Virus record (IMG/VR): IMGVR_UViG_3300014838_000003
Coordinates: 1-43,274 of that record
DNA length: 43,274 bases
Reading direction: 5' to 3' (one strand)
Source: a virus
In this document: piece after piece, positions 1 to 43,274 of the stretch
Layout of the letters: every line of letters starts with the position of its first letter
Position numbering within the stretch: the stretch's first letter is position 1
Notes under the pieces: generated by a model
Told to the model about the DNA's origin: nothing
What the model saw: the letters and a program-made list of their open reading frames with translations, nothing else
Databases searched by the model: none
Program-made: the position numbers and the translations under genes

Positions 1-92
1 AGCCATCGCTGCGGCGGGATGGGACTTACGCAACGCGGTAGAGGCGGAGCGGTTGGCATGGGTGGCCATCGGCCAGTTGGACCCGCCAGACG
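1..92. repeat. Terminal direct repeat, left copy
   Basis: These 92 bases are identical to positions 43183-43274. A reading frame crosses the joined ends without interruption, so this looks like the overlap of a circular or circularly permuted sequence rather than a boundary between genes. Confidence 0.97.
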
Positions 93-199
93 TGGGGGCA
101 GCCCGCCGAGTCGACGCAGCATTCGCCGCCCTCACCTCGCTGGTGATCCAGTCAGCCGTGTTCCCCGTCGAGAGCCACGGCCCTCGGGAGCAAACGTAA
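2..199 (+). CDS. Small protein of unknown function, 3' part (gene continues from 43097)
   Basis: This is the downstream part of a 94-residue gene that starts at 43097 and crosses the joined ends of the circle. The frame enters at codon GCC (2-4) and ends at TAA 197-199. The last A is shared with the ATG of the next gene (TAATG). The protein is Ala/Arg/Trp-rich with no motif I recognise, and it ends with the residues GPREQT. Its neighbour at 42867 ends with the similar GSREQA because both genes stop inside copies of the same 28-nt repeat. The function is unknown. Unbroken reading through the circle join is the main support that it is real. Confidence 0.7.
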   Translation, partial: AIAAAGWDLRNAVEAERLAWVAIGQLDPPDVGAARRVDAAFAALTSLVIQSAVFPVESHGPREQT

Positions 200-210
200 T
201 GAGCGTCAAG
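183..210 (+). repeat. Start-associated repeat, copy F
   Basis: This 28-nt stretch contains CTCGGGAG, TAATG and the first codons of the gene at 199. It matches 43081-43108 at 27 of 28 positions. It supplies the GGGAG ribosome-binding sequence for the start at 199. Confidence 0.85.
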
Positions 211-456
211 GCGCAAGAGTTTTACACGGCGGTCTGCGACGACTGCGGGTCCACCCTGGCCGAGATCATGGACGAGGACGACGGCGGGGGCTGGCGGTTC
301 AACGACGAGGACGCCATCGAGGCGGCTCGGGACATGGACTGGCTGGTCACCGAGGACGGCAAGCACCTGTGCGCGAACTGCCGCACCGACCAGCCCGATC
401 CCGTCGTGGCTCCCGATGCCACCGATTCTCAGACCCAAGCGGAGGAGAAGACGTGA
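199..456 (+). CDS. Small acidic zinc-binding protein
   Basis: This is an 85-residue protein. It carries CDDC at about residues 13-16 and CANC at about 57-60, a two-knuckle zinc-ribbon arrangement with an acidic, Trp-containing segment between. No catalytic motif is visible. The chosen ATG overlaps the stop of the previous gene as TAATG and lies behind GGGAG inside a repeated start-associated sequence. A longer upstream reading has no better start. The C-terminus (TDSQTQ) is encoded by copy A of the repeat family that recurs at neighbouring gene junctions. A nucleic-acid-binding or protein-adaptor role is possible. I cannot assign a function. Confidence 0.75.
   Translation: MSVKAQEFYTAVCDDCGSTLAEIMDEDDGGGWRFNDEDAIEAARDMDWLVTEDGKHLCANCRTDQPDPVVAPDATDSQTQAEEKT
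421..439 (+). repeat. Start-associated repeat, copy A
   Basis: The sequence ACCGATTCTCAGACCCAAG is followed at once by GGAGGAG and the GTG start at 453. Related copies lie at 992, 1555, 1771 and 2222. The repeat is coding here, at the end of the gene at 199. Confidence 0.8.
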
Positions 457-770
457 GCCTTGAATCCCGACTGAGGGAACTGCTCGCGCTGGCTGACGGA
501 GAGGACCCCGAGGACGCGCTAGGGCCGCCACCGTGGACGGTCGAGCAGGCTGCGCCGTGGGAGGCGCGCCACGGGCATGACGTCCGCCTCGGATGCCTCT
601 CGGTGGATTCGTGCGCCGTCGTCGAGGCGGTCCACGAGGCTGCTGTGAACGCTCTCCCGAAGCTCCTGGAGTGCGTGGACCTGCTGCGGGACGTGCAGAC
701 CATCGTGGGCTCGCAACAGTCCCGGGACCGCATCCGTGCTGCTCTAGCATCCCTGGAGGACCCATCGTGA
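453..770 (+). CDS. Hypothetical protein, 105 aa
   Basis: GTG start overlapping the previous stop as GTGA, with GGAGGAG 6 nt upstream, which fixes the start. The protein is largely helical and acidic, with a Leu-rich N-terminus (SLESRLRELLALADGED) and a C-terminal helix of about 40 residues. I see no catalytic motif, membrane segment or paired cysteines. It sits in the early cassette region between a zinc-ribbon protein and the gene before the methyltransferase. Its function is unknown. Confidence 0.72.
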   Translation: MSLESRLRELLALADGEDPEDALGPPPWTVEQAAPWEARHGHDVRLGCLSVDSCAVVEAVHEAAVNALPKLLECVDLLRDVQTIVGSQQSRDRIRAALASLEDPS

Positions 771-1018
771 GTGCGAGAGGTATGAGGCCCACCAACTTCG
801 GCCCCCGGCAGCGAATCAGCCGCCCATCAGGGTGGAGCGTATACGACGATGAGGGGAACCTCATCGGTGACGTGCATGGCGGACGCGCCAGACAGTTCGA
901 CGCGGTGACGCTCAGCGGCAAATTCCTCGGAACCTTCGTCAGCCAGGGCGGGGCGGTCAGGGCTGTCCGACGGGAGGCAGGGGTGACCGACAACACCGAT
1001 TCTCATGCCCAAGACTGA
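767..1018 (+). CDS. Hypothetical protein, 83 aa
   Basis: GTG start at 767 overlaps the upstream stop (GTGA) and has GGAGGA at 755-760. The residues SGWSVYDDEGNLIGDVHGG and the following KFLGTF segment suggest a small beta-rich fold. The C-terminus ends TDNTDSHAQD, encoded by copy B of the start-associated repeat, and overlaps the start of the methyltransferase by 14 nt. I see no enzymatic motif. The function is unknown; as the methyltransferase's direct neighbour it may be co-expressed with it. Confidence 0.7.
   Translation: MSARGMRPTNFGPRQRISRPSGWSVYDDEGNLIGDVHGGRARQFDAVTLSGKFLGTFVSQGGAVRAVRREAGVTDNTDSHAQD
992..1013 (+). repeat. Start-associated repeat, copy B
   Basis: The core ACCGATTCTC (995-1004) runs directly into the ATG of the methyltransferase at 1005. 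It differs from copy A mainly where CAGA has become CATG, which creates the start codon. Confidence 0.8.
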
Positions 1019-1622
1019 GTACCGAACCATCGTCGCGGACCCGCCCTGGCAGCCCGCCCTGGGGGGAACGTGGGGAGCCCGGATCGACAAGGGAAGGGGC
1101 CAGCGGTTCTACCCGCTCATGTCTCTGGCCGAGATCACGGCCCTGCGAGTGCCCGCCGCCGAACAGGCCCACCTGTGGCTCTGGTGCCTCAGTCAGCACG
1201 TCGATTGGGGCTACGAGGTCGCCCGAGCTTGGGGGTTCGAGCCGGTCACTCTGCTGACGTGGTGCAAGCCCGGCCTGGGCGTCGGACGCTTCCGCTGCAA
1301 CACTGAGCACGTCCTGGTGGCCCGACGTGGGAGCCGCCACGGCAACCCATTCGGGCGGGGTGGACGCCACGCTCAGGCCACCGAGGGGACGTGGTTCGAG
1401 TGGCCGAGGGCAGAGCACTCTCGGAAGCCCGACGAGTTCTACGAGCTGGTAGAGCGCCTGTCACCGGCTCCCCGGCTGGAGATGTTCGCTCGCACCTACC
1501 GGGTCGGCTGGGACTGCTGGGGCAACGAGGTCGAGAGCGACATCGAGATCGCCGCTGATAACACCCAACGGAACACCGATTCTCAGACCCAGGAGCGCCG
1601 ATGCCTGAGCCGACCCCGTTGA
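1005..1622 (+). CDS. MT-A70 family N6-adenine methyltransferase
   Basis: This 205-residue protein carries DPPW at residues 12-15, the catalytic motif of MT-A70-type adenine N6-methyltransferases, right after a short beta strand (YRTIVADPPW). Further support is the WLWCLSQ strand, an ARAWGF helix, and a C-terminal block EHSRKPDEFYELVERLSP leading to LEMFAR, typical of the family. The expected reaction is transfer of a methyl group from S-adenosylmethionine to adenine N6 in phage DNA, which could mask restriction sites or alter regulation. No restriction endonuclease or specificity subunit is adjacent, so it looks like an orphan enzyme. The last 30 or so residues (from AADNTQ) read through a repeat copy and look like an appended, non-conserved tail. 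The end overlaps the next gene. Confidence 0.92.
   Translation: MPKTEYRTIVADPPWQPALGGTWGARIDKGRGQRFYPLMSLAEITALRVPAAEQAHLWLWCLSQHVDWGYEVARAWGFEPVTLLTWCKPGLGVGRFRCNTEHVLVARRGSRHGNPFGRGGRHAQATEGTWFEWPRAEHSRKPDEFYELVERLSPAPRLEMFARTYRVGWDCWGNEVESDIEIAADNTQRNTDSQTQERRCLSRPR
1555..1590 (+). repeat. Start-associated repeat, copy C
   Basis: Positions 1555-1584 match 1771-1800 at 27 of 30 bases. The core ACCGATTCTCAGACCC is followed by AGGAG and the ATG at 1601. Here the repeat is coding (tail of the methyltransferase gene). Confidence 0.88.
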
Positions 1623-1774
1623 CCGACGAGCCGCATTGGGCGAAGGACTGGAGCAAGATCGTGTGCCCCGAAGGATGGACCTACGTCACCGACGTGGACC
1701 ACGACGACGGCACCTGCGCCGTGTATCGGGACGACGCCACCGGGAGGACGGTGCATGTCGAGCTTCCCGACTGA
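1601..1774 (+). CDS. Small acidic protein, 57 aa
   Basis: ATG start preceded by AGGAG at 1591-1595 within repeat copy C. The product is Trp/Asp-rich (EPHWAKDWSKIVCPEGWTYV), with a following segment DHDDGTCAVYRDDATGRTVHVELPD that looks like a short beta meander. Two cysteines are present but do not form a zinc pair. The 5' end overlaps the methyltransferase by 22 nt. It ends with TGA inside repeat copy D. It resembles small beta-hairpin proteins common in phages, but I cannot name it. Confidence 0.65.
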   Translation: MPEPTPLTDEPHWAKDWSKIVCPEGWTYVTDVDHDDGTCAVYRDDATGRTVHVELPD

Positions 1775-1807
1775 TAAGACCCAACGGAACACCGAGTATC
1801 GGAGTGC
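1771..1807 (+). repeat. Start-associated repeat, copy D
   Basis: This is the non-coding counterpart of copy C. It begins with the stop of the gene at 1601 and runs through ACCGAGTATCGGAGTGC to just before the ATG at 1816. It provides GGAG as a ribosome-binding site. Confidence 0.88.
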
Positions 1808-1815
1808 AGGCCAAG

Positions 1816-2271
1816 ATGGCTGAGACGACGACGGTGCTGCTCTGCGCCTCTGCGCGAGACAGACTCCCGCACAAGCCCCACGATGAGCCCTTCTACGAGG
1901 GCGAACCGAAACCGGCGTTTCACTGTCCTGGGTTCCCGCCCCTCGGCCTGGACGAGGCCACCCGCACCCCGACCACCGCGGACGAGTGGCGCCAGGTGGC
2001 GGAGACGATGGCCGACGAGGTGGACCGGCTGCGGACCGAGGTGGACCGGCTCACCCGGGACGTGCCAATGGCCGAGTGGGGACCTGATGGCACTTACTGT
2101 CGGACCTGTGGAGGCGTATCCCCCGACTGGTACGACCCTGACTATCACGGGCTCCCCGAGGTAGCCGGTCGGTACCACCGAGGGCACAAGGACGGCTGCC
2201 CTCGGAACACCGAGCCAGCCGCCGATAACCGCCCGGTCAGCACCGACTATCGGGAGCAACCTCATGGGTGA
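1816..2271 (+). CDS. Zinc-binding protein with a short coiled coil
   Basis: This 151-residue protein starts at ATG 1816, downstream of GGAG in repeat copy D. A short heptad-type segment (EVDRLRTEVDRLTRDV, about residues 70-85) predicts a coiled coil. It is followed by a putative zinc site: CRTC, then a HRGH segment and a final CPR. The C-terminus reads into repeat copy E. The coiled coil plus zinc knuckle suggests an oligomeric nucleic-acid- or protein-binding factor, but this is inference. An in-frame upstream start near 1636 would overlap the preceding gene extensively and lacks a ribosome-binding site, so I rejected it. Confidence 0.72.
   Translation: MAETTTVLLCASARDRLPHKPHDEPFYEGEPKPAFHCPGFPPLGLDEATRTPTTADEWRQVAETMADEVDRLRTEVDRLTRDVPMAEWGPDGTYCRTCGGVSPDWYDPDYHGLPEVAGRYHRGHKDGCPRNTEPAADNRPVSTDYREQPHG
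2222..2258 (+). repeat. Start-associated repeat, copy E
   Basis: The core ACCGACTATCGGGAGC (2242-2257) precedes the ATG at 2264. It is more diverged than copies A-D and shares CGGGAGCAA with copies F and G, which links the two sequence types into one family. Confidence 0.7.
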
Positions 2272-2512
2272 CCGGCCGCCACTCAGAAAGTACGCCAAGG
2301 CCCTCGCCGTCGAGGTCCACGCACTCCGACGTCAGCTTGCCACACCGAGGAGCAATGAGGCCGACCGGCCAGTCGCGCCCACTTCACCGCAGGACACCGA
2401 TGACGCGGCATCAAACTGCACCGCTCAGGCGGGTGAGCCACCCGAGGGCTGGACGGCTGGCCGTGAGGTCGGCCCCACGTCCCAGGATACTCGGGTTGAC
2501 AGTGAGTTGTGA
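2264..2512 (+). CDS. Hypothetical protein, 82 aa
   Basis: ATG start behind CGGGAGC of repeat copy E, overlapping the previous gene by 8 nt. The N-terminal 27 residues form a basic helix (LRKYAKALAVEVHALRRQL). The rest is low-complexity, polar and probably disordered (TSPQDTDDAASN and similar). The 3' end runs into the promoter for the next operon. No family recognised. Compositionally it is the weakest gene in this block, and the overlapping +1 frame is almost equally open. Confidence 0.5.
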   Translation: MGDRPPLRKYAKALAVEVHALRRQLATPRSNEADRPVAPTSPQDTDDAASNCTAQAGEPPEGWTAGREVGPTSQDTRVDSEL

Positions 2513-2525
2513 CGTGAGCTACAGT
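2496..2525 (+). promoter_or_regulatory. Sigma70-type promoter for the recombination operon
   Basis: TTGACA (2496-2501), an 18-nt spacer, and TACAGT (2520-2525). Transcription would start about 2532-2533, at the ATG at 2533, so the message may be leaderless. Two copies of CAGTGAGT (2500-2507 and 2522-2529) flank the spacer and could be an operator. Confidence 0.65.
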
Positions 2526-2532
2526 GAGTGAC

Positions 2533-2877
2533 ATGACACAGACCATCACCGACATCACCGGCACCGGGGGCGCAGAGAGCCCCGAACCGACCCTGCGGCT
2601 CTGGGACATTCGCCACGGCTACCTCAACGTCGCGGCCCGCCGCGCGCTCTTCGACGGCGCACTCAGCGGCCGGGTCCAATGGGTGCGGATCGACGAGACC
2701 GGGCAGATTGGGCTGTACGCCGCGGGTGATGCGGCCGGGCCGACCGTCAAGGTGCAGCCCACGGGGCAACTCACCGTGCGCCCGCTCACCCGGCGGGTTC
2801 CGGGCGGCGATTACCCCGTCACCCTGCGGCTCGTCCAGCAGATCGGCGTCCTGTGGGTCGCGGGGAAGGCGTTGTGA
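2533..2877 (+). CDS. Hypothetical protein, 114 aa, first gene of the recombination operon
   Basis: I choose ATG 2533 (MTQTITDITG) because it coincides with the predicted transcription start. A GTG at 2524 lies inside the -10 box and has no ribosome-binding site. The protein has a central block LRLWDIRHGYLNVAARRALFDGALSGRVQWVRID and a beta-rich C-terminal half. No catalytic motif or cysteines are visible. Its stop overlaps the next start (GTGA), placing it in one operon with the Cas4-like, RecT-like and VRR-NUC genes. A role as a DNA-metabolism accessory is plausible from position only. Confidence 0.7.
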   Translation: MTQTITDITGTGGAESPEPTLRLWDIRHGYLNVAARRALFDGALSGRVQWVRIDETGQIGLYAAGDAAGPTVKVQPTGQLTVRPLTRRVPGGDYPVTLRLVQQIGVLWVAGKAL

Positions 2878-3200
2878 CCGTCTGCCGTCACCCGGGCTGC
2901 GAGAACGAGGCGACCCAGCTCGCCTCGCGCGCCGGGGTCGTGCTCGCGGCGGTCTGCGCGGACCACCCCGAGGACTTCCGGCCGCTCACCGAGTACCACG
3001 ACCACCACTTAACCGTCGCGGAGCGCCTGCTGGTTGACAAGATCGAGGCGCTCGTCAAGTTCCGCACCACGCTCGCCAACGTCAAGCTCACCGACCTGAC
3101 CGTGAGCGACATGGCGATGGACATCGTCTCCGCGCTCTTCGGTCCCCACTGGCGGGGCACGGTGCGCGAGCATCTGGATGAGATCGAGGTGTTCCGGTGA
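2874..3200 (+). CDS. Zinc-finger-like protein, 108 aa
   Basis: GTG start at 2874 overlaps the upstream stop by 4 nt. The N-terminus has CRHPGC followed about 24 residues later by CADH, a C-x4-C ... C-x2-H zinc-binding pattern seen in small phage and actinobacterial DNA-associated proteins. The remaining 75 residues form helices (LTVAERLLVDKIEALVKFRTT and others) without enzymatic residues. It sits directly upstream of the Cas4-like nuclease with GTGA coupling, so it may be an accessory of the recombination or replication complex. That link is inferred from position. Confidence 0.75.
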   Translation: MTVCRHPGCENEATQLASRAGVVLAAVCADHPEDFRPLTEYHDHHLTVAERLLVDKIEALVKFRTTLANVKLTDLTVSDMAMDIVSALFGPHWRGTVREHLDEIEVFR

Positions 3201-4045
3201 GAATCCGCCAGGCTGCCGCTTGCGACGTTCGCTCCATTCTCGACGCCGCCTTCGCGGTGCGGGACACCGACCCCGGCTTCTTCGCCATGTGGCTGCGGGA
3301 CGCGCTGGCGAGCAGCGAGGAGCACGTCACCCCTCCGGCTGACGATTGGGTCCACTACGCCTCGGCCATCTCGGGATGCCTCCGGCGCAGCGTCTTCGAG
3401 CGCGACCCGGCTGTCGTTCCCGAGGAGTTGCGGGTCGAATCCCGCTCGACCTTCATCATCGGCGACCTCTACCACGCGCTCCTCCAGATGGGCCTCGCGG
3501 TCCACCCCGACTACGTCCTGCTCGCCCACGAGGTCGGCGGGCGCATCCAGGACGGGCGGGCGATGGCGACCCGGCTGTCGGCCCGCTGCGACGCCGTCTT
3601 CGAGTTCGAGGGCCACGTCGCCCTCATCGAGATCAAGACCGAAAGCCCGTTCGCCCCCAAGATGCGCCGCGCCGACGCCACCGCGGCGGGCCGCGACCAC
3701 ACCGCCCGCCCCGAGCACGTCGACCAGCTCACGGCGACGGCTTGGGTCCTGAGCTTCACGCACCCGCACCTGACGATCGGGAGCGGGTGGGTGGTCTACG
3801 TCAACAAGGCCGATGGGGACATCGACCAGCAGCAGGTCCCCATCGACGACGTTCACCGCATCGCGGCGCTCGTGAACGGCCGCGACCGGGCCTGGGAGGA
3901 CTTCACCTTCGAGGGCGATGGCGGGCTGCCCGAGCGGCTGAAGAGCTACCCCGGCGGGCTGTGCGCCCCCCGATCCACCACCGACCCCAGGGGGAAGTGG
4001 TGCCAATACCGCACCCACTGTTCTGAGGTGATCGACCGTGCCTGA
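3197..4045 (+). CDS. Cas4/RecB-like exonuclease with a probable Fe-S cluster
   Basis: This 282-residue protein matches the PD-(D/E)XK layout of Cas4/RecB-family nucleases. It has motif I GDLYH (89-93), a core Asp at about 132 (SARCDAVFEF), E145-x-K147 (LIEIKTE), and a QxxxxAW motif near 177-183. Four cysteines, C61 (SGCLRR) and C256, C269, C275 (C-terminal, WCQYRTHC), are placed as in Cas4 and AddB, where one N-terminal and three C-terminal Cys hold a 4Fe-4S cluster. It would degrade DNA ends to make single strands for annealing. The start is GTG at 3197, overlapping the previous stop. The gene immediately downstream encodes a RecT-like protein, giving an exonuclease/annealase pair like lambda Red. 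No CRISPR array or cas1/cas2 is nearby, so a CRISPR-adaptation role is unlikely. Confidence 0.88.
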   Translation: MRIRQAAACDVRSILDAAFAVRDTDPGFFAMWLRDALASSEEHVTPPADDWVHYASAISGCLRRSVFERDPAVVPEELRVESRSTFIIGDLYHALLQMGLAVHPDYVLLAHEVGGRIQDGRAMATRLSARCDAVFEFEGHVALIEIKTESPFAPKMRRADATAAGRDHTARPEHVDQLTATAWVLSFTHPHLTIGSGWVVYVNKADGDIDQQQVPIDDVHRIAALVNGRDRAWEDFTFEGDGGLPERLKSYPGGLCAPRSTTDPRGKWCQYRTHCSEVIDRA

Positions 4046-5291
4046 CCAGGAAATCATCGAGGCCCCGGCGCCGCGCGCGGGCGTGGTGGGCGAGGGCCTG
4101 GAGCGCCTCGTCCCGCAGGACATGGCCCAGCTCGCCTGGATGGCGAAGACGCTCGCGTCCAGCGGCATGTTCCTGAAGTCGCTGGCCCAGGGCAGGAACG
4201 TTCCGCTCAACGCGGCCGAGACGTTCGTGGTCATGCAGGAGGGTATAGGGCTCGGGCTGTCTCCGCTCCAGGCCCTCCGCGAGATCGCCGTGGTCGAGAG
4301 CCGCGGGCGCCTGACCACCATCCCCAGCGCGCGGGTGGTGAGCGGGCGCATCCAGGCCGACCCTCGGCTGGAGAGCTGGGAGGCGACCGGCGACGCCACC
4401 AGCTTCACCGTGAAGGCGAAGCGGAAGGGCAGGCCCGCGATCGAGGTGACCGTCTCGGTCGAGGAGTTCTCCCAGGCCGAGGTCAACCGCCACCTGGAGC
4501 ACCTGGAAGACTGGCTCTTCGCCCGCGCGGTGCGGCGCCTGGCCCGGCGCGGCTTCTCGGACATGCTGCTCGGCATCTACGTCGGCGGCGAGCCCGAGGT
4601 TGTGGACGCGGTCGCGGTCAACGTGGCCGCCTTGGAGCGCGATGCGGGGACGGACGGCGTCTATGGCCGTCACGACGACGGCGGCTCCTGGATTCTGTGC
4701 GGCGGCCCGAACGGCGGCGCCTACCTGCGCTGTGAGCGGTGCGGCGCGACCTCCCCGCCGCCCCAGGAAATCCGCGACGTCATGCGGGGACGCGCGGAGG
4801 AGTACCGCATCGAAGCCCCGGCGCCGACGCAGAGCCCCACCCAGCCGCCGCTGGAGGAGGGGGAGCGCCCAATCGCCCCTGCGGACCTGGAAGGCGTCGC
4901 CACGGCCGTCCCAGAGGCGCCGGAGGGCCTCCCCCCGATCGGCAACCCGGTCCCCGGGGTGCCCCACCCCATCGACGTTCCCGACATCGACCCCGAGAGG
5001 GGGGAGGAGGTGATGCCCGATCCAGACGCCATGGCGTCCAGACCCGATGCAACGGCGCCCCCGGCCGAGACCGCACAAGAGGCCGGGGGCGTACTGGACC
5101 GCAACGACGCCATCGCAAGGCTGATGGAGCGGATCGGGGAGATGCGCCACGGGCCCGCCGAGGTGAAGGCGGAGCTGAAGAACGCCCTGGCCCAGATGGG
5201 CTGGCAGGAGCGGACGCCGCTGGGCGGCTGGGTGGTTGCCCAGACCGACGAGGTCGTCCTCGACCTGGCGTTGAAGCTGGGGGTGGCGTGA
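4038..5291 (+). CDS. RecT-like single-strand annealing protein
   Basis: This is a 417-residue protein. Residues about 30-115 fit the RecT-type annealase pattern: MAKTLASSGMF, then VVMQEGIGLGLSPLQALREIAVVESRGRLT (GxGLGLxPxQAL...I.V..GR.t), then a strand/loop region and SVEEFSQAEV. Residues about 222-240 hold CGG and CERC, a small zinc-ribbon-like insert that is not a usual RecT feature. The C-terminal 150 residues are Pro/Ala-rich and probably flexible, ending in a folded helical segment. It should anneal complementary strands made by the upstream Cas4-like nuclease, in recombination or replication of the genome. Start is GTG at 4038, overlapping the nuclease gene by 8 nt. Confidence 0.78.
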   Translation: MPDQEIIEAPAPRAGVVGEGLERLVPQDMAQLAWMAKTLASSGMFLKSLAQGRNVPLNAAETFVVMQEGIGLGLSPLQALREIAVVESRGRLTTIPSARVVSGRIQADPRLESWEATGDATSFTVKAKRKGRPAIEVTVSVEEFSQAEVNRHLEHLEDWLFARAVRRLARRGFSDMLLGIYVGGEPEVVDAVAVNVAALERDAGTDGVYGRHDDGGSWILCGGPNGGAYLRCERCGATSPPPQEIRDVMRGRAEEYRIEAPAPTQSPTQPPLEEGERPIAPADLEGVATAVPEAPEGLPPIGNPVPGVPHPIDVPDIDPERGEEVMPDPDAMASRPDATAPPAETAQEAGGVLDRNDAIARLMERIGEMRHGPAEVKAELKNALAQMGWQERTPLGGWVVAQTDEVVLDLALKLGVA

Positions 5292-5605
5292 ACGTCGGGA
5301 TGACCGAGGACCAGCTCCTCACCGCCGTCCTGGCCCTCGCGAAGAACCTGGGATGGCGTTCGCTCCACATCCGTCCTCCGGCCAGCGCCCGGTCCACCGT
5401 CCAGGGCGACGGCAAGGGCTTTCCTGATCTCCTGCTCATAAGGGGCTCCGAGATTCTGGTCGCGGAGTTGAAGGACGCCACCGGCCGCGTCGACCCCAGG
5501 CAGCGCGCCTGGCTCAACGCCTTCGAGGCGGCGGGATTCCCCGCCTACGTATGGCGCCCCGCGGACTGGCTGTGGGCGATCCCGTCGGTTCTACTCGGCC
5601 ACTAG
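5288..5605 (+). CDS. VRR-NUC domain nuclease
   Basis: This 105-residue protein consists of one VRR-NUC domain, a PD-(D/E)XK nuclease type found in Holliday-junction resolvase-like and repair enzymes. Visible motifs are GKGFPDLLLI with D47, E60-x-K62 (LVAELKD), and the QRAWL helix followed by AGFPAYVWRPADW, the usual C-terminal signature. A branched-DNA or structure-specific nuclease role fits with the preceding nuclease and annealase. I chose GTG 5288 because it overlaps the upstream stop; ATG 5300 is an alternative. The stop TAG shares the tetranucleotide CTAG with the stop of the convergent minus-strand gene, leaving no space between the two transcription units. Confidence 0.88.
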   Translation: MNVGMTEDQLLTAVLALAKNLGWRSLHIRPPASARSTVQGDGKGFPDLLLIRGSEILVAELKDATGRVDPRQRAWLNAFEAAGFPAYVWRPADWLWAIPSVLLGH

Positions 5606-6018
5606 AACAGCCGCGGCCAGTTGAAGACGATCGCGAGCATCTGCTCGACGATGAAGGCGGCGACGGTCCCACAGGTTGCAATGATGGCGATGGCCCCCCG
5701 CTTGATCCAGGTCGAGATGCCGTCGATGCGGTTGCGGAGGTCGCCCAGCATCCCTACCTCGTTGGGGTACTTCTCGGGGTCGTCGCGGCCAAAGAGGCGG
5801 TTGGCCATCCACCGCTGGTCGAGTTGGGAGGCCGCCTCCACGGAGACGGCGAGGTCGCGCGCTGCGGCAGCCTGCCCTCCCAGGTCGGCGATGAGGCCGA
5901 GGACGCAGGTACACCATGCGGCGTTGGGGACGCCGCCCTCGATGCAGCGACGGCAGTTGTCGACGCGGAGCTGGAACTCGCGCTCGCTACGGGACCAGTC
6001 GGAGGTGGAGGCCGTCAC
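5602..6018 (-). CDS. Membrane protein with C-terminal transmembrane segment (holin-like candidate)
   Basis: This 138-residue protein has a soluble N-terminus with a CxxC pair (VDNCRRCIEGG) and a second one (WCTC). A helical region LGDLRNRIDGIS leads into one hydrophobic segment at about residues 106-132 (IKRGAIAIIATCGTVAAFIVEQ), and the protein ends NWPRLF. A short amphipathic helix before a C-terminal anchor is found in XhlA-like holin accessory proteins, but the main lysis genes lie at 34414-35768, so a structural or membrane-targeting role is equally possible. It is the last gene of the late operon. GTG start at 6018, directly behind the stop of the tail gene. Confidence 0.7.
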   Translation of the reverse strand: MTASTSDWSRSEREFQLRVDNCRRCIEGGVPNAAWCTCVLGLIADLGGQAAAARDLAVSVEAASQLDQRWMANRLFGRDDPEKYPNEVGMLGDLRNRIDGISTWIKRGAIAIIATCGTVAAFIVEQMLAIVFNWPRLF

Positions 6019-7977
6019 CTATGCCACCGTCACGAGCGTCAGCAAGACGTCGCCTTCCATGTCCGGGACGCCGTTGCCGGGGTCGCGCGTGAGCCCCGGA
6101 GGCGCGCCGTTCGAGGTGGTCCACTGGTAGTCCTGGAGGATCGCCTGCACTTGCGACACGCCGTCCGTCCCCGCCGGGTCCGGCACCCACAACGTCACCG
6201 ACCCGGCCGCTAGCCGGTAGGCGTTCACGATGTTGGCGAGAAGCTCCTGCCCGGTGACGCCCTGGGGGTCGGCCTGGCCCAGCGGGTTGCGACCCTGCTG
6301 ATCGCGGCGACAGGCGACGGTGACCGTGTAGACCGGCGCCAGAGTGGCGAGCACGGACCAGAGCTGGATGTCGGGCTGGCGCGCGCCCACGAGCGTCACC
6401 TGGAGCTGCACCGATTGGCCGATGGTCCCCTGCGGGAAGCAGCAGACCAGGCGATCGTTGGTGGGGGCGACGGCGACGGGGAGCGCGGTCCACGCCGCGT
6501 TCAGGGAGTTGAGACGGAAGCTGACCGTGATGGCAAGGGGGTTGAGGGTCGCGTTGTTCATGATGAACTCGACCGACGCGAACCGCTTGTTGGTCGAGGG
6601 GGTGTCGAAGTCGTAGAAGCTGGAGACGATGGTGCCGTCGCTGGACGACGCTCCGGCCGCGGGCTGGAGGATGTACCAGTTTGCGGTCCCATCGTGCTCG
6701 GCGATCGAGCCGCCGGGGCCAAGCGCGCAAGCGTAGTGCGTCCCGGTGGTGGACGCCGCCCCCGCGACCGGGTTGCCGATGTCGGAGACGGCGCCCGTGG
6801 TGAGGCGGTAGCGCTTGGTGTTGAGCCCCGGCCAAGAGAGGTAGAGCCAGCTCGCGTCCGAGGAGAGCTGACCATGAGCGGTTGCGCCCGCCCCTCCCGG
6901 CTGGAAGGCCGCGTCGAGCTGGGTGTAGTCGTCGAAGGTGGAGAGCGTCGACCCGCTCAATTCGTAGATGACCGGGTACATCGCACCCGTCGCGGTCGAC
7001 CCCCAGCACAGGATGTAGGTCACCCCATTGGCGGTCTCGATGTCGAGCGGGACCTCGTCGACGACCCCGATCAGGACGGCGTCGGTCCCGTTGAAGGTGT
7101 AAAGCTCGCCGGTGTGGGTGCCGAACACGAGGCCGTCGACGCCGCATCCGATGATGTCGATGGGGGATTCCAGGATGGGGCAGGTATACACCAGCACCCC
7201 TGCCGCGGGAAAGGGCGGGGCGAACTGGTAAATCTCGCAAGGGGTCACCCCGACCGTGGCGGGCCGGGCGTTGCATACGCACCATAGGGAGCCCGCGAAG
7301 TAGGCCAGGGACAAGACGCTGAGTTGGGAGGTCTCGACCTGGGAGATCGTGACGTATCGCTGGTCGCCGGAGAGGAGGGCGGCCTGGAAGACGCCTCCGG
7401 TGAGGGTCGCGAAGTACGTCTCCCCGCGGTTCAGACCGTGCGTGATGATGCTGGTGGGGGTGCCGGTGACGGTGGCCGGGAACGACAAGGGCGTCGTCTG
7501 GAACTTCTGAATCTCAGCGCCGCCGTCCAGGAACGCCATGAACGCCCCGCCGCCCCCGCCGGGCGACACGGAGATCGACTTGCCCTGCCCCGACAGCGCC
7601 ACCAGCGCCGACGCCGTCGTCTGCGAGGTGTAGTTGCCCGCGCACGTCAGGTGCCCGGGCTTGGAGGTGTCGACCTGTTGCGAGGAGTAATACTGGTTCG
7701 CGGTCGCGTAGACCACTTGACGCTCGCCGCCCGACCAGTCGCCCTGAGAGACGCTGGGGTAGCGGCCGTAGCGGTCGCTGCTCGACGGCGATGCGATCTG
7801 GACCAGGTGCGTCTCATCCTGGAGGTCGGTGCTCTGCTGCCAGCCCGTGTTGGGGGCCATCACATAGCCCATCATCTGAATGTCGCCGGTTGCGACGTCG
7901 AGGAAGCCCAGCGCCAGGTCGTAGGTGGGGCCGACCAGGGCCATCTTGTCGGGGGTGAGCGCGCCGATGTAGCTCAT
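6019..7977 (-). CDS. Large beta-rich virion protein, probable tail component
   Basis: This 652-residue protein is made of alternating short beta strands and Gly/Ser/Thr-rich turns, for example repeated segments of the type DGLVFGTHTGELYTFNGTD and TANWYILQP. This suggests a beta-propeller in the middle, followed by a C-terminal beta domain (LWSVLATLAPVYTVTVACRRD). Such proteins are common in short-tailed phage tails. It lies between the ClpX-like ATPase (ATGA overlap) and the terminal membrane-protein gene. I see no enzymatic motif. I call it a virion protein from composition, length and position; the exact tail role is unknown. Confidence 0.7.
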   Translation of the reverse strand: MSYIGALTPDKMALVGPTYDLALGFLDVATGDIQMMGYVMAPNTGWQQSTDLQDETHLVQIASPSSSDRYGRYPSVSQGDWSGGERQVVYATANQYYSSQQVDTSKPGHLTCAGNYTSQTTASALVALSGQGKSISVSPGGGGGAFMAFLDGGAEIQKFQTTPLSFPATVTGTPTSIITHGLNRGETYFATLTGGVFQAALLSGDQRYVTISQVETSQLSVLSLAYFAGSLWCVCNARPATVGVTPCEIYQFAPPFPAAGVLVYTCPILESPIDIIGCGVDGLVFGTHTGELYTFNGTDAVLIGVVDEVPLDIETANGVTYILCWGSTATGAMYPVIYELSGSTLSTFDDYTQLDAAFQPGGAGATAHGQLSSDASWLYLSWPGLNTKRYRLTTGAVSDIGNPVAGAASTTGTHYACALGPGGSIAEHDGTANWYILQPAAGASSSDGTIVSSFYDFDTPSTNKRFASVEFIMNNATLNPLAITVSFRLNSLNAAWTALPVAVAPTNDRLVCCFPQGTIGQSVQLQVTLVGARQPDIQLWSVLATLAPVYTVTVACRRDQQGRNPLGQADPQGVTGQELLANIVNAYRLAAGSVTLWVPDPAGTDGVSQVQAILQDYQWTTSNGAPPGLTRDPGNGVPDMEGDVLLTLVTVA

Positions 7978-9011
7978 CAGGCGGCCTCGGCCCGTTGCAG
8001 CCGTGCGCTCTTCGAGGCGACGGCGCGGGCGTCCAAGATCAGCTCGTCGCCGGGGCGGGCCTCGCGCCGTGGGCGCCAGAGCATGTCGGCGAGGATCGGT
8101 TCGAGGGCGCGGGCGCCAAGAGCCCGCTCCTGAGCCATGCCCGCAATGGTCATCATCGCCCCCTCGTCCACGCCGAGGGCGAGCCCCTCGTCGGCCATGC
8201 GCTCCACCCAGCGGGGTACGAGCTGCTCGCGCAGGATGCGAATGAGGTGGTCCACCTTCAGCGGCGGCAGGGTGAGGATGGTGGCGAAGCGGCCCATCAG
8301 CTCGGGGATGAAGCCGTACTCGATGAAGTCCTCCGGCGTGGCGGTCAGGTAGAGCCGCTCATCCCAGGGCTTCTTGTCCCACAGCGCGATGGTGTCGTTC
8401 AGCCCCACGAAGGCGCCCATGCCGACGTGCAGGACGTGGCTGGTCTGGAAGAGGATGCCGGGCTTGTCCTCGTCCTCGCGGATGTTGGCCTCAGTCCCCT
8501 CGACCAGCTTCAGCAGCTCGTACTGGAGAACCTTCCCGACCTCGCGCTCGCCGGGCACCGCGGTCTTGTTGGTGCGGAGCTTGTCCATCTCATCCATGAG
8601 CACGACACCCCACCGCTCGGCGCGGGGGAGGTGGTCACGCAGCGAGATGGGCCGACCCTGCGCGTTCTCCTCGCGCTGGGCCCGGGAGAGCAGCCCGAGA
8701 TACATGGTCACGAGGTCGCGACCGTGGTAGCCGACGTCGGAGAACTCGGTCACCGCGACCTCGCACCAGCAGACCGGGATGGCGCGCAGCAGGGCCTTCA
8801 CGGTGTAGGTCTTGCCGACCCCGGTGGGGCCGACGATGAGGATGTTGCCGCCGTGCCAGTCGCGGTCCATGACGGCGGCAACCATGTGGTCGCGCAGCGT
8901 CACCGCGAGGCGGTGCTTGAAGTCCTCCAGCCCCGCCACGGTGCGGTCCATCGACTTGATCATGGCCTCGACCGACGGGATGTCGTCGAGGCTCTGCGGC
9001 GGCGTGAACAT
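7977..9011 (-). CDS. ClpX-like AAA+ unfoldase in the virion gene block
   Basis: This 344-residue AAA+ protein aligns with the ClpX ATPase core. It has Walker A GPTGVGKT (61-68), pore-1 loop GYHG (94-97, compare GYVG in ClpX), Walker B VVLMDEMDK (136-144), the ELLKLVEGTE helix (165-174), sensor-1 region VLHVGMGAFVGL (193-204), the FIPELMGRF arginine-finger segment (234-242) and sensor-2 GAR (299-301). The N-terminal zinc domain of ClpX is missing, and I see no IGF-type ClpP-docking loop between about 205 and 228. It therefore probably unfolds or remodels a protein without ClpP, for example a virion or host factor. I chose ATG 9011, which overlaps the adaptor gene's stop (ATGA); a GTG at 9044 lies inside that gene. 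Confidence 0.9.
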   Translation of the reverse strand: MFTPPQSLDDIPSVEAMIKSMDRTVAGLEDFKHRLAVTLRDHMVAAVMDRDWHGGNILIVGPTGVGKTYTVKALLRAIPVCWCEVAVTEFSDVGYHGRDLVTMYLGLLSRAQREENAQGRPISLRDHLPRAERWGVVLMDEMDKLRTNKTAVPGEREVGKVLQYELLKLVEGTEANIREDEDKPGILFQTSHVLHVGMGAFVGLNDTIALWDKKPWDERLYLTATPEDFIEYGFIPELMGRFATILTLPPLKVDHLIRILREQLVPRWVERMADEGLALGVDEGAMMTIAGMAQERALGARALEPILADMLWRPRREARPGDELILDARAVASKSARLQRAEAA

Positions 9012-9898
9012 CAGACGTCCAGTGTGCTCTTGGGCCGCGACCACGGGATCGCGCGCTGGAGGTCGTTCCTGATCTGGGTCGCCCGGCTCATGTACCAGGC
9101 CGCCGTCTGCTGGGCGAACCCCGGCGGCTGCGCGTTCTGGTCGGCCTGGACGGTCTGGGAGGCCATGCGGGTGCGTGGGGTCTCCCCGAAGCCCTGGAGC
9201 TGGGCGGCGGCGTACCAGAGCACCACGTCCGCGGCGACGTCGTCGACGTCCGAGAGCGAGCGGTAGGGCGCCGTGTAGTTGACCTCGACGGTCGAGCCCG
9301 GCGTGAACATCTGGGAGCGAGCGATGGTGAGCGTGGTGCGCTCCCGGGTCCAGCCGGTCAGCGGCCGAAAGCGGTTGGTCGAGCTGGGGACCTCACGGAC
9401 CATTATCGACCGGATGTAGATGTCCGGGATATTGAAGTCGCTGGGCAGCGTGTAGTCCCATTGCATCGTTTGGAGCGTGATCGAGGTGTCCTGAGCCTCC
9501 CGGAAGCGGTAGGGGTACAGGAAGAGCAGGCCGCCGTAGAGGGCCTGGAGCATGTTGGAATCGCGCCAGCGGACCTGCCGCTTGTAGACGATCACGTTGG
9601 CCTGGCCGACCGGCGGGGCGGTGCCGAAAAGCAGCCAGCCGGTATTGCAGTCGACGTAGACGTTGCCCGCGCTGACCTCGTCGGGGTCGTAGACGATCGG
9701 CACCGTGAACCCGTTGGAGGTCACGACGAGCTGATCGTCGTCGTTGATCTTGACCTGAGTGCATTTCGCCTCGGTCGCGATGCCGTTCATGGAAAACTGC
9801 TCGACCGCCCGCTTGGGGTGGTCGTCGACCAGCTCGCGCAGCCGCTTCAGCCACCCCTGATCGTCGCGCCCGCTCTCTGGCCCCCACGGTCCACTCAT
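9011..9898 (-). CDS. Adaptor / head-tail connector-like virion protein
   Basis: The 295-residue protein contains MLQALYGGLLFLYPYRF (about 115-131), SDFNIPDIYIRSIMVRE, an arginine/beta segment WTRERTTLTI, and PGSTVEVNYTAPY. This order (helical tube start, a Leu-Pro strand, then a 'TL..PG..v.V.Y' strand pair, then a helical C-terminus) is shared by many phage adaptor or tail-completion proteins that sit under the portal. It is embedded between a tail glycosidase-like gene and the ClpX-like gene, with ATGA overlaps on both sides. A tail-tube or stopper protein is the alternative. Confidence 0.6.
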   Translation of the reverse strand: MSGPWGPESGRDDQGWLKRLRELVDDHPKRAVEQFSMNGIATEAKCTQVKINDDDQLVVTSNGFTVPIVYDPDEVSAGNVYVDCNTGWLLFGTAPPVGQANVIVYKRQVRWRDSNMLQALYGGLLFLYPYRFREAQDTSITLQTMQWDYTLPSDFNIPDIYIRSIMVREVPSSTNRFRPLTGWTRERTTLTIARSQMFTPGSTVEVNYTAPYRSLSDVDDVAADVVLWYAAAQLQGFGETPRTRMASQTVQADQNAQPPGFAQQTAAWYMSRATQIRNDLQRAIPWSRPKSTLDV

Positions 9899-11241
9899 GG
9901 CCTTGGCACCCCGATGATGAAGTCCTGGAGCGATCCTAGCGCGGCCGGGCCCGGGTCGGCGATGAACTCGCCGCGGAAGCCGAAGCCGAACTGCTCCTGC
10001 GACGTCGATTCGTCGGCGAGGCTCGCGTACTCGACGGCGACGAGGGGCTGCGCGAGCGCCTCGCTGGAGCGGCTGGTGTCGTGGACCGACACGCTGTAGT
10101 AGGACGGCGTCCCCGTGGAGATGGCGAGCGTCTGACTGCTGGTGGACTGGTTGGCGAGGCTGACGTCGTGGGTGACCACGTCCGGCCCCAGGGCCAAGAT
10201 GCCGAGGCTGCCCATCAGCCGGTACATGGTGGTGTAGGTCGAGCCGTGGGCGTCGTTCAGGGTGTTGTAGCCGCCCACGGTCCAGGTCGAGCCATTGGCT
10301 CGCAGCGAGTTGTTCTCCAGCACCCCCAGGCCCACGCTGAAGTTCGTGACCATGCTATTGATCACAGTCGACATGTCGGTGGTGCTGGTCTGCCCGGGAG
10401 GGCCGCCGGAGACGAAGAGCTGGGTGGGGTTGAAGGACATCGCGCAGGGCGTGTAGACGAAGGTGCTCGCCCCCATCGTCTGATCGCCCTGCTGGGCGGC
10501 GATCTCTTTTGCCTCGGTCCATCCCGCGTTGATGACCTTGGTGTAGGTGGCCGAGGTGTCGTTCCAGTAGTCCACCTTCATCAGCGGCTCACAGTAGGCG
10601 GTCATGGTCTGCCCCAGCTCGACCTGGACGATGAGGTTGCCCGGGTCGTCGTACTTGGCCTGGAGCTGCTGGAAGAGGTTGGCGACGGCCGCCGTGTAGT
10701 TGGCCGTCCACCACCGCCCGACCGGCGTCGACGCGCTGTTGGTGATCGCGGGGCCGTCCAGGGTCATTGCCCACGCGGGGGCGCTCTCCCCCAGCATGAC
10801 CCGGACGATGATGTTCCAGCCGTAGCCCGCCGAGATGGCGTTGGAGATCGCGGTGTCGATCTGCGAGGTGTTGAGCGCCCCTCCGTTGGTCGCCTGGAGG
10901 TCCGACCAGTTGACCTGCTCGACGAAGCCCTGGAGGTAGCCACCCAGGCCGCTCGCGAGGGCGGTGCTGTACCCGTGCCGGTCGTAGAGGCCGATCGCTC
11001 GCTTGCCGGTCCCCACCGGGTCGTTGGCGGCGAGCGCCGTGGCGAAGTTGGCCCATTGGTAGTTGGCGATGCCGAGGCCCCAATACCCAAGCTGGTCGCC
11101 GGGCAGCTCCACGCTTCGCATCCCGATCGCCTGGATGCCGTAGTTGAGGGTGTTGACCAGATCGGTCGCGGTCGCGTTCCCGCCCCCGGAGGCCATGGAC
11201 GCCAGCGTCCCGGTCTGGATGTGGATAGGCGTACCGCCCAT
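9895..11241 (-). CDS. Tail protein with a glycoside-hydrolase-like TIM-barrel domain
   Basis: Residues about 55-330 of this 448-residue protein look like a glycosidase barrel. It has YWGLGIANYQWANF, then GFVEQVNWSDLQ (106-115), a helix (IDTAISNAISAGYGW), the strand IIVRVMLGESAPAWAM (144-159), and IVQVELGQ (E208 a possible acid/base). These order and strand-end residues resemble GH clan A-type enzymes acting on polysaccharides. The C-terminal 110 residues are beta-rich. In a virion gene block this suggests a receptor-binding or polysaccharide-degrading tail protein. The catalytic pair is not certain: the second Glu would need alignment. ATG start with ATGA overlap to the next gene. Confidence 0.62.
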   Translation of the reverse strand: MGGTPIHIQTGTLASMASGGGNATATDLVNTLNYGIQAIGMRSVELPGDQLGYWGLGIANYQWANFATALAANDPVGTGKRAIGLYDRHGYSTALASGLGGYLQGFVEQVNWSDLQATNGGALNTSQIDTAISNAISAGYGWNIIVRVMLGESAPAWAMTLDGPAITNSASTPVGRWWTANYTAAVANLFQQLQAKYDDPGNLIVQVELGQTMTAYCEPLMKVDYWNDTSATYTKVINAGWTEAKEIAAQQGDQTMGASTFVYTPCAMSFNPTQLFVSGGPPGQTSTTDMSTVINSMVTNFSVGLGVLENNSLRANGSTWTVGGYNTLNDAHGSTYTTMYRLMGSLGILALGPDVVTHDVSLANQSTSSQTLAISTGTPSYYSVSVHDTSRSSEALAQPLVAVEYASLADESTSQEQFGFGFRGEFIADPGPAALGSLQDFIIGVPRP

Positions 11242-11250
11242 TGCGGTGCC

Positions 11251-11700
11251 CTACAGCAGCGAGAAGGTGAAGCCGTTGGCGGCAACACCGATCACGATGC
11301 CGCTCGCGTTGACAGCGATGGTCGAGGGGGTCAGCGAGCCGTACCAGAGGATGTGGCCGCCACCGAGGGTCGAGGCGTCCGCAAACCCGGCCGAGAGCAG
11401 CGGCGTGGACCCGGTGGACCAGGCCGCCGTCGAGGTGGCGAAGCTGACGCCGGTCGCCCAGCTCACGCTGGCGGGGAGGACGCCGGTCGCGGTCGGGAAG
11501 TTGGTCGAGTTGTTGGTCACCGCGGGCCGGGCGTAGGAGCCCGTCGAGGTGGGCTCCCCGGCGAGGATGGAGGCGTCCGTCTGCGAGCCGTTGATGGCGG
11601 CCGTGGAGAGGAAGGCGTAGATCGTCGACCACGTCGGCAACGCGGTGTTGCCGAAGATCGCGTTGAGGACCTTGGCCTCCAGGTAGTTACTCAGTGGCAC
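11251..11700 (-). CDS. Small virion/tail-fibre-associated protein
   Basis: This is a 149-residue beta-rich protein. The N-terminus MPLSNYLEAKVLNAIFGNTALPTWSTIYAFLSTA followed by a SYARPAV segment is the recognisable layout of a widespread small phage protein (NYLE..LL...F........yvaLsta ... GYaR). It is usually encoded among tail-fibre and head proteins and thought to be a virion component. GTG start at 11700 behind GGAGA. It precedes the glycosidase-like tail gene by 9 nt. Function is not known beyond the virion association. Confidence 0.75.
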   Translation of the reverse strand: MPLSNYLEAKVLNAIFGNTALPTWSTIYAFLSTAAINGSQTDASILAGEPTSTGSYARPAVTNNSTNFPTATGVLPASVSWATGVSFATSTAAWSTGSTPLLSAGFADASTLGGGHILWYGSLTPSTIAVNASGIVIGVAANGFTFSLL

Positions 11701-11754
11701 CGTCGTCTCCTCGTGACGAAGGGCGAGGGCGGTGTGACCGCCCCCGCCCGACGC

Positions 11755-11799
11755 TTACCGGCGCCCCTTGCGCCGCTTTCCGCCCCTGCGCTGCCGCAT
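11755..11799 (-). CDS. Arg-rich micro-protein, 14 aa (MRQRRGGKRRKGRR)
   Basis: ATG at 11799 is preceded by GGAGGAAA at a good distance, and the frame closes at TAA 11755-11757. The peptide is almost entirely Arg, Lys and Gly. It lies in a 204-bp gap between virion genes, in the same strand, and echoes the basic C-termini of the proteins at 12495 and 12672. The reading frame stays open upstream to a GTG giving 36 residues, but the ribosome-binding site supports the short form. A DNA- or RNA-binding role would fit the charge. This is speculative, as such short frames arise by chance. Confidence 0.35.
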   Translation of the reverse strand: MRQRRGGKRRKGRR

Positions 11800-11904
11800 G
11801 GACTTTCCTCCAACCCGACCCGCCAGTTGTGGGGAGCCATCCCGCCGAAGCGGCGCTCTCACCCGCGGGGTTCGAAACCCGCCGGGCCGGTAGATGACCG
11901 AAGT

Positions 11905-12246
11905 TTACGACGCCGGATACACGACCAGGATGGCCGTGTTCTGGCCGACTGTGTTGCTGGAGCTGTCGAGGACCGCCACGTTGAGGATCAGCTTCCCCAC
12001 CATCGCGGGCGTGATCTGGAACAGGCACTCGTAGATGCCGGTCGAGATCGTGGCCGAGGTGACCGACGTGAAGCTGCCGCCGGGTTGTCTCCACCGGAAG
12101 ACGATGCTCCCCCCCGACGGCAGCGCCAAGGGGAGCTTCGTGACGGGGTCCACGACAGCCGCCCACCAGTTGACCGACCTCGGCGAGAGGTAGGGCTGGA
12201 GCGGCGGATCGAACCACGTCTGGACCTCCTGAGCTGCGACGACCAT
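11905..12246 (-). CDS. Beta-sandwich virion protein, 113 aa
   Basis: After a short N-terminus (EVQTWFDPPLQPYLSPRSVNWWAAVVD) the protein is a beta-sandwich-like domain: IVFRWRQPGGSFTSVTSATISTGIYECLFQITPAMVGKL and NVAVLDSSSNTVGQNTAILVVYPAS. This Ig-like pattern, with strands ending in a hydrophobic VVYP, is common in head-decoration and tail domains. ATG start at 12246, downstream of the stop of the next upstream gene by 3 nt. No catalytic residues. Role assigned by position only. Confidence 0.68.
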   Translation of the reverse strand: MVVAAQEVQTWFDPPLQPYLSPRSVNWWAAVVDPVTKLPLALPSGGSIVFRWRQPGGSFTSVTSATISTGIYECLFQITPAMVGKLILNVAVLDSSSNTVGQNTAILVVYPAS

Positions 12247-12249
12247 CGG

Positions 12250-12495
12250 CTACCAGTCGACCGGCCCCTGGGGCTCCGACTGCGCCCAGGTCTCGGGGTT
12301 GGACCACGGGGTCGCCTTCACGGTGAAGCCCGACCGGCCGCCGCTCTGGGCGATCGTGTTGGGCTTGACCCCGCCGTCGTCGTGGATGGTCTGGGAAGGC
12401 GCTCCGCGGTTGACGGGCATCTCGTTGGCGCACATCGGGTAGGTCGCCGCGGTGCGTCGGAACGGGAGCTTCAGGTGGATGTTGGCCTTGGCCAT
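12250..12495 (-). CDS. Hypothetical virion-block protein, 81 aa
   Basis: Starts at ATG 12495 (MAKANIHLKLPFRRTAATYPMC), overlapping the stop of the upstream micro-gene. The product has a polar, Pro/Gly-containing sequence with KPNTIAQSGGRSGFTVKATPW in the middle and ends with Trp. No fold is obvious. It lies in a run of short genes between head proteins and fibre proteins, all in one operon. I cannot name a function. Confidence 0.65.
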   Translation of the reverse strand: MAKANIHLKLPFRRTAATYPMCANEMPVNRGAPSQTIHDDGGVKPNTIAQSGGRSGFTVKATPWSNPETWAQSEPQGPVDW

Positions 12496-12671
12496 CAGTG
12501 ACGCCTCCGACGGCGGCGCTTCTTCTGCTGAGAGGGCGCCGGGGTGATGGGTGCTGGTTGGTTGGGCCCGACCATCCCGACCTGCCCCCCGATCACGTTC
12601 GGGACGCCCGGTGAGCGCGTAAGGGTGGGCGACCCCACCGAGCCGGGCAGGTTGGGGTAGACAGCGGGCAT
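12495..12671 (-). CDS. Small Pro-rich protein with a poly-Arg tail, 58 aa
   Basis: ATG at 12671 and TGA overlapping the next gene's ATG (ATGA). The first 48 residues are Pro/Gly-rich and probably disordered (PAVYPNLPGSVGSPTLTR and onward); the end is QQKKRRRRRRH. The 3' coupling on one side and the strong basic tail are the evidence that it is expressed. A role in neutralising packaged DNA, or as a linker of virion proteins, is conceivable but unproven. Confidence 0.55.
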   Translation of the reverse strand: MPAVYPNLPGSVGSPTLTRSPGVPNVIGGQVGMVGPNQPAPITPAPSQQKKRRRRRRH

Positions 12672-12860
12672 CTACTTGCGGCGCCGACGCGCCGTCGCCT
12701 TGCGGCCCTTCCCCTTCTTCGCGACGCGCTTGCGCTTCGGCGGGGGCGGGGGCGGCATCGGGGGCATCCCTCCGCCGCCCAGGCCGCCCATTGCGCCGAG
12801 GCCGGGGCCTCCGCCGGGGAGGCCGGAGCCCGTGTCGGTGGTCGGCGGCATGACGCTCAT
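12672..12860 (-). CDS. Small Gly/Pro-rich protein with a basic C-terminus, 62 aa
   Basis: The sequence has a Gly/Met/Pro-rich half (GGLGGGGMPPMPPPPPP) followed by KRKRVAKKGKGRKATARRRRK. It is one of several small late-region proteins with low-complexity N-termini and protamine-like C-termini. It lies directly after the gene at 12865. No defined fold. Possible DNA-binding or condensing protein; inference from composition. Confidence 0.55.
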   Translation of the reverse strand: MSVMPPTTDTGSGLPGGGPGLGAMGGLGGGGMPPMPPPPPPKRKRVAKKGKGRKATARRRRK

Positions 12861-12864
12861 CGCG

Positions 12865-13098
12865 CTACGGGGTGAAGTCCGAGAACTTGTTGCCCGAGCT
12901 GGTGATCAGCTCTGCCGACTTCGAGTCGGAGTAGTGCGACTTGCCGCTGTCCTCCGGGCCGATCTGGGAGAAGCTGGTCGGAGCCGACTGCTTGGTCGTC
13001 TCTGTGCGCCCGGCGATCTCCTCTGCGGAGTTGAACCGCTGCGCGACGGGGACGCCCCGCTCGCCCTTGGTGATGATGCCGCCCTTACCACGAGCCAT
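12865..13098 (-). CDS. Small hypothetical protein, 77 aa
   Basis: ATG at 13098 follows GGAGGAAG, which fixes this start against longer readings. The N-terminus MARGKGGIITKGERG is similar to that of the protein at 28244 (MARRKGGIHIKAKNRG), suggesting a distant relation. The rest is Ser/Thr-rich and polar (SAEEIAGRTETTKQSAPTS and on), likely flexible. It lies between a beta-rich virion protein and the basic miniproteins. Function unknown. Confidence 0.68.
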   Translation of the reverse strand: MARGKGGIITKGERGVPVAQRFNSAEEIAGRTETTKQSAPTSFSQIGPEDSGKSHYSDSKSAELITSSGNKFSDFTP

Positions 13099-13112
13099 GT
13101 GATCTTCCTCCG

Positions 13113-13595
13113 TTATCCGATGCAGAGCCAGTTGAGCCCGAAGACCGTGTTGGCCTGCGAGGCGGTCAGGGTGCCCGTGGTGTTGATGGTGAAGCCGGTC
13201 ACGGTCTTGCCCGACGTCGTGAAGATGGCGGCGAACGGGAAGGCAGCGGTCGCCTGGGTGATCGCCTGGAGCCAGATGAAGAGCTGCGCGTTGGTCGTGA
13301 CCGGCGAGACGGTCAGGGTCAGCGCGTAGGGGAAGAGCACGGTGAGCACAAGCCCACCGGAGGGGGTCGCGGAGCCGGTCCCGAAGGTCAGGCTGCCCCG
13401 GAAGGGGTTGGACCCGCCCAGGATCACGGGCGCAGGCGGCGTGGTGCCCGCCGCGGCGCCCGCGGTCGCGGTCAGGTTGAGGGTCGGCCCGACCTGATCG
13501 AAGTTGCCCGAGATGAAACCGGCGAAGATGCCGACATCGACCTGGGGCCATGCCGAGTCGCCCGCGAGGGTTCTTGCGTCGAGTGTGCTGGGCAT
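13113..13595 (-). CDS. Beta-rich virion protein, 160 aa
   Basis: ATG at 13595 behind GAGAGGAC. The protein is dominated by Thr/Gly/Ala-rich strands (NLTATAGAAAGTTPPAP; GLVLTVLFPYALTLTVSP) with almost no charge, typical of capsid decoration or tail proteins. It lies two genes downstream of the major capsid gene, in the same operon. A capsid decoration or minor head protein is the best guess from the position. Confidence 0.62.
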   Translation of the reverse strand: MPSTLDARTLAGDSAWPQVDVGIFAGFISGNFDQVGPTLNLTATAGAAAGTTPPAPVILGGSNPFRGSLTFGTGSATPSGGLVLTVLFPYALTLTVSPVTTNAQLFIWLQAITQATAAFPFAAIFTTSGKTVTGFTINTTGTLTASQANTVFGLNWLCIG

Positions 13596-13605
13596 TTCGT
13601 CCTCT

Positions 13606-14394
13606 CTAGGCGATGGCGGTCTGGATGGAGCCGACCGTGACCGAGACGGTCGAGCTGCTGGTTGCGAACTCCACCTGGATCGAATCGTAGGTGAAGAGGT
13701 TGACGTAGCTCCCGGCAGCTCCGGGGGTCACGACGGCGGGGTTGGCGGTGAAGGCGGGCAGCGCGACGGCCTGCCCCGCGGGGAAGACCGGAGTGCCGAC
13801 CGTGCCGTTGCCGACCCATCCGAAGACGATGTTGTTGCCGACCGTGTAGACGGCCGGGGTTCCGGCGACGTAGGTCGCGCTCGGGGTCTGCGAGTTGACC
13901 GGGATGGCGAGCGAGCCCGCAGGCACCGCCGCCGAGGTGGTCCAGGTCTGGGCCGTGCCCGCCGCGTTGACGAGCACGAAGGTCTGCCCGCTGACCAGCG
14001 AGGTCGAGAGCGGCGCCGAGAGCGGGATCGAGACGAGCGCACCCCCGGCCGCCGTGATCTGGGCGCCCAGCTTGTCGATGGAGCGGACGATGCGGATGCC
14101 CAGGATCAACGTCACCTGGGCCGCGAGCAGGGCCACCTGGACGATCCAGGCACCCTTTAGCTGCTGGCACGGGACGTAGCCCCCCGAGGCGCCGCCGGTG
14201 GAGACGAGCGTGTCGGTGACCGCGATCCCACCGGAAAGCTGCGTGTCCGCTGGGGTGATGGTCGAGGCCGGGAAGTATTGCGCCCCGGTTGCGGCCGTGA
14301 TGGTGGACTGCCAGGTGAAGCCGTCTCCACCGTCGTACCAGGCGGAGTTGCCGTCCGGTCCGGTGACCGCGATTGCCGCTTCGAGCTTGTTCAC
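13606..14394 (-). CDS. Beta-rich virion protein downstream of the capsid gene
   Basis: I chose GTG 14394 (MNKLEAAIAVTGPDG), 5 nt after the capsid gene stop; the in-frame ATG at 14478 would overlap that gene by 79 nt. The 262-residue product is almost all beta strands and small residues, with segments such as TFVLVNAAGTAQTW and VYTVGNNIVFGWVGNGTVG. A hydrophobic helix-like stretch near residues 80-105 (VQVALLAAQVTLILGIRIV) is unusual for such a protein. Likely a head decoration or minor capsid protein. No enzymatic motif. Confidence 0.63.
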   Translation of the reverse strand: MNKLEAAIAVTGPDGNSAWYDGGDGFTWQSTITAATGAQYFPASTITPADTQLSGGIAVTDTLVSTGGASGGYVPCQQLKGAWIVQVALLAAQVTLILGIRIVRSIDKLGAQITAAGGALVSIPLSAPLSTSLVSGQTFVLVNAAGTAQTWTTSAAVPAGSLAIPVNSQTPSATYVAGTPAVYTVGNNIVFGWVGNGTVGTPVFPAGQAVALPAFTANPAVVTPGAAGSYVNLFTYDSIQVEFATSSSTVSVTVGSIQTAIA

Positions 14395-14399
14395 GGCCC

Positions 14400-15674
14400 T
14401 TAGCCCATCGTTCCGTTGGTGACCATGACGTGCGCCTGGCCGCTGTCGTTGGCGGTGTTCCGCATCTCCAGCGAGCACTTCGAGAGCGCCCGGAAGGCGT
14501 CACCGTCGTTCAGGGTCGGCGCCGTGAAGGCGTAGAACCAGCCACCGTAGAAGGGCCGGATGCGGATGCGGTCCACGTCCAGCAGGAAGAGCGTCGCGAT
14601 GCCCGGCGCGTCGTCGACCTTGCCGTCCAGCACGAACTGGATGCGGTTGCCGAGCGGGGTGATCATGTGGTCGACCACGAAGCCGCGCTCGTTCTCCGAC
14701 TGCTCGATGCGGATGAGGTCGCGGTAGAGCCGCGACGCCGCCTGCGCGGTGTTGAAGCCCCACAGCGCCGTGTCCGGCATCGCGCCCTGGCGCTGCACGA
14801 ACAGGTTGGCGAAGTTGACGGCCGCGTCCACCTGACCGGCGCCCCACCCCTGGGTGTTCCAGTTGTAGGTCGTGGTCGAGGAGGCGTTGATGGTGGTGTT
14901 CCAGGTCCCGTCCAGCCAGGCGTAGACGCCCGCCAGCGAGGAGAAGTCACCACCGGACACCAGCGGGGAGCCGTTGGAGCCCGCGTAGGGCCGCCCGTAG
15001 ATGAAGGTCTTGTTCCAGAGCCGGAGCAGCTCCTCCGTCCGGCGGTGGAACTGGTACTCCAGCTCGTCGCGGATGCCGGGGGTGTACCCGGCCCGGGAGC
15101 GCTGGATGACCTCCATCGACAGCGCCACGTTGAGTTCCTGGCGCTCGACGTAGTTCAGCTTGGGGATGCGGGCCCGGGAGGTGTCGGGCCCGAGGCCCGA
15201 GTATTCGATGGTCGGGATGCCGATGATCGAGTAGACCGCTCCCTGCGCGTGGGCGGAGGGGGTCGTCCCCGACCATCCACGGGTCACGGTCGCCACACCC
15301 TGCGGGGTGGAAACGCCGCTGACGTACAGCATCTCGCCTCCACCCAGGCCGCCCGTGGTGGCGCTGACGTCGACGAGCTGGGCGCCGGTGCGGAGGATCG
15401 AGATGTCGGCGTTGCTCAGGACGAGCTGGCCGGTCGCCCCGGCCGCCTGGCTGGGGAGGCCGCCCGACTGCGTGTCGGAGACGTAGTCGTTGTTGAGACG
15501 GTCCTCGTCCCACTGGCAGATGGTGTTCGCGAACTCCGGTCCCACGGGGAGGGTCGCCATGAAGTTGTCGGCCAGCTTCAGGACCGCGGCGAGATAGTCC
15601 GAGATGTCCTGGCGGATCGTGCCTGGGGCTCCCAGGGTCACCGACCCGGTGCCGATTCCGGTTGGGGTTGCCAT
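14400..15674 (-). CDS. Major capsid protein (DUF5309/SU10-like fold candidate)
   Basis: The 424-residue protein has the layout of a HK97-fold major head protein of the DUF5309 type. It has an N-terminal IRQDISDYLAAVLKLADNF and PEFANTICQWDEDRLN block, a beta insertion (about 90-160), a conserved segment ARIPKLNYVERQELNVALSMEVI, a helix EYQFHRRTEELLRLWNKTF (spine helix), and a C-terminal beta domain ending PLGNRIQFVLDGK and RIRPFYGGWFYAFT. It is preceded by its own promoter and by a terminator for the upstream genes, consistent with high expression. The gene upstream of the terminator region is a scaffold candidate. Confidence 0.87.
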   Translation of the reverse strand: MATPTGIGTGSVTLGAPGTIRQDISDYLAAVLKLADNFMATLPVGPEFANTICQWDEDRLNNDYVSDTQSGGLPSQAAGATGQLVLSNADISILRTGAQLVDVSATTGGLGGGEMLYVSGVSTPQGVATVTRGWSGTTPSAHAQGAVYSIIGIPTIEYSGLGPDTSRARIPKLNYVERQELNVALSMEVIQRSRAGYTPGIRDELEYQFHRRTEELLRLWNKTFIYGRPYAGSNGSPLVSGGDFSSLAGVYAWLDGTWNTTINASSTTTYNWNTQGWGAGQVDAAVNFANLFVQRQGAMPDTALWGFNTAQAASRLYRDLIRIEQSENERGFVVDHMITPLGNRIQFVLDGKVDDAPGIATLFLLDVDRIRIRPFYGGWFYAFTAPTLNDGDAFRALSKCSLEMRNTANDSGQAHVMVTNGTMG

Positions 15675-15697
15675 TTGTGGTCTCCGTGGAGGGGGTG

Positions 15698-15712
15698 GGT
15701 CAACTGCTGACC
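15698..15712 (-). other. Short hairpin in the capsid gene leader
   Basis: GGTCA (15698-15702) and TGACC (15708-15712) form a 5-bp stem with a 5-nt loop, about 24 nt upstream of the capsid ATG. It may protect the leader or tune translation. The stem is short and could occur by chance. Confidence 0.35.
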
Positions 15713-15810
15713 ACCGCTCCCTTCACGGGCGACGCGCCTGCCACGGTGACCGCCCGAGTGGGTCAGTGTGTGGTGGCGGCCCCTTCGTAGTGAGCCGGGG
15801 TTCCAAGGAC

Positions 15811-15840
15811 CTTATACGGCATACGAGCCGCTTGCGTCAA
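15811..15840 (-). promoter_or_regulatory. Strong sigma70-type promoter for the capsid operon
   Basis: Read on the minus strand: TTGACG (15840-15835), an 18-nt spacer, TATAAG (15816-15811). It lies between the terminator at 15853-15912 and the capsid gene, giving a leader of roughly 130 nt. Confidence 0.78.
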
Positions 15841-15852
15841 GTCCCACGATCG

Positions 15853-15912
15853 AAAAGGGTGGACCCGCCGGGGGTCGAGATGTGAAGCCGTCCCTCCCGG
15901 CAGGCCCACCCT
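15853..15912 (-). terminator. Intrinsic terminator ending the upstream late transcript
   Basis: In minus-strand RNA, AGGGUGGGCCUGCCGGG (from 15912-15896) pairs with CCCGGCGGGUCCACCCU (from 15872-15856) over 17 positions with two G-U wobbles, followed by UUUU (15856-15853). The wobbles would be A-C mismatches on the plus-strand RNA, so the structure is made for the minus direction. It begins 6 nt after the stop of the gene at 15918. Confidence 0.85.
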
Positions 15913-15917
15913 GAAGA

Positions 15918-16313
15918 CTACTCCCCCGGGAGCGCCCTGCGTACGGAGATCGACCCGCAGCTTGGGCACCTCACCAGCTCGGGCGGGTGCATCGCGTGGT
16001 CGTCGGAGTGGAAGGGCGGGCATTGGACGAGGTCCCCGCCCACCCGGACCTTGTGGCGCGGGCCTTCCGGGTCGACGCAGACCCACCGCTGGCGGGTGTC
16101 CGGTGGCGGCGGCGGATCGGGCTCCGGCACGGGGGGAGCCTCCTCGACCGGAGGTGCTGGGACACTCGCGACCGTCACCGCGAGGCTCTCAGAGCCGCTG
16201 GACGGCGAGGGGTCTGACGCGACCGCAGCGGGCGCCTCGACTGGAGCTTCCGGTTGGGGTGTTTCGGGCGCTTGCTCCGGTGCGCCTGCCAGTGCGTCCC
16301 ACGCCGATGTCAT
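15918..16313 (-). CDS. Pro-rich protein with a C-terminal zinc-finger-like domain
   Basis: The first 75 residues of this 131-residue protein are a Pro/Ala/Glu-rich, disordered arm (EQAPETPQPEAPVEAPAAVA and similar). The C-terminus holds WVCVDP, VQCPP, a His-rich stretch (HSDDHAMH) and CPSC, enough Cys/His ligands for one or two zinc sites. It is the last gene before the late terminator, translationally coupled (ATGA) to the scaffold candidate. It could be a head-assembly accessory, but only its position supports this. Confidence 0.7.
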   Translation of the reverse strand: MTSAWDALAGAPEQAPETPQPEAPVEAPAAVASDPSPSSGSESLAVTVASVPAPPVEEAPPVPEPDPPPPPDTRQRWVCVDPEGPRHKVRVGGDLVQCPPFHSDDHAMHPPELVRCPSCGSISVRRALPGE

Positions 16314-16933
16314 CGCCTACCTCCCATCAGGGTCTCGCCGGTTTCGAGGTTGACCCCGGCCTTCTCGCTCGCGTTGCCGATGACCAGATCGAGGATTCCG
16401 GGGTGGAACACCTCCTGGCCGCTACGGTCTGGGACGTTGCGCCCCGACAGGGCCAGCCTGCGGAACTCGGCGTTCTCGCGTCGGGCCTTGACGCCCTTGT
16501 CGAGCAGGGGCCGCAGCTCCTCCATGCGCCCCTCGACCGTCTGGGAGGGGACCTGGGCGGCCTGCCCGGAGGGCGGCGGCGGGGCCTGCCCCCACGATTC
16601 GCTCCCCGGCACTCCGCCCTTGGCCTGGTCGATGGACGCCTGCACCGTGGCGGCGAACTTCTCGACCTCGGCGGGGTCCTGGACGTGGGCGTACAGCTCG
16701 GGATTCACGCCCGGGAACTTCGTGGCGGTCGCGGTGCGGGCCTCGGCCAGCTTCCGCGCGCCCTCGACGGTGGCGTACTTCTCCTGCTGGAAGGCGGAGA
16801 CCTTGCGGTTCCATTCGACCTCGGCCTGGAGCCCGGCCACCTGATCGTGGCTGGCCTCGGCCGCGCCTTTGTCGGCCAGGAATTTCGCGTAGGCCGGGCC
16901 GTACCCGGGCAGGTCGTTGATGTCGAGCGACAT
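16310..16933 (-). CDS. Putative capsid scaffolding protein
   Basis: This 207-residue charged, mostly helical protein (AKFLADKGAAEASHDQVAGLQAEVEWNRKVSAFQQEKY; VQDPAEVEKFAATVQASIDQAK) has a Pro/Gly hinge near residue 110-125 and a helical C-terminus. Such helical, polar proteins directly upstream of the major capsid gene are usually scaffolds that guide procapsid assembly. No protease gene is seen. The call rests on position, size and helical composition, not on a recognised family. Confidence 0.55.
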   Translation of the reverse strand: MSLDINDLPGYGPAYAKFLADKGAAEASHDQVAGLQAEVEWNRKVSAFQQEKYATVEGARKLAEARTATATKFPGVNPELYAHVQDPAEVEKFAATVQASIDQAKGGVPGSESWGQAPPPPSGQAAQVPSQTVEGRMEELRPLLDKGVKARRENAEFRRLALSGRNVPDRSGQEVFHPGILDLVIGNASEKAGVNLETGETLMGGRR

Positions 16934-16935
16934 GG

Positions 16936-17286
16936 TCAGCTCCTCACTCGCTTGGGGTGGTCTTTCTGGATCATCGTCCGGGCGGTGTCGGGGACGAACT
17001 TGATCTCGTGGTGCTGGTCGCGGCCGAGCGACCCCTTGGACTTGACGATGACCGACGCCTCGCCGGTCTTCATGTTCCCCTCCTCGCGGACCACGACGGC
17101 GTCACGGTGCTCGCCGTGGAGGTCGAGGTCGACGTGCATCCCGGGGTCAAGCCCCAGGGTGCCATGCGAGGTCGGGGAGCGGCTGTCCAGCCACCCCTTC
17201 AGGTTCGGGTTCTCGTCCATCGAGGGGAGCGCCCGGCCGCGGCTGCGGAAGGGCGGCAGGCCGGGGATCGAGAAGAACTTGCTCAC
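16936..17286 (-). CDS. Hypothetical virion-block protein, 116 aa
   Basis: GTG start at 17286 behind GGAGACG. The N-terminus is Pro-rich (MSKFFSIPGLPPFRSRG); the second half looks like a beta-rich domain with HVDLDLHGEHRDAVVVREEGNM and a final basic tail (KDHPKRVRS). No cysteine pairs or catalytic motif. Encoded between the small protein at 17296 and the scaffold candidate. Unknown role. Confidence 0.65.
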   Translation of the reverse strand: MSKFFSIPGLPPFRSRGRALPSMDENPNLKGWLDSRSPTSHGTLGLDPGMHVDLDLHGEHRDAVVVREEGNMKTGEASVIVKSKGSLGRDQHHEIKFVPDTARTMIQKDHPKRVRS

Positions 17287-17295
17287 TCGCGTCTC

Positions 17296-17553
17296 CTAGC
17301 TCAATGTCTCCGACCACGTCGAGAAGGCGACGTAGGCGTCGTAGATTCCCAGGCCGGTCGTCCCCGCGGGCGGGCCCGTCTTCAGGTCGTGGGGCACCGC
17401 GCCGTCGTCGTTGGCGAAGATGCAGGTCTCCCCGTTGTAGGTGCCGTTGACCGGGGTGCCGTTGGCGCTCAGGAGCGCCGCGGGGATGCGGTACTGGTCG
17501 AACTCATAGCGCCCGCCGGTCGCCCTGCCGCGCCAGAGGAATCGTCCTGCCAT
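17296..17553 (-). CDS. Hypothetical virion-block protein, 85 aa
   Basis: ATG at 17553. A compact sequence with FLWRGRATGGRYEFDQYRIP, TYNGETCIFANDDGAVP and a short aromatic C-terminus (IYDAYVAFSTW). It looks like a small beta barrel or sandwich rather than a helical protein. It is spaced 9 nt from both neighbours. I do not recognise a family. Confidence 0.63.
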   Translation of the reverse strand: MAGRFLWRGRATGGRYEFDQYRIPAALLSANGTPVNGTYNGETCIFANDDGAVPHDLKTGPPAGTTGLGIYDAYVAFSTWSETLS

Positions 17554-17562
17554 TGCCTCAGT

Positions 17563-18543
17563 CTACCTCACGCGTGACTGATTACCAGTGGGCATCGTGG
17601 TCGGCGACTGGACGTAGGGCTGGAACTGACCGAACGCCCCGCCCGACGCCTTGAAGGTCGAGAGCGGGCTGGCGAGGTTCTGGATGGCCTGCTGCGAGGT
17701 GAAGCTGTTGCCGTACCGCTCCGAGAGCGCCTGCTTGTTGGTGAGCTGGTAATTCTGGAACTGGTTGTACGAGGTCATCCCGTATTGCAGGTAGCCGTAT
17801 TGCGAGTTGAGCGCCGGGTTCTTCTGGATGTAGTCGGTGATCTGGCCCGCCGACCAGCCCTGGGTGATCGCGGTGGCGAGCTGCGACTGGTCGAGGCCCG
17901 CCGACGCCCAATCATCCTTGCCGGTCAGCTCGAAGACGGTGTCGTTGAGGGCGTTGGCCGCCTGTGAGTATTGGGTGGCATTGAGGCCGGTGAGCGCCCA
18001 GGGCTGGGCCGTGGTGTCGACGCCGGTCACCTGGGCCATCCAGGCGAAGAGGGTCTCCGAGCTGGCGTCGGCCATCCCCGCCGCGAGGCCCTGGTTCAAC
18101 TGCTGCGGGGTGAGCAGGTACTTCCAGCCGGTGTTGGCGGCGAATGTCTGCGCCTGGCTGTAGAGCTGCCAGAAGTCACCGGCGTATTGCGGCGGCAGCG
18201 ACCAGCCCGCGAACGGGTTGCCGCTCTGCGCGCCGCCCTGAGCCTCGTAGGCCGACTGCTCCTCGGCGACGAAGGTGGCGCCCTCGCTGGAGGCGGGGAC
18301 GCCCTCGGCCATGAGCGCCGTGACCTCGGGCGCGAGTGCCTGGTCGAGCCCCTGGGAGCTGAGGGCGTTCGAGACCGTGGAGGCGTCGGTCGGGTCGGTG
18401 GTTAGCGTCGGTGCAGGCGGCGTCGCTGCCGGTGGGGTGGGCGTCGCTGCTGCTGGGGTGGGCGTCGGCGTCGGCGTCGGCGTTGCTGGGGTGGGCGGCT
18501 TGACCGGGTCCTGGCTGTTCGACCCGCCGCCTGCAACTGGCAT
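17563..18543 (-). CDS. Internal virion protein candidate with repeat module and Pro/Thr linker
   Basis: This 326-residue protein has an N-terminal low-complexity linker of Pro, Thr and Ala (about residues 17-50), encoded in part by (GGCGTC)n. The body has helical segments with Ala/Gln. Near residues 220-290 it carries the module GWSAGQITDYIQKNPALNSQ..GMTSYNQFQNYQ, related to one in the proteins at 20129, 20445 and 18543. It is coupled by ATGA to the transglycosylase-like gene upstream. I place it with the ejected internal proteins of short-tailed phages by position and by this shared module. Confidence 0.62.
   Translation of the reverse strand: MPVAGGGSNSQDPVKPPTPATPTPTPTPTPAAATPTPPAATPPAPTLTTDPTDASTVSNALSSQGLDQALAPEVTALMAEGVPASSEGATFVAEEQSAYEAQGGAQSGNPFAGWSLPPQYAGDFWQLYSQAQTFAANTGWKYLLTPQQLNQGLAAGMADASSETLFAWMAQVTGVDTTAQPWALTGLNATQYSQAANALNDTVFELTGKDDWASAGLDQSQLATAITQGWSAGQITDYIQKNPALNSQYGYLQYGMTSYNQFQNYQLTNKQALSERYGNSFTSQQAIQNLASPLSTFKASGGAFGQFQPYVQSPTTMPTGNQSRVR
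18461..18484. repeat. Hexanucleotide tandem repeat GGCGTC
   Basis: Four units (the last ends in T) encode Pro-Thr pairs in the linker of the 17563-18543 protein on the opposite strand. Such repeats can change length by slippage without a frameshift, altering linker length. Confidence 0.8.
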
Positions 18544-20129
18544 CAGCGCATCGCCAAGAGCTTGTCACGGACGCCGCGCGAGACGGGGGCGGCCGGGGCT
18601 GCCGGGGCGGGCGCGGTCGGCGCCTTCGGCTTGGGCATCGGCAGGATGTTCGAGCCGCCTGCCGGAGCCGCCCGCTGGGCGGGCTGCGCCGTCTGGGCCT
18701 GGTTCAGCCACGCCTTCTTGGTCTGGTAGTAGTCGCTCATCTCCTTCCACCCGGCGCCGGACGACGCGAGCATCGCGGTCTCGGAGGCCGTCGGCACTTG
18801 GTTAGTGTGGAGCATCGAGTGGAGCGTCGCAAGCGATTGGGCCTTGTTGAAGTTCGCGATCGAGACGTTGGGGAAGGTCGGGTGCGGCTGCGAGGAGAGC
18901 AGATTGGAGATGGAGGTCTCCGAGATCGGCTGCCCGGTGGCCTGGAGCTGCTGGTAAGTGGTGACGAAGTCGGAGACCGACGTGCCCTTGGAGGCGAGCA
19001 GGCGGCGCCGCTCCTGGGCGACCACCGGAAACCACTGGCTGAAAGCCTGCGGCGAGATGCCCGCGGCCTGGAGCTGGGCGGCGAAGGTGCCGACCTGTGC
19101 GGGCGGCGTCGGCGGGGTCTTCGGCGTCGGGCCCGCTCCCGTGCTCTGCGTGGCCGCCGCGGCCGTGACCGGGGCCTGCGTCGTCGCAGCGATCGGAGTA
19201 CCGGGGACGTTCTGCTCGCCGAGCAGCAGGTTGACGTCCTCGTCGGAGCCGCCCTGCCAGGTGCGGAGGTTGGCCTGGACGCCCGGGTCCTGGGCCATCT
19301 GGCTCAGGCTGGCGCCGCTCTGCATGAGCTTCACCATCTGGCTGTAGTTGCCGTTGAGAAGGGTCTGGGCGGTGGCCTGGACGCCCGCCTGCGAGCTGCT
19401 GAACGCCTTGACCCCGACGCTGTTGATGTCGGTGCCCTGCCCGCTGGTGGTCGCCAGCCAGTTGAAGTCCCCGAGCGGCATCCCTTCGCCGCGGGCCATC
19501 GTCGAGAGCAGCGCCACGTTGGCGGCGGTGACCGGGATGCCCGCCGCGGTGAGGACCGCCTGCATCGCCGCCGCGACCGTGGGGTTGGAGGCGACGGCGG
19601 TGCTGCCCGGCAGCGAGGTGAAGGCCACCGTCGAGCTGACGCTGCGGTAGTTGGCCTCGACCTGCGGCGACACCACGCCGCCCGAGGTGGACATGGTCTG
19701 AAGCTCGTGCAGGAAGGCGTCAGACCCGCCGATGAAGTCGTTGACGCTCGCGGGGTGATAGCCGCTCAGGCCCAGCGTGGGGTTGACGGCCGCCGCGCCC
19801 AGGATCGAGTAGACCTGGCCGCCAATCGAGCTGGTGGGGGACTGGTAGGCGTGGGGGTCGCCGGTCAGGTAGGCGCTGAGGGTCTGGTCCCAGGAGCCGT
19901 ACTCGTTGAAGGACTGCGAGAGCGATCGGGCCGCCGTCTCCAGCGCCAGCAGCGGGTTCGCTGCCGCCTGCGCCGCGGTCAGGTTGTAGGCCGCGAGCGT
20001 CGCCGTCGGCAGCCCGAACGCGGACGCCGAGCCCTCCGCGGACATGAGGCCCTGGAGGATCGCGGGCGGGATCGAGTAGCTCTGGGCAATCGCGACCAGG
20101 TCTTCGCTGCTGACGGCGGGGGCGGCCAC
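18543..20129 (-). CDS. Virion-associated lysozyme-like protein with two domains
   Basis: The 528-residue protein has two lysozyme-superfamily-like domains. Domain 1 (about 8-115) reads as a transglycosylase core: AIAQSYSIPPAILQGLMSAEGS, then ALETAARSLSQSF and EYGSWDQTLSAYLTGDP. Domain 2 (about 195-305) has a lysozyme core MARGEGMP..NWLATT, GVKAFSSSQAGVQATAQTLLNGNYSQMVKLM and a WQGGSDEDV end. Such virion enzymes cut peptidoglycan during DNA entry. A repeat module (HPTFPNVSIANF) lies near residue 425-445. The C-terminal tail is Ala/Pro-rich. GTG start at 20129. Catalytic Glu assignment is uncertain. Confidence 0.72.
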   Translation of the reverse strand: MAAPAVSSEDLVAIAQSYSIPPAILQGLMSAEGSASAFGLPTATLAAYNLTAAQAAANPLLALETAARSLSQSFNEYGSWDQTLSAYLTGDPHAYQSPTSSIGGQVYSILGAAAVNPTLGLSGYHPASVNDFIGGSDAFLHELQTMSTSGGVVSPQVEANYRSVSSTVAFTSLPGSTAVASNPTVAAAMQAVLTAAGIPVTAANVALLSTMARGEGMPLGDFNWLATTSGQGTDINSVGVKAFSSSQAGVQATAQTLLNGNYSQMVKLMQSGASLSQMAQDPGVQANLRTWQGGSDEDVNLLLGEQNVPGTPIAATTQAPVTAAAATQSTGAGPTPKTPPTPPAQVGTFAAQLQAAGISPQAFSQWFPVVAQERRRLLASKGTSVSDFVTTYQQLQATGQPISETSISNLLSSQPHPTFPNVSIANFNKAQSLATLHSMLHTNQVPTASETAMLASSGAGWKEMSDYYQTKKAWLNQAQTAQPAQRAAPAGGSNILPMPKPKAPTAPAPAAPAAPVSRGVRDKLLAMR

Positions 20130-20443
20130 TACCTCTTGTGCTCCTGGTACGTTTGGTGCGCCTTAGCATAGTCCTGGTACTCGCCGAGCGTCACGTTGGG
20201 CGCGTGAGGGTGAGGCAGCTTCCCGAAGGCGGCGTGGATGCTCTCGGGGGTGGTGAGCCCCTGGTCGTACATCGCCTGGAGTTGCGCGGGCGAGACCGGC
20301 CGCCCCCACACCGGAAGCGTGATCCCGTTGGCGGTCGCGTACATGACGTCGTAGTCCTCGGCGGGGATGTCGGTGCCGCGCTTCCCGGGGAGGGCGTCGA
20401 AGAACGCCTTGCCCTTCGCCTTCTGCTCGCGCGTGAGTGCCAT
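20129..20443 (-). CDS. Small protein made of one virion repeat module, 104 aa
   Basis: The protein starts with a charged helix (LTREQKAKGKAFFDALPG) and continues with GRPVSPAQLQAMYDQGLT, then HPHAPNVTLGEYQDYAKAHQTY. This last part resembles segments in the neighbouring proteins at 17563, 18543 and 20445 (the NVT..EY/QY..Y pattern). It may be the isolated form of that module. ATG start; the upstream stop is adjacent. Role as an internal virion or tail component is inferred from neighbours. Confidence 0.65.
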   Translation of the reverse strand: MALTREQKAKGKAFFDALPGKRGTDIPAEDYDVMYATANGITLPVWGRPVSPAQLQAMYDQGLTTPESIHAAFGKLPHPHAPNVTLGEYQDYAKAHQTYQEHKR

Positions 20444-20444
20444 C

Positions 20445-22061
20445 TCAGGCCGCCGCCGGGGTGGTCGCCGCGTTCGCCGTCGTCGGCGGAGTGGGCGAGA
20501 CGTTGGGCGCGCTCTTGCCGCCGACCGTCACCGTGGTCGGGGTGACCACCGCGTCGTGGAAGTCCTTGATCAGCGCCTCGTCGATGCCGGAGCTGAAGAT
20601 GTGGGTCGAGTTGATGTTGTCGTCGTTGAAGGCGCTGACGTAGTCCTTGTATTGCTGGTTGGTGACCCCGGCCACGCTCGACGGCGAGTTCATGACGTAG
20701 GTGTTCAGCTCGTCCGCGGTCCAGCCGCCCATCGACTGAATCTGCTGGGTGGTCGGCGGCTTGCCGAAGTATTCCTTCCAGAGCGAGGTCATGTTGGTGA
20801 TCGCGGTCGTCTCCTGTTCCCAGGTCATGCCCGGGATGTTGGACGCCCCGTTGGGGTCGCCGCCATTCGCGACCAGCGAGGCGACGATCGCGGAGGTGAT
20901 CGGGTAGCCTGCGTTCTGGAGGGTGGTGATCATCCCCGTCACGTTGGCATAGTTCGCGCCCGTGGAGAGGCTGGCGATGTTGGCGGCCGTATCCGGGACG
21001 CCGTACTGAGTGAGCAGGTCGGTGGCCTGCAACTCCTCCTTCCCCTTCTCCGCGGCGGCCTCCTGGCTCGCGATCGGGTTGGCCGTCATGTACGCGCCGA
21101 TGATGCTGTTCGCCCCCGCGCTCTCCATGTTGCCCGGGGCCCCGCCGCTCGATGTCGAGTAGATGGTCGGGGCGTAGGTGGAGAGCTGCTGGAGGAAGGG
21201 CGAGATGTTGAGAGTGAGGTTGTCCTCGGTCGTCTGCCCGCCCTTACCCGAGGCAGTCTTGTTGGCGTTCTCTATGGACTGGATCGCCGAGAGCATGTAG
21301 AGCTGGACCTGCTGCTGCGAGTTGGGGTCCAGGGCCTTGAACCCCGCCGTGATCTGCTGGGCCAGCGCGGGCGGCATTGCCTGGCCCGTCTGCTGCTGGA
21401 AGGTGTACGAGAGCATGTCGATCGCCGGAGCCCATATCCCGTAACTCGCCTGCGCGAGCCCCTGGATGAACTGCGTCTCGGTCATGGGCTTCGTCGGCGG
21501 CGCAGTCGGCCTCGCGCCCGTCGAGGTGGCGTTGAGGCGAGCCTGGGCGGCGGCGAAGTTCGCGACGTATGCCTGGTACTGAGTGTGGGCGGAGTTGTAG
21601 TCGAGGCCCGACATCTCGGCGATGCCCTGCGGGCTGCCACCGGGAGCCCCCTGCTCTGCGGGGGTGGTGAAGTATTGCGAGAGGAGCTGGCTCGCTGCCG
21701 GGGTGCCAGCCTCCGGGGTTCCGGTGGTAGCCGACGCCGGGGTCGCCGCGCCCGAATCTGTCGGTGGCTTCTCCACCGCGGCGGGCGGCGAAGTGGGCGC
21801 GGAGGTCGCCGCTGGCTTCACGGCCTGCGGTGCATACGCGGAAGTCCCGCTGCTCGTCGCGCCCTGGATCGCCGTCTGCAACGTCGAGAGGTTGGGCGCC
21901 CTGGCACCATAGGCGAAACTACCCGCCACCTGGGTCTGCTGCTGGGTGGTGAGCTGGTTCCACTGAGACGTGAGCGCCTGCCGATCGGGGGCGGAGAGCT
22001 TCGCGACGGCGGCCTCGAACCAGGACTGGAGAGACGCTGGAGCGTAGGGCGCGCTGGTCAT
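20445..22061 (-). CDS. Internal virion protein candidate, 538 aa
   Basis: The protein is Ala/Gln/Thr-rich with a short N-terminal helical domain (LQSWFEAAVAKLSAPDRQALTSQW), a disordered Pro/Ala/Thr region (about 75-125), and a long helical part. Near residues 440-490 it holds YFGKPPTTQQIQSMGGWTADELNTYV..SPSSVAGVTNQQYKDYVSAFN, the clearest copy of the module shared with its neighbours. No enzymatic motif. It is TAATG-coupled with the giant gene upstream. Likely one of several proteins that form or pass through the injection apparatus. Confidence 0.65.
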   Translation of the reverse strand: MTSAPYAPASLQSWFEAAVAKLSAPDRQALTSQWNQLTTQQQTQVAGSFAYGARAPNLSTLQTAIQGATSSGTSAYAPQAVKPAATSAPTSPPAAVEKPPTDSGAATPASATTGTPEAGTPAASQLLSQYFTTPAEQGAPGGSPQGIAEMSGLDYNSAHTQYQAYVANFAAAQARLNATSTGARPTAPPTKPMTETQFIQGLAQASYGIWAPAIDMLSYTFQQQTGQAMPPALAQQITAGFKALDPNSQQQVQLYMLSAIQSIENANKTASGKGGQTTEDNLTLNISPFLQQLSTYAPTIYSTSSGGAPGNMESAGANSIIGAYMTANPIASQEAAAEKGKEELQATDLLTQYGVPDTAANIASLSTGANYANVTGMITTLQNAGYPITSAIVASLVANGGDPNGASNIPGMTWEQETTAITNMTSLWKEYFGKPPTTQQIQSMGGWTADELNTYVMNSPSSVAGVTNQQYKDYVSAFNDDNINSTHIFSSGIDEALIKDFHDAVVTPTTVTVGGKSAPNVSPTPPTTANAATTPAAA

Positions 22062-25000
22062 TACTGGCCCGCCGCCGTGTAGAAGTTGGCGAGCTGCTCG
22101 TCAGCCTCCAGGTTGACCACGTCCTGCCACTTCCCGAACGTGTAGCCCGAGAGCTGCTCGGCGAAGGTGGGGTCCTGTGAGGCGAGGTTCTGGAGCGTGG
22201 TGTTGAGCTGCGTCATGATCATCTGCGTCTCGGTGGTGGAGCCGCCGGTCTGCTGCAACTCGTAGATCATCGACGCCGCCTGCTGCTGGGCCGCGATGGC
22301 GTTGCGCCACAGCACCGTGGTCGCGGTCTCGTAGTCGGAGTGCTGCGGGATGACCTCCCAGGTCTGGAGCGTCCGCAGCGGGGCGGTGGTCGAGGAGAGG
22401 TCCGCGGCCGACGTGCCGCCACCACCCTGCGCGAACTTATGCCCCCACGCCGGGTACTGCTGCTCCATCTGGACCAGGGCGGGCTGCATGTAGGTCTCGT
22501 TCCAGATGGTGTATTGCGGCGACGAGGTGCTCCATCCGTTCTGCTGCATGGTCGCGTATTCCAGGTTCTTCAACTGGTCGTACTGCAACCAGGCGTCGTT
22601 GACCTGGCGCTCGTCCGTCACCTTCGCCACAAAACTGTTCTGGTCGCCGAAAGGCTGGAGCGTCTCGACGTTGCCCATGCTTCTCATCAGGTCCCACTGT
22701 GAGAGGCTGGTGACCGTCTGCGAGCTGGTGTATTGGTACTTGCCCGCGCTGGACGACACCACCCACGGAGCGACCGCCTGGATTTCGTCGCGCTGGTCCT
22801 CGGAGACCCGGCTGTCCTGGTAGGCCATCATCGCGCCCGCCTGGTCGGGGGCCTTGGCGACGAGCTGCGCCACCGTCTTCGCGCCCGGCGCCTGGGTGAT
22901 CGCGGCCTGCCACTCCTGCTCGCTCACGCCGAGCGCCTGCGTGATCAGCGCGTCCTTCTGGACGTCGGTGGTCGCGGCGTTGTAGTTGCTCATCGCGGTG
23001 TTGATGTTCTCGCCCGCGACGTCCTTGACCTCGGGCGACACCGGCGCCACGAACTGAGCGGCGCCCTGGGTGGCGAGGTCGAGGCCGACGTCGCGAGCGA
23101 TGGCCTGCTGGTCAGCCTGCGTCACCGCGCCGTCGATCCCGGAGCCGCGCTTGTCGCGATCCCATTGCTGGACCTTCGCGCTGATCAGTTCGTTGGTCTT
23201 GTCGGCCCCCTCGCCGATACCCGGGATGTTCTCCAGGGTGTCGGTCACCGCGTTGCCGGTCCCGAAGGCGGCCATCGCGCCGCCCTGGAGCAGATCGGAG
23301 AGCCACGGGAACATCGGCGACGCCTGGCCGGTGCTCCAGTCGATCTCGTTGCTGATGCCGGGGATGGTGGAGAGGAGTTGGGCCATGCCGGGGTTGATGC
23401 CGCTGATCGCCGACCACATCGGGCTGAACACGGGGCCGGTGCCCGGGATCACGCTGCCGAGCCCGTCCGCGGTCAGGAAGAAGGCGTTGAGCGGATTGAA
23501 GGTGAGCCCCTCGCCGCCGCCGAAGCCCAGCATCGCCATGAAGCCGCTGCCGCCGCTCATCGCGGGTGCGGTGGTGTTGACCTGGGCCTCCTGGCTCGCG
23601 TTCATGGCGCGCACGGCGGCGACGCCGACGTAGGGGTGGTTCATCATCTGACGCCAGATGAAGCGGTCCAGGTTGGCGGTGGCGCCATAGAAGGGCATCA
23701 CGTTCCGCAGCGCGCCACCCACCACCGAGCGCGACCCCTGGTAGGTGTTGTTGAGCATCCAGTTGACGGCCTGCGAGGTCGATTCCTGGTCGACCATCTT
23801 CTCGAAGGCTGCGCCGCTCTGCTCGTCAATGGTGCCCTTGTAGTAGTTGCGGAGGCTGTCCTCGTACATGCCCTTGACCGCCATCAGCCCGTTGGCCCTG
23901 GCGCTGTCGATCATCGGCTTGGTGATCTCGCTGAAGACGAGGTCCGGGAACTTCACCAGATCGCCCTTCAGGACCATCTTGGAGTAGGCGTTCAGGGTCC
24001 GAGCCGAGATGGTCGGCAGCCCGGACCCGATCATATTTCCTTCGCGCTTCACCAACGCGGCGACATCCTTGATGTCGGCCGAGCCCGTGTGGACCATCTT
24101 GCGGATGGCCGAGTTCTTGAACATGCCGGTCGCGAAGCTATGCCAGCGGTTGAGGACCGCCTGGAGGTGAGCCTCGTCGGTGTCGCCACCCTGCGCGTTC
24201 AGCCACTCCTTCACCTTGGGGTCGTCGCTCGATCGCACGAATTCTTCGAGCGCCCTGCGCGAGTTGGCAAGCTTGGCAGTCTCGTCCAGCTCGCCCCCCA
24301 CACCGCTCACCATCTCGGGGAGCGCCTCGCGGCTCTTCATCCACTCCTTCACCAGCGGGTCCGGGATCAGCAGGTTGGTGATGACGTGGTGCAGGGCGGT
24401 GGCGTAGCCCACGTCGTCCGGGAAGTAGGGCTGGAAGGCGTGAGGCATGTATTCGTTGAGGTACTGGCTGTAGTCCTGCATCAGCCGCTTGGTCTCGGCG
24501 GTGTTGAGAATCTTCTCCGTCCTCGCCATGATCGAAGCGCGCCAACCCTTGTAGTCGCCCGAAGCGCCCAGCGCCCGCCCCACCTTGCCCTCGACCTTTC
24601 CCAGCGGGTCGATGATGCCCGCGCTCCGCAGGATCGACCCGCCCAACAGGCGAAGGCCCGTGATCGGGCTGCCGTTCGCCATCAACTGCACCACCGGGCG
24701 GATCGTGTCGTCTCCGAGGGTGATGCGGAAGGACGACGAGATGCGGCCGATGGTCCACCGCTTCCAGAGCGACATGACCGCGTCGGCGTGGAGCGCGGCC
24801 TGCACCTTCTCCGAGGAGCGGAGCGCCTTGCTCTTGGCGACCACCATCTCGTAGGGCGTGTACGGGAAGGCGTAGAGGTCGGCGAGCTGGGTGGTCAGCA
24901 TCGGCGTCGGCTTCGAGACCGCCGCGATCTGGTCGTTGAGGGTGCTGATCATCTCTGGCGGCGCGTCAGGGTCCGACTTCGCCAGTGTGAGCTGCCGGTT

Positions 25001-27346
25001 CAGGTCGTCGAGGACCTGCTGCGCCATCACTCGCTGCTGGGGCGAACCTCCCGATCTGATCGTCGTCGACATCTCCTTCCCGGCGTTCTCCTCGCCCTTG
25101 CCGAGCGCGGGATCGGGGGCGTGAAGGGTGGTGTCCTTGGTCGGCGTCACCGTGCGCGAGAAGGTGCTCGCCTTCACGCGGTTGTTCTTCACCTCATCCA
25201 GCGTGTCGATGGACACGCCCGTCTTCTCGGTGTACGCCTTCAGAATCGCGTCCTGGAGGTCCTTGGCGGCGTCCACCGCCTCGCCGATCCTCTTCGAGCC
25301 GCCGGTCGCGGCCTCCATGAACTTGTCGATGGCCTCGCCGTACTCGGCGGGCGACATCCCGGCGACCAGCGCCAGGTCCTTGAACTGCATCCCCGCCTTC
25401 ACGGGGTCGGTGATGAGGTTGAAGGCGCCCACCTCGGGGATGCCCCCGATGGTTCGCATCCGGTTGAGCTTGCCACTCGACGCCGCCTTTGCGACCGCGG
25501 TCCAGTGGGCGTGGGTGTTGTAGATGCCGCGACCTGACATGACGTAGGGGCCGAAGCCCTTGGTCTCGGCGTTGCCGTTCATGTAGAGGTCGAACGCCTT
25601 TTGCGGGTCGGGCTCCGCGAGAATCTGCTGGACGAGCTGCCACTTCCCCACCGACGTCGCGCCGACGTGGGGAATGTCGAAGCCCTGGGCGATGTCGACG
25701 GTGCTCAGTTTCTTGGAGGCGTAGGCCGCGCGGGCGGTGTTGAGCCAGCCCTGGGCGAGCTGGCTGCGGATGCCCTCGGCGGAGAGGCTTCCCCAGGCGG
25801 CGCGGGCGCTGGGGTCCTTGATCAGCCCCATGACGTTGCGGAGCCCGAGCATCGGACCGACCGGCTGGCCCTTCAGCGCGCCTGCCGTCTTCGACGGGAT
25901 TCCAAACATGGGCTTCTCCGGCGCATCGAGTATCTTCGCGGCGGTCGCCTCGTTCATGCCGAGCTGCACGAAGCTCAGTTTGCCCAACAGGCCGAGATAG
26001 CTGGTGGGGTCGTCAGCGGTGTTGATCACGAAGTTCATCATCCCGGCGAGGGTGGGGTTGGCCTGCGCCCAGCCGTCACCGAAGAGGGCGCTCGCCATGT
26101 TGTCGGCGTGGGCCTGCGCCCAGAGGTTCGCGGCCGAAGTCGGGTCGAAGGGGTTTTGCCACTTGCCCTTGGTGACGCCCGTGAAGAGCGTCGAGCCGAT
26201 CTCCAGAAGGAACGAGTTGCGGGTGTGGTCCCAGCCGTTCATGAAGCCCATGAAGCCGCTGTCGTCGGCGATCTGGTTGAGCAGCGGGGTCATGTTCTGG
26301 ATATCGGTCGACGAGAGGTTGTCGACCTGCTTCATCTGGGTCTTGATGGTCTGCTCCTCGTCGGCGCGCGGATCGTCCATGATGTGCGCCAGGTCGAGGT
26401 TGCCGGTGAGCAGGTTGACGGCCGCGTGGTAGCCACCGGAGAGGAGCGGGACGTTGTTGAGCAGGTTGAGGATGGGGATGTTGAGGAGCCCGTTGCGGAT
26501 CGTCTGGAGCGGGTCGGGCCGCACGATCGCCTGATAGCTGGTCGGCAGCGCCGAGTACCCGTACTTGTCGGCGTAGCTCTGGAGCTGGTTGGTGCTCTGC
26601 GTGGTGTCGGGGCCGCTCGCCGCCATCCATTGCTGCGCCACCGAGGCGAGCATGGACGGGTCGCGCATGTTCTGTTGCATCGACGGCACGTCGACCCCGA
26701 GGCCCGAGAGGAAGAGCGAGGCGTTCTGGGTGGTGGTCGGATCGCTGGAGAAGAGGGCGTCCGGCATGAAGCGCGCGATCATGAAGCCCTGGAGCGCGGC
26801 GGTGTCGTTGGTCGCGTCCCAGGCGCCGGTGATGTGGTTGCCGCCCGACGTGTAGAAGCCCTTTTGCGAGAGAAGCGTCTGCCACTTCTTGATCTCTTTG
26901 GGGTCGGTCGACTGCTCGATCTGCTGCATGTACCCGACGTTGGCGATCGGCACCTCGCCGAAGCTCTGCCATTGCGAGTTCTGCGAGAGCAGCGACTTCT
27001 GCTGCGCCTTGTCGGCGGCGGTGTAGGTGTCCACCGACGAGGTCTGCGCGGGCGTCTGCGCGGTGGTCGCCGGGTAGGGTGCCGACGACACCGCCTGCCC
27101 CGCCGGAGAGCCGGTCAGCTCGCTCGCATACTGCGGGGTGCCCAGCAGCGCCAGGTCCGAGACGCTAGCCGCGGCGCCGGTGCGCGCGGCCTCGTAGACG
27201 AGCTGCGGGTTGGGGAGCATCCCGTAGCTGGTGTACGAGGACGAGGCGATCTGCTGCGCGGCGGCCTCGACTCCGGCCGGGTCCGCGGCTGGCAGGTTCT
27301 CCGAGGTGGAGGGCAACGTGGTGGGCAGGTACGGAGCGAGGGTCAT
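22061..27346 (-). CDS. Giant internal virion (ejection-type) protein, 1,761 aa
   Basis: This is the largest gene of the window. The start is ATG 27346 (MTLAPYLPTTLP), which overlaps the upstream stop as ATGA; an ATG at 27358 is 12 nt further up but inside that gene. The N-terminal 250 residues are Gln/Ala-rich. Residues about 260-620 contain hydrophobic helices (LLNIPILNLLNNVPLL; LLEIGSTLFTG). A block around 1250-1300 reads NNTYQGSRSVVGGALRNVMPFYGATANLDRF, a pattern I associate with very large phage internal proteins. Length, position before the lysozyme-like protein and helical composition match proteins ejected into the cell with DNA, such as those of T7-like and N4-like phages. No polymerase motif is seen, so it is not an N4-type virion RNA polymerase. 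Confidence 0.65.
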   Translation of the reverse strand: MTLAPYLPTTLPSTSENLPAADPAGVEAAAQQIASSSYTSYGMLPNPQLVYEAARTGAAASVSDLALLGTPQYASELTGSPAGQAVSSAPYPATTAQTPAQTSSVDTYTAADKAQQKSLLSQNSQWQSFGEVPIANVGYMQQIEQSTDPKEIKKWQTLLSQKGFYTSGGNHITGAWDATNDTAALQGFMIARFMPDALFSSDPTTTQNASLFLSGLGVDVPSMQQNMRDPSMLASVAQQWMAASGPDTTQSTNQLQSYADKYGYSALPTSYQAIVRPDPLQTIRNGLLNIPILNLLNNVPLLSGGYHAAVNLLTGNLDLAHIMDDPRADEEQTIKTQMKQVDNLSSTDIQNMTPLLNQIADDSGFMGFMNGWDHTRNSFLLEIGSTLFTGVTKGKWQNPFDPTSAANLWAQAHADNMASALFGDGWAQANPTLAGMMNFVINTADDPTSYLGLLGKLSFVQLGMNEATAAKILDAPEKPMFGIPSKTAGALKGQPVGPMLGLRNVMGLIKDPSARAAWGSLSAEGIRSQLAQGWLNTARAAYASKKLSTVDIAQGFDIPHVGATSVGKWQLVQQILAEPDPQKAFDLYMNGNAETKGFGPYVMSGRGIYNTHAHWTAVAKAASSGKLNRMRTIGGIPEVGAFNLITDPVKAGMQFKDLALVAGMSPAEYGEAIDKFMEAATGGSKRIGEAVDAAKDLQDAILKAYTEKTGVSIDTLDEVKNNRVKASTFSRTVTPTKDTTLHAPDPALGKGEENAGKEMSTTIRSGGSPQQRVMAQQVLDDLNRQLTLAKSDPDAPPEMISTLNDQIAAVSKPTPMLTTQLADLYAFPYTPYEMVVAKSKALRSSEKVQAALHADAVMSLWKRWTIGRISSSFRITLGDDTIRPVVQLMANGSPITGLRLLGGSILRSAGIIDPLGKVEGKVGRALGASGDYKGWRASIMARTEKILNTAETKRLMQDYSQYLNEYMPHAFQPYFPDDVGYATALHHVITNLLIPDPLVKEWMKSREALPEMVSGVGGELDETAKLANSRRALEEFVRSSDDPKVKEWLNAQGGDTDEAHLQAVLNRWHSFATGMFKNSAIRKMVHTGSADIKDVAALVKREGNMIGSGLPTISARTLNAYSKMVLKGDLVKFPDLVFSEITKPMIDSARANGLMAVKGMYEDSLRNYYKGTIDEQSGAAFEKMVDQESTSQAVNWMLNNTYQGSRSVVGGALRNVMPFYGATANLDRFIWRQMMNHPYVGVAAVRAMNASQEAQVNTTAPAMSGGSGFMAMLGFGGGEGLTFNPLNAFFLTADGLGSVIPGTGPVFSPMWSAISGINPGMAQLLSTIPGISNEIDWSTGQASPMFPWLSDLLQGGAMAAFGTGNAVTDTLENIPGIGEGADKTNELISAKVQQWDRDKRGSGIDGAVTQADQQAIARDVGLDLATQGAAQFVAPVSPEVKDVAGENINTAMSNYNAATTDVQKDALITQALGVSEQEWQAAITQAPGAKTVAQLVAKAPDQAGAMMAYQDSRVSEDQRDEIQAVAPWVVSSSAGKYQYTSSQTVTSLSQWDLMRSMGNVETLQPFGDQNSFVAKVTDERQVNDAWLQYDQLKNLEYATMQQNGWSTSSPQYTIWNETYMQPALVQMEQQYPAWGHKFAQGGGGTSAADLSSTTAPLRTLQTWEVIPQHSDYETATTVLWRNAIAAQQQAASMIYELQQTGGSTTETQMIMTQLNTTLQNLASQDPTFAEQLSGYTFGKWQDVVNLEADEQLANFYTAAGQ

Positions 27347-27609
27347 TGCAGCAGACACCCCACCCGGAGGACGGCCACCAGCGGGATGCTCATGGCGTTG
27401 TCCACGGACCGTCCGTACTCGTAGTCGACATACGACTGCACCACGACGACCACCTTGTCGTTCGACGTCACGAAGTAGCCGATGGTGTGGTGGGTGTTCT
27501 TGGTATCACCCCCCGACCAGGCGAGGATGTCCTTCTCGGACTGCCACCCGGCGTTGCCGCAACTGTCGACCCACTCGATCTCGACGATCTGGCCGCGCTC
27601 GAAGTTCAC
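27343..27609 (-). CDS. Small beta-rich hypothetical protein, 88 aa
   Basis: The sequence starts MNFERGQIVEIEWVDSCGNAGWQSE and continues with short strands (HTIGYFVTSNDKVVVVVQSYVDYE) and a final helix/strand with IPLVAVLRVGCLLQ. This is an SH3-like or OB-like small beta barrel pattern, but I cannot decide. It is coupled by overlapping stop and start codons on both sides, immediately before the giant gene. Unknown function. Confidence 0.68.
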   Translation of the reverse strand: MNFERGQIVEIEWVDSCGNAGWQSEKDILAWSGGDTKNTHHTIGYFVTSNDKVVVVVQSYVDYEYGRSVDNAMSIPLVAVLRVGCLLQ

Positions 27610-28046
27610 TGAGGCTTCCCGGGCTGCGGCATGTTGGGCGGCGCCACCGGCGTCGTCATCTTCCCGAACTGCGCCTCCTCGTCGGCGGTCTTCTTCGCCA
27701 GCGCGCCGAGCAGGGGGCCCGCGAGCGGGTGGGCGGCCATGATTTTCAGCTCGCGCCGCCAGCCCCGGTTGGGGACGTACTGGTGGTCGGAGAAGACCTT
27801 GCCGCCCGGCGCCATGTCGCCCTGCTGGAGCGGCTGGCGGGGCGGCGGGGCCGCAGGCTGGACGGCAGGGGGCGCCGAGGGCTGGCCGGGCTCCGCGCCC
27901 GGTTGACCGGCGCGCTGGGCGGCCTGGGCTGGCGAGGCCGTGGGCGAGCCCATGCTCTCGACCGCCTTGCGCTCCTGGTCGAACTGCGTCTGTTCACCGA
28001 AGTCGAGGGACGCGGTCTGACCGGGTAGGCTACCCGGGTCGATCAT
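27606..28046 (-). CDS. Pro/Ala-rich hypothetical protein, 146 aa
   Basis: The first 60 residues are Gln/Ala/Pro-rich and probably disordered; the later part (VFSDHQYVPNRGWRRELKIMAAHPLAGPLLGALAKKT) has a helical look; the end is Pro-rich again. Nothing enzymatic is visible. The start ATG at 28046 directly abuts the stop of the small basic protein upstream. Possibly a virion accessory. Confidence 0.63.
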   Translation of the reverse strand: MIDPGSLPGQTASLDFGEQTQFDQERKAVESMGSPTASPAQAAQRAGQPGAEPGQPSAPPAVQPAAPPPRQPLQQGDMAPGGKVFSDHQYVPNRGWRRELKIMAAHPLAGPLLGALAKKTADEEAQFGKMTTPVAPPNMPQPGKPQ

Positions 28047-28244
28047 CTAGTGCCTCTTCTTCTTCGCCCACCTCTTCGCCTGGATGGCGAAGTTGGCGCG
28101 CTTCTTCTCCGTCCCCGAGGCGTTCGGGTTGCTCATGACCGAGTGCGCGTGGGCCTGAACGCTCTGCCCGGCCGCGCTCGCCGACGCGGTGAACTTGCCG
28201 CGATTCTTCGCTTTGATGTGGATGCCGCCTTTGCGTCGAGCCAT
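28047..28244 (-). CDS. Small basic conserved phage protein, 65 aa
   Basis: ATG at 28244 lies behind GGAGGCGAG; longer readings in this frame lack such a site. The sequence MARRKGGIHIKAKNRGKFTASA, then AAGQSVQAHAHSV, NPNASGTEKKRANFA and AKRWAKKKRH matches a small protein family that recurs in many phages beside portal and capsid genes (pattern IHI...RGkFT..A...G.SVQ...H..L..p.as...k.RA.FA.na.kW). Its role is unknown; a nucleic-acid-binding virion protein would fit its charge. Confidence 0.82.
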   Translation of the reverse strand: MARRKGGIHIKAKNRGKFTASASAAGQSVQAHAHSVMSNPNASGTEKKRANFAIQAKRWAKKKRH

Positions 28245-28252
28245 CTCGCCTC

Positions 28253-29014
28253 CTACCCGACCACGGCGTAGGGGAAGACGCCGAGTACGCCGCTCACGGT
28301 GGCGAGCGCGGGGGCGCCGGTGGGGACGGAGAGGCCGGTGTGCGCGGTGTCCGTGAAGCCGGTCACCGGCGTCAGCGCCGCCGCCGTTCCGTTGATTGAG
28401 CCGCCCACCAGGGTCGGGACGGTGGTGGCCTTCACCATGATCCCGAGGTAGTAGATGCCGGTGTAGGTCGTGGTGAACGACGACGCCACGTTCCACCCGG
28501 CCGAGTAGGTGTTCCCGATGGCGAGCGATCGGAGGGTCTGGGTGCCCCAGGCGGTCGTGGTGTTGTCGGCCGTGACCGCCAGGGCGTTGTAGTTCTGGTC
28601 GTAGAGGCAGAACCACTGGTTGAGGGGGGTTCCCGCCGCGGTGCTCCCGCTCAGGAAGGCGATGTTGGAGAGGGTCATCCCCGTGGGGAGTTCGATCGCG
28701 AAGAAGCTGATGTCGGTGGTCGTCAGCGCCGCGAGGGTCGCCGTCGACCCGACCAGGAGGCGGGACGACGTCTCCGCCTTCCAGGTGGAGGGGATCAGGT
28801 AGCCGGAGGGGGGAGAGTAGTTGGTGTTGGGCAGGACCACCGTGCCAGTGAAGGTCGGAGAGGCCAGCGGCGCCGCACCCGTGACCTGAGCGACGCTGTA
28901 GTCGCCAGAGGTGGAGACGACGGCGCCCGATCGCCCGAAGACGGTGCTGACCGCCCCGCCGCCGCCGCCACCCCCGCCGAGCCCGTTGCTGGCGAGGCCG
29001 CCACCCAGGCCCAT
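28253..29014 (-). CDS. Tail-fibre / collar-like protein
   Basis: Residues about 22-62 read VFGRSGAVVSTSGDYSVAQVTGAAPLASPTFTGTVVLP, a motif common to phage tail-fibre and collar proteins (GRSGAV...GDY...QVTGAAPLASPTFTGT). A Gly-rich start (GGGGGGGG) precedes it. The C-terminal 170 residues are beta-rich, likely the receptor-binding or trimerising domain. No chaperone gene is evident. It is encoded just downstream of the 29016 protein and 0.5 kb from the portal. Confidence 0.82.
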   Translation of the reverse strand: MGLGGGLASNGLGGGGGGGGAVSTVFGRSGAVVSTSGDYSVAQVTGAAPLASPTFTGTVVLPNTNYSPPSGYLIPSTWKAETSSRLLVGSTATLAALTTTDISFFAIELPTGMTLSNIAFLSGSTAAGTPLNQWFCLYDQNYNALAVTADNTTTAWGTQTLRSLAIGNTYSAGWNVASSFTTTYTGIYYLGIMVKATTVPTLVGGSINGTAAALTPVTGFTDTAHTGLSVPTGAPALATVSGVLGVFPYAVVG

Positions 29015-29015
29015 C

Positions 29016-29486
29016 TCAGGCCGGGACCGCGTAGACGACAGCGTTGAGGCTGCCGACGTTGGTGGACGGCCGGACCCGCATCAGCGGGTAGGCGTCGAGA
29101 ATCTGGAGGACGTAGCGGTTGTTCTGGAGCACCGAGAGGGCGGTGACCGTCCGCGTCAGGCTGGCCTGCGTGGCGCCTGCCACGACGATCGGGTAGTAGC
29201 CCAGCGCGTACCAGTTGGCGCCGTCGTTGCTGCCTTCGAGGTTGACGGCCGAGGCGGCGCCGACGTTGTTCTCGGAGACCTCGACCATGATCGTGCCGTT
29301 GTAGCCGTCCATCTCGATCCAGGGGGCCACGACGGCGGGGAGCGCGACCTGGGCGGGGGTTCCCCCGATCGCCCAGGTGGTCGTATAGAGCTTCAGGAGG
29401 ATCGACGCCTGCGGCCCACCGGCCTCCGGCCCGGTCCAGGTGCTCGCCTGCCGCTCCAGAGATGAGCTGTGGTTTCGAGTGGACAC
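29016..29486 (-). CDS. Beta-sandwich virion protein, 156 aa
   Basis: GTG start at 29486 immediately after the portal stop. After a polar N-terminus the sequence has strand-rich segments: IMVEVSENNVGAASAVNLEGSNDGANWYALGYYP and TVTALSVLQNNRYVLQILDAYPLMRVRP. The NLEGSNDGANW-type loop resembles head-decoration or tail beta-sandwich domains. Position between portal and fibre genes supports a virion role. No motif for catalysis. Confidence 0.63.
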   Translation of the reverse strand: MSTRNHSSSLERQASTWTGPEAGGPQASILLKLYTTTWAIGGTPAQVALPAVVAPWIEMDGYNGTIMVEVSENNVGAASAVNLEGSNDGANWYALGYYPIVVAGATQASLTRTVTALSVLQNNRYVLQILDAYPLMRVRPSTNVGSLNAVVYAVPA

Positions 29487-31550
29487 TTAGGGTCTCCCGT
29501 TGGGCGCGCTTGGCGCGGCTTCCTTCCGCGCGGGCCTCATCTTGACGACGACCTGGAGGTTCCCGGCCACATTCTGCACCGCTTGGCGCACCTGAGCAAT
29601 GTCCCGATGGTCGGTAACCTTGATGTCGATGGAGTGATTGGGCCCTCCGCGGACCAGGATGTCGGTGATCGGCTCGTACAAATGGAGCTTTTGGATCGCT
29701 TGGTGCGCCATCTTGGCGACGTCGGGGACTGGCGCGGGCGTTCCGATGCCCTGCGAGGTCGGCGGGGCGGCGTTGGGCTCGAATCCGGGGATGGAAGCGC
29801 CGCCCGGGGGCGCTGGGGCGGGGGGCGGTGGTTGAACGGGCGCCCCTCCGCCCTGCGGCGGCCCCGCAGCCGCCAGGCCGCCCTGCTGGAGAGCGGAGGC
29901 ATCCTGCATCGCCTTCGGCGGCTCGCCCGGCGCCCCGCCGCCGCCGTGAGGTGGTCCACCGGGCCCTGCGGGACCGCCGGGGCCGGGAGGACCGCCACCG
30001 GACGCCTGAAGCATCCCCATCGCCTTCTGGTGCTCGGAAAATGCCTCGTTCATCATCTGATCGGGGTCCTCGACGCCCATCGCCTCCAGCAGCACCCGGA
30101 AGGGGACGCGGTAGGGCTCGGGCGTGACCACGGATTCCTTGAACATCTGGAGCCACATGGCGAGGACCTCGTGCTTGGAGGTCCCAATGGAGGCGTCCCA
30201 GGTGGTCTTGGTCCGAATCCAGCCGCCGATGTCGGCCTGGGAGAAGGTCTCGTTGTAGGTCCCGCCGCTGTCCTGCCCGTAAAGGGGGAACTCGACCCCC
30301 TTGAAGGCGGGCAGGTCGCTCAACATGAGCAGGACCTTGGCGTTCAAGAGCTGGTAGCTCTCCGCGAGCAGGGTGTTGGAGAGCGCCAAGCGCGTCTCCA
30401 TCGGGCTCATCTGGCGATCGACCGATCGCGCCGAGATGTTCGACCCGTCCACCTTGCCCTCGGTCTGGATCGGCGAGACGCCGGTGACCTGATGGATGGC
30501 CGACATGAGCATCTGCACCATCGACCCAGCCACCTCGGGGCGCCCCTCGGGGGCGATCAGTTGGACGTCGCCGGTCTGGACGGTCGACACGGTCGCACCG
30601 GGCCCGATCTCGGGGCTGCCGGACGGCGTCTCGACGTGTTCGCGATCGTGAACGTGGACGATGGGGTGGACGGACCAGATCAGACTGTCCAAATAGATCG
30701 AGTAGGTCAATCCAAGCTGGCGGTTCATCGAGATCGCCATGCGGATGTCCGACTGCGCCGTCCGGCCGTCCGAGGCCTTGTTGGTACACCAGACCGCCGG
30801 GCAGAAGCCCAGGTCGTGCTCGACCGGCCTGATCACGTCACGCCCGTCAACCAGGATGCGCTTCTCGGACTGCCCGTAGTAGTGGATGACCTTCGCGTCC
30901 TTGTCGACGTCGATGCCGTACATCAGCTTCGCGTCCCGGGCGGCCAGCCGGAAGATGACGAAGAGGTCCTCCAGCTCGTTCACGGTGTAGCCCTGGCGGA
31001 AGTGGGGGAAGGCGGTGGAAGGGTTGACCACGCTCAGGTAGACGCCGAGCGGCCGGAAGGGGTCCTCGCGGCCCAGCCGTTCCTTCTCGGCGTCGACGTC
31101 GGCCTGGACCCGGGGGTTCATCACGATCGCGGCGTCGCCCATCGCCACCAGGAAGAAGGCGAGCTGCGCGCCCTGGGTCACCATCCCCGAGTGGTTGTGC
31201 TGCTCGCGGAGCGCCCGGGTGCGCTTGGTCGCCTGCTCCATCTGCTGATTGCTCGGGCCCTCGGGGCGTACAGCGTGGGTCGGCTCGACACCGCGGACGG
31301 CCACGATGCTGTCCACGATCTCGGGGATCATGTTGAGCACGTCGTCGGCGGAGACTTCGTCCTCGGCGCCACTCGACCCCATCCAGCGGAGCGCGGCCCG
31401 GCCGTCGGCGTAGTTGGCCTGGATGTTCTGCTGACCGCGGCGACCCTCCCCAAAGTAGGGGGCGGTCGTCCTCCGATACTCGGCCAGGCGCCGATCGTCC
31501 TCTTTCTCGCGCTGCTCGGCTTCGTCCTGGAGGTCTTTCGCGCTTCTCAT
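29487..31550 (-). CDS. Portal protein
   Basis: I chose ATG 31550 (MRSAKDLQDEAEQREKEDDRR), which overlaps the terminase stop (ATGA) and removes an implausible N-terminal extension. The 687-residue protein has the typical portal layout: charged N-terminal helices, a wing-like alpha/beta domain (GAQLAFFLVAMGDAAIVMNPR; PLGVYLSVVNPSTAFPHFRQG), a stem region with helices, and a VTGVSPIQTEGKVDGSNISARSV segment common in large portals. The C-terminal part is a Pro/Gly-rich linker plus a small folded end (ITDILVRGGPNHSIDIKV). The length fits short-tailed phages with large portals. Confidence 0.88.
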   Translation of the reverse strand: MRSAKDLQDEAEQREKEDDRRLAEYRRTTAPYFGEGRRGQQNIQANYADGRAALRWMGSSGAEDEVSADDVLNMIPEIVDSIVAVRGVEPTHAVRPEGPSNQQMEQATKRTRALREQHNHSGMVTQGAQLAFFLVAMGDAAIVMNPRVQADVDAEKERLGREDPFRPLGVYLSVVNPSTAFPHFRQGYTVNELEDLFVIFRLAARDAKLMYGIDVDKDAKVIHYYGQSEKRILVDGRDVIRPVEHDLGFCPAVWCTNKASDGRTAQSDIRMAISMNRQLGLTYSIYLDSLIWSVHPIVHVHDREHVETPSGSPEIGPGATVSTVQTGDVQLIAPEGRPEVAGSMVQMLMSAIHQVTGVSPIQTEGKVDGSNISARSVDRQMSPMETRLALSNTLLAESYQLLNAKVLLMLSDLPAFKGVEFPLYGQDSGGTYNETFSQADIGGWIRTKTTWDASIGTSKHEVLAMWLQMFKESVVTPEPYRVPFRVLLEAMGVEDPDQMMNEAFSEHQKAMGMLQASGGGPPGPGGPAGPGGPPHGGGGAPGEPPKAMQDASALQQGGLAAAGPPQGGGAPVQPPPPAPAPPGGASIPGFEPNAAPPTSQGIGTPAPVPDVAKMAHQAIQKLHLYEPITDILVRGGPNHSIDIKVTDHRDIAQVRQAVQNVAGNLQVVVKMRPARKEAAPSAPNGRP

Positions 31551-33490
31551 GCCAATCGCCGCAAGTATAGGGGGCGCCCGAGCCGAAGGGTAGGCTTCTC
31601 GCTGCGGGTGAAGTGGACCTCGGCCTGGTGGCGCGCAATCCACATCGCCATCACGATGTCGGTGTAGCGCCCCCGCCAGGAGCACAGCTCCTCTCGGAGA
31701 TCGAGGATCGCCTTCAGGGGCGCCCCCTGGGCGTGGAGGATCATCCGCGTGTGCTTGAAGATCGGCTCGAACTGCTCAACCCCCACGGTCGGGTCAGCCC
31801 CACCGGGCCCGGTGGTGTGGTCGATGATGCGAACGTCCGTTGCGATGCGGCTGATCTGTTCGGCGTAGATGGTCTGGATGTTGTTGTCCTCGACCGCCAC
31901 CGGCAGGTTGTAGCGGCGGGCGACCGCGATCAGGAAGTCGCATTGGGCCATGAAGCTGTAGCCCTCCAGCCGACCCCACTCGACGCCGTGGTGGTAGACC
32001 TCGGGCTTGGTGGTGGGGTCGAACCGGCCGCCGACCATGCGCGGATCACGCAGCAGGCCGGGCGGCAGCTCCTCGCGGGCGTCGTGCTGGCAGTAGACGA
32101 AGTATGCAGGGTGTTTTGAATACTTGGATATTCTTCCGCGACCGGGGTCGAAGCCGATCATCCCCGCCTGGGGCTTCTCGGGCATCTTTCCCCAGGTGAA
32201 GCCCGGCTTCCCGTCCTTGCCGTCCATCTCGCACTCCAGGACCCGGGCGCGGGGGAAGACGCGGCTCTCCGAGCCGGTGACGATGTTCCGGCAGCGCATG
32301 TTGAAGATGCGAGGGCCGAGCTTCTGCTTCAGCTCCTCCATGTGCTCGATGCTCTTGTGCTCCGGCCAGATGGTCTGGGTGTGGGTGCCGTCCGTGTAGC
32401 AGTCGAAGCGGAGGGCTCGATAGCCGCGCTTGCCCTGATGCTGCATGGCGTCATAGAAGCTATAGATGCGACTGCCGCAATCCTCGCTGTCGAAGAGGGT
32501 GCCGCAGTAGTAGACGCGCGGCCAGGCGGTGCCGTAGGGCGAGACGCGGCGCACGTCCTGGGCCATCGTCTCGGGACCGGACCTCCAGTAGTCGGCGAGC
32601 CGGTCCTGGATCGTGAAGGTGGCGGCGTTGGACACATTGACCCAATCGTCCCCTCCGACGCATACGTAGCGGTTGCCGGTGGAGAAGCGATTGGCGGTGA
32701 GCACCTCGAAGGCCCGGTCGTCCTGGGTCCGGCCGCGCAGCGAGAAGCCGCGGGTCGACCAGAGCTTGAAGCCGACGTCGCCCTTCCTGGGCCGGTCGAC
32801 CCAGGGGAAGAGCTGGTGGAGCTGCTGGCTGCGCTCGATCACGCCCATCAGCTTCAGACACCACCGCTGGCTGTGGGTCTCGTTCCAGTAGATGCGTCCT
32901 TCGCTCGCATCGCGCCACTCCGCCCAATCCATCAGGGGCACGGCGATGTTGTTGAGGTAGCTCTTCCCGAACTCGAAGGGGAGCAGGATGGCCGCGTTGC
33001 TGTATTGGCGCATGGCGTGGATGGCGGCGATGTGGAACTTCTTGAAGACGATCGGGTAGCCCTCTTCGTCGGCCAGCCCGACGAGCTGGGAGAAGGCGTT
33101 GGGGCTCCGAAGCGCCGCGTCGCGGAGCAGCTCGGTGATCGGGCCGCCCTCCCAGGTTTCGGGGTCGGTCTGCCGCTCGGCCTCGGCCAACCAGTCGGCG
33201 AGCGGCCGGGTCATCACGCGCTCCTGCGCCCACTGGAGCAGGTCGGCGACGTGCTCCCACCACGCCCGGGAATCAATCCAGTGGGCGGGCCTGGCGCCCC
33301 GCTCGCAGAGGAGTTGCCGCACCCCCTGGTGACGGGGGGTTTGGGAGAGGTCGAGCAGCATGATCGCCCACCAGGGGTACTCGTCGTCTCGCATCAGGCG
33401 GGCGTGAGCGGCTCGCGGCGAGTATTCGACGTCGGCCACCTTCCGCTGGCGCAGGTAGGGATGGCCCTCGACGACGTCGGGCTGGATCAC
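31547..33490 (-). CDS. terL: Terminase large subunit
   Basis: The 647-residue protein has both terminase activities. ATPase: an unusual Walker A, LPFEFGKS (170-177), and Walker B ending GGDDW (D281-D282). Nuclease: D448 in GFDPGRG, E534-D535 in AVEDNNIQ, and D611 in YTDIVMAMWIA, the RNase H-type three-metal-ligand arrangement. It cuts concatemeric DNA and pumps it into the head through the portal encoded next. GTG start, overlapping the RHH gene (GTGA). Confidence 0.92.
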   Translation of the reverse strand: MIQPDVVEGHPYLRQRKVADVEYSPRAAHARLMRDDEYPWWAIMLLDLSQTPRHQGVRQLLCERGARPAHWIDSRAWWEHVADLLQWAQERVMTRPLADWLAEAERQTDPETWEGGPITELLRDAALRSPNAFSQLVGLADEEGYPIVFKKFHIAAIHAMRQYSNAAILLPFEFGKSYLNNIAVPLMDWAEWRDASEGRIYWNETHSQRWCLKLMGVIERSQQLHQLFPWVDRPRKGDVGFKLWSTRGFSLRGRTQDDRAFEVLTANRFSTGNRYVCVGGDDWVNVSNAATFTIQDRLADYWRSGPETMAQDVRRVSPYGTAWPRVYYCGTLFDSEDCGSRIYSFYDAMQHQGKRGYRALRFDCYTDGTHTQTIWPEHKSIEHMEELKQKLGPRIFNMRCRNIVTGSESRVFPRARVLECEMDGKDGKPGFTWGKMPEKPQAGMIGFDPGRGRISKYSKHPAYFVYCQHDAREELPPGLLRDPRMVGGRFDPTTKPEVYHHGVEWGRLEGYSFMAQCDFLIAVARRYNLPVAVEDNNIQTIYAEQISRIATDVRIIDHTTGPGGADPTVGVEQFEPIFKHTRMILHAQGAPLKAILDLREELCSWRGRYTDIVMAMWIARHQAEVHFTRSEKPTLRLGRPLYLRRLA

Positions 33491-33831
33491 CGCAGGAAGC
33501 CCTCGATGGGCGGCGCCGGAGGCGGCGGGGCCTTGGGCTCCCGCGGTGGGTCCTCCCTCACCCCCAGGTAGCGGGCGATCCTGGTCTGACGCTTCTCGAA
33601 CTCATCGAACCTGTCGATCAGGTGGGCGAGGACGATGGCGGTCTTGTCCTCGATCGCGCCGCCTTCGAGCAGGTCGGCGTCGGTGAGCGGCTCGCTGCCC
33701 GGCTCCCCGAGAGGGAATCCGAAGCGGTAGCGGCAGAGGTCGGTGAGAGTCTTCAGGCCCAGCTCGCGGGCCTCGGCGCGCATCCGGTCCCGCTCGCCCT
33801 TCGACGTGCGGAAAGAGACCACTCCGGCCAC
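33487..33831 (-). CDS. Ribbon-helix-helix-like DNA-binding protein, possible small terminase
   Basis: The first 40 residues (VVSFRTSKGERDRMRAEARELGLKTLTDLCRYRF) read as a ribbon-helix-helix fold: a strand, then two helices with a turn at G-L-K. The middle is a charged helix (KTAIVLAHLIDRFDEFEKRQTRIARYLG), and the end is Pro-rich. Its gene overlaps the start of the large terminase, the usual site for a small terminase. No classical TerS HTH is seen elsewhere. A transcription regulator is the alternative. Confidence 0.6.
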   Translation of the reverse strand: MAGVVSFRTSKGERDRMRAEARELGLKTLTDLCRYRFGFPLGEPGSEPLTDADLLEGGAIEDKTAIVLAHLIDRFDEFEKRQTRIARYLGVREDPPREPKAPPPPAPPIEGFLR

Positions 33832-33834
33832 GGA

Positions 33835-34266
33835 CTACACGACCCGGAGCGGGCCGCCTCCGTTCCCAGGCAGCGCGATCTTGCTCCTGAGCGACATCTC
33901 CTGCTGCATCTGGGCCACCTGCATCATACCGCGCACCACACCGGCGCTCGCGTGTTGCTCGTCGAGCTGACCCTGGAGGTACTCCGCGGCGGCGAGGAGG
34001 TGGTAGCGGTCGATGCGAGTGCCGTGATAGCTCATCTTGGCCTTGTAGCCGTTGAACTCCATCACCGCAACCCGGTCGAGCGGCTCGAACGCCTGGTCGC
34101 CCCACGTCGACGGGCCCGGGGTGACGTCCTCCCGGCCGGGGGTTCCGATCTCGCGGAGGTGGGCGACGGCGTAGGCCATGTCCGGCTGCTCCATCTTGTC
34201 GAGGATGACCAGCACCTTGCGCTCGTCGTTCGCCTTCACGAAGATCAGTACGCTCGCGTCAGCCAC
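33835..34266 (-). CDS. Hypothetical protein, 143 aa
   Basis: GTG start at 34266, overlapping the stop of the zinc-ribbon gene by 8 nt. The N-terminal half has alternating strands and helices (SVLIFVKANDERKVLVILDKMEQPDMAYAVAHLREIG), the second half a long helix (HLLAAAEYLQGQLDEQHASAGVVRGMMQVAQMQQEM). No motif I recognise. It sits between the lysis genes and the terminase module. It could serve in packaging, but that is from location only. Confidence 0.65.
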   Translation of the reverse strand: MADASVLIFVKANDERKVLVILDKMEQPDMAYAVAHLREIGTPGREDVTPGPSTWGDQAFEPLDRVAVMEFNGYKAKMSYHGTRIDRYHLLAAAEYLQGQLDEQHASAGVVRGMMQVAQMQQEMSLRSKIALPGNGGGPLRVV

Positions 34267-34417
34267 GCTTCTCTCCCTTGGGGTACGCCTGGTCCAAGAA
34301 CGGCTTGATGGCCTTGTCCTGCCCGGTGCGCGCGGCGCATCTGGGGCACTCGCCCACCTTGTTCAGCGTCGCCTCGCAGCTCGGGCACCTCTGCCGCGGG
34401 AAGAGGATCGGGCTCAT
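34259..34417 (-). CDS. Small zinc-ribbon protein, 52 aa
   Basis: ATG at 34417, coupled to the endolysin stop as ATGA. It contains CPSC and CPRC about 13 residues apart, a zinc ribbon (RQRCPSCEATLNKVGECPRCAARTG), followed by a short basic tail. It has no other domain. Position after the endolysin does not explain its job; many such ribbons in this genome suggest nucleic-acid or protein binding. Confidence 0.72.
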   Translation of the reverse strand: MSPILFPRQRCPSCEATLNKVGECPRCAARTGQDKAIKPFLDQAYPKGEKRG

Positions 34418-35244
34418 GGAGCCGGGGGTATGACGAGGACCTGTCCGGGGTGAATGTCGCCGGGGTTGGACCCGACCACCGCCTTGTTGGCGTCGTAGAT
34501 CGTGGTCCAGAGGTTGCCGTTGTGGTACTGGCGGGCGGCGATGGCCCAGAGCGAATCGCCGGGCTGCACCGTGTAGGTCACCTGAGCGGGGACCGGCTGG
34601 ACGGGCAGCGGGGCGGAGAGGTCGGGGATGACCAGCACCTCGCCGGGGAAGATCAGGTCGGGGTTGGTGACCGCGGCGTTGGCGTGCCAGATGGCGGGCC
34701 AGTCGTTCGCGTTGCCGTAGGCCCGCTGCGCGATGGCGCTCAGGCTGTCGCCCAAGACCACCGTGTAGTTGGAGCCCGGCGCGATCGGCGCGGCCGGTGG
34801 GGGAGGGGGCTCCGGCGCCGGAGGTGTTGGGACCGGCGCCGGAGCGGGAGGAGCGTTGGCTTCGAGGAGGAGCGCGAACCCGTGTGTGCCCCAGGTCCGC
34901 AGCTCGCCGATGATCTCGGCGTTGCCATACCACTCGTCGAGCGGGGTGTCGGCGAGGAGCGCGGCCTTGATGGACGGGTAGAGCCCGTTGCTGATCGTGG
35001 CCGCGGTCGCGGCGGCGCCGATGGCCTCGGTCGGGTAGTCGTAGACGTGCTCGTCGTTGCCGAAGGTGTTGTAGGGCGTCTCACCCTCGTAACCCGAACG
35101 GGTGGTGTCCCACGGGTTGTTGAGCGCCGAGGAGCCCTCGTAGCCCTGCCACTTCTGGCCGATCGCCAGCAGGTTCGCGCTGGTGGGGTCGGGGCAGCCC
35201 AGCGCGCCGTAGATGGCCTCGTACATGCTGGCGGAGTAGCTCAC
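34414..35244 (-). CDS. Endolysin with lysozyme-like domain and two LysM domains
   Basis: Start GTG 35244 (MSYSASMYEAIYGALG); an upstream reading would overlap the holin candidate. Residues about 5-127 form a lysozyme-superfamily-like domain: LLAIGQKWQGYEGSSALNNPWDT, then NTFGN, TEAIGAAATAATISNGLYPSIKAALL and the end. E36 is a candidate catalytic acid. A Pro/Ala linker (130-155) leads to two LysM domains: 159-207 and 223-273, each with the YTV..GDSL.AIA pattern. LysM binds N-acetylglucosamine-containing peptidoglycan. The neighbour is a holin candidate, supporting a role in lysis. Confidence 0.88.
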   Translation of the reverse strand: MSYSASMYEAIYGALGCPDPTSANLLAIGQKWQGYEGSSALNNPWDTTRSGYEGETPYNTFGNDEHVYDYPTEAIGAAATAATISNGLYPSIKAALLADTPLDEWYGNAEIIGELRTWGTHGFALLLEANAPPAPAPVPTPPAPEPPPPPAAPIAPGSNYTVVLGDSLSAIAQRAYGNANDWPAIWHANAAVTNPDLIFPGEVLVIPDLSAPLPVQPVPAQVTYTVQPGDSLWAIAARQYHNGNLWTTIYDANKAVVGSNPGDIHPGQVLVIPPAP

Positions 35245-35246
35245 GG

Positions 35247-35609
35247 TCAGATTTTCCCGATCAGGAAGAGGACGATGAGCACGATCACGATGCCGAAGAC
35301 CACGAAGTAGAGCGCGTAGTTGCCGGACACCTGGCCCGCCTGGTTGGCGTGGGGGTCGGTGCTGTAGGTGACGGTCTTGACGAGTTTGGGCTGTGCGGCG
35401 GGAGTGTTGTTTGGCATGGTGTCCCAAGTATGCACCGCCGCGGTGACCGTGGTGGCGATCACGCCGAGGACGATGACGACGTAGGAGGCGGGGTCGGTCT
35501 TGCCCCACTGGTTGACCACGGCGATCCAGGAGCCGCCCACCGCCGTCCCGACGGCGACCAGGAACGAGATCAGGACCGCGACGCTGACGTACTTCCCGAA
35601 GAGGGTCAC
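35247..35609 (-). CDS. Holin candidate with three transmembrane segments
   Basis: This 120-residue membrane protein has hydrophobic segments near 8-31 (VSVAVLISFLVAVGTAVGGSWIAV), 43-62 (YVVIVLGVIATTVTAAVHTW) and 98-118 (YALYFVVFGIVIVLIVLFLIG). Three segments and a small size fit a class I-type holin topology. It lies between a small membrane protein and the endolysin. ATG at 35609 with GGAG upstream. Holins share little sequence, so the call depends on topology and context. Confidence 0.68.
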   Translation of the reverse strand: MTLFGKYVSVAVLISFLVAVGTAVGGSWIAVVNQWGKTDPASYVVIVLGVIATTVTAAVHTWDTMPNNTPAAQPKLVKTVTYSTDPHANQAGQVSGNYALYFVVFGIVIVLIVLFLIGKI

Positions 35610-35618
35610 TGTGGTCTC

Positions 35619-35768
35619 CTAGCAGCTCGACATGAAGGGGCAGGACGAGTTGCCCGCCATCACCAACAGACCGTACACCAGCAGGCCCGCGAAGCCAAGC
35701 AGCAGTATCCCGCCGAGCGCGTCAAGCGGACCATTCCAGCCGGTGAAGATCGCCTTGACCAGTTTCAC
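35619..35768 (-). CDS. Small single-pass membrane protein, 49 aa
   Basis: GTG at 35768 (MKLVKAIFTGWNGPLDALGG). One hydrophobic helix (LGGILLLGFAGLLVYGLLVMAG, about residues 18-39) and a Cys-containing end (NSSCPFMSSC). The gene is the first of the minus-strand late operon, directly upstream of the holin candidate. It may be a second holin, antiholin or pinholin-like protein. The reading frame is short, and support is mainly its hydrophobicity and position. Confidence 0.6.
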   Translation of the reverse strand: MKLVKAIFTGWNGPLDALGGILLLGFAGLLVYGLLVMAGNSSCPFMSSC

Positions 35769-35814
35769 TTCTCACCCATTGTGGAGTGGGCCCCGGAGGT
35801 GTTACCCTCCGGGG
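35755..35814 (+). promoter_or_regulatory. Divergent control region with 9-bp hairpin
   Basis: A possible plus-strand promoter TTGACC (35755-35760), 16 nt, CATTGT (35777-35782) reads toward the gene at 35816; its -35 lies in the small membrane-protein gene. A perfect inverted repeat follows: CCCCGGAGG (35791-35799), 6-nt spacer, CCTCCGGGG (35806-35814). It ends one base before the ATG at 35816. It could be an operator shared with the divergent late operon or an RNA hairpin covering the start. Confidence 0.5.
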
Positions 35815-35815
35815 G

Positions 35816-36202
35816 ATGATCCCAACACCGGACAGTAGCAGATTCTCCCCCCGGGCGCCAGCCCGCAGCGCGGATGACGTCTGTCACCGTTGCGGGAGAG
35901 CCTCTCGGACCACCTGCTGCCCGGGATGCGCGCAGATCGTTCAGCTCACCGTAGACGTGCCGCGCGAGGCGCGCGTGTGGATGAAGGTCAGCGTGGACGA
36001 CGAGGTGGGGCGGGCCTTGCTTCTTCGGGTTGGGGCGGTCTATGATCCCGACACCGAGATGTGGAGTGCCCAACCGCCCGCCGCCCCCCTGAGAGAGCGG
36101 TTCGGTTGCGTCCCGAACCCCTATAGCTCCCATCAGCTCACGCCTCCCGAACGCGGCAACGTGAGCAGCATATCCGATCTGATGCTCTCGGCGTTGCGAT
36201 GA
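35816..36202 (+). CDS. Zinc-binding protein, 128 aa, first gene of the miniprotein operon
   Basis: I chose ATG 35816; GTG 35786 would read through the hairpin and is less likely. The N-terminal third has CHRC and CCPGC (VCHRCGRASRTTCCPGCAQ), a zinc ribbon. A beta segment VQLTVDVPREARVWMKVSVDDEVGRALLLRVG follows, and the C-terminal part has no clear fold. Its stop overlaps the next ATG. Because all three following genes are also tiny and partly zinc-binding, it may be part of a small protein complex or a set of host-interaction factors. Confidence 0.7.
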   Translation: MIPTPDSSRFSPRAPARSADDVCHRCGRASRTTCCPGCAQIVQLTVDVPREARVWMKVSVDDEVGRALLLRVGAVYDPDTEMWSAQPPAAPLRERFGCVPNPYSSHQLTPPERGNVSSISDLMLSALR

Positions 36203-36405
36203 TCAACTCCCCCTACGCCCCGCTCGGCTACGGCCGGACCTCGTGGGCCCCCTGCGCCGAGCCCGACTGCGAGCGCAAGGTGGGCTTGGCCTCGGGCAAC
36301 GTCTACTGCCAGCTCCACCGGCCCAAGGATGCGCCGCGCTGCTGCGGCTGCCAGGCGCCAATGCCCAAGGGCGATTTCGCGCTATTCTGCGAGGGATGTC
36401 GATGA
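36199..36405 (+). CDS. Zinc-finger-rich small protein, 68 aa
   Basis: Two Cys-rich parts are visible: CAEPDCERKVG..NVYCQLH near residues 19-40 (C-x4-C ... C-x2-H, the same pattern as in the protein at 2874) and CCGCQAPMPKGDFALFCEGC near 48-67. ATGA coupling on both sides. Nothing enzymatic. The small size and two metal sites suggest a nucleic-acid-binding or protein-binding adaptor; this is inference. Confidence 0.75.
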   Translation: MINSPYAPLGYGRTSWAPCAEPDCERKVGLASGNVYCQLHRPKDAPRCCGCQAPMPKGDFALFCEGCR

Positions 36406-36485
36406 GCTGTGACCCACCCGTCGTCGTCGACCACCGCCCGGTTCGCCTGGACAACGTCGAGGCCGAGGAGGGCCACCCACTGTGA
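36402..36485 (+). CDS. Putative micro-protein, 27 aa
   Basis: ATG at 36402 overlaps the previous stop as ATGA, and its own stop overlaps the next GTG (GTGA), so it is exactly framed by both neighbours. The peptide (MSCDPPVVVDHRPVRLDNVE and seven more residues) has no motif. It may be a coupling relay that carries ribosomes from 36199 to 36482, or a real peptide. Confidence 0.5.
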   Translation: MSCDPPVVVDHRPVRLDNVEAEEGHPL

Positions 36486-36691
36486 AGTTCCCGCCCCGCG
36501 AGACCCTCACCGAGACGCTCTCGGGCAACCTGCGCGCCCACGTCGGGCGGGCGGCCCACGAGGACATCAGCGTCTTCCCGTGCATCCGCTGTCACACCCC
36601 CGTCAGCCGCCGGGCCAAGGGCTATTGGGGCTCCAGCCTGTGCCCGAAGTGCCAGCCCACCGTCTACCCAGAAGGGAAGCCCACCTTCTGA
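36482..36691 (+). CDS. Zinc-ribbon miniprotein, 69 aa
   Basis: GTG start overlapping the micro-protein stop. CIRC and CPKC (VFPCIRCHTPVSRRAKGYWGSSLCPKCQP) form a zinc ribbon in the C-terminal half; the N-terminal helix (TLTETLSGNLRAHVGRA) precedes it. It is the last gene of the plus-strand miniprotein operon. The downstream CTGACC/GGTCAG inverted repeat (36688-36720) lacks a T run and is weak as a terminator. Confidence 0.72.
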   Translation: MKFPPRETLTETLSGNLRAHVGRAAHEDISVFPCIRCHTPVSRRAKGYWGSSLCPKCQPTVYPEGKPTF

Positions 36692-37441
36692 CCAAATGCG
36701 TCTACCCCCTCAACGGTCAGCCCGACGAAGATACATGGGTGCCCCAGGCGCAGATGAGTGATTGCACCGCTTGGGACGTTGAGGTGCGGCTCTCTCATTC
36801 TCCACGCCTGCTCTGTTACCCGTCAACATTCCTTCAGCCGTCGTCGGAGGGCCCACTGGCCCGGAGATGACATCGAGGGGGTACGGACGTAGCCCCTCCC
36901 CGACACCTGCGGGTCACTCGGAGGCGTCAGGACGGAGCCACCCTGCACCCGCATCTCACCACGGACGTCAGTTGGCGGCTCCCGAGGAGCCTGACGACGA
37001 CCCCAGGTGACGCGCGCAGCTCCACCGGGACGTCCGGGGACACGATGAGTGGTGCGTATACGTCGATTCACGCACTCGGAAGGGGGGAACTCCTCTCTCA
37101 CCCCTGCGCGAGTGGAAACCCGGGGGTGTGGTGGGGGAGGGCGAAACGGGGTGCGCGGCGGGCTGGCTGCCCCGGACGCGGCGCCAAACGCCGCAGACGT
37201 TGGCCTCCGCGCGCGATGACGTGCGGCCATGCGCGGTCGGCTGGTGGTCGCTGCAACGCCCGGTGGTGACGTCGACGGGGCGGGAGGATCGGCCCGTCAG
37301 ACGACGCACGCGGCGCGATCCCGCCAAACCCGTGCCGCTGTGCGGGGCTGTGTGACACGGGATGAGGCGGGGCGGTCCCCTGGTACCTCCGCCATCCTCG
37401 CCGCGTCGGCTGGCCGCCGTGCGTCGCCCTAACGTGCGGGC
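36692..37441. other. Gene-poor region, largest in the genome
   Basis: About 750 nt lie between the end of the zinc-miniprotein operon and the end of the opposite MoxR/VWA operon. Several open frames exist on both strands, but none has a ribosome-binding site, a recognisable motif or a protein-like composition. Visible structure: hairpin GGCTCC-CGA-GGAGCC (36977-36991) with outer arms GTCA/TGAC; GCGGCG-CCAAA-CGCCGC (37178-37194); GTGCGT/ACGCAC (37052-37075) around a CGTATACG palindrome; GGGCC-CACT-GGCCC (36849-36862). No T run follows these. It may be an origin, packaging site or non-coding RNA. Confidence 0.55.
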
Positions 37442-37478
37442 AAAAGAGAACCGCCCCGACGCGGTGCCGGAGCGGTTC
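37442..37478 (-). terminator. Intrinsic terminator for the MoxR/VWA operon
   Basis: In minus-strand RNA GAACCGCUCCG (from 37478-37468) pairs with CGGGGCGGUUC (from 37458-37448) over 11 positions with one U-G wobble, loop of 9, then UCUUUU down to 37442. It lies 21 nt after the stop of the gene at 37499. A second GAACCGC copy (37494-37488) could compete for the same arm. Confidence 0.82.
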
Positions 37479-37498
37479 GATAGGTGCGGCGGTTCGGG

Positions 37499-37744
37499 TC
37501 AGCTCGGGACGATCAGCTCGCAGTCAACGCCCCGCAGCACCGCGATCAGCGCGCGCCGGTCCGGGTTGTCGCTGCCACCGGTCCGGAAGACGCGGAAGAC
37601 GTCGCCGCCATCCTCCCAACTCGCGACGATCTCCACGCCCAGCTCCCAACCCTGACACCGCGCGGCGGCCCCGGTGGATTTGTCGCCCAGCCGATGCACT
37701 GCCCGACCGCGGCGACTACTGATCTCCGCCAGGTACTGAGCCAT
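37499..37744 (-). CDS. Hypothetical protein, 81 aa
   Basis: ATG at 37744 behind GGAGGG. The sequence (AQYLAEISSRRGRAVHRLG; CQGWELGVEIVASWEDGGDVFRVF; RTGGSDNPDRRALIAVLRGVDCELIV) looks like a small alpha/beta fold. No catalytic motif. It is the last gene of the MoxR/VWA operon. It may be a dedicated partner of that system, based only on position. Confidence 0.7.
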   Translation of the reverse strand: MAQYLAEISSRRGRAVHRLGDKSTGAAARCQGWELGVEIVASWEDGGDVFRVFRTGGSDNPDRRALIAVLRGVDCELIVPS

Positions 37745-37745
37745 C

Positions 37746-37955
37746 TCACACCCTCCCCGGGTGCAGCTCGCGCCCGATCTCGGCGGCCAGGACGCTCTCG
37801 CAGCCCGGGCAGACCATGTGAACCGTGTCGCCCAGCTCATGGCCAGGCTCGCCCAGACGCGCGGCGAGTTCCGCCCGCCATCCACACTCCTCACAGGTGA
37901 TGCGGATGTGGGGCAGGTGCCCCCGCTCCGCCCGTTGACTGTTCGGCCATCTCAT
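37746..37955 (-). CDS. Small zinc-binding protein, 69 aa
   Basis: I chose ATG 37955, with AGGAGAGG upstream. An ATG at 37976 overlapping the VWA stop (ATGA) gives 7 more residues and is possible. CEEC and CPGC (ITCEECGWRAEL..; HMVCPGCESVL) form a zinc ribbon. The protein is coupled to the VWA gene. Its neighbour's upstream partner, the AAA+ protein, also carries a zinc ribbon, so metal-binding ribbons are a repeated feature of this operon. Confidence 0.75.
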   Translation of the reverse strand: MRWPNSQRAERGHLPHIRITCEECGWRAELAARLGEPGHELGDTVHMVCPGCESVLAAEIGRELHPGRV

Positions 37956-37972
37956 CTCGACACCTCTCCTCA

Positions 37973-39583
37973 TCATGGCGGGGTGAGGAACCCGCGCCAC
38001 CCGCTACCGTTGGCGAACGTCCGAACCGCCCCCTTGGGGGTCCGGTGGTGACAGATGGCGAGCGCATCCTCGATCCGCCGGACCCTGACGATCTGGGCCG
38101 TCCGGGCGATGGCGAGAGCGGTTGCCCGGCCCTCCGGGGTTGGCGGCATCCCACCCATGCCGCCACCGATGCGGCCCGAGTGCGCCTCGCCATCCGACAA
38201 CCAGATGCGCGGCCCGCGCTGGCGGGCGAGCCATTCGAGAGCCTCCAGGTCGCTCATGTTGCAAGTGTCCCACTCATCCGCCACCGGTTCGGCCCAGCGG
38301 CCATCCCGGGCGAGGATGCAGATACGCGGGCAGCGACGTTCCGAGCCATCCGCGCCGGTCTCAATGACGGCCCCATGCGCGGCTACCGTAAGCCCGGGAA
38401 GCTCGCGCATGGCTGCGCTCAGAGCGTCCCAGTCCCATCCCATCGAGCCGGAGATGTCGATGGCCATGGCGCCGCCCGGCCGCGACGCGGCGAAGACGCA
38501 CCGGTCTCCGGCCCGCCAACGCTCGGGCCGGAGGACACTCGACCCGTCAATCCGGGTACCGCGGCGGAGCTTGACGGGGCGTGTGCCCACTCCGCGGCGG
38601 ATGTGGTCGTGGATCAACCCGGCCGGGTTGGCCTCCCGGGGCAGGAGACCTGCCAGCGGCGCACGTTCGTTCGGCTCGTCTGTTTGGTCCTCGGCCTCCT
38701 GACGCTCCGCCGCCGCCCGGCTCGCCGCCGTCCTCACGGCCGCCTCGATCCTCTCGGTTAGCTTCCGTTCGGCGTGTGGGTCGCTCCGCTTCCACGTGGC
38801 GGGCTCGGTGGCGCCCAGGGTGCCAGCCCGGGGCAACTCATCCGTCACAGCGAATTCCGGGACCTCCCCGCCGCATCCGGTGGGGGTGACGCGGGTTTCG
38901 CGGCGGCCCGGGGCCGCGCCATCGCCCGCTCCGCCGCCGCCCGGCTCGCCGCCCGTGCCCTCTCCGTCACCCTCGGACCGCTTGGCGGCCGGAGGGTTCG
39001 GCAGGGTTCGCCACCATTCCGCCGCAGCGGTCGCGGTCGCAGTGGTCGGGTCCGCAGCGATCCTCCCCACCCATGCCGCCGCATCCGCCGTCAGCGGCCC
39101 CATGACATCCGCGAGGCGCCGCAGCGCGGCGCCCAGCTCGGCCGGACAGCCGGGCCGCGGGGCAGGCTTGCCCGTCCGGCCGAGCGCGCCCGTCCCCGCT
39201 GTCAGTGCTACTTGCCAGAACCCCAAGACCGCATCCCGCGCGTCCTTCGTGGCGCGGGCCGCGGCCAGGATCGTTGGCGCGGCCCCGTCATGCCGACGGG
39301 TGACGTCTAGGTCCCCCACCCGCGCCAGGACGTCCATTCGGACCTCCTCAGCCATGCGGAGCGGGGGGTCACACGCCACAGGCGGAGTGTGGGCCGCGTG
39401 GAGTGCCTCGTGGAGCCGGATAGCCTCTTGTGGCGGCCCGGTCGGGTCGGGCAGGGTCAGCACCCGGTCGCGAGGGTTGGTGCTCCCATTGTTGGGGTCA
39501 GGGTTGCGCTCAACCCGCCAGGGTTCGCGCCGGTCGGCCCTCGCCCAGACTTCGGGGTGCGCTGCGACTACGTGACCTTTCAC
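37973..39583 (-). CDS. VWA protein with HEXXH metallopeptidase-like N-terminal domain
   Basis: This 536-residue protein starts at GTG 39583, overlapping the AAA+ stop (GTGA); a start at 39661 would overlap more. Near the N-terminus HEALH (58-62) is an HEXXH zinc motif, with EEVR (79-82) in the place where similar proteins have a third ligand (ED.R-type). A Gly/Pro/Ala-rich low-complexity part follows (about 215-280). The C-terminal VWA domain has a MIDAS: DISGS (376-380), DTCN (T440), and D464 in WLSDGE. It resembles CobT- and ViaA-type VWA proteins that work with MoxR ATPases. The ATPase would use the VWA domain to reach a substrate or a metal-dependent partner. No function is known for the phage forms. 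Confidence 0.85.
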   Translation of the reverse strand: MKGHVVAAHPEVWARADRREPWRVERNPDPNNGSTNPRDRVLTLPDPTGPPQEAIRLHEALHAAHTPPVACDPPLRMAEEVRMDVLARVGDLDVTRRHDGAAPTILAAARATKDARDAVLGFWQVALTAGTGALGRTGKPAPRPGCPAELGAALRRLADVMGPLTADAAAWVGRIAADPTTATATAAAEWWRTLPNPPAAKRSEGDGEGTGGEPGGGGAGDGAAPGRRETRVTPTGCGGEVPEFAVTDELPRAGTLGATEPATWKRSDPHAERKLTERIEAAVRTAASRAAAERQEAEDQTDEPNERAPLAGLLPREANPAGLIHDHIRRGVGTRPVKLRRGTRIDGSSVLRPERWRAGDRCVFAASRPGGAMAIDISGSMGWDWDALSAAMRELPGLTVAAHGAVIETGADGSERRCPRICILARDGRWAEPVADEWDTCNMSDLEALEWLARQRGPRIWLSDGEAHSGRIGGGMGGMPPTPEGRATALAIARTAQIVRVRRIEDALAICHHRTPKGAVRTFANGSGWRGFLTPP

Positions 39584-40605
39584 CTCGGCCTCGTCCCGCG
39601 CTTCTGGATGTCTTGGCCGCCATCCGCCCATTCGTGCCATTCGGCGAGACACGCGGAGCACTTCAGATGCGCTACCCCGCCCCGCTTGAAATCCGTTCGC
39701 TGCGCGATGTCGCAGTTGCCCGGGTCGGACCCGGTGCCGGTCTGCCCGCAGTCAGGGCACGTGAGCGTGTGGTCGTCGACGCCGACGACTACCACCGTGT
39801 CGGTGTCGCCGCTCGCCCGGTTGCGGGCGCTCTCACCCTTGATCATCTGCAAGCTCTCCAGCCATGCCCGCAGCTCGTCTCCTGTGTCCTCACCCATGAT
39901 CGCCAACGCCGCGGTCTCATCGTCGATCCCCGCCGCTCTCGATTGGCAGAAAGAAAGGCAATCGCGGTAACTCGGCCGGGGACCGATCTCCCATTCGGAT
40001 TGGGGGAGGGCCGCGTATGCCCGCTCAACCCAGACCCGAACGTCATGGTCAAGCCGGGCGAGTTGCCCGGCGCTCGGTCGCAGAACTGCAATCCGCATCG
40101 CGAACCGATCTCGCAGCGCGTCTGATAGGACGAGGCTACCCGCGTTTTGGGTGGCGATGCATCCAAACTCGGCCCGGGGCCGCAGGATGGTGCCAAGTGC
40201 AGTAGTGTCGGTCGCGATGCTCGGGTCATCCAATGCGTTGATGATGCGTTCGTGGCAGTCTGCCGATCCCCGGTGCAGCTCATTGACGATCCATAGGCCG
40301 CCGTGATGCCAGGCGCGCTGACCCGGCCCCTGAGCTTCCCGCATCCCGCCCGTCTCATTGGGGACGAGACCTCCCCAGATGCGGGATTCGAGGGTCTCGG
40401 ATGTGAGGGTCACCTGCCACCAGGGCCGAGTTTCGGTCCCGTTCAGACTGCCGAAGAGGGTAGACGCCCGGGCGATCTCGACCGCTAGCGCCGTCTTGCC
40501 GGTCCCAGGCGGCCCCACGAGCAGGACCCTCTCTCCGCCGTTCGGGAAGCGCTTGCGAATGAGATCGGGAACGGTGTCCCGCGGTATCTCTCGCGCTGTT
40601 GCCAT
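39580..40605 (-). CDS. MoxR/CobS-type AAA+ ATPase with C-terminal zinc ribbon
   Basis: This is a 341-residue protein. ATG 40605 is preceded by GGAGG at 7-8 nt. Walker A is GPPGTGKT (31-38), sensor 1 TQN (152-154), and the arginine-finger segment RDRF (165-168). The Walker B region reads GGLWIVNELHRGS with N108-E109, so the usual Asp is Asn, which may weaken ATP hydrolysis or change metal binding. The C-terminus (281-325) has CPDC and CSAC, a zinc ribbon absent from standard MoxR proteins. The stop overlaps the VWA start, giving a MoxR-VWA pair like CobS-CobT or RavA-ViaA. Confidence 0.87.
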   Translation of the reverse strand: MATAREIPRDTVPDLIRKRFPNGGERVLLVGPPGTGKTALAVEIARASTLFGSLNGTETRPWWQVTLTSETLESRIWGGLVPNETGGMREAQGPGQRAWHHGGLWIVNELHRGSADCHERIINALDDPSIATDTTALGTILRPRAEFGCIATQNAGSLVLSDALRDRFAMRIAVLRPSAGQLARLDHDVRVWVERAYAALPQSEWEIGPRPSYRDCLSFCQSRAAGIDDETAALAIMGEDTGDELRAWLESLQMIKGESARNRASGDTDTVVVVGVDDHTLTCPDCGQTGTGSDPGNCDIAQRTDFKRGGVAHLKCSACLAEWHEWADGGQDIQKRGTRPR

Positions 40606-40631
40606 TCGGTTTAGCCTCCGCTCGCCCCGGG

Positions 40632-40637
40632 GTATAA
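40632..40637 (-). promoter_or_regulatory. Possible -10 element of the MoxR operon
   Basis: TTATAC reads toward the MoxR gene 27 nt upstream of its start. No good -35 is visible at 16-18 nt; instead three TGTGAG sites lie just upstream, so the promoter may need an activator. Weak evidence. Confidence 0.35.
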
Positions 40638-40657
40638 CGGGGCCGAGAGGCAATCAT

Positions 40658-40695
40658 CTCACAGCCCGCCTCACATCTGCCACATCCGCCTCACA
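40658..40695 (-). repeat. TGTGAG(GCGG) direct repeats upstream of the MoxR gene
   Basis: Minus-strand TGTGAGGCGG occurs twice (40675-40666 and 40695-40686, 20 nt apart) and TGTGAG a third time (40663-40658). The same TGTGAG occurs on the other strand at 40905-40910 and 40938-40943, facing the opposite gene. Confidence 0.7.
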
Positions 40696-40711
40696 AGGAC
40701 GCACCCATGCT

Positions 40712-40822
40712 CGGCACGCCCATCCGACCCGACCATCCGTTCGGTACGGATGTTCGATGTAGGGCCGCCCGGTACGGATGTTCAGCACGTCCGTTCGGTA
40801 TGCCTGTTCGGCACGGATGTTC
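40712..40822. repeat. Iteron-like direct repeat array
   Basis: CGGTACGGATGTTC occurs exactly at 40742-40755 and 40770-40783, with one mismatch at 40809-40822, and more loosely at 40796-40809 and 40712-40725. Starts are 28, 26 and 13 nt apart. TCCGTTCGGTA occurs at 40736-40746 and 40790-40800. Candidate binding sites for a replication initiator or repressor. Confidence 0.85.
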
Positions 40823-40876
40823 GGTGCGGGGGAGGGCGAGGGCGAGCTTCTGAAACAGCCGTCGCCGGGGGTCTGC

Positions 40877-40907
40877 TTGACAAAATCTTCCGCTACGCCC
40901 ACACTGT
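40877..40907 (+). promoter_or_regulatory. Promoter candidate for the early operon
   Basis: TTGACA (40877-40882) with a weak -10, best read as CACACT (17-nt spacer) or CACTGT (19-nt). The -10 region overlaps the outer arm of the inverted repeat at 40900-40941, so a protein bound there would block it. Confidence 0.5.
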
Positions 40908-40941
40908 GAGAAGTTGCCTACGGTGAGCGTAGGCCAGTGTG
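40900..40941 (+). promoter_or_regulatory. Compound inverted repeat, operator or RNA hairpin
   Basis: Inner perfect stem GCCTACG (40916-40922) / CGTAGGC (40928-40934) with loop GTGAG. Outer arms CACACTG (40900-40906) / CAGTGTG (40935-40941), separated on the 5' side by 9 nt. The 3' arm runs into the ribosome-binding sequence GAGGTG (40941-40946) of the gene at 40954. Confidence 0.72.
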
Positions 40942-40953
40942 AGGTGAACCCAC

Positions 40954-42018
40954 ATGGTGACCGAGACCGGCCGGGAGTTTCTCCCGAATCTGCCCAAGGA
41001 CCTGCGCGCCGTGGCGCGGGCGGCCCTGGATCGCGGGTGCCGCCTGGGGCGAGCGTCCAGCGGCATCCATGCGTATCGGCTCTACTGCCCGGACGGCAGC
41101 TACCAGCCGATCAACGCCCACTCTCACACCACCCTCTCGCGCGGGTGGATCGACAACTTCAAGGGCAGCCTGCGGGCCGCGGGGGTCGACGTCGACGCCC
41201 CGATCCCGCCGTCGCAGGTGGCGCCGATGCCGAAGCTGACCCACAGGCAGCGGATCGTCGAGCTGCTGACCACGGCCACGAAGCCGCTCACCCGCCACGA
41301 GGTCGAGGCGGCGCTGGGGTCGACCTCGGGCGGCGTCTCCGAGGCGCTCCTGGAGCTGGCCTCCCGCGGCGTCATCGAGACCAACCGCATCCGCACTGCT
41401 GGGGCGCCCGCCCACACCTACCGCCTGCACCGGCCGACGGTCACCGGCAGCTTCCCCGACTTTCACCTCCTATCCGCGGAGGCGATCGAGCGGGCCCCCG
41501 AAGCCGTGACGGAAATGGTCGCCGTCCCCAGGTTGTCGGCGTCGCCCTCCCGCCCCGGGCTGCCAGCGGGCCGCATCCGCCTGAGCCCCGGGCGCCGCAC
41601 CGAGCTGATCCGCGGGTGGTTCGTCGCCCATCCCGGCGAGCAGGTTACCCAGAGGCAGCTCGCGACCTACCTGGGCCGGCCTGGCGCCAGTTGCGGCGAT
41701 GCCTACATCCAGCCCCTCATCAACGAGGGCGTGGTCGAGGAGTTGACCGGCCACAAGCGCGCGAGCAAGGTCTACCGCTCGGTGGACCCGCTGCGCCACG
41801 CCACCATCGAGGCGCGCAACGTCCCCACCTTCGAGGCGTCGACCGCGACCGTATCCGTGCCGGGGATGACGTTCTCCGAGGGGGTCGCGCCCGCGCCCAC
41901 CCTCGCCGACGGCGCCCGTAGCCGCTACCTGGAGCTGCTCCTGAAGGCCGCAGAAACGGCCCCGAACGCCGACACCTTCGACCGCATCGAGCGCATCCTG
42001 GGAGGACCCAATGTCTGA
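40954..42018 (+). CDS. DNA-binding protein with HicA-like domain and two winged helices
   Basis: This 354-residue protein starts at ATG 40954 behind GAGGTG. Residues about 15-78 (LRAVARAALDRGCRLGRASSGIHAYRLYCPDG, then LSRGWIDNFKGSLRAAGV) fit the small alpha/beta fold of HicA-like RNA-binding domains. Residues about 95-160 (HRQRIVELLTTATKPLTRHEVEAALGSTSGGVSEALLELASRGVI) and 208-278 (LIRGWFVAHPGEQVTQRQLATYLGRPGAS) each look like a winged HTH. It lies beside iteron-like repeats and an inverted repeat, so it may be a repressor or a Rep-type initiator that controls its own gene. The HicA part lacks a visible catalytic His consensus, so toxicity is unlikely to be assumed. Confidence 0.7.
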   Translation: MVTETGREFLPNLPKDLRAVARAALDRGCRLGRASSGIHAYRLYCPDGSYQPINAHSHTTLSRGWIDNFKGSLRAAGVDVDAPIPPSQVAPMPKLTHRQRIVELLTTATKPLTRHEVEAALGSTSGGVSEALLELASRGVIETNRIRTAGAPAHTYRLHRPTVTGSFPDFHLLSAEAIERAPEAVTEMVAVPRLSASPSRPGLPAGRIRLSPGRRTELIRGWFVAHPGEQVTQRQLATYLGRPGASCGDAYIQPLINEGVVEELTGHKRASKVYRSVDPLRHATIEARNVPTFEASTATVSVPGMTFSEGVAPAPTLADGARSRYLELLLKAAETAPNADTFDRIERILGGPNV

Positions 42019-42220
42019 CAACCGCCCCCCGAACGCCTGTGCCGTTCTGCTCCGAGCACGGGACTACGCCGAGAGCTTCCACCCCCGGCGATGCACCCGG
42101 CCCGTTGTCGAGGGTGAGAACGTCTGCAAGCTGCACCTGACGCTGCGCGAGAATCGCCGCGCCAGGCACGAGGCGGCGTTCCTGGCCGACCGCATCGCCC
42201 AGAGGAGCCGCAATGCCTGA
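42011..42220 (+). CDS. Small Cys/His-containing protein, 69 aa
   Basis: ATG start overlapping the previous gene by 8 nt, behind GGAGG. RRCTRPVVEGENVCKLHL (about residues 26-43) is a possible C-x(10)-C-x2-H zinc motif, in a basic protein (RENRRARHEAAFLADRIAQRSRNA at the end). Function unknown. Its place after the two-winged-helix regulator suggests an early role. Confidence 0.68.
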   Translation: MSDNRPPNACAVLLRARDYAESFHPRRCTRPVVEGENVCKLHLTLRENRRARHEAAFLADRIAQRSRNA

Positions 42221-42440
42221 CCACGTCTCCGCCACCGTCTCCGCCACCGAGCACCGCGCCATCGCGACGCGCGTCTGCCTGGAGGCCCGCGAGCGGCTCC
42301 GGTTCGCCGAGAGCCACATGCGGGTCGTGGACAGCGACCAGGCGCGCGAAATCTGCCGCCAGCTCATCGAGGCCGTCCGCGTCGTGGACGTGCCCCTGCG
42401 GGGCCTGGAGGACCACAAGCTGCCGAAGGTGGTCAAGTGA
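42213..42440 (+). CDS. Hypothetical helical protein, 75 aa
   Basis: Overlaps both neighbours (start inside the previous gene, stop overlapping the next GTG). The sequence SATEHRAIATRVCLEARERLRFAESHM and SDQAREICRQLIEAVRVVDVPLRGL predicts two or three helices with a Leu/Val core. No motif. Could be a small DNA- or protein-binding helical bundle. Confidence 0.65.
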   Translation: MPDHVSATVSATEHRAIATRVCLEARERLRFAESHMRVVDSDQAREICRQLIEAVRVVDVPLRGLEDHKLPKVVK

Positions 42441-42652
42441 CCCTCTCGCCCGCCCAGAGCCGCGTCTACCACGCCCTGCGTCGCCTGAGCGACGACACCG
42501 GCTTCCCGCCGACCATCCAGGAGGTCGCCCGCGCCGCGAACGTGAGTTTGGGGTACACCTACACCACGCTGCGCCTGCTGGCCGCCGAGGGGTGGATCAG
42601 GAGCCGCGGCGGGAAGTACCTGCCCATCGACCTGACCGGAGACGAGAAGTGA
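42437..42652 (+). CDS. LexA-type winged helix DNA-binding protein, 71 aa
   Basis: The whole protein is a LexA N-terminal-like winged helix: LSPAQSRVYHALRRLSDDTGFPPTIQEVARAANVSLGYTYTTLRLLAAEGWIRSRGGKYLPI, with the G.PPT..E.A.A......T...L..L...G.I.R pattern. The peptidase half of LexA is absent. It may bind operators in phage or host DNA without self-cleavage. GTG start at 42437 overlaps the previous stop. Confidence 0.85.
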   Translation: MTLSPAQSRVYHALRRLSDDTGFPPTIQEVARAANVSLGYTYTTLRLLAAEGWIRSRGGKYLPIDLTGDEK

Positions 42653-42870
42653 CCAAGAAGCGTCCCGCGGGGGCGGCGCCGGAGCCCGTGCAGAGCCGTC
42701 CAGGCGCCATCCTCATGTACCCGGTGTGGCACCCGATCGTCGGGCAGCCCCGCGCCCTGGAGGAGCACGTCGGCTGGGTCCGCGTGGACCTGATCGGCGT
42801 AACTCCGCCGTGGTGGCTGGGCGAGCCCGGCCTCGGACGCATCGACCCGGAGCGGAGGGAATGGCGATGA
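42649..42870 (+). CDS. Hypothetical protein, 73 aa
   Basis: GTG at 42649 overlaps the LexA-like stop (GTGA). After a basic, Pro-rich start the product has GAILMYPVWHPIVGQPRALEEHVGWVRVDLIGVTPPWWLG, rich in Trp and Pro. It appears as a small strand-turn protein without cysteine. No family recognised. Confidence 0.65.
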   Translation: MTKKRPAGAAPEPVQSRPGAILMYPVWHPIVGQPRALEEHVGWVRVDLIGVTPPWWLGEPGLGRIDPERREWR

Positions 42871-43097
42871 CCCTGCGTGAAGTGCTGGAGCAGCTCCGCG
42901 ATGGCGGCTGGGACCTCCAGGACAACTCCGGCCAGCTCGGCGAGCCCGCGGGCCTGCTGATCGCCTGGGGGCCGCTCTTGGGCATCGAGGCGCGCATCGA
43001 CGACCACCGCATCCTGCCCGCGGTCATCCTGCGCGTCGGCGGGGGCGAGCACGTCCTGGGCCTCGTCGTGGGGCATGGCTCTCGGGAGCAAGCGTAA
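42867..43097 (+). CDS. Hypothetical protein, 76 aa
   Basis: ATG 42867 overlaps the previous stop and is placed 7 nt behind GGAGG; ATG 42861 is too close to that site. The sequence (TLREVLEQLRDGGWDLQDNSGQLGEPAGLLIAWG and DDHRILPAVILRVGGGEHVLGL) looks alpha/beta. It ends in repeat copy G (GSREQA). Function unknown. Confidence 0.68.
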   Translation: MTLREVLEQLRDGGWDLQDNSGQLGEPAGLLIAWGPLLGIEARIDDHRILPAVILRVGGGEHVLGLVVGHGSREQA

Positions 43098-43108
43098 TGA
43101 GCGTCAAG
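43081..43108 (+). repeat. Start-associated repeat, copy G
   Basis: It matches 183-210 at 27 of 28 bases, including GGGAGCAA, the TAATG overlap and the first codons of the gene at 43097. The duplication spans a whole gene junction. Confidence 0.88.
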
Positions 43109-43274
43109 TCGTGGCGGTGGTCCACCATCGCCACGTGGGCGGCGACACGCGCGGCGCGCCGGTCGGGAATGGTGACCCTGCGAGCCATCGCTGCGGCGGG
43201 ATGGGACTTACGCAACGCGGTAGAGGCGGAGCGGTTGGCATGGGTGGCCATCGGCCAGTTGGACCCGCCAGACG
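43097..43274 (+). CDS. Small protein of unknown function, 5' part (continues at position 93)
   Basis: ATG at 43097 overlaps the previous stop (TAATG) inside repeat copy G. The N-terminus is MSVKSWRWSTIATWAATRAARRSG. The frame runs to the window end and, on the circle, through the bases from 93 to TAA 197-199, for 94 residues in total. It begins MSVK like the gene at 199 because both share the repeat. Confidence 0.7.
   Translation, partial: MSVKSWRWSTIATWAATRAARRSGMVTLRAIAAAGWDLRNAVEAERLAWVAIGQLDPPD
43183..43274. repeat. Terminal direct repeat, right copy
   Basis: Identical to positions 1-92. One copy should be removed to represent the 43,182-bp circle. Confidence 0.97.

Follow-up and report, generated by a model that had tools for sequence, protein, structure and literature searches.

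What are the short, related sequences that recur at the starts of a run of small phage genes? The window that we analyzed, a 43,274-nt stretch of viral DNA, carries a 92-nt terminal repeat and hence represents a circular phage genome with 43,182 bp of unique sequence, so that gene 43097 (genes are named here by start position) continues across the end to 199. Related copies of the repeat lie at seven gene junctions, those of genes 43097, 199, 453, 1005, 1601, 1816 and 2264, all on the + strand and within ~2.4 kb of the circle; the original prediction had placed all seven correctly. The array junction at start 767 lacks a copy. Third-position G+C is 0.70–0.88 in the eight array genes versus 0.84–0.96 in 10 neighbors (Mann–Whitney p = 0.001), and the array is thus a composition island. 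Its last gene, 2264 (2264..2512, 82 aa), has a value of 0.70.

The family comprises two linked forms. Three sites in the unique 43,182 bp match the 9-mer CGGGAGCAA, each on the + strand and 13–14 nt 5′ of a start; CTCGGGAGCAA is found exactly at 183 and 43081 and with 1 mismatch at 2249, and ACCGACTATCGGGAGC has a single exact site, at 2242. The exact 16-mer ACCGATTCTCAGACCC occurs twice (421 and 1575); the site at 995 differs by 2 mismatches, and a scan of both strands found nothing besides these three sites within 4 mismatches. When each copy was left out in turn and both strands were scanned with a PWM built from the others, the five copies of the ACCGA form ranked 1, 5, 1, 14 and 8. The copy at 1791 belongs to the family mainly via its left half, and a partial extra copy, GGAACACCGAG, lies within gene 1816 at 2204–2214 and is identical to 1786–1796.

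To gauge the chance level, we scored ungapped repeats (match +1, mismatch –2) in the window and in ten order-3 Markov sequences, in which top scores were 16 to 18. Given these control maxima, the 43064/166 pair (39/45 identical, score 27) and the 1555/1771 pair (24/25 identical, score 22) exceed chance by themselves. The 420/1574 pair (18/18 identical) has a score of 18, within the control range, and it is its position that carries the case. The match of 27/30 reported earlier between 1555–1584 and 1771–1800 was reproduced, and the repeat family is confirmed as real.

The copies are designated j1 to j7 in array order, and all of the features below lie on the + strand. The first, j1 (43064..43108), is a 45-nt repeat covering the end of gene 42864–43097 (VVGHGSREQA stop), in which it has phase 0, and the first four codons (MSVK) downstream; it carries GGGAG. 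Its partner j2 (166..210) reads VESHGPREQT stop, then MSVK start. Between these two direct repeats, which are separated by 284 nt, gene 43097 (43097..43274 onward, 94 aa, a continuous ORF over the joined end) is bracketed as a cassette. Small gene 199 (199..456, 85 aa), with a weak match to phrog_17873 over residues 7–63, has in its tail j3 (420..438), which encodes TDSQTQ in phase 0; the GGAGGAG preceding the GTG at 453 is separate from it. Gene 453 (453..770, 105 aa) is an ORF without a match in PHROG and Pfam searches. Gene 767 (767..1018, 83 aa), for which a Pfam search gave no match, ends in NTDSHAQD, and this tail carries j4 (989..1013), which encloses the start codon of gene 1005. The latter (1005..1622) encodes an MT-A70 family adenine methyltransferase (PF05063, 8.6e-21, residues 6–175) and carries j5 (1555..1592) in its tail. 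The stop codon TGA of gene 1601 (1601..1774, 57 aa) arises at the left edge of j6 (1771..1806), the one noncoding copy. Finally, the tail of gene 1816 (1816..2271, 151 aa), RNTEPAADNRPVSTDYREQPHG, contains the partial copy and j7 (2222..2260), which links the ACCGA form to the CGGGAGCAA form.

These elements had been described as start-associated. Every copy is indeed within 32 nt of a start, but the spacing ranges from 10 to 32 nt, and six of the seven sit inside the preceding gene, at its 3′ end, and share one codon phase, so that the copies are at least as stop-associated as start-associated. Anchor-to-start distances are 32, 10, 26, 25 and 22 nt for ACCGA, and 14, 14 and 13 nt for CGGGAGCAA. 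For the start-associated sequences of cluster K, the published description gives a position 3–8 nt from the start, an AGGAG and, mostly, a preceding gap of over 50 bp (PMC3203893). In Anaya, 7/8 such hits are 3–8 nt from the start, 0/8 are fully inside a gene and 3/8 overlap a gene end. The family studied here is likewise repeated, in one orientation, at the starts of non-structural genes; it differs in its variable spacing and in having copies within coding sequence. We rejected assignment to the cluster K type, as none of the distances above falls at 3–8 nt, a Shine–Dalgarno core is present in j1, j2 and j7 alone, 6/7 copies are inside the upstream gene, and the element differs from GGGATAGGAGCCC. 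The original prediction, while recalling cluster K, had already noted this difference in sequence. The motifs described for Microbacterium clusters EC and EI (PMC7302621) are asymmetric, lie 5′ of the ribosome binding site and are repeated 5–12 times; ours resemble them in being asymmetric, repeated and upstream of the ribosome binding site. In Quhwah, all 11 motif hits are intergenic, in gaps of 60–211 nt, unlike the coding copies here.

Might a protein or RNA nonetheless bind the element, in DNA or mRNA, and set translation or transcription of the downstream gene, as proposed for cluster K? That all copies lie on one strand and near a start is in keeping with such a role, as is the Shine–Dalgarno overlap of three copies (j1, j2 and j7; it is separate or absent in j3, j4 and j5), and repeated start-linked motifs are reported as common in actinobacteriophages (PMC3203893, PMC7302621). 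However, the spacing is loose, one array start lacks a copy, and start 1005, which is inside the element, has no Shine–Dalgarno at a usable distance. RNA folding is not conserved across the 7 junctions (z –2.4 to +1.2), and the chimeric copy (see below), the confinement to the composition island and the coding position of 6/7 copies count against regulation as well. We consider a regulatory function unlikely as the explanation of the family, although selection on translation may also preserve j1, j2 and j7, given that they include the Shine–Dalgarno.

A common codon phase in 6/6 coding copies would be expected by chance in about 0.4% of cases if the copies were independent. One way to view this is as a C-terminal peptide tag (consensus T-D-S/Y-Q/R-x-Q) that directs several proteins to a common fate, for example targeting or turnover. 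All six coding copies end in Q, and differences among j3, j4, j5 and j7 number 4, 9 and 12 at codon positions 1, 2 and 3, in keeping with a tag. Yet, across the four coding copies of the ACCGA form, 13 of the 19 codon differences are nonsynonymous (6 are synonymous), the distance to the stop varies, one copy is noncoding, and the 43064/166 pair, with 3, 1 and 2 differences by codon position, extends into the next gene. A tag is therefore very unlikely. The original prediction was right about a DNA-level repeat family at gene junctions. Its claim that DNA rather than peptide is conserved fares less well: although the excess of nonsynonymous differences speaks against pure peptide conservation, six coding copies share one phase, and the noncoding copy keeps phase too, as 1771–1800 lies exactly 216 nt, or 72 codons, from its coding sister and so follows the methyltransferase's codon phase. 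This phase, together with the TGA of gene 1601 at the left edge of the repeat, fits a displaced tail, and we interpret j6 as the former tail of the methyltransferase.

The sister copy, j5, is a chimera. Its left half resembles the 1771 copy (24/25) and its right half the 421 copy (18/18), with the switch within CACCGA. On the left of the core, j5 agrees with j3 at 5/23 positions and with j6 at 19/23; on the right, the counts are 13/15 and 6/15, respectively (Fisher p = 1.6e-4 for j3 and 0.013 for j6). It encodes an extra tail of 22 residues on the methyltransferase, the repeat-coded part of which starts at about residue 183. The median end point of 55 homologues is query residue 184, and 30 of the 36 viral ones stop at 179–186; hence, most viral homologues stop at the point where the repeat begins. 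Ordinary local duplication, by which junctions were copied along with neighboring genes and then decayed with no further role, agrees with the divergence of the copies and with gene bodies between them that appear unrelated. But chimeric j5 and link copy j7 require exchange between copies, beyond copying, and similar arrangements recur at the same gene in unrelated phages, making duplication by itself highly improbable.

We favor, with a probability of roughly two-thirds, the interpretation that the copies are the sites at which single-gene accessory cassettes, lined up in an array, are joined by recombination. A junction of this kind would consist of the last codons of one gene followed by the leader, or the start, of its neighbor, and homologous recombination between such stretches, probably through phage-encoded annealing, would allow whole genes to be inserted, deleted or exchanged. 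Because the codon phase is common and a start follows, a crossover between any two copies keeps the left stop and the right start. When crossovers were made in silico, 13/13 pairs kept both neighboring genes open, with whole genes (216 to 2350 nt) deleted. In view of repeats beyond chance, the shared phase, the chimeric copy, the composition island, the methyltransferase tail that begins where most viral homologues stop, and the repeats or cassette-exact exchange at homologues elsewhere (see below), recombination is the probable origin of the copies, which would be maintained as its substrates and not mainly for translation.

Candidate enzymes are encoded next to the array. The exonuclease-like protein (3197..4045, + strand) matches phrog_1706 (‘CRISPR/Cas system associated’) at 3.2e-9, with no match in Pfam and NCBIfam, and may act as an exonuclease and as the partner of an annealing protein. 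The following gene (4038..5291, + strand) is a weak RecT-like candidate (phrog_561, 4.7e-7, partial; 4.4e-8 in another search), for which Pfam, NCBIfam and PDB searches gave no match and the structure model (mean pLDDT 45) is unusable. The pair may perform the proposed recombination. Two points count against recombination: several copies measure only 18–25 nt, toward the short limit for homologous recombination, and the case for a RecT-like protein is weak.

On this reading, the arrangement belongs to a known kind, represented by boundary sequences and by Island3 gene 68, but is developed to an unusual degree. Gene 68 of Island3 (cluster I mycobacteriophages) is described as having flanking repeats of roughly 50 bp, with its C-terminal 18 residues matching those of the upstream gene, which was explained by recombination between repeats (PMC3029335). 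Here, too, direct repeats over stop/start junctions flank genes 43097 (43064/166) and 1601 (1555/1771), and in 6/7 copies the repeat includes C-terminal codons of the upstream gene; Island3 has one gene and one repeat pair, whereas here there are seven junctions, two linked forms and a chimeric copy. Cluster O offers similar cases in Corndog gene 14 and YungJamal gene 60, single genes between direct repeats of 17 bp or 24 bp at stop/start junctions; relatives that lack the gene have one copy of the repeat (PMC4351075). Those are single cases with relatives available for comparison, in contrast to an array in one genome. Short conserved boundary sequences have been proposed as targets of recombination between phage modules (PMC3233612), which is the same mechanism, homologous recombination at conserved inter-gene stretches, but those boundaries were compared between phages, whereas the whole array here is within one genome. 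Whether exchange exactly at gene boundaries reflects targeted boundary recombination or random joining plus selection is treated there as open. A genome that contains such boundary sequences in series, including one that is evidently recombinant, provides a concrete test system for the targeted model, and also a warning that a repeat at a gene start need not be regulatory.

We also looked for relatives of this phage. Searches of the collections by motif gave 0 hits, and those by terminase a single distant locus; none was found by capsid, gene 40954, gene 1816, gene 199, the tape-measure-sized protein or nucleotide similarity. Apart from the methyltransferase, these searches thus gave no close relative in any collection. 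Nor did they yield one whose site is empty or rearranged, and no insertion or deletion was seen for this phage.

Scans with the methyltransferase yielded 36 viral loci and 19 genome loci. After removal of two duplicates (L005, L010) and three loci near a contig end, 50 of the 55 were testable for flanking direct repeats. Such repeats flank 6/50 of these non-redundant homologues, versus 4/547 other ORFs (mechanical calls) at the same loci (p = 4e-5), or 4/48 when two palindromic, attC-like cases are omitted (p = 0.002); these P values are exploratory, because the test was devised after L004, L005 and L008 had been seen. The other 44/50 homologue loci lack flanking repeats, including all testable ones among the 19 from cellular genomes. 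The two palindromic cases bear on site-specific, integron-like cassette recombination, since in L007 and L008 the homologue lies between long attC-like palindromes, and one gene per repeat is also the integron pattern. In the window, however, an attC pattern search gave 0 hits, the elements are not palindromic, and searches for tyrosine integrase and resolvase families found no match. We rejected an integron cassette array on these grounds, and regard a site-specific mechanism of this kind as barely credible here.

In a separate methyltransferase scan, which returned 191 phage records, we examined Fosterous and Mcklovin, among the 40 listed; neither locus enters the flanking-repeat count. These Gordonia phages of different genera share a 609-bp methyltransferase cassette that is 99.7% identical, beginning at the stop of the preceding gene and finishing 13 nt inside the following one, with no other shared stretch in the 8.1 kb compared: a cassette-exact exchange. 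At the left boundary the upstream genes are in different frames, indicating that phase keeping is not general. RecE and RecT genes lie nearby. Our literature search for methyltransferase cassettes bounded by repeats found nothing relevant, although this does not mean that none has been published. It is conceivable, though rather improbable, that MT-A70 methyltransferase genes recur within single-gene cassette arrays in unrelated phages, and may even seed them, with a RecET-type system shuffling the cassettes via frame- and start-keeping junction repeats, a self-made and integrase-free arrangement.

The likeness around the homologous gene in other phages strengthens the value of the array as a test system. 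In L027, five gene starts round the methyltransferase share one 21-nt stretch (0, 1, 0, 1 and 4 mismatches); allowing up to 3 mismatches, this 42-kb contig has 4 copies in total, which fall in about 1.5 kb. In L005, the 3′ end of the methyltransferase occurs in two copies that lack the gene body.

The related elements noted at seven gene junctions were confirmed at every one of them. Named by the start of the downstream gene, all on the plus strand, the copies are j1 (43097), j2 (199), j3 (453), j4 (1005), j5 (1601), j6 (1816) and j7 (2264). Repeat scores exceeded the maxima of ten Markov controls for j1/j2 (39/45 identical) and j5/j6 (24/25), and equaled those maxima for j3/j5 (18/18). In a MAFFT alignment all seven copies fall in register, and j7 bridges the two sequence forms of the family, with ACCGA on its left and CGGGAGCAA on its right. 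The window, a single virus record, carries a 92-nt terminal direct repeat and is therefore a circular assembly with 43,182 unique bases. Virion genes read leftward, and joining of the right and left ends forms a rightward block of small genes; gene 43097 runs over this join, with its stop at 199. Searches of phage records, IMG/VR and the genome set turned up no close relative.

By their anatomy, the copies belong with the end of the preceding gene no less than with the start of the following one. Six of the seven are coding, read in phase 0 relative to the gene upstream, and yield the tails TDSQTQ, TDSHAQ, TDSQTQ, TDYREQ, HGSREQ and HGPREQ. The distance from the ACCGA anchor to the start is variable (10 to 32 nt), and the start codon of gene 1005 falls within j4. 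Folding revealed no RNA shape shared by the junctions (z-scores −2.4 to +1.2).

Sequence comparison of the copies indicates that recombination has left marks in them. Copy j5 is a mosaic: on the left, up to CACCGA, it follows j6, and on the right it follows j3. The description of j6 as noncoding needs qualification: it lies 72 codons from j5 and hence in the phase of the MT-A70 family adenine methyltransferase (gene 1005..1622, plus strand), whose tail j5 encodes. The in-phase TGA at j6 overlaps the ATG at 1816, an arrangement repeated in j7, and the left boundary of j6 creates the TGA that ends gene 1601. The simplest reading would be that insertion of gene 1601 brought in a second copy and severed the methyltransferase from its former tail. 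The repeat-coded tail begins at residue ∼183, and the body of the enzyme stops at the same place as its homologues (median end of 55 homologue ORFs, query residue 184; 30 of 36 viral homologues end at 179–186). When crossovers were made in silico between any of 13 copy pairs, the left gene kept an open frame through to a stop codon, and the start on the right was preserved. Third-position G+C of the array differs from that of its neighbours (P = 0.001).

We think that the copies are junctions at which homologous recombination would exchange whole genes. Recombination is probably carried out by the pair that the phage encodes at 3197–5291, for which the exonuclease-like and RecT-like assignment is weak. 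Short, diverged sequences are reported as substrates of Rad52-like phage recombinases (PMC3945230). The copies may also be under selection for translation. Directly past the array, at 2498–2526, TTGACA and TACAGT (spacing ∼18 nt) probably form the promoter of the exonuclease/RecT-like block, and 42437–42652 encodes a candidate regulator with a LexA-type DNA-binding domain (PF01726, 2e-6).

The closest known case is Island3 gene 68, one gene flanked by repeats of C-terminal tail sequence, for which recombination is the explanation (PMC3029335); Corndog gene 14 and YungJamal gene 60 are also similar (PMC4351075). Cluster K start-associated sequences (PMC3203893) and EC/EI motifs (PMC7302621) are unlike the window copies in place and spacing. 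Quhwah and MementoMori, with repeated start-linked motifs (L061/L062), each carry genes for an exonuclease and for an annealing protein of the ERF family. New here are the number of junctions within one genome, the visibly recombinant copy and, on the basis of an exploratory test, recurrence around one gene family.

Sequences of other loci indicate that the methyltransferase is similarly arranged there, with different repeats. Such repeats were first noticed in L004, L005 and L008 during a repeat survey of fetched loci, and the flanking-repeat test, devised afterward, is thus exploratory. Flanking repeats were detected for 6 of 50 non-redundant testable homologues (L004, L007, L008, L017, L019, L027). 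Control ORFs gave 0/144 at 400–800 nt, 0/74 for longer ORFs and 4/329 for shorter ones, two of these four belonging to the L027 array itself.

In L027, five gene starts have CAATGAGTAGAGAAGAAGCAA or a near form in common, encoding MSREEAI-like leaders on unrelated bodies, one a ten-codon remnant. The same phage has a second junction repeat (6347–6369/6636–6658), with C-terminal WQALKGEG common to two adjacent genes. L005 contains the methyltransferase 3′ end three times, twice without the body, and in L017 and L019 the gene gains a short new tail and stop from the repeat. Long attC-like palindromes form the flanks in L007 and L008, and the methyltransferase therefore seems to be an integron-type cassette there. 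These palindromes (L008:497–596 and 1168–1267; L007:815–935) lie in contigs classed as viral. Fosterous and Mcklovin, Gordonia phages of different genera, share 609 nt at 99.7% identity, a stretch that opens at the upstream stop, covers the methyltransferase and takes in 13 nt of the gene that follows. Their neighbours are unrelated, sharing only VTADPA at the N terminus of the protein encoded downstream, and RecE and RecT genes are near the methyltransferase. The Fosterous gene (L073:3609–4187, NC_055775) is annotated from 3711 and the identical frame in Mcklovin begins at 3609; the annotation probably places the Fosterous start too far downstream.

Elsewhere in the window, an exact 27-nt direct repeat (38703–38729/38927–38953) lies within the leftward open frame 37973–39661, and an imperfect short tandem repeat, GGCGTCGCTGC..., occupies 18419–18490 within a gene region.

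Follow-up and report, generated by a model that had tools for sequence, protein, structure and literature searches.

Background

Unfoldases of the ClpX type are common among large phages, and the loop that docks the protease ClpP is kept in them. A possible contribution of ClpX to virion assembly has already been proposed for jumbo phages. In the annotated records examined, phage ClpX genes adjoin topoisomerase, initiation-factor, ClpP-like or nucleotide-metabolism genes and lie outside virion blocks. The ClpX gene of PA5oct (NC_071039.1 169949-170845) is annotated as 'porphyrin biosynthesis'. The assembly of tailed phages is generally held to need ATP for genome packaging only and to rely otherwise on simpler chaperones. 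Two cases of other kinds have been described. The MoxR AAA+ chaperone of Acidianus two-tailed virus is reported to be required for assembly of the virus tail (PMC7824862). The yeast protein Mcx1 is a ClpX without the IGF element and is thought to be purely an unfoldase or chaperone (PMC10886707).

The window, that is the whole stretch of DNA that was analysed, is a virus record of 43,274 bases. It carries an exact 92 bp direct repeat at positions 1-92 and 43183-43274 and, on account of this terminal repeat, is probably a complete genome. What is new in it is a minimal unfoldase of the ClpX type that lacks the ClpP-docking loop and is encoded in the late operon of a small virus of bacteria. A search of the literature gave no account of a ClpX in the virion block of a small phage.

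The ATPase gene and its product

The initial annotation had placed a gene at this locus with ends that proved to be exact, since translation of the window gives an ATG at 9011, a TGA ending at 7977 and 344 codons between them on the minus strand (Table 1). By codon usage the gene is coding, with a log-likelihood of +139.8 nats, its own codons being within the training set.

Among solved structures, a sequence search of the PDB places ClpX closest to the 344-aa protein, at E 4e-27, followed by HslU at E 2e-20. The Pfam AAA_2 and ClpB D2-small domains are above cut-off. An AlphaFold2 model has a mean pLDDT of 93 and a pTM of 0.90, although the alignment of 42 sequences beneath it is almost wholly canonical ClpX and the model is therefore biased towards ClpX. 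When the best PDB chains from Foldseek were compared again with the model, ClpX came first (Z 34.5, rmsd 2.2, 319 residues aligned), with HslU approximately 7 Z units below. The large and small AAA+ domains of ClpX, Walker A and B, the arginine finger and sensor 2 are all present. Because all four of these motifs are kept, the protein is expected to be an active ATPase. The annotated set of ClpX core motifs is thus complete and includes the pore tyrosine, Tyr95, but the pore-1 loop reads GYHG rather than GYVG.

The protein falls below the cut-offs of both equivalogs in NCBIfam, scoring 135.1 bits against 359 for ClpX (NF003745) and 75.4 bits against 362 for HslU (TIGR00390). Its best profile match is phrog_4339, a cluster of phage ClpX and HslU, at E 4e-39. 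For the same profile, six canonical phage ClpX have E-values of 1e-82 to 1e-112, the partial L197 protein 1e-59, and three HslU-like proteins 1e-129 to 1e-184. In a tree, the protein stands on an end branch of 4.5 within no supported set; the tree cannot place it and gives no basis for descent from either ClpX or HslU. Sequence and predicted fold together support its assignment as a ClpX-type AAA+ ATPase of the ClpX/HslU branch.

Table 1. Positions of the ATPase gene, its motifs and neighbouring features in the window
Feature	Position	Strand	Evidence or comment
ClpX-type AAA+ ATPase gene	7977..9011	-	344 aa; translation, PDB sequence match, AlphaFold2, fold
Walker A, GPTGVGKT, residues 61-68	8808..8831	-	maps to E. 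coli ClpX 119-126
Pore-1 loop, GYHG, residues 94-97	8721..8732	-	mapping; pore Tyr is Tyr95
14-residue insertion before Walker B, HslU I-domain site	8628..8678 (approximate)	-	mapping
Walker B, VLMDEMD, residues 137-143	8583..8603	-	mapping on E. coli ClpX
Site of ClpX IGF loop, residues 202-232	8316..8408	-	31 residues vs 47 in E. coli ClpX
Arginine finger, R241 (GR)	8289..8291	-	mapping on E. coli ClpX
Sensor 2, R301 (GAR)	8109..8111	-	mapping on E. coli ClpX
TGATG stop/start overlap, ATPase and upstream gene	9009..9013	-	1-base overlap
TGATG stop/start overlap, ATPase and downstream gene	7975..7979	-	1-base overlap
Upstream neighbour, 295 aa	9011..9898	-	possible connector/adaptor by position only
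Downstream neighbour, 652 aa	6019..7977	-	possible tail protein by position only
Major capsid protein, late block	14400..15674	-	SU10_MCP, E 1.7e-16
Large terminase, late block	31547..33490	-	phrog_38, E 1.6e-12
Endolysin-like protein with LysM repeats, late block	34414..35244	-	phrog_380, E 8e-38; LysM

Lost and altered parts

Both absences that had been annotated, of the zinc N-domain and of a visible ClpP-binding loop, are borne out. A motif check of the 344-aa protein found no CxxC...CxxC; this domain is not universal, since 57 of 80 viral ClpX loci have it, as judged from the motif. When the protein is mapped on E. coli ClpX, its loop segment contains no IGF-type tripeptide for docking ClpP. 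Such a tripeptide is kept in 79 of the 80 other viral loci, the exception (L050) having a segment of 47 residues without it. A conserved VGL stands after GAF in ClpX. Following the GAF/GL motif there are 25 residues in the 344-aa protein, as against 32-47 across the 80 viral loci.

A short loop alone does not remove the tripeptide, as it is retained in 76 of 79 short-loop ClpX from bacteria. These 79 were parsed from 97 bacterial stretches with the exact short-loop pattern, 84 of which have a ClpX-like ORF, leaving 5 unparsed. Among viral sequences the pattern occurs in 1 stretch, which carries a zinc domain and VGF.

The same mapping shows the RKH loop to be missing. The spacing from L107 to G135 is 27 residues, compared with 13 for ClpX and 147 for HslU of E. 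coli, so the insertion before Walker B does not amount to an HslU I-domain. GYVG forms the pore-1 loop at 79 of the 80 loci of viral ClpX; GYHG is seen in jumbo-phage HslU-like proteins and in a minimal ClpX-like protein, L297.

Genome setting

The called genes of the late block (5602-35768) are co-directional and mostly separated by short gaps or overlaps, the largest gap being 635 bp. Besides the structural, packaging and lysis genes of Table 1, the block contains a gp80-like fibre/head protein and, at 16310-16933, a 207-aa candidate scaffold protein. The annotated position of the ATPase inside a virion block therefore stands at the level of the operon, with its terminase, major capsid and lysin, and is weaker for the two genes named as its partners. 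These had been called a head-tail adaptor and a tail gene, names that find no match to a named family, the PDB or the phage collections. The upstream protein has a weak match to phrog_7578, of unknown function (E 9e-4), an uninformative single-sequence model (pLDDT 36) and no homologues in the contig collections searched. The downstream protein has no family or PDB match, and its one match in the collection search (E 0.6) was taken as chance. The ATPase gene does overlap both neighbours, but by a single base within TGATG and not through the ATGA that had been described; the closest overlap of the ATGA type is one gene further upstream, at 9895-9898.

Elsewhere in the block, a 1761-aa protein (22061-27346) without Pfam or PHROG match could, to judge from its size alone, be a tape measure or an internal protein of the virion. 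In contrast to the late block, a stretch of approximately 4 kb at 36700-40950 is sparsely filled with called genes, which score weakly, and its GC skew is negative. Between 5500 and 12600, scans for promoters and terminators picked up no signal that stood usefully above shuffles. At the thresholds applied, no ClpP or HslV gene was found in the 43,274-base genome.

Relatives of the virus and of the ATPase

Searches of viral contigs, phage records and one genome per bacterial and archaeal species gave no match to the 344-aa protein above approximately 31% identity over most of its length. For the portal candidate, the 1761-aa protein, a 448-aa protein and the terminase, a search of 50,697 phage records gave no match, and by this measure the virus seems to belong to an orphan lineage. 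Elsewhere the terminase search found one weak locus, L002, the record of which has no match to the 344-aa protein. Searches with the major capsid protein led to Bacillus phages that have tail-tube and tape-measure genes and to 80 viral loci. Apart from the capsid, the only called genes of the window with matches in these capsid-matched loci are the lysin, matched by 9 ORFs, and a small ORF with 3 weak matches. No orthologue of the 344-aa protein was found in these collections, and there is accordingly no sign that the loop loss or the gene position is conserved.

Within flanks of up to 8 kb, the 80 viral ClpX loci have no further gene in common with the window. A ClpP match is present in 33 of these 80 records (22 of 50 plus 11 of 33, the latter including L197, L201 and L205, which are without one), some of the ClpP-bearing records looking like bacterial fragments. 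Three phage-labelled ClpX (L003; L004, MT835536.1; L012, CAKLQH020000005.1) were set aside as bacterial clpX loci. Of these, L004 and L012 are bacterial clpP-clpX loci despite the label.

Proposed function

The 344-aa protein probably reshapes proteins instead of feeding their destruction, because the parts of ClpX that dock the protease have been lost. It would form a ring hexamer in which Tyr95 of the pore loops takes hold of a polypeptide, and ATP would drive the passage of this chain through the pore. Having neither a ClpP docking site nor a protease of its own, it would release the client remodelled rather than degraded. An unfoldase working without ClpP had been suggested for this locus. 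The ClpX type is upheld by sequence and fold, and independence from ClpP draws support from the missing docking loop and from the lack of a ClpP or HslV gene in the seemingly complete genome; hexamer, ATPase, unfolding activity, ClpP independence and client are all predicted properties of the protein.

The ATPase would be translated together with the late virion block. Being coupled to late genes, it probably has a client that belongs to the virion or to packaging, most likely a virion, scaffold or packaging protein that the phage encodes in the same block. A ClpP-independent unfoldase or remodeller made late, acting most likely on such a protein, is accordingly the reading preferred here, although its chances are put at a little under even. 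A more specific form, in which a protease-free ClpX is dedicated to virion assembly and takes part in head-tail maturation by threading or unfolding a protein of the particle, is possible but should be held more tentatively. The operon position itself names no client, as canonical ClpX genes of phages have replication and metabolic genes around them. It had been stated that the idea would be refuted if the homologues of all related phages lay outside virion blocks. The jumbo-phage ClpX genes do lie outside such blocks, but they are not orthologues of the loop-less form and so do not refute it.

Virion assembly and host takeover are both in keeping with the sequence. The same ClpP-independent unfoldase might act on a host protein, in takeover or counter-defence, with the late block merely a convenient site for its expression. 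The location of other phage ClpX genes outside virion blocks agrees with this, as does a sequence that indicates no client. Coupling to late genes would, however, be late for takeover, and there is no early-gene context, which makes a host client unlikely.

Host ClpX remodels the Mu transpososome, and by analogy the client of the 344-aa protein could be a nucleoprotein complex that replicates, recombines or packages DNA. RecT-like, Cas4-like and VRR-NUC genes are present in the virus, and some viral ClpX genes of the zinc-less kind adjoin exonuclease and SSB genes, as in L034, where the tail genes are on the opposite strand. In the window, however, the RecT-like, Cas4-like and VRR-NUC genes are on the opposite strand from the ATPase and in a separate block, and such a role is less probable again than a host client.

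It is also conceivable that the protein serves a protease of the host and makes contact with it elsewhere than at an IGF loop, for example in the fashion of HslU. The shortened GAF-IPE segment, the insertion at the I-domain site and the GYHG shared with jumbo-phage HslU-like proteins are in keeping with this. The C-terminal tail of HslU is hydrophobic, whereas the 344-aa protein ends in RLQRAEAA, and the HslU profile gives 75 bits as against 135 for ClpX; service to a host protease is thus decidedly doubtful. A place for the protein inside the particle, with a part in the ejection of DNA or protein, would suit a gene between late genes, but literature searches gave no precedent and this is the most improbable of the alternatives.

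With a ClpX that appears to have no means of docking ClpP and whose gene is coupled to those of the virion, the idea of an ATP-driven unfoldase in the building of the particle would become directly testable.

Comparison with known systems

E. coli ClpX and the 344-aa protein have in common the large and small AAA+ domains, Walker A and B, the arginine finger, sensor 2 and the pore tyrosine. They differ in that the viral protein is without the zinc domain, IGF and RKH and has a GYHG pore and a 14-residue insertion. ClpX proteins of jumbo phages (G gp258, Lak, Phosso, Atu_ph07 and the PA5oct type) are likewise encoded by phages and are approximately 26-30% identical to it, but they have both a zinc domain and a loop of the IGF type and belong to genomes of hundreds of kb rather than 43 kb. 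The minimal protein L297 (1402-2433 of a 22,988 bp viral contig) is similar in its 344 aa, its GYHG and its lack of a zinc domain and RKH, at 26% identity. It differs in having kept an IGL loop, and its gene adjoins a RusA-like ORF and an overlapping pair that is spanin-like by eye, not virion genes.

HslU and the jumbo-phage HslU-like proteins (phrog_4339) share with the 344-aa protein a shortened GAF-IPE segment and an insertion before Walker B, and the jumbo-phage forms also the GYHG pore. In E. coli HslU, however, the insertion is a full domain, with 147 residues between the same points. The AAA+ protein of Acidianus two-tailed virus is of the MoxR clade and not a ClpX. It resembles the 344-aa protein as an AAA+ chaperone (PMC7824862) and differs in acting with a vWA partner.

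Mcx1, as described, lacks the IGF element as does the viral protein (PMC10886707), but it is mitochondrial and its client is an enzyme of haem synthesis. If the preferred reading of a ClpP-independent remodeller is true, the 344-aa protein would stand beside Mcx1 as a viral case of a ClpX that has become a pure remodeller.

Follow-up and report, generated by a model that had tools for sequence, protein, structure and literature searches.

Organization of the locus

The window analysed here is the whole 43,274-nucleotide (43 kb) virus record IMGVR_UViG_3300014838_000003, which carries a 92-bp terminal direct repeat and whose genes include a terminase and a match to a major head protein. Positions 37499-40605 hold four tightly packed genes on the minus strand, followed by a hairpin, and are listed here with the neighbouring features.

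40954..42018, plus strand: divergent gene, possible regulator (weak winged-helix similarity)
40731..40822, no strand assigned: operator-like repeats, CGGTACGGATGTTC and variants (repeat search)
39580..40605, minus strand: MoxR/CobS-type AAA+ ATPase, 341 aa (ATG start)
37973..39583, minus strand: putative zincin-like plus VWA adaptor, 536 aa (GTG start)
37746..37955, minus strand: zinc-ribbon-like miniprotein, 69 aa, CEEC...CPGC (ORF call)
37499..37744, minus strand: phrog_5927 family protein, 81 aa (phrog_5927, 5.1e-16)
37448..37478, minus strand: hairpin of 13 pairs, then TCTTTT; likely terminator (hairpin search and folding)

The initial annotation had described the four genes as a MoxR-type ATPase with a C-terminal zinc ribbon, a VWA protein with an HEALH site and a clear MIDAS, a zinc-ribbon miniprotein and one gene of no assigned family, and our analysis confirms this observation. 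The start of the VWA gene overlaps the stop of the ATPase gene by 4 nt; an alternative upstream GTG start for the VWA protein is possible at 39661. The ATG starts of the operon are preceded by purine-rich stretches resembling ribosome-binding sites, and these start signals, together with the family matches and motif shuffles described below, rule out a chance or misread open reading frame.

The operon had also been credited with its own control region and a strong terminator. The divergent 348-bp gap (40606-40953) contains the operator-like repeats, which are phased at roughly 13 nt and of which one copy lies within the palindrome CATCCGTTCGGTACGGATG. When up to 3 mismatches are allowed, the repeat motif has 11 matches in the window versus 3.55 expected, and 5 of these 11 fall in the 92 bases 40731..40822. 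No sigma-70-like site was found. The product of the divergent gene has weak TrmB/MarR-type winged-helix similarity, below cut-off. At the far end of the operon, the 81-nt stretch with the hairpin at 37478-37448 folds at -34.8 kcal/mol (z -2.2), but the T tract that follows is short, and the region's 2 terminator-like sites are no more than shuffled sequence gives (mean 1.3). When close relatives of the phage as a whole were sought, a single distant locus was returned through the terminase, none through a second AAA protein and none by megablast of window positions 1-20000.

The ATPase

The ATPase matches PF07728 (AAA_5; E 4.8e-12, 46.5 bits against a cut-off of 22) as well as phrog_16448 (3.1e-17) and phrog_249 (9e-10), the last being of CobS type and labelled 'porphyrin biosynthesis', and its hhalign comparison with related phage ATPases gives 98.3% (E 1.1e-14). 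The Walker A motif is GPPGTGKT at 31, and in an alignment with seven relatives residues G31, G34, G36, K37, T38, N154 and R167 are invariant; we take N154 to be the sensor-1 asparagine and R167, the R in DRF, to be the arginine finger. The Walker B-like motif, IVNEL, retains Glu109 but carries Asn in place of Asp and so departs from the hhhhDE pattern, whereas DE is present in 7/7 of the aligned relatives. Because of this replacement, the window protein could be a weak ATPase. In the region expected to hold a helix-2 insert, G78 and G102 are conserved in the alignment. The C-terminus forms a zinc-ribbon-like tail with CPDC at 283 and CSAC at 316, a feature found in none of 85 related ATPases. 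Phage records searched at E 1e-5 yielded no relatives of the ATPase, and scans of viral contigs and genome contigs yielded no relatives of the window proteins.

The HEXXH-VWA protein

The second protein contains, in order, HEALH at 58-62 (H58, E59 and H62), EEVRMD at 79-84 (E79, E80, R82 and D84) and DISGS at 376-380 (D376, S378 and S380). In 200,000 shuffles of this protein HExxH arose 4,000 times and HExxH with a later [ED][ED]xRx[ED] 41 times, while the two followed by DxS[GA]S never arose. The HExxH of a putative zincin is accompanied by a downstream conserved Glu, a candidate third ligand, and a scan of the window for PF13203 (DUF2201_N putative metallopeptidase) gave no match.

Whole-protein searches place this sequence at the limit of detection. 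Pfam, PHROGs and PADLOC returned no family at E<=1 and NCBIfam no convincing one, and tblastn with a threshold of E 0.01 against 50,697 phage records gave no match; at E 10, phages and plasmids each gave one chance-level match. The family HMM scored an insignificant 2.4 bits (E 1) over the whole protein, and single-sequence BLAST against the VWA protein of phage DSL-LC01 reached a best, non-significant E of 0.30. Comparison with the family profile by hhalign gave scores of 38.6-47.2, in local matches only, against at most 21.0 for the 17 other window proteins and at most 24.3 for 60 shuffles of the protein itself, and with three family profiles it was the only one of the 18 window proteins above background. 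Its HExxH, ExR and DxSxS align with those of the family.

The MIDAS, earlier called clear, is clear in its DISGS part, whereas the third aspartate is likely D464 in LSDG but its alignment is ambiguous, RDG427 rather than SDG464 being aligned with the third motif in 57/60 MAFFT subsets. Spacing and alignments make S444 a probable further MIDAS residue. A structure model of the window protein, built from 5 alignment rows, had a pLDDT of 32.4 and was kept out of the fold search; it carries no evidential weight, although its helices at 51-64 and 73-88 and its strand at 459-463 before SDG are in keeping with the proposed architecture.

The model of a relative's VWA protein, by comparison, reached a mean pLDDT of 85.2. 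Its N-terminal part is predicted to contain strands E40-44, E53-56 and E61-65, which are followed by helices bearing HExxH (92-107) and ExR (121-142), an order of helices and strands that in this predicted model is compatible with a zincin. A VWA fold is evident in the same model, whose best Foldseek matches were five NorQ-NorD VWA structures (8.1e-07 to 2.3e-05). Comparison by VIA, which concerns mainly residues 354-595 (the VWA domain), gave Z 17.1, rmsd 3.1 and 199 aligned positions with Rea1-MIDAS (6qtb_A), and Z 15.4, rmsd 9.9 and 233 aligned positions with NorD (9qh8_G). Since generic VWA domains reach the Z of NorD, the likeness to NorD is not exclusive. No counterpart of the N-terminal fold appeared among the PDB matches, but these were taken up by the VWA domain, and the result therefore carries no weight for or against such a fold. 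The family sequence profile matched none of the solved structures (best E 0.21).

Conservation and linkage in phages

As judged by these motifs and profiles, the ATPase and its HEXXH-VWA partner belong, as distant members, to a large family found in phages. From 160 IMG/VR loci the VWA gene was called in 156, and 68 were retained at 90% identity. The initial annotation had made its reading of the pair depend on conservation of the HEXXH and MIDAS residues, and HExxH, the following [ED][ED]xRx[ED] and DxSxS are kept in 68/68 of these non-redundant relatives. The ATPase gene lies directly upstream of the VWA gene (within 400 nt) in 60/68, so that the coupling claimed for the two genes is upheld by linkage in most relatives as well as by the 4-nt overlap. 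It is farther off or overlapping in four (L097, L116, L123 and L061), one locus meets a contig edge, and in three (L099, L074 and L071) the ATPase was uncalled, two of which (L071 and L074) do show it in a stop-to-stop ORF scan. Other scans kept 80 of 156 and 80 of 137 relatives, and another gave 2; in a stop-to-stop scan of 80 relatives all three motifs occurred in 80/80 and the ATPase in the locus in 78/80. The invariance of HExxH and ExR in 68/68 relatives suggests that the zincin-like domain is under selection, which makes a metal or peptidase activity directly testable. Our literature searches found no paper on the window phage or on this invariance.

The expectation that the same four-gene operon would recur in other phages was not borne out. 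The set is not conserved, given that the CxxC tail is absent from the 85 ATPases and that gene 4 is a member of a family known from mycobacteriophages, in one of which, the single record examined, it occurs without a detected pair.

Comparison with known systems

The remark that the role of such pairs in a phage is not established holds as regards function, yet pairs of a MoxR/CobS ATPase with a VWA protein have been published for many viruses (PMC8651126, PMC2147016 and PMC7911831). Phage pairs, often named 'CobST' or 'peptidase', are thus already known; new is a variant that, by its residues, combines a divergent Walker B (NE) with a putative zinc-ribbon tail. The window pair appears to be the most divergent example among the phage 'CobST' pairs compared here.

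As in the window, the ATPase gene precedes the VWA gene on one strand in actinophage DSL-LC01 and in Gordonia phages GMA2, Phendrix, Sixama and Mareelih, and their VWA proteins share HExxH, ExRxE and DxSxS in the same order. The two sets of proteins are nevertheless only about 20% identical, the actinophage genomes span 103-195 kb against 43 kb for the window phage, the actinophage ATPases have longer N-termini and lack the C-terminal CxxC tail, and one or two genes separate ATPase from VWA in the Gordonia phages. In Microbacterium phages such as Pumpernickel the VWA gene is present and the ATPase lies elsewhere in the genome. The viral 'cobST' pair, known from the cyanophage P-SSM4 'peptidase' and from haloarchaeal viruses, likewise joins a CobS-type AAA protein to a VWA protein with a MIDAS. 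The P-SSM4 'peptidase' has HEVGH, LEDARIE and DWSGS, and shares the signature HExxH...[ED]xR[IM][ED] with a Halomonas plasmid VWA protein; one gene separates the P-SSM4 pair, in contrast to the overlap seen here. The window proteins lie beyond BLAST reach of viral 'cobST', and CobN was not found.

NorQ/NorD, a MoxR AAA+ protein and a VWA adaptor that serve in non-haem iron insertion, represent the same type of gene pair, and the VWA fold of NorD resembles the relative's model, but the nitric oxide reductase of that context was not seen in the window phage. Acidianus two-tailed virus (ATV) p618 and p892 are likewise a virus-encoded MoxR ATPase and VWA partner; they act in extracellular tail growth (PMC4124505).

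Proposed function of the pair

We propose, at a probability of roughly 0.6, that the ATPase and the VWA protein form one ATP-driven remodelling machine with a zincin-like site on the adaptor. The ATPase would assemble into a MoxR-type AAA+ ring and use ATP despite its NE Walker B, and the second protein would serve as the adaptor, with its C-terminal VWA/MIDAS domain docking either to the ring or to a target and its charged linker passing the force on. The N-terminal zincin-like domain (HExxH with the downstream acidic/Arg helix) would bind a metal and either act on the remodelled target or be opened by it. By analogy with the NorQD metal-insertion mechanism (PMC13036017), the ring may twist or pull the linker, thereby freeing the zincin domain to act on its target. 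The pair may have an accessory role directed at the host, and we see a slight edge for remodelling or metal handling over proteolysis.

An assembly chaperone, made late or packaged like p618/p892 and remodelling tail or head proteins, is an unlikely alternative reading of the same genes. It draws on ATV, in which p618 (MoxR) binds p892 (VWA) and virion proteins according to passages of PMC4124505, on the operon sharing a strand with the lysis-like and terminase genes, which lie downstream of it, and on a gene cluster, its representative carrying a CHAP domain, that 34/68 relatives have upstream of the VWA gene at a distance of about 4.4 kb. Yet a divergent control region and a hairpin belong to the operon itself, small plus-strand ORFs stand between it and the late genes, and its composition differs (GC3 0.77-0.83, against 0.87-0.95 in large structural-region genes). 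Less likely still is a cobaltochelatase in which phage CobS/CobT would team up with the CobN of the host to increase the supply of cobalamin, along the lines of the CobN hijack by viral cobST clusters proposed in PMC8651126. The phrog_249 match of the ATPase and the annotation of the related DSL-LC01 VWA protein as 'cobalamin biosynthesis protein' point in that direction, but the window has no match to PF06213 (CobT) or PF02514 (CobN), no B12-dependent enzyme occurs among the window proteins scanned, and the passages of PMC8651126 consulted give the invariant HExxH domain no part in chelation. CobN was also not found in 19 relatives' records, though hijack of host CobN would need none.

We give least weight to a conflict module, acting in defence against other phages or in counter-defence like the MoxR-vWA ternary systems. 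Such a pair is the core of proposed conflict systems (passages of PMC7159879), and a gene 4 homologue adjoins anti-restriction genes in phage LittleCherry (one record of 57), although what adjoins gene 4 in a different phage tells little about the pair. PADLOC found nothing for operon genes 2-4, and its matches to the ATPase are mostly restricted to the P-loop; bpMoxR, of the MoxR-vWA-beta-propeller system, scored 16.0 bits, under its cut-off of 27, and no third conflict component was seen.

Returning to the remodelling machine, its extension to the wider family is tentative, and we would sooner doubt than assert it: phage 'CobST' pairs may be, instead of cobalt chelatases, a virus-specific class of metalloproteases gated by ATP, or of metal-site remodellers, whose ring controls the zincin through a VWA switch, with zinc-ribbon parts added here for targeting. 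Viral MoxR-VWA pairs are widespread and often labelled cobalt chelatase or peptidase, and a two-gene version in a 43-kb genome is convenient for testing metal or peptidase activity.

The small genes

The miniprotein and the 81-aa gene are apparently no part of the conserved machine, and may be accessory passengers on the same transcript. No Pfam family exceeded its cut-off with the miniprotein, and a longer 84-aa frame has a weak match to phrog_19456 (3.8e-4). Small CxxC genes are common in the window genome, so the miniprotein provides no special evidence. The ATPase/VWA pair went undetected in the single mycobacteriophage record examined, in a search run without a positive control, while tblastn finds the phrog_5927 family of gene 4 in 57 mycobacteriophage records. 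The relatives speak neither for nor against the miniprotein as a conserved third part: 23/83 carry, within 1.2 kb downstream, a short ORF on the plus strand that encodes two CxxC motifs, a count of stop-to-stop ORFs without a background control.

The ATPase-VWA pair and its probable remote family

Our findings place the first two genes of the operon, a MoxR/CobS-type AAA ATPase (341 aa) and a VWA protein (536 aa), beside a phage family in which both the motifs and the gene pairing are strongly conserved. The ATPase matches AAA_5 in Pfam (4.8e-12), phrog_16448 (ATPase, 3.1e-17) and phrog_249 (CobS type, 9e-10), and hhalign matched it to a profile built from eight phage ATPases at 98.3% (E 1.1e-14). 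Alignment with seven relatives shows that it retains the Walker A motif together with the catalytic Glu, the sensor-1 Asn and the arginine finger; in Walker B, Asn replaces the Asp, a change shared by none of the seven. Its final 60 residues carry CPDC and CSAC, and a C-terminal tail of this type was found in 0 of 85 related ATPases.

The VWA protein, with HEALH at 58, EEVRMD at 79 and DISGS at 376, was unrecognised by every family library searched (Pfam, PHROGs, PADLOC, NCBIfam), and the family was entered through the ATPase instead, by tblastn at a loose limit, which led to phage DSL-LC01. There the ATPase is followed by the gene for a 609-aa protein that bears HEALH and DISGSM. Relatives of this protein occur in Gordonia and Microbacterium phages, making 21 records when its own is counted; IMG/VR scans returned 156 relatives of this protein and 137 with a Microbacterium-type query. 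Neither pairwise BLAST nor a family HMM (2.4 bits) detected the window VWA protein as a member. A whole-length alignment puts its HExxH, [ED][ED]xRx[ED] (ExR) and DxSxS motifs in register with the family, and in local profile-profile comparison with three family profiles the protein scored 38.6-47.2, whereas 17 other window proteins reached no more than 21.0 and the best of 60 shuffles 24.3. Kinship with the phage HExxH-VWA family is thus framed as probable, not proven.

All three motifs are present in 68/68 relatives non-redundant at 90% identity, so the HExxH and, of the MIDAS, the DxSxS residues highlighted by the initial annotation are indeed conserved among homologues. Its expectation of conserved linkage held for the ATPase-VWA pair, the ATPase lying directly upstream in 60 of the 68, but found no support for genes 3 and 4. 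A further gene of ~161 aa, lacking any Pfam match, sits just 5' of the ATPase in 62/68 (e.g., L130:4346-4831, a locus outside the window) and is likely a third part of the machine in those relatives. The N-terminal signature is shared by the P-SSM4 'peptidase' (HEVGH, LEDARIE, with DWSGS; profile score 44.5 versus at most 21.9 in 40 shuffles) and by a Halomonas plasmid VWA protein (HEAAH, FEDCRIE, with DMSYS). The zincin-VWA type is thus also plasmid-borne, near a recombination gene:

L179:5118-12823, Halomonas sp. KO116 plasmid, cluster of AAA ATPase, lambda-exonuclease family protein, DUF3150 protein and VWA protein

With a confident structure model of a relative as query (35 rows, pLDDT 85.2), Foldseek put VWA domains from NorQ-NorD complexes, those of NorD, at the top (8.1e-07). 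VIA ranked the Rea1 MIDAS domain first (Z 17.1, rmsd 3.1, 199 aligned), a Z that many generic VWA domains approach, and gave Z 15.4 (rmsd 9.9, 233 aligned) for NorD. These rankings, which bear mainly on the VWA part of the relative's model, support the VWA fold of the family well and suggest that it is akin to AAA-coupled VWA domains.

Genes 3 and 4

The initial annotation treated all four genes as one set; for the two small genes, a place in the conserved machine is not supported. On motif content, the 69-aa zinc-ribbon miniprotein (gene 3) is ordinary for this genome, because a motif scan found other small ORFs with paired CxxC:

1-453, plus strand, small ORF with paired CxxC
35786-36202, plus strand, small ORF with paired CxxC
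36199-36405, plus strand, small ORF with paired CxxC
36482-36691, plus strand, small ORF with paired CxxC

Gene 4 (81 aa) belongs to phrog_5927, with homologues in 57 mycobacteriophage records. In one of these, phage LittleCherry (L180:3001-4651), the homologue immediately precedes an anti-restriction gene, and an ArdA-like gene follows two genes beyond that; searching this one record with the ATPase and VWA profiles, run with no positive control, found nothing. As such ORFs are common and gene 4 occurs in LittleCherry with no detected pair, we do not count either gene in the conserved machine.

Control region and proposed role

The operon is compact: genes 1 and 2 overlap by 4 nt, 17 nt separate genes 2 and 3, and 1 nt separates genes 3 and 4. 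A 13-pair hairpin follows 3' of gene 4. The 348-bp divergent gap upstream carries CGGTACGGATGTTC repeats, whose cluster is a probable operator array:

40605-37499, minus strand, four-gene operon of tightly consecutive genes
40731-40822, divergent gap, cluster of CGGTACGGATGTTC-like repeats with ~13-nt phasing, one palindrome included

Beyond the gap lies a gene with weak winged-helix similarity (Pfam). The operon genes have a third-position GC of 0.77-0.83, lower than the 0.87-0.95 of most other large genes, though a few others are just as low.

Viral MoxR-VWA pairs are already known as a kind, having been noted in a Bacillus phage in 2007 (PMC2147016), in a haloarchaeal virus in 2021 (PMC7911831) and, with biochemical data, in an archaeal virus (PMC4124505). 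Our analysis adds the invariant HExxH/ExR module, the likeness of the family to NorD and Rea1 on a relative's model, and a member from a small phage that is very divergent and whose ATPase has an NE Walker B and a zinc-ribbon tail. Most likely, the MoxR ring with its VWA adaptor would use ATP to pull or twist a target. Such action inserts metal into nitric oxide reductase in NorQD, according to PMC13036017, and the general MoxR-vWA scheme, as outlined in PMC7159879, has the VWA domain capture a peptide whose conformation the ATPase changes. Since the adaptor also bears a conserved zincin-like domain, the likeliest act would be to handle or cut the remodelled target in a metal-dependent way. 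From the separate control region and the position outside the structural genes, we infer that an accessory role directed at the host is more likely than one in virion assembly.

Genome context

The first and last 92 bases (1-92 and 43183-43274) of this 43,274-base virus record form an identical terminal direct repeat, so the record is probably a complete genome, circularly assembled or terminally repeated. PHROGs matches to a terminase (phrog_38, 1.6e-12), a major head protein (phrog_1328, 2.5e-7) and a RecT-like protein (phrog_561, 4.7e-7) identify a tailed phage. Eight of 10 large window proteins had no Pfam match at E 0.01. The late region also encodes a second AAA protein, of the Clp type:

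6019-7977, minus strand, 652-aa protein without any family, next after the second AAA protein
7977-9044, minus strand, second AAA protein (AAA_2; phrog_4339, 4.7e-39)

Follow-up and report, generated by a model that had tools for sequence, protein, structure and literature searches.

In phage 186, the early control region between the promoters pR and pL carries seven direct repeats, which are bound by the small cooperative regulator Apl (PMC7498355). These repeats are spaced by 10-11 bp, and the two promoters are face to face. Phage GIL01 provides a different example. Its gp6 protein, which has a LexA domain only, is a proven transcription activator, and it acts at a late promoter via one palindrome, GaCACAC GTGTGaC (PMC6182141). 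Direct repeats are also found in iteron plasmids. These have winged-helix Rep proteins and an unwinding element, frequently together with DnaA boxes, and their Rep iterons are typically 17-22 bp long (PMC4980987).

The DNA analysed here (hereafter the window) is the record of a whole virus, 43,274 bp long with 68% GC. Since its ends share a 92-bp direct terminal repeat (1-92 = 43183-43274), the genome is most likely complete and circular or permuted, with a length of ~43,182 bp. Capsid, terminase and endolysin-like proteins are among its products; the source is a tailed phage, and most of its proteins are without any match. The region 40606-40953 splits two outward-pointing gene sets, whose relevant members are as follows.

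37973..39661, minus strand: P0003, probable VWA-type partner of P0002; a 562-aa frame overlapping P0002, with a DISGSM motif in the translation
39580..40605, minus strand: P0002, AAA_5 (CobS/MoxR-like) ATPase, first gene of the leftward unit (PF07728, 4.8e-12; phrog_249, phrog_16448)
40954..42018, plus strand: P0001, 354 aa; predicted N-terminal alpha-beta3-alpha region, candidate winged helix 1 at residues ~92-160, linker, likely winged helix 2 at ~208-285
42437..42652, plus strand: P0005, 71 aa; LexA DNA-binding domain alone, without a peptidase/dimerisation domain
1005-1622, plus strand: MT-A70 methylase, in the rightward early operon across the circular join
3197-4045, plus strand: Cas4-like exonuclease, in the same operon across the join
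4038-5291, plus strand: RecT-like annealing protein, in the same operon across the join

In the rightward early operon, P0001 is followed by small frames, P0005 and then the genes past the circular join. The original prediction placed repeats and an inverted repeat in one 348-bp divergent region upstream of the 40954 gene, a placement that was borne out, and read them as a plasmid-like module for replication or control, with a repressor having several operators as the main alternative. The control half of that reading fits the layout observed, and so does the alternative. We consider that the region is probably a divergent early-promoter control region and not an origin; its repeat array would be the operator of a phage winged-helix regulator that binds cooperatively.

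Relatives were sought among phages and plasmids, by DNA and by protein, and in viral and genome contigs. The queries were the regulator, the ATPase, the terminase, the capsid, the RecT-like and Cas4-like proteins, the methylase or the repeat, and none of the searches found a relative that shares the region. In the phage collection, no record matches the end of the genome that holds the region by DNA, and only the capsid and the ATPase among the proteins tried have distant matches. Two contigs have an exact 18-bp repeat match; they show no cluster, and their number is about what chance gives. The phage is without close relatives in the searched collections, and the region is unusual mainly for that.

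The 13-bp array

Three near-exact copies and two weaker ones of a 14-bp repeat had been noticed, and all five are present. CGGTACGGATGTTC has two exact copies, at 40742 and 40770, and a third, at 40809, with one mismatch; the weaker copies, each with 3 mismatches, are direct at 40796 and inverted at 40731. When up to 3 mismatches are allowed, CGGTACGGATGTTC has 11 matches in the window against 3.55 expected, a count reached in 0/100 shuffles, and both exact copies as well as the 1-mismatch copy fall within 40606-40953. The best three-copy mismatch sum is 1, whereas the minimum in 1000 dinucleotide shuffles was 4 (0/1000 reach 1), and by three-copy similarity the region ranks best among 370 segments of 348 bp in the genome. 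Tandem Repeats Finder reports 6.8 copies of the unit GTTCGGTACGGAT with period 13 at 40739-40829. The repeat unit is thus better read as 13 bp than as 14 bp, and the 14-bp repeats are part of a longer, weaker 13-bp array.

40709..40831, plus strand: operator-like array, period 13 bp, 9-10 degenerate units with consensus GTTCGGTACGGAT (Tandem Repeats Finder, unit scan and shuffle tests; limits set by unit scan and by eye)
40709, 40722 (inverted), 40735 (inverted), 40739, 40752 (poor), 40767, 40780, 40793, 40806 and 40819: starts of the array units, the last five spaced at exact 13-bp steps
40730..40756: imperfect palindrome CGACCATCCGT-TCGGT-ACGGATGTTCG at the left end of the array, with arms CATCCGT/ACGGATG (inverted-repeat search)

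Could such an array be a chance or low-complexity product without function? The base composition of the genome would favour this, and coding repeats of similar score do occur elsewhere in it. But the repeat triplet, the nested inverted repeat and the TGTGAG cluster described below all exceed shuffles and share one intergenic region, so that we regard a functionless array as very unlikely.

A recombination site, where an excisionase-like protein would bind the array near an attachment site, is if anything still less probable. Excisionases do bind tandem direct repeats (PMC7498355). However, no tyrosine or serine recombinase was found in the genome (PF00589, PF00239), and this candidate was dropped with no integrase found. 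A step of 10-11 bp is usual for direct repeats with head-to-tail binding, against 13 bp here.

The same features separate the array from that of phage 186 (PMC7498355). The two are alike in having tandem direct-repeat operators in an early control region, seven in 186 and 9-10 degenerate ones here, and cooperative binding by a small regulator is proposed here by analogy with Apl. In contrast to 186, the sites here are predicted, the units are 13 bp long and the putative promoters are back to back. With its 13-bp spacing, and with no integrase found, the array does not appear to belong to the Apl class.

The 40954 protein and the comparison with iteron origins

Two winged helices had been assigned to P0001. 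The first one stood, though weakly supported: residues ~92-160 match TrmB, MarR and GntR, all below cut-off, and the matches of the protein as a whole are weak and to HTH regulators only. For the second, residues ~208-285 show a three-helix pattern in a model of moderate confidence, and no significant sequence or fold match was obtained for this region; a winged helix is likely there from the model but likewise weakly supported. Fold searches with P0001 gave no significant match. The N-terminus has the predicted alpha-beta3-alpha order known from HicA and is possibly HicA-like, although PF07927 (HicA) did not match it at E 10.

If P0001 were a host-dependent initiator, the repeats would be its iterons and the inverted repeat would serve to repress its own gene. 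The layout indeed resembles that of F or R6K: repeats come first, then a promoter with an inverted repeat, and then the gene of a protein in which two winged helices are probable. In iteron origins with RepE/pi-type initiators, the gene for such a protein is likewise preceded by direct repeats and an inverted repeat (PMC4980987). The locus departs from them in the length of its unit, in DnaA boxes, in the AT-rich element and in the family of its protein. The unit is 13 bp and not 17-22 bp. No DnaA box is present in the region at <=1 mismatch. DnaA boxes are not required in all iteron replicons. The most AT-rich 100 bp reach 43% AT, a value exceeded at 12 other places in the genome, and the minimum 60-bp GC in the region is 0.52. 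PF01051 (Rep_3) is absent in a six-frame search at E 10. The arms of the inverted repeat have only TACG in common with the array unit, and P0001 has an extra N-terminal domain as well as a linker of ~45-50 residues between its winged-helix regions, as predicted in models of low confidence. In RepE/pi-type initiators the two winged helices are tightly packed. Together these tests lower the origin claim, and we regard an iteron origin as improbable; an origin of another kind may be present.

GC skew gives the same picture with less weight. Detrended skew has its turning points at ~6.2 and 35.5 kb and none at 40.7 kb, but it partly tracks gene orientation and is therefore weak evidence on the origin. 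Near the skew maximum at 35.5 kb, ~800 bp (36690-37500) are without convincing coding frames and may have other functions, in regulation or as an origin.

It had also been pointed out that no DNA polymerase, helicase or primase is recognisable in this genome. This part stood: DnaB, polymerase A, prim-pol and D5 were searched in the genome and none was detected, which leaves room for host-dependent initiation and speaks for the origin reading. As evidence for an origin, the gap is weak, because the phage does have RecT-like and Cas4-like genes and because the majority of its proteins match nothing. On the whole, the origin reading is weakened. A long shot is that a two-winged-helix regulator reads two 13-bp units (26 bp) at a time in the tandem array, and that it acts both on early transcription, as a switch, and on replication, by recruiting host replication proteins. 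If true, such a combined operator and origin would be unlike known iteron replicons, and would belong to a phage with recombination genes and no detectable replisome gene.

LexA-like sites and the LexA-domain protein

P0005 is the other likely DNA-binding protein encoded just downstream of the array. It scores 27.9 bits against PF01726, above the cut-off of 23.7, and has weak LexA matches in PDB. Array units resemble LexA boxes as well, of which the clearest case is the following.

40743..40756, plus strand: GGTACGGATGTTCG, an exact match to RGTACNNNDGTWCB, with 2 mismatches to CGAACN4GTTCG

RGTACNNNDGTWCB is the cyanobacterial LexA-box consensus (PMC3091678). With <=1 mismatch it has four sites, where the genome rate would give 0.11, with the limit that a cyanobacterial consensus may not be that of the host. 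CGAACN4GTTCG, which may not be the host's box either, has five sites in the region at <=2 mismatches, and five were reached in 0/2000 shuffles. At this spacing the half-site CGAAC takes rank 1 of all 1024 half-sites, but over all spacings other pairs of half-site and spacing score equal to or above it. Both counts are inflated, because the copies are repeats of one sequence and not independent. The right half-site is good, and the left one is poor in every copy. Alpha-proteobacterial LexA boxes (GTTCN7GTTC) are absent. The resemblance of the array units to Gram-positive or cyanobacterial boxes is a lead only.

According to an alternative that connects these data, the array would be a set of LexA-type operators through which host LexA, or P0005 acting on half-sites, represses or activates the early promoter, with a link to DNA damage as in GIL01. 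It draws on the site counts given above, on the rank of CGAAC, and on the LexA-domain gene in the same operon. It is weakened by the poor left half-sites, the inflated counts and the competing pairs, and the boxes scored may differ from that of the host. The recognition helix of P0005 presumably differs from that of Gram-positive LexA. We consider LexA-type operators unlikely, yet less so than an iteron origin.

In GIL01, gp6 sets a precedent for this kind of protein (PMC6182141); P0005 is also a phage LexA DNA-binding domain without the peptidase. CACA/TGTG half-sites are present here too. They occur in CACACTGTG at 40900-40908, which has one base less between the half-sites than the GIL01 palindrome. 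Like the LexA-box fits, these GIL01-like half-sites are leads, taken by analogy. If confirmed, a LexA-domain-only protein beside LexA-like sites would carry the GIL01 case over to a tailed phage of high GC.

Sites around the putative promoters and a proposed control of early transcription

Further sites are located on both sides of the array, near the putative promoters. We infer the promoter positions from the sequence.

40631..40636, minus strand: possible leftward -10 TATACC, read from sequence, with no good -35
40658..40695, minus strand: TGTGAG, three inverted copies (40658, 40670, 40690) and a weaker one, near the possible leftward promoter
40877..40905, plus strand: possible rightward promoter, TTGACA, 17 nt, CACACT, read from sequence, with a weak -10
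40900..40941: nested inverted repeat CACACTG...GCCTACG-GTGAG-CGTAGGC-CAGTGTG, covering the likely -10, the start site and the edge of the ribosome-binding site
40941..40947, plus strand: Shine-Dalgarno GAGGTGA of the 40954 gene, read from sequence

The compound inverted repeat that had been described is real. Its outer arms, CACACTG (40900-40906) and CAGTGTG (40935-40941), enclose the inner arms GCCTACG (40916-40922) and CGTAGGC (40928-40934), and nested perfect arms of this kind arose in 3/1000 shuffles. It overlaps the possible -10 and borders directly on the Shine-Dalgarno of the 40954 gene. The repeat folds well as RNA (z -3.1), and no Rfam family matches it. An RNA switch was considered and rejected: with a transcription start near 40912, the outer left arm would be untranscribed and the inner hairpin alone would be left. 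A DNA-level site is preferred for this reason.

The second motif, TGTGAG/CTCACA, was absent from the original prediction. It has five copies outside the array, and 5 were reached in 2/1000 shuffles. In Apl/Xis-type arrays the tandem repeats follow each other at about one helix turn; the copies on the leftward side, together with the weaker one, are ~9-12 bp apart, but they are few. Two others stand beside the possible rightward promoter; one of these, at 40938, falls partly within the ribosome-binding site, which could be the sole reason for its presence.

In the control-region reading that we prefer, the 13-bp array would be bound by P0001 most likely, or otherwise by P0005. Cooperative binding would set transcription of both the rightward early operon and the leftward unit with its CobS/CobT-like genes; the sign of this regulation could be either. 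The nested inverted repeat, lying over the -10, the start and the edge of the ribosome-binding site, would act as a second, proximal site for autoregulation of the 40954 gene, and the TGTGAG copies near both promoters as a third element, probably for another regulator. In favour of the control region, the array is significant and confined to the intergenic region between two divergent units, with possible promoters on both sides; genes for two likely DNA-binding proteins follow shortly downstream; the hallmarks of a Rep origin are absent; and there are precedents both for tandem operators between early promoters that are read by head-to-tail regulators, as in phage 186, and for a LexA-domain-only activator, as in GIL01. 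Against it, a consensus promoter scan detected neither the leftward nor the rightward promoter. Some 45 bp separate the array from the possible rightward -35 further downstream, and it overlaps neither core promoter, so that simple steric repression is not obvious. The 13-bp step, too, departs from the 10-11 bp usual for head-to-tail binding, and the searches for relatives found none. The region is likely the early switch of a phage lineage without close relatives in the searched collections, with two candidate regulators and three sets of sites.

The leftward gene pair that would be under this control resembles the pairing of a CobS/MoxR-type ATPase with a CobT-like VWA partner. Of the pair here, the ATPase alone has a family match (phrog_249), whereas the VWA partner was read from its motif; P0003 gave no family match and is probably CobT-like, judged by position and motif alone. 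Its third-position GC, 0.81, is lower than that of most genes in the genome. Among the leftward genes there is also an AAA_2/ClpB-like ATPase at 7977-9044, matching phrog_4339 (function unknown). On the rightward side, the Cas4-like exonuclease gene adjoins that of the RecT-like annealing protein (3197-5291), which suggests that the two are a recombination pair.
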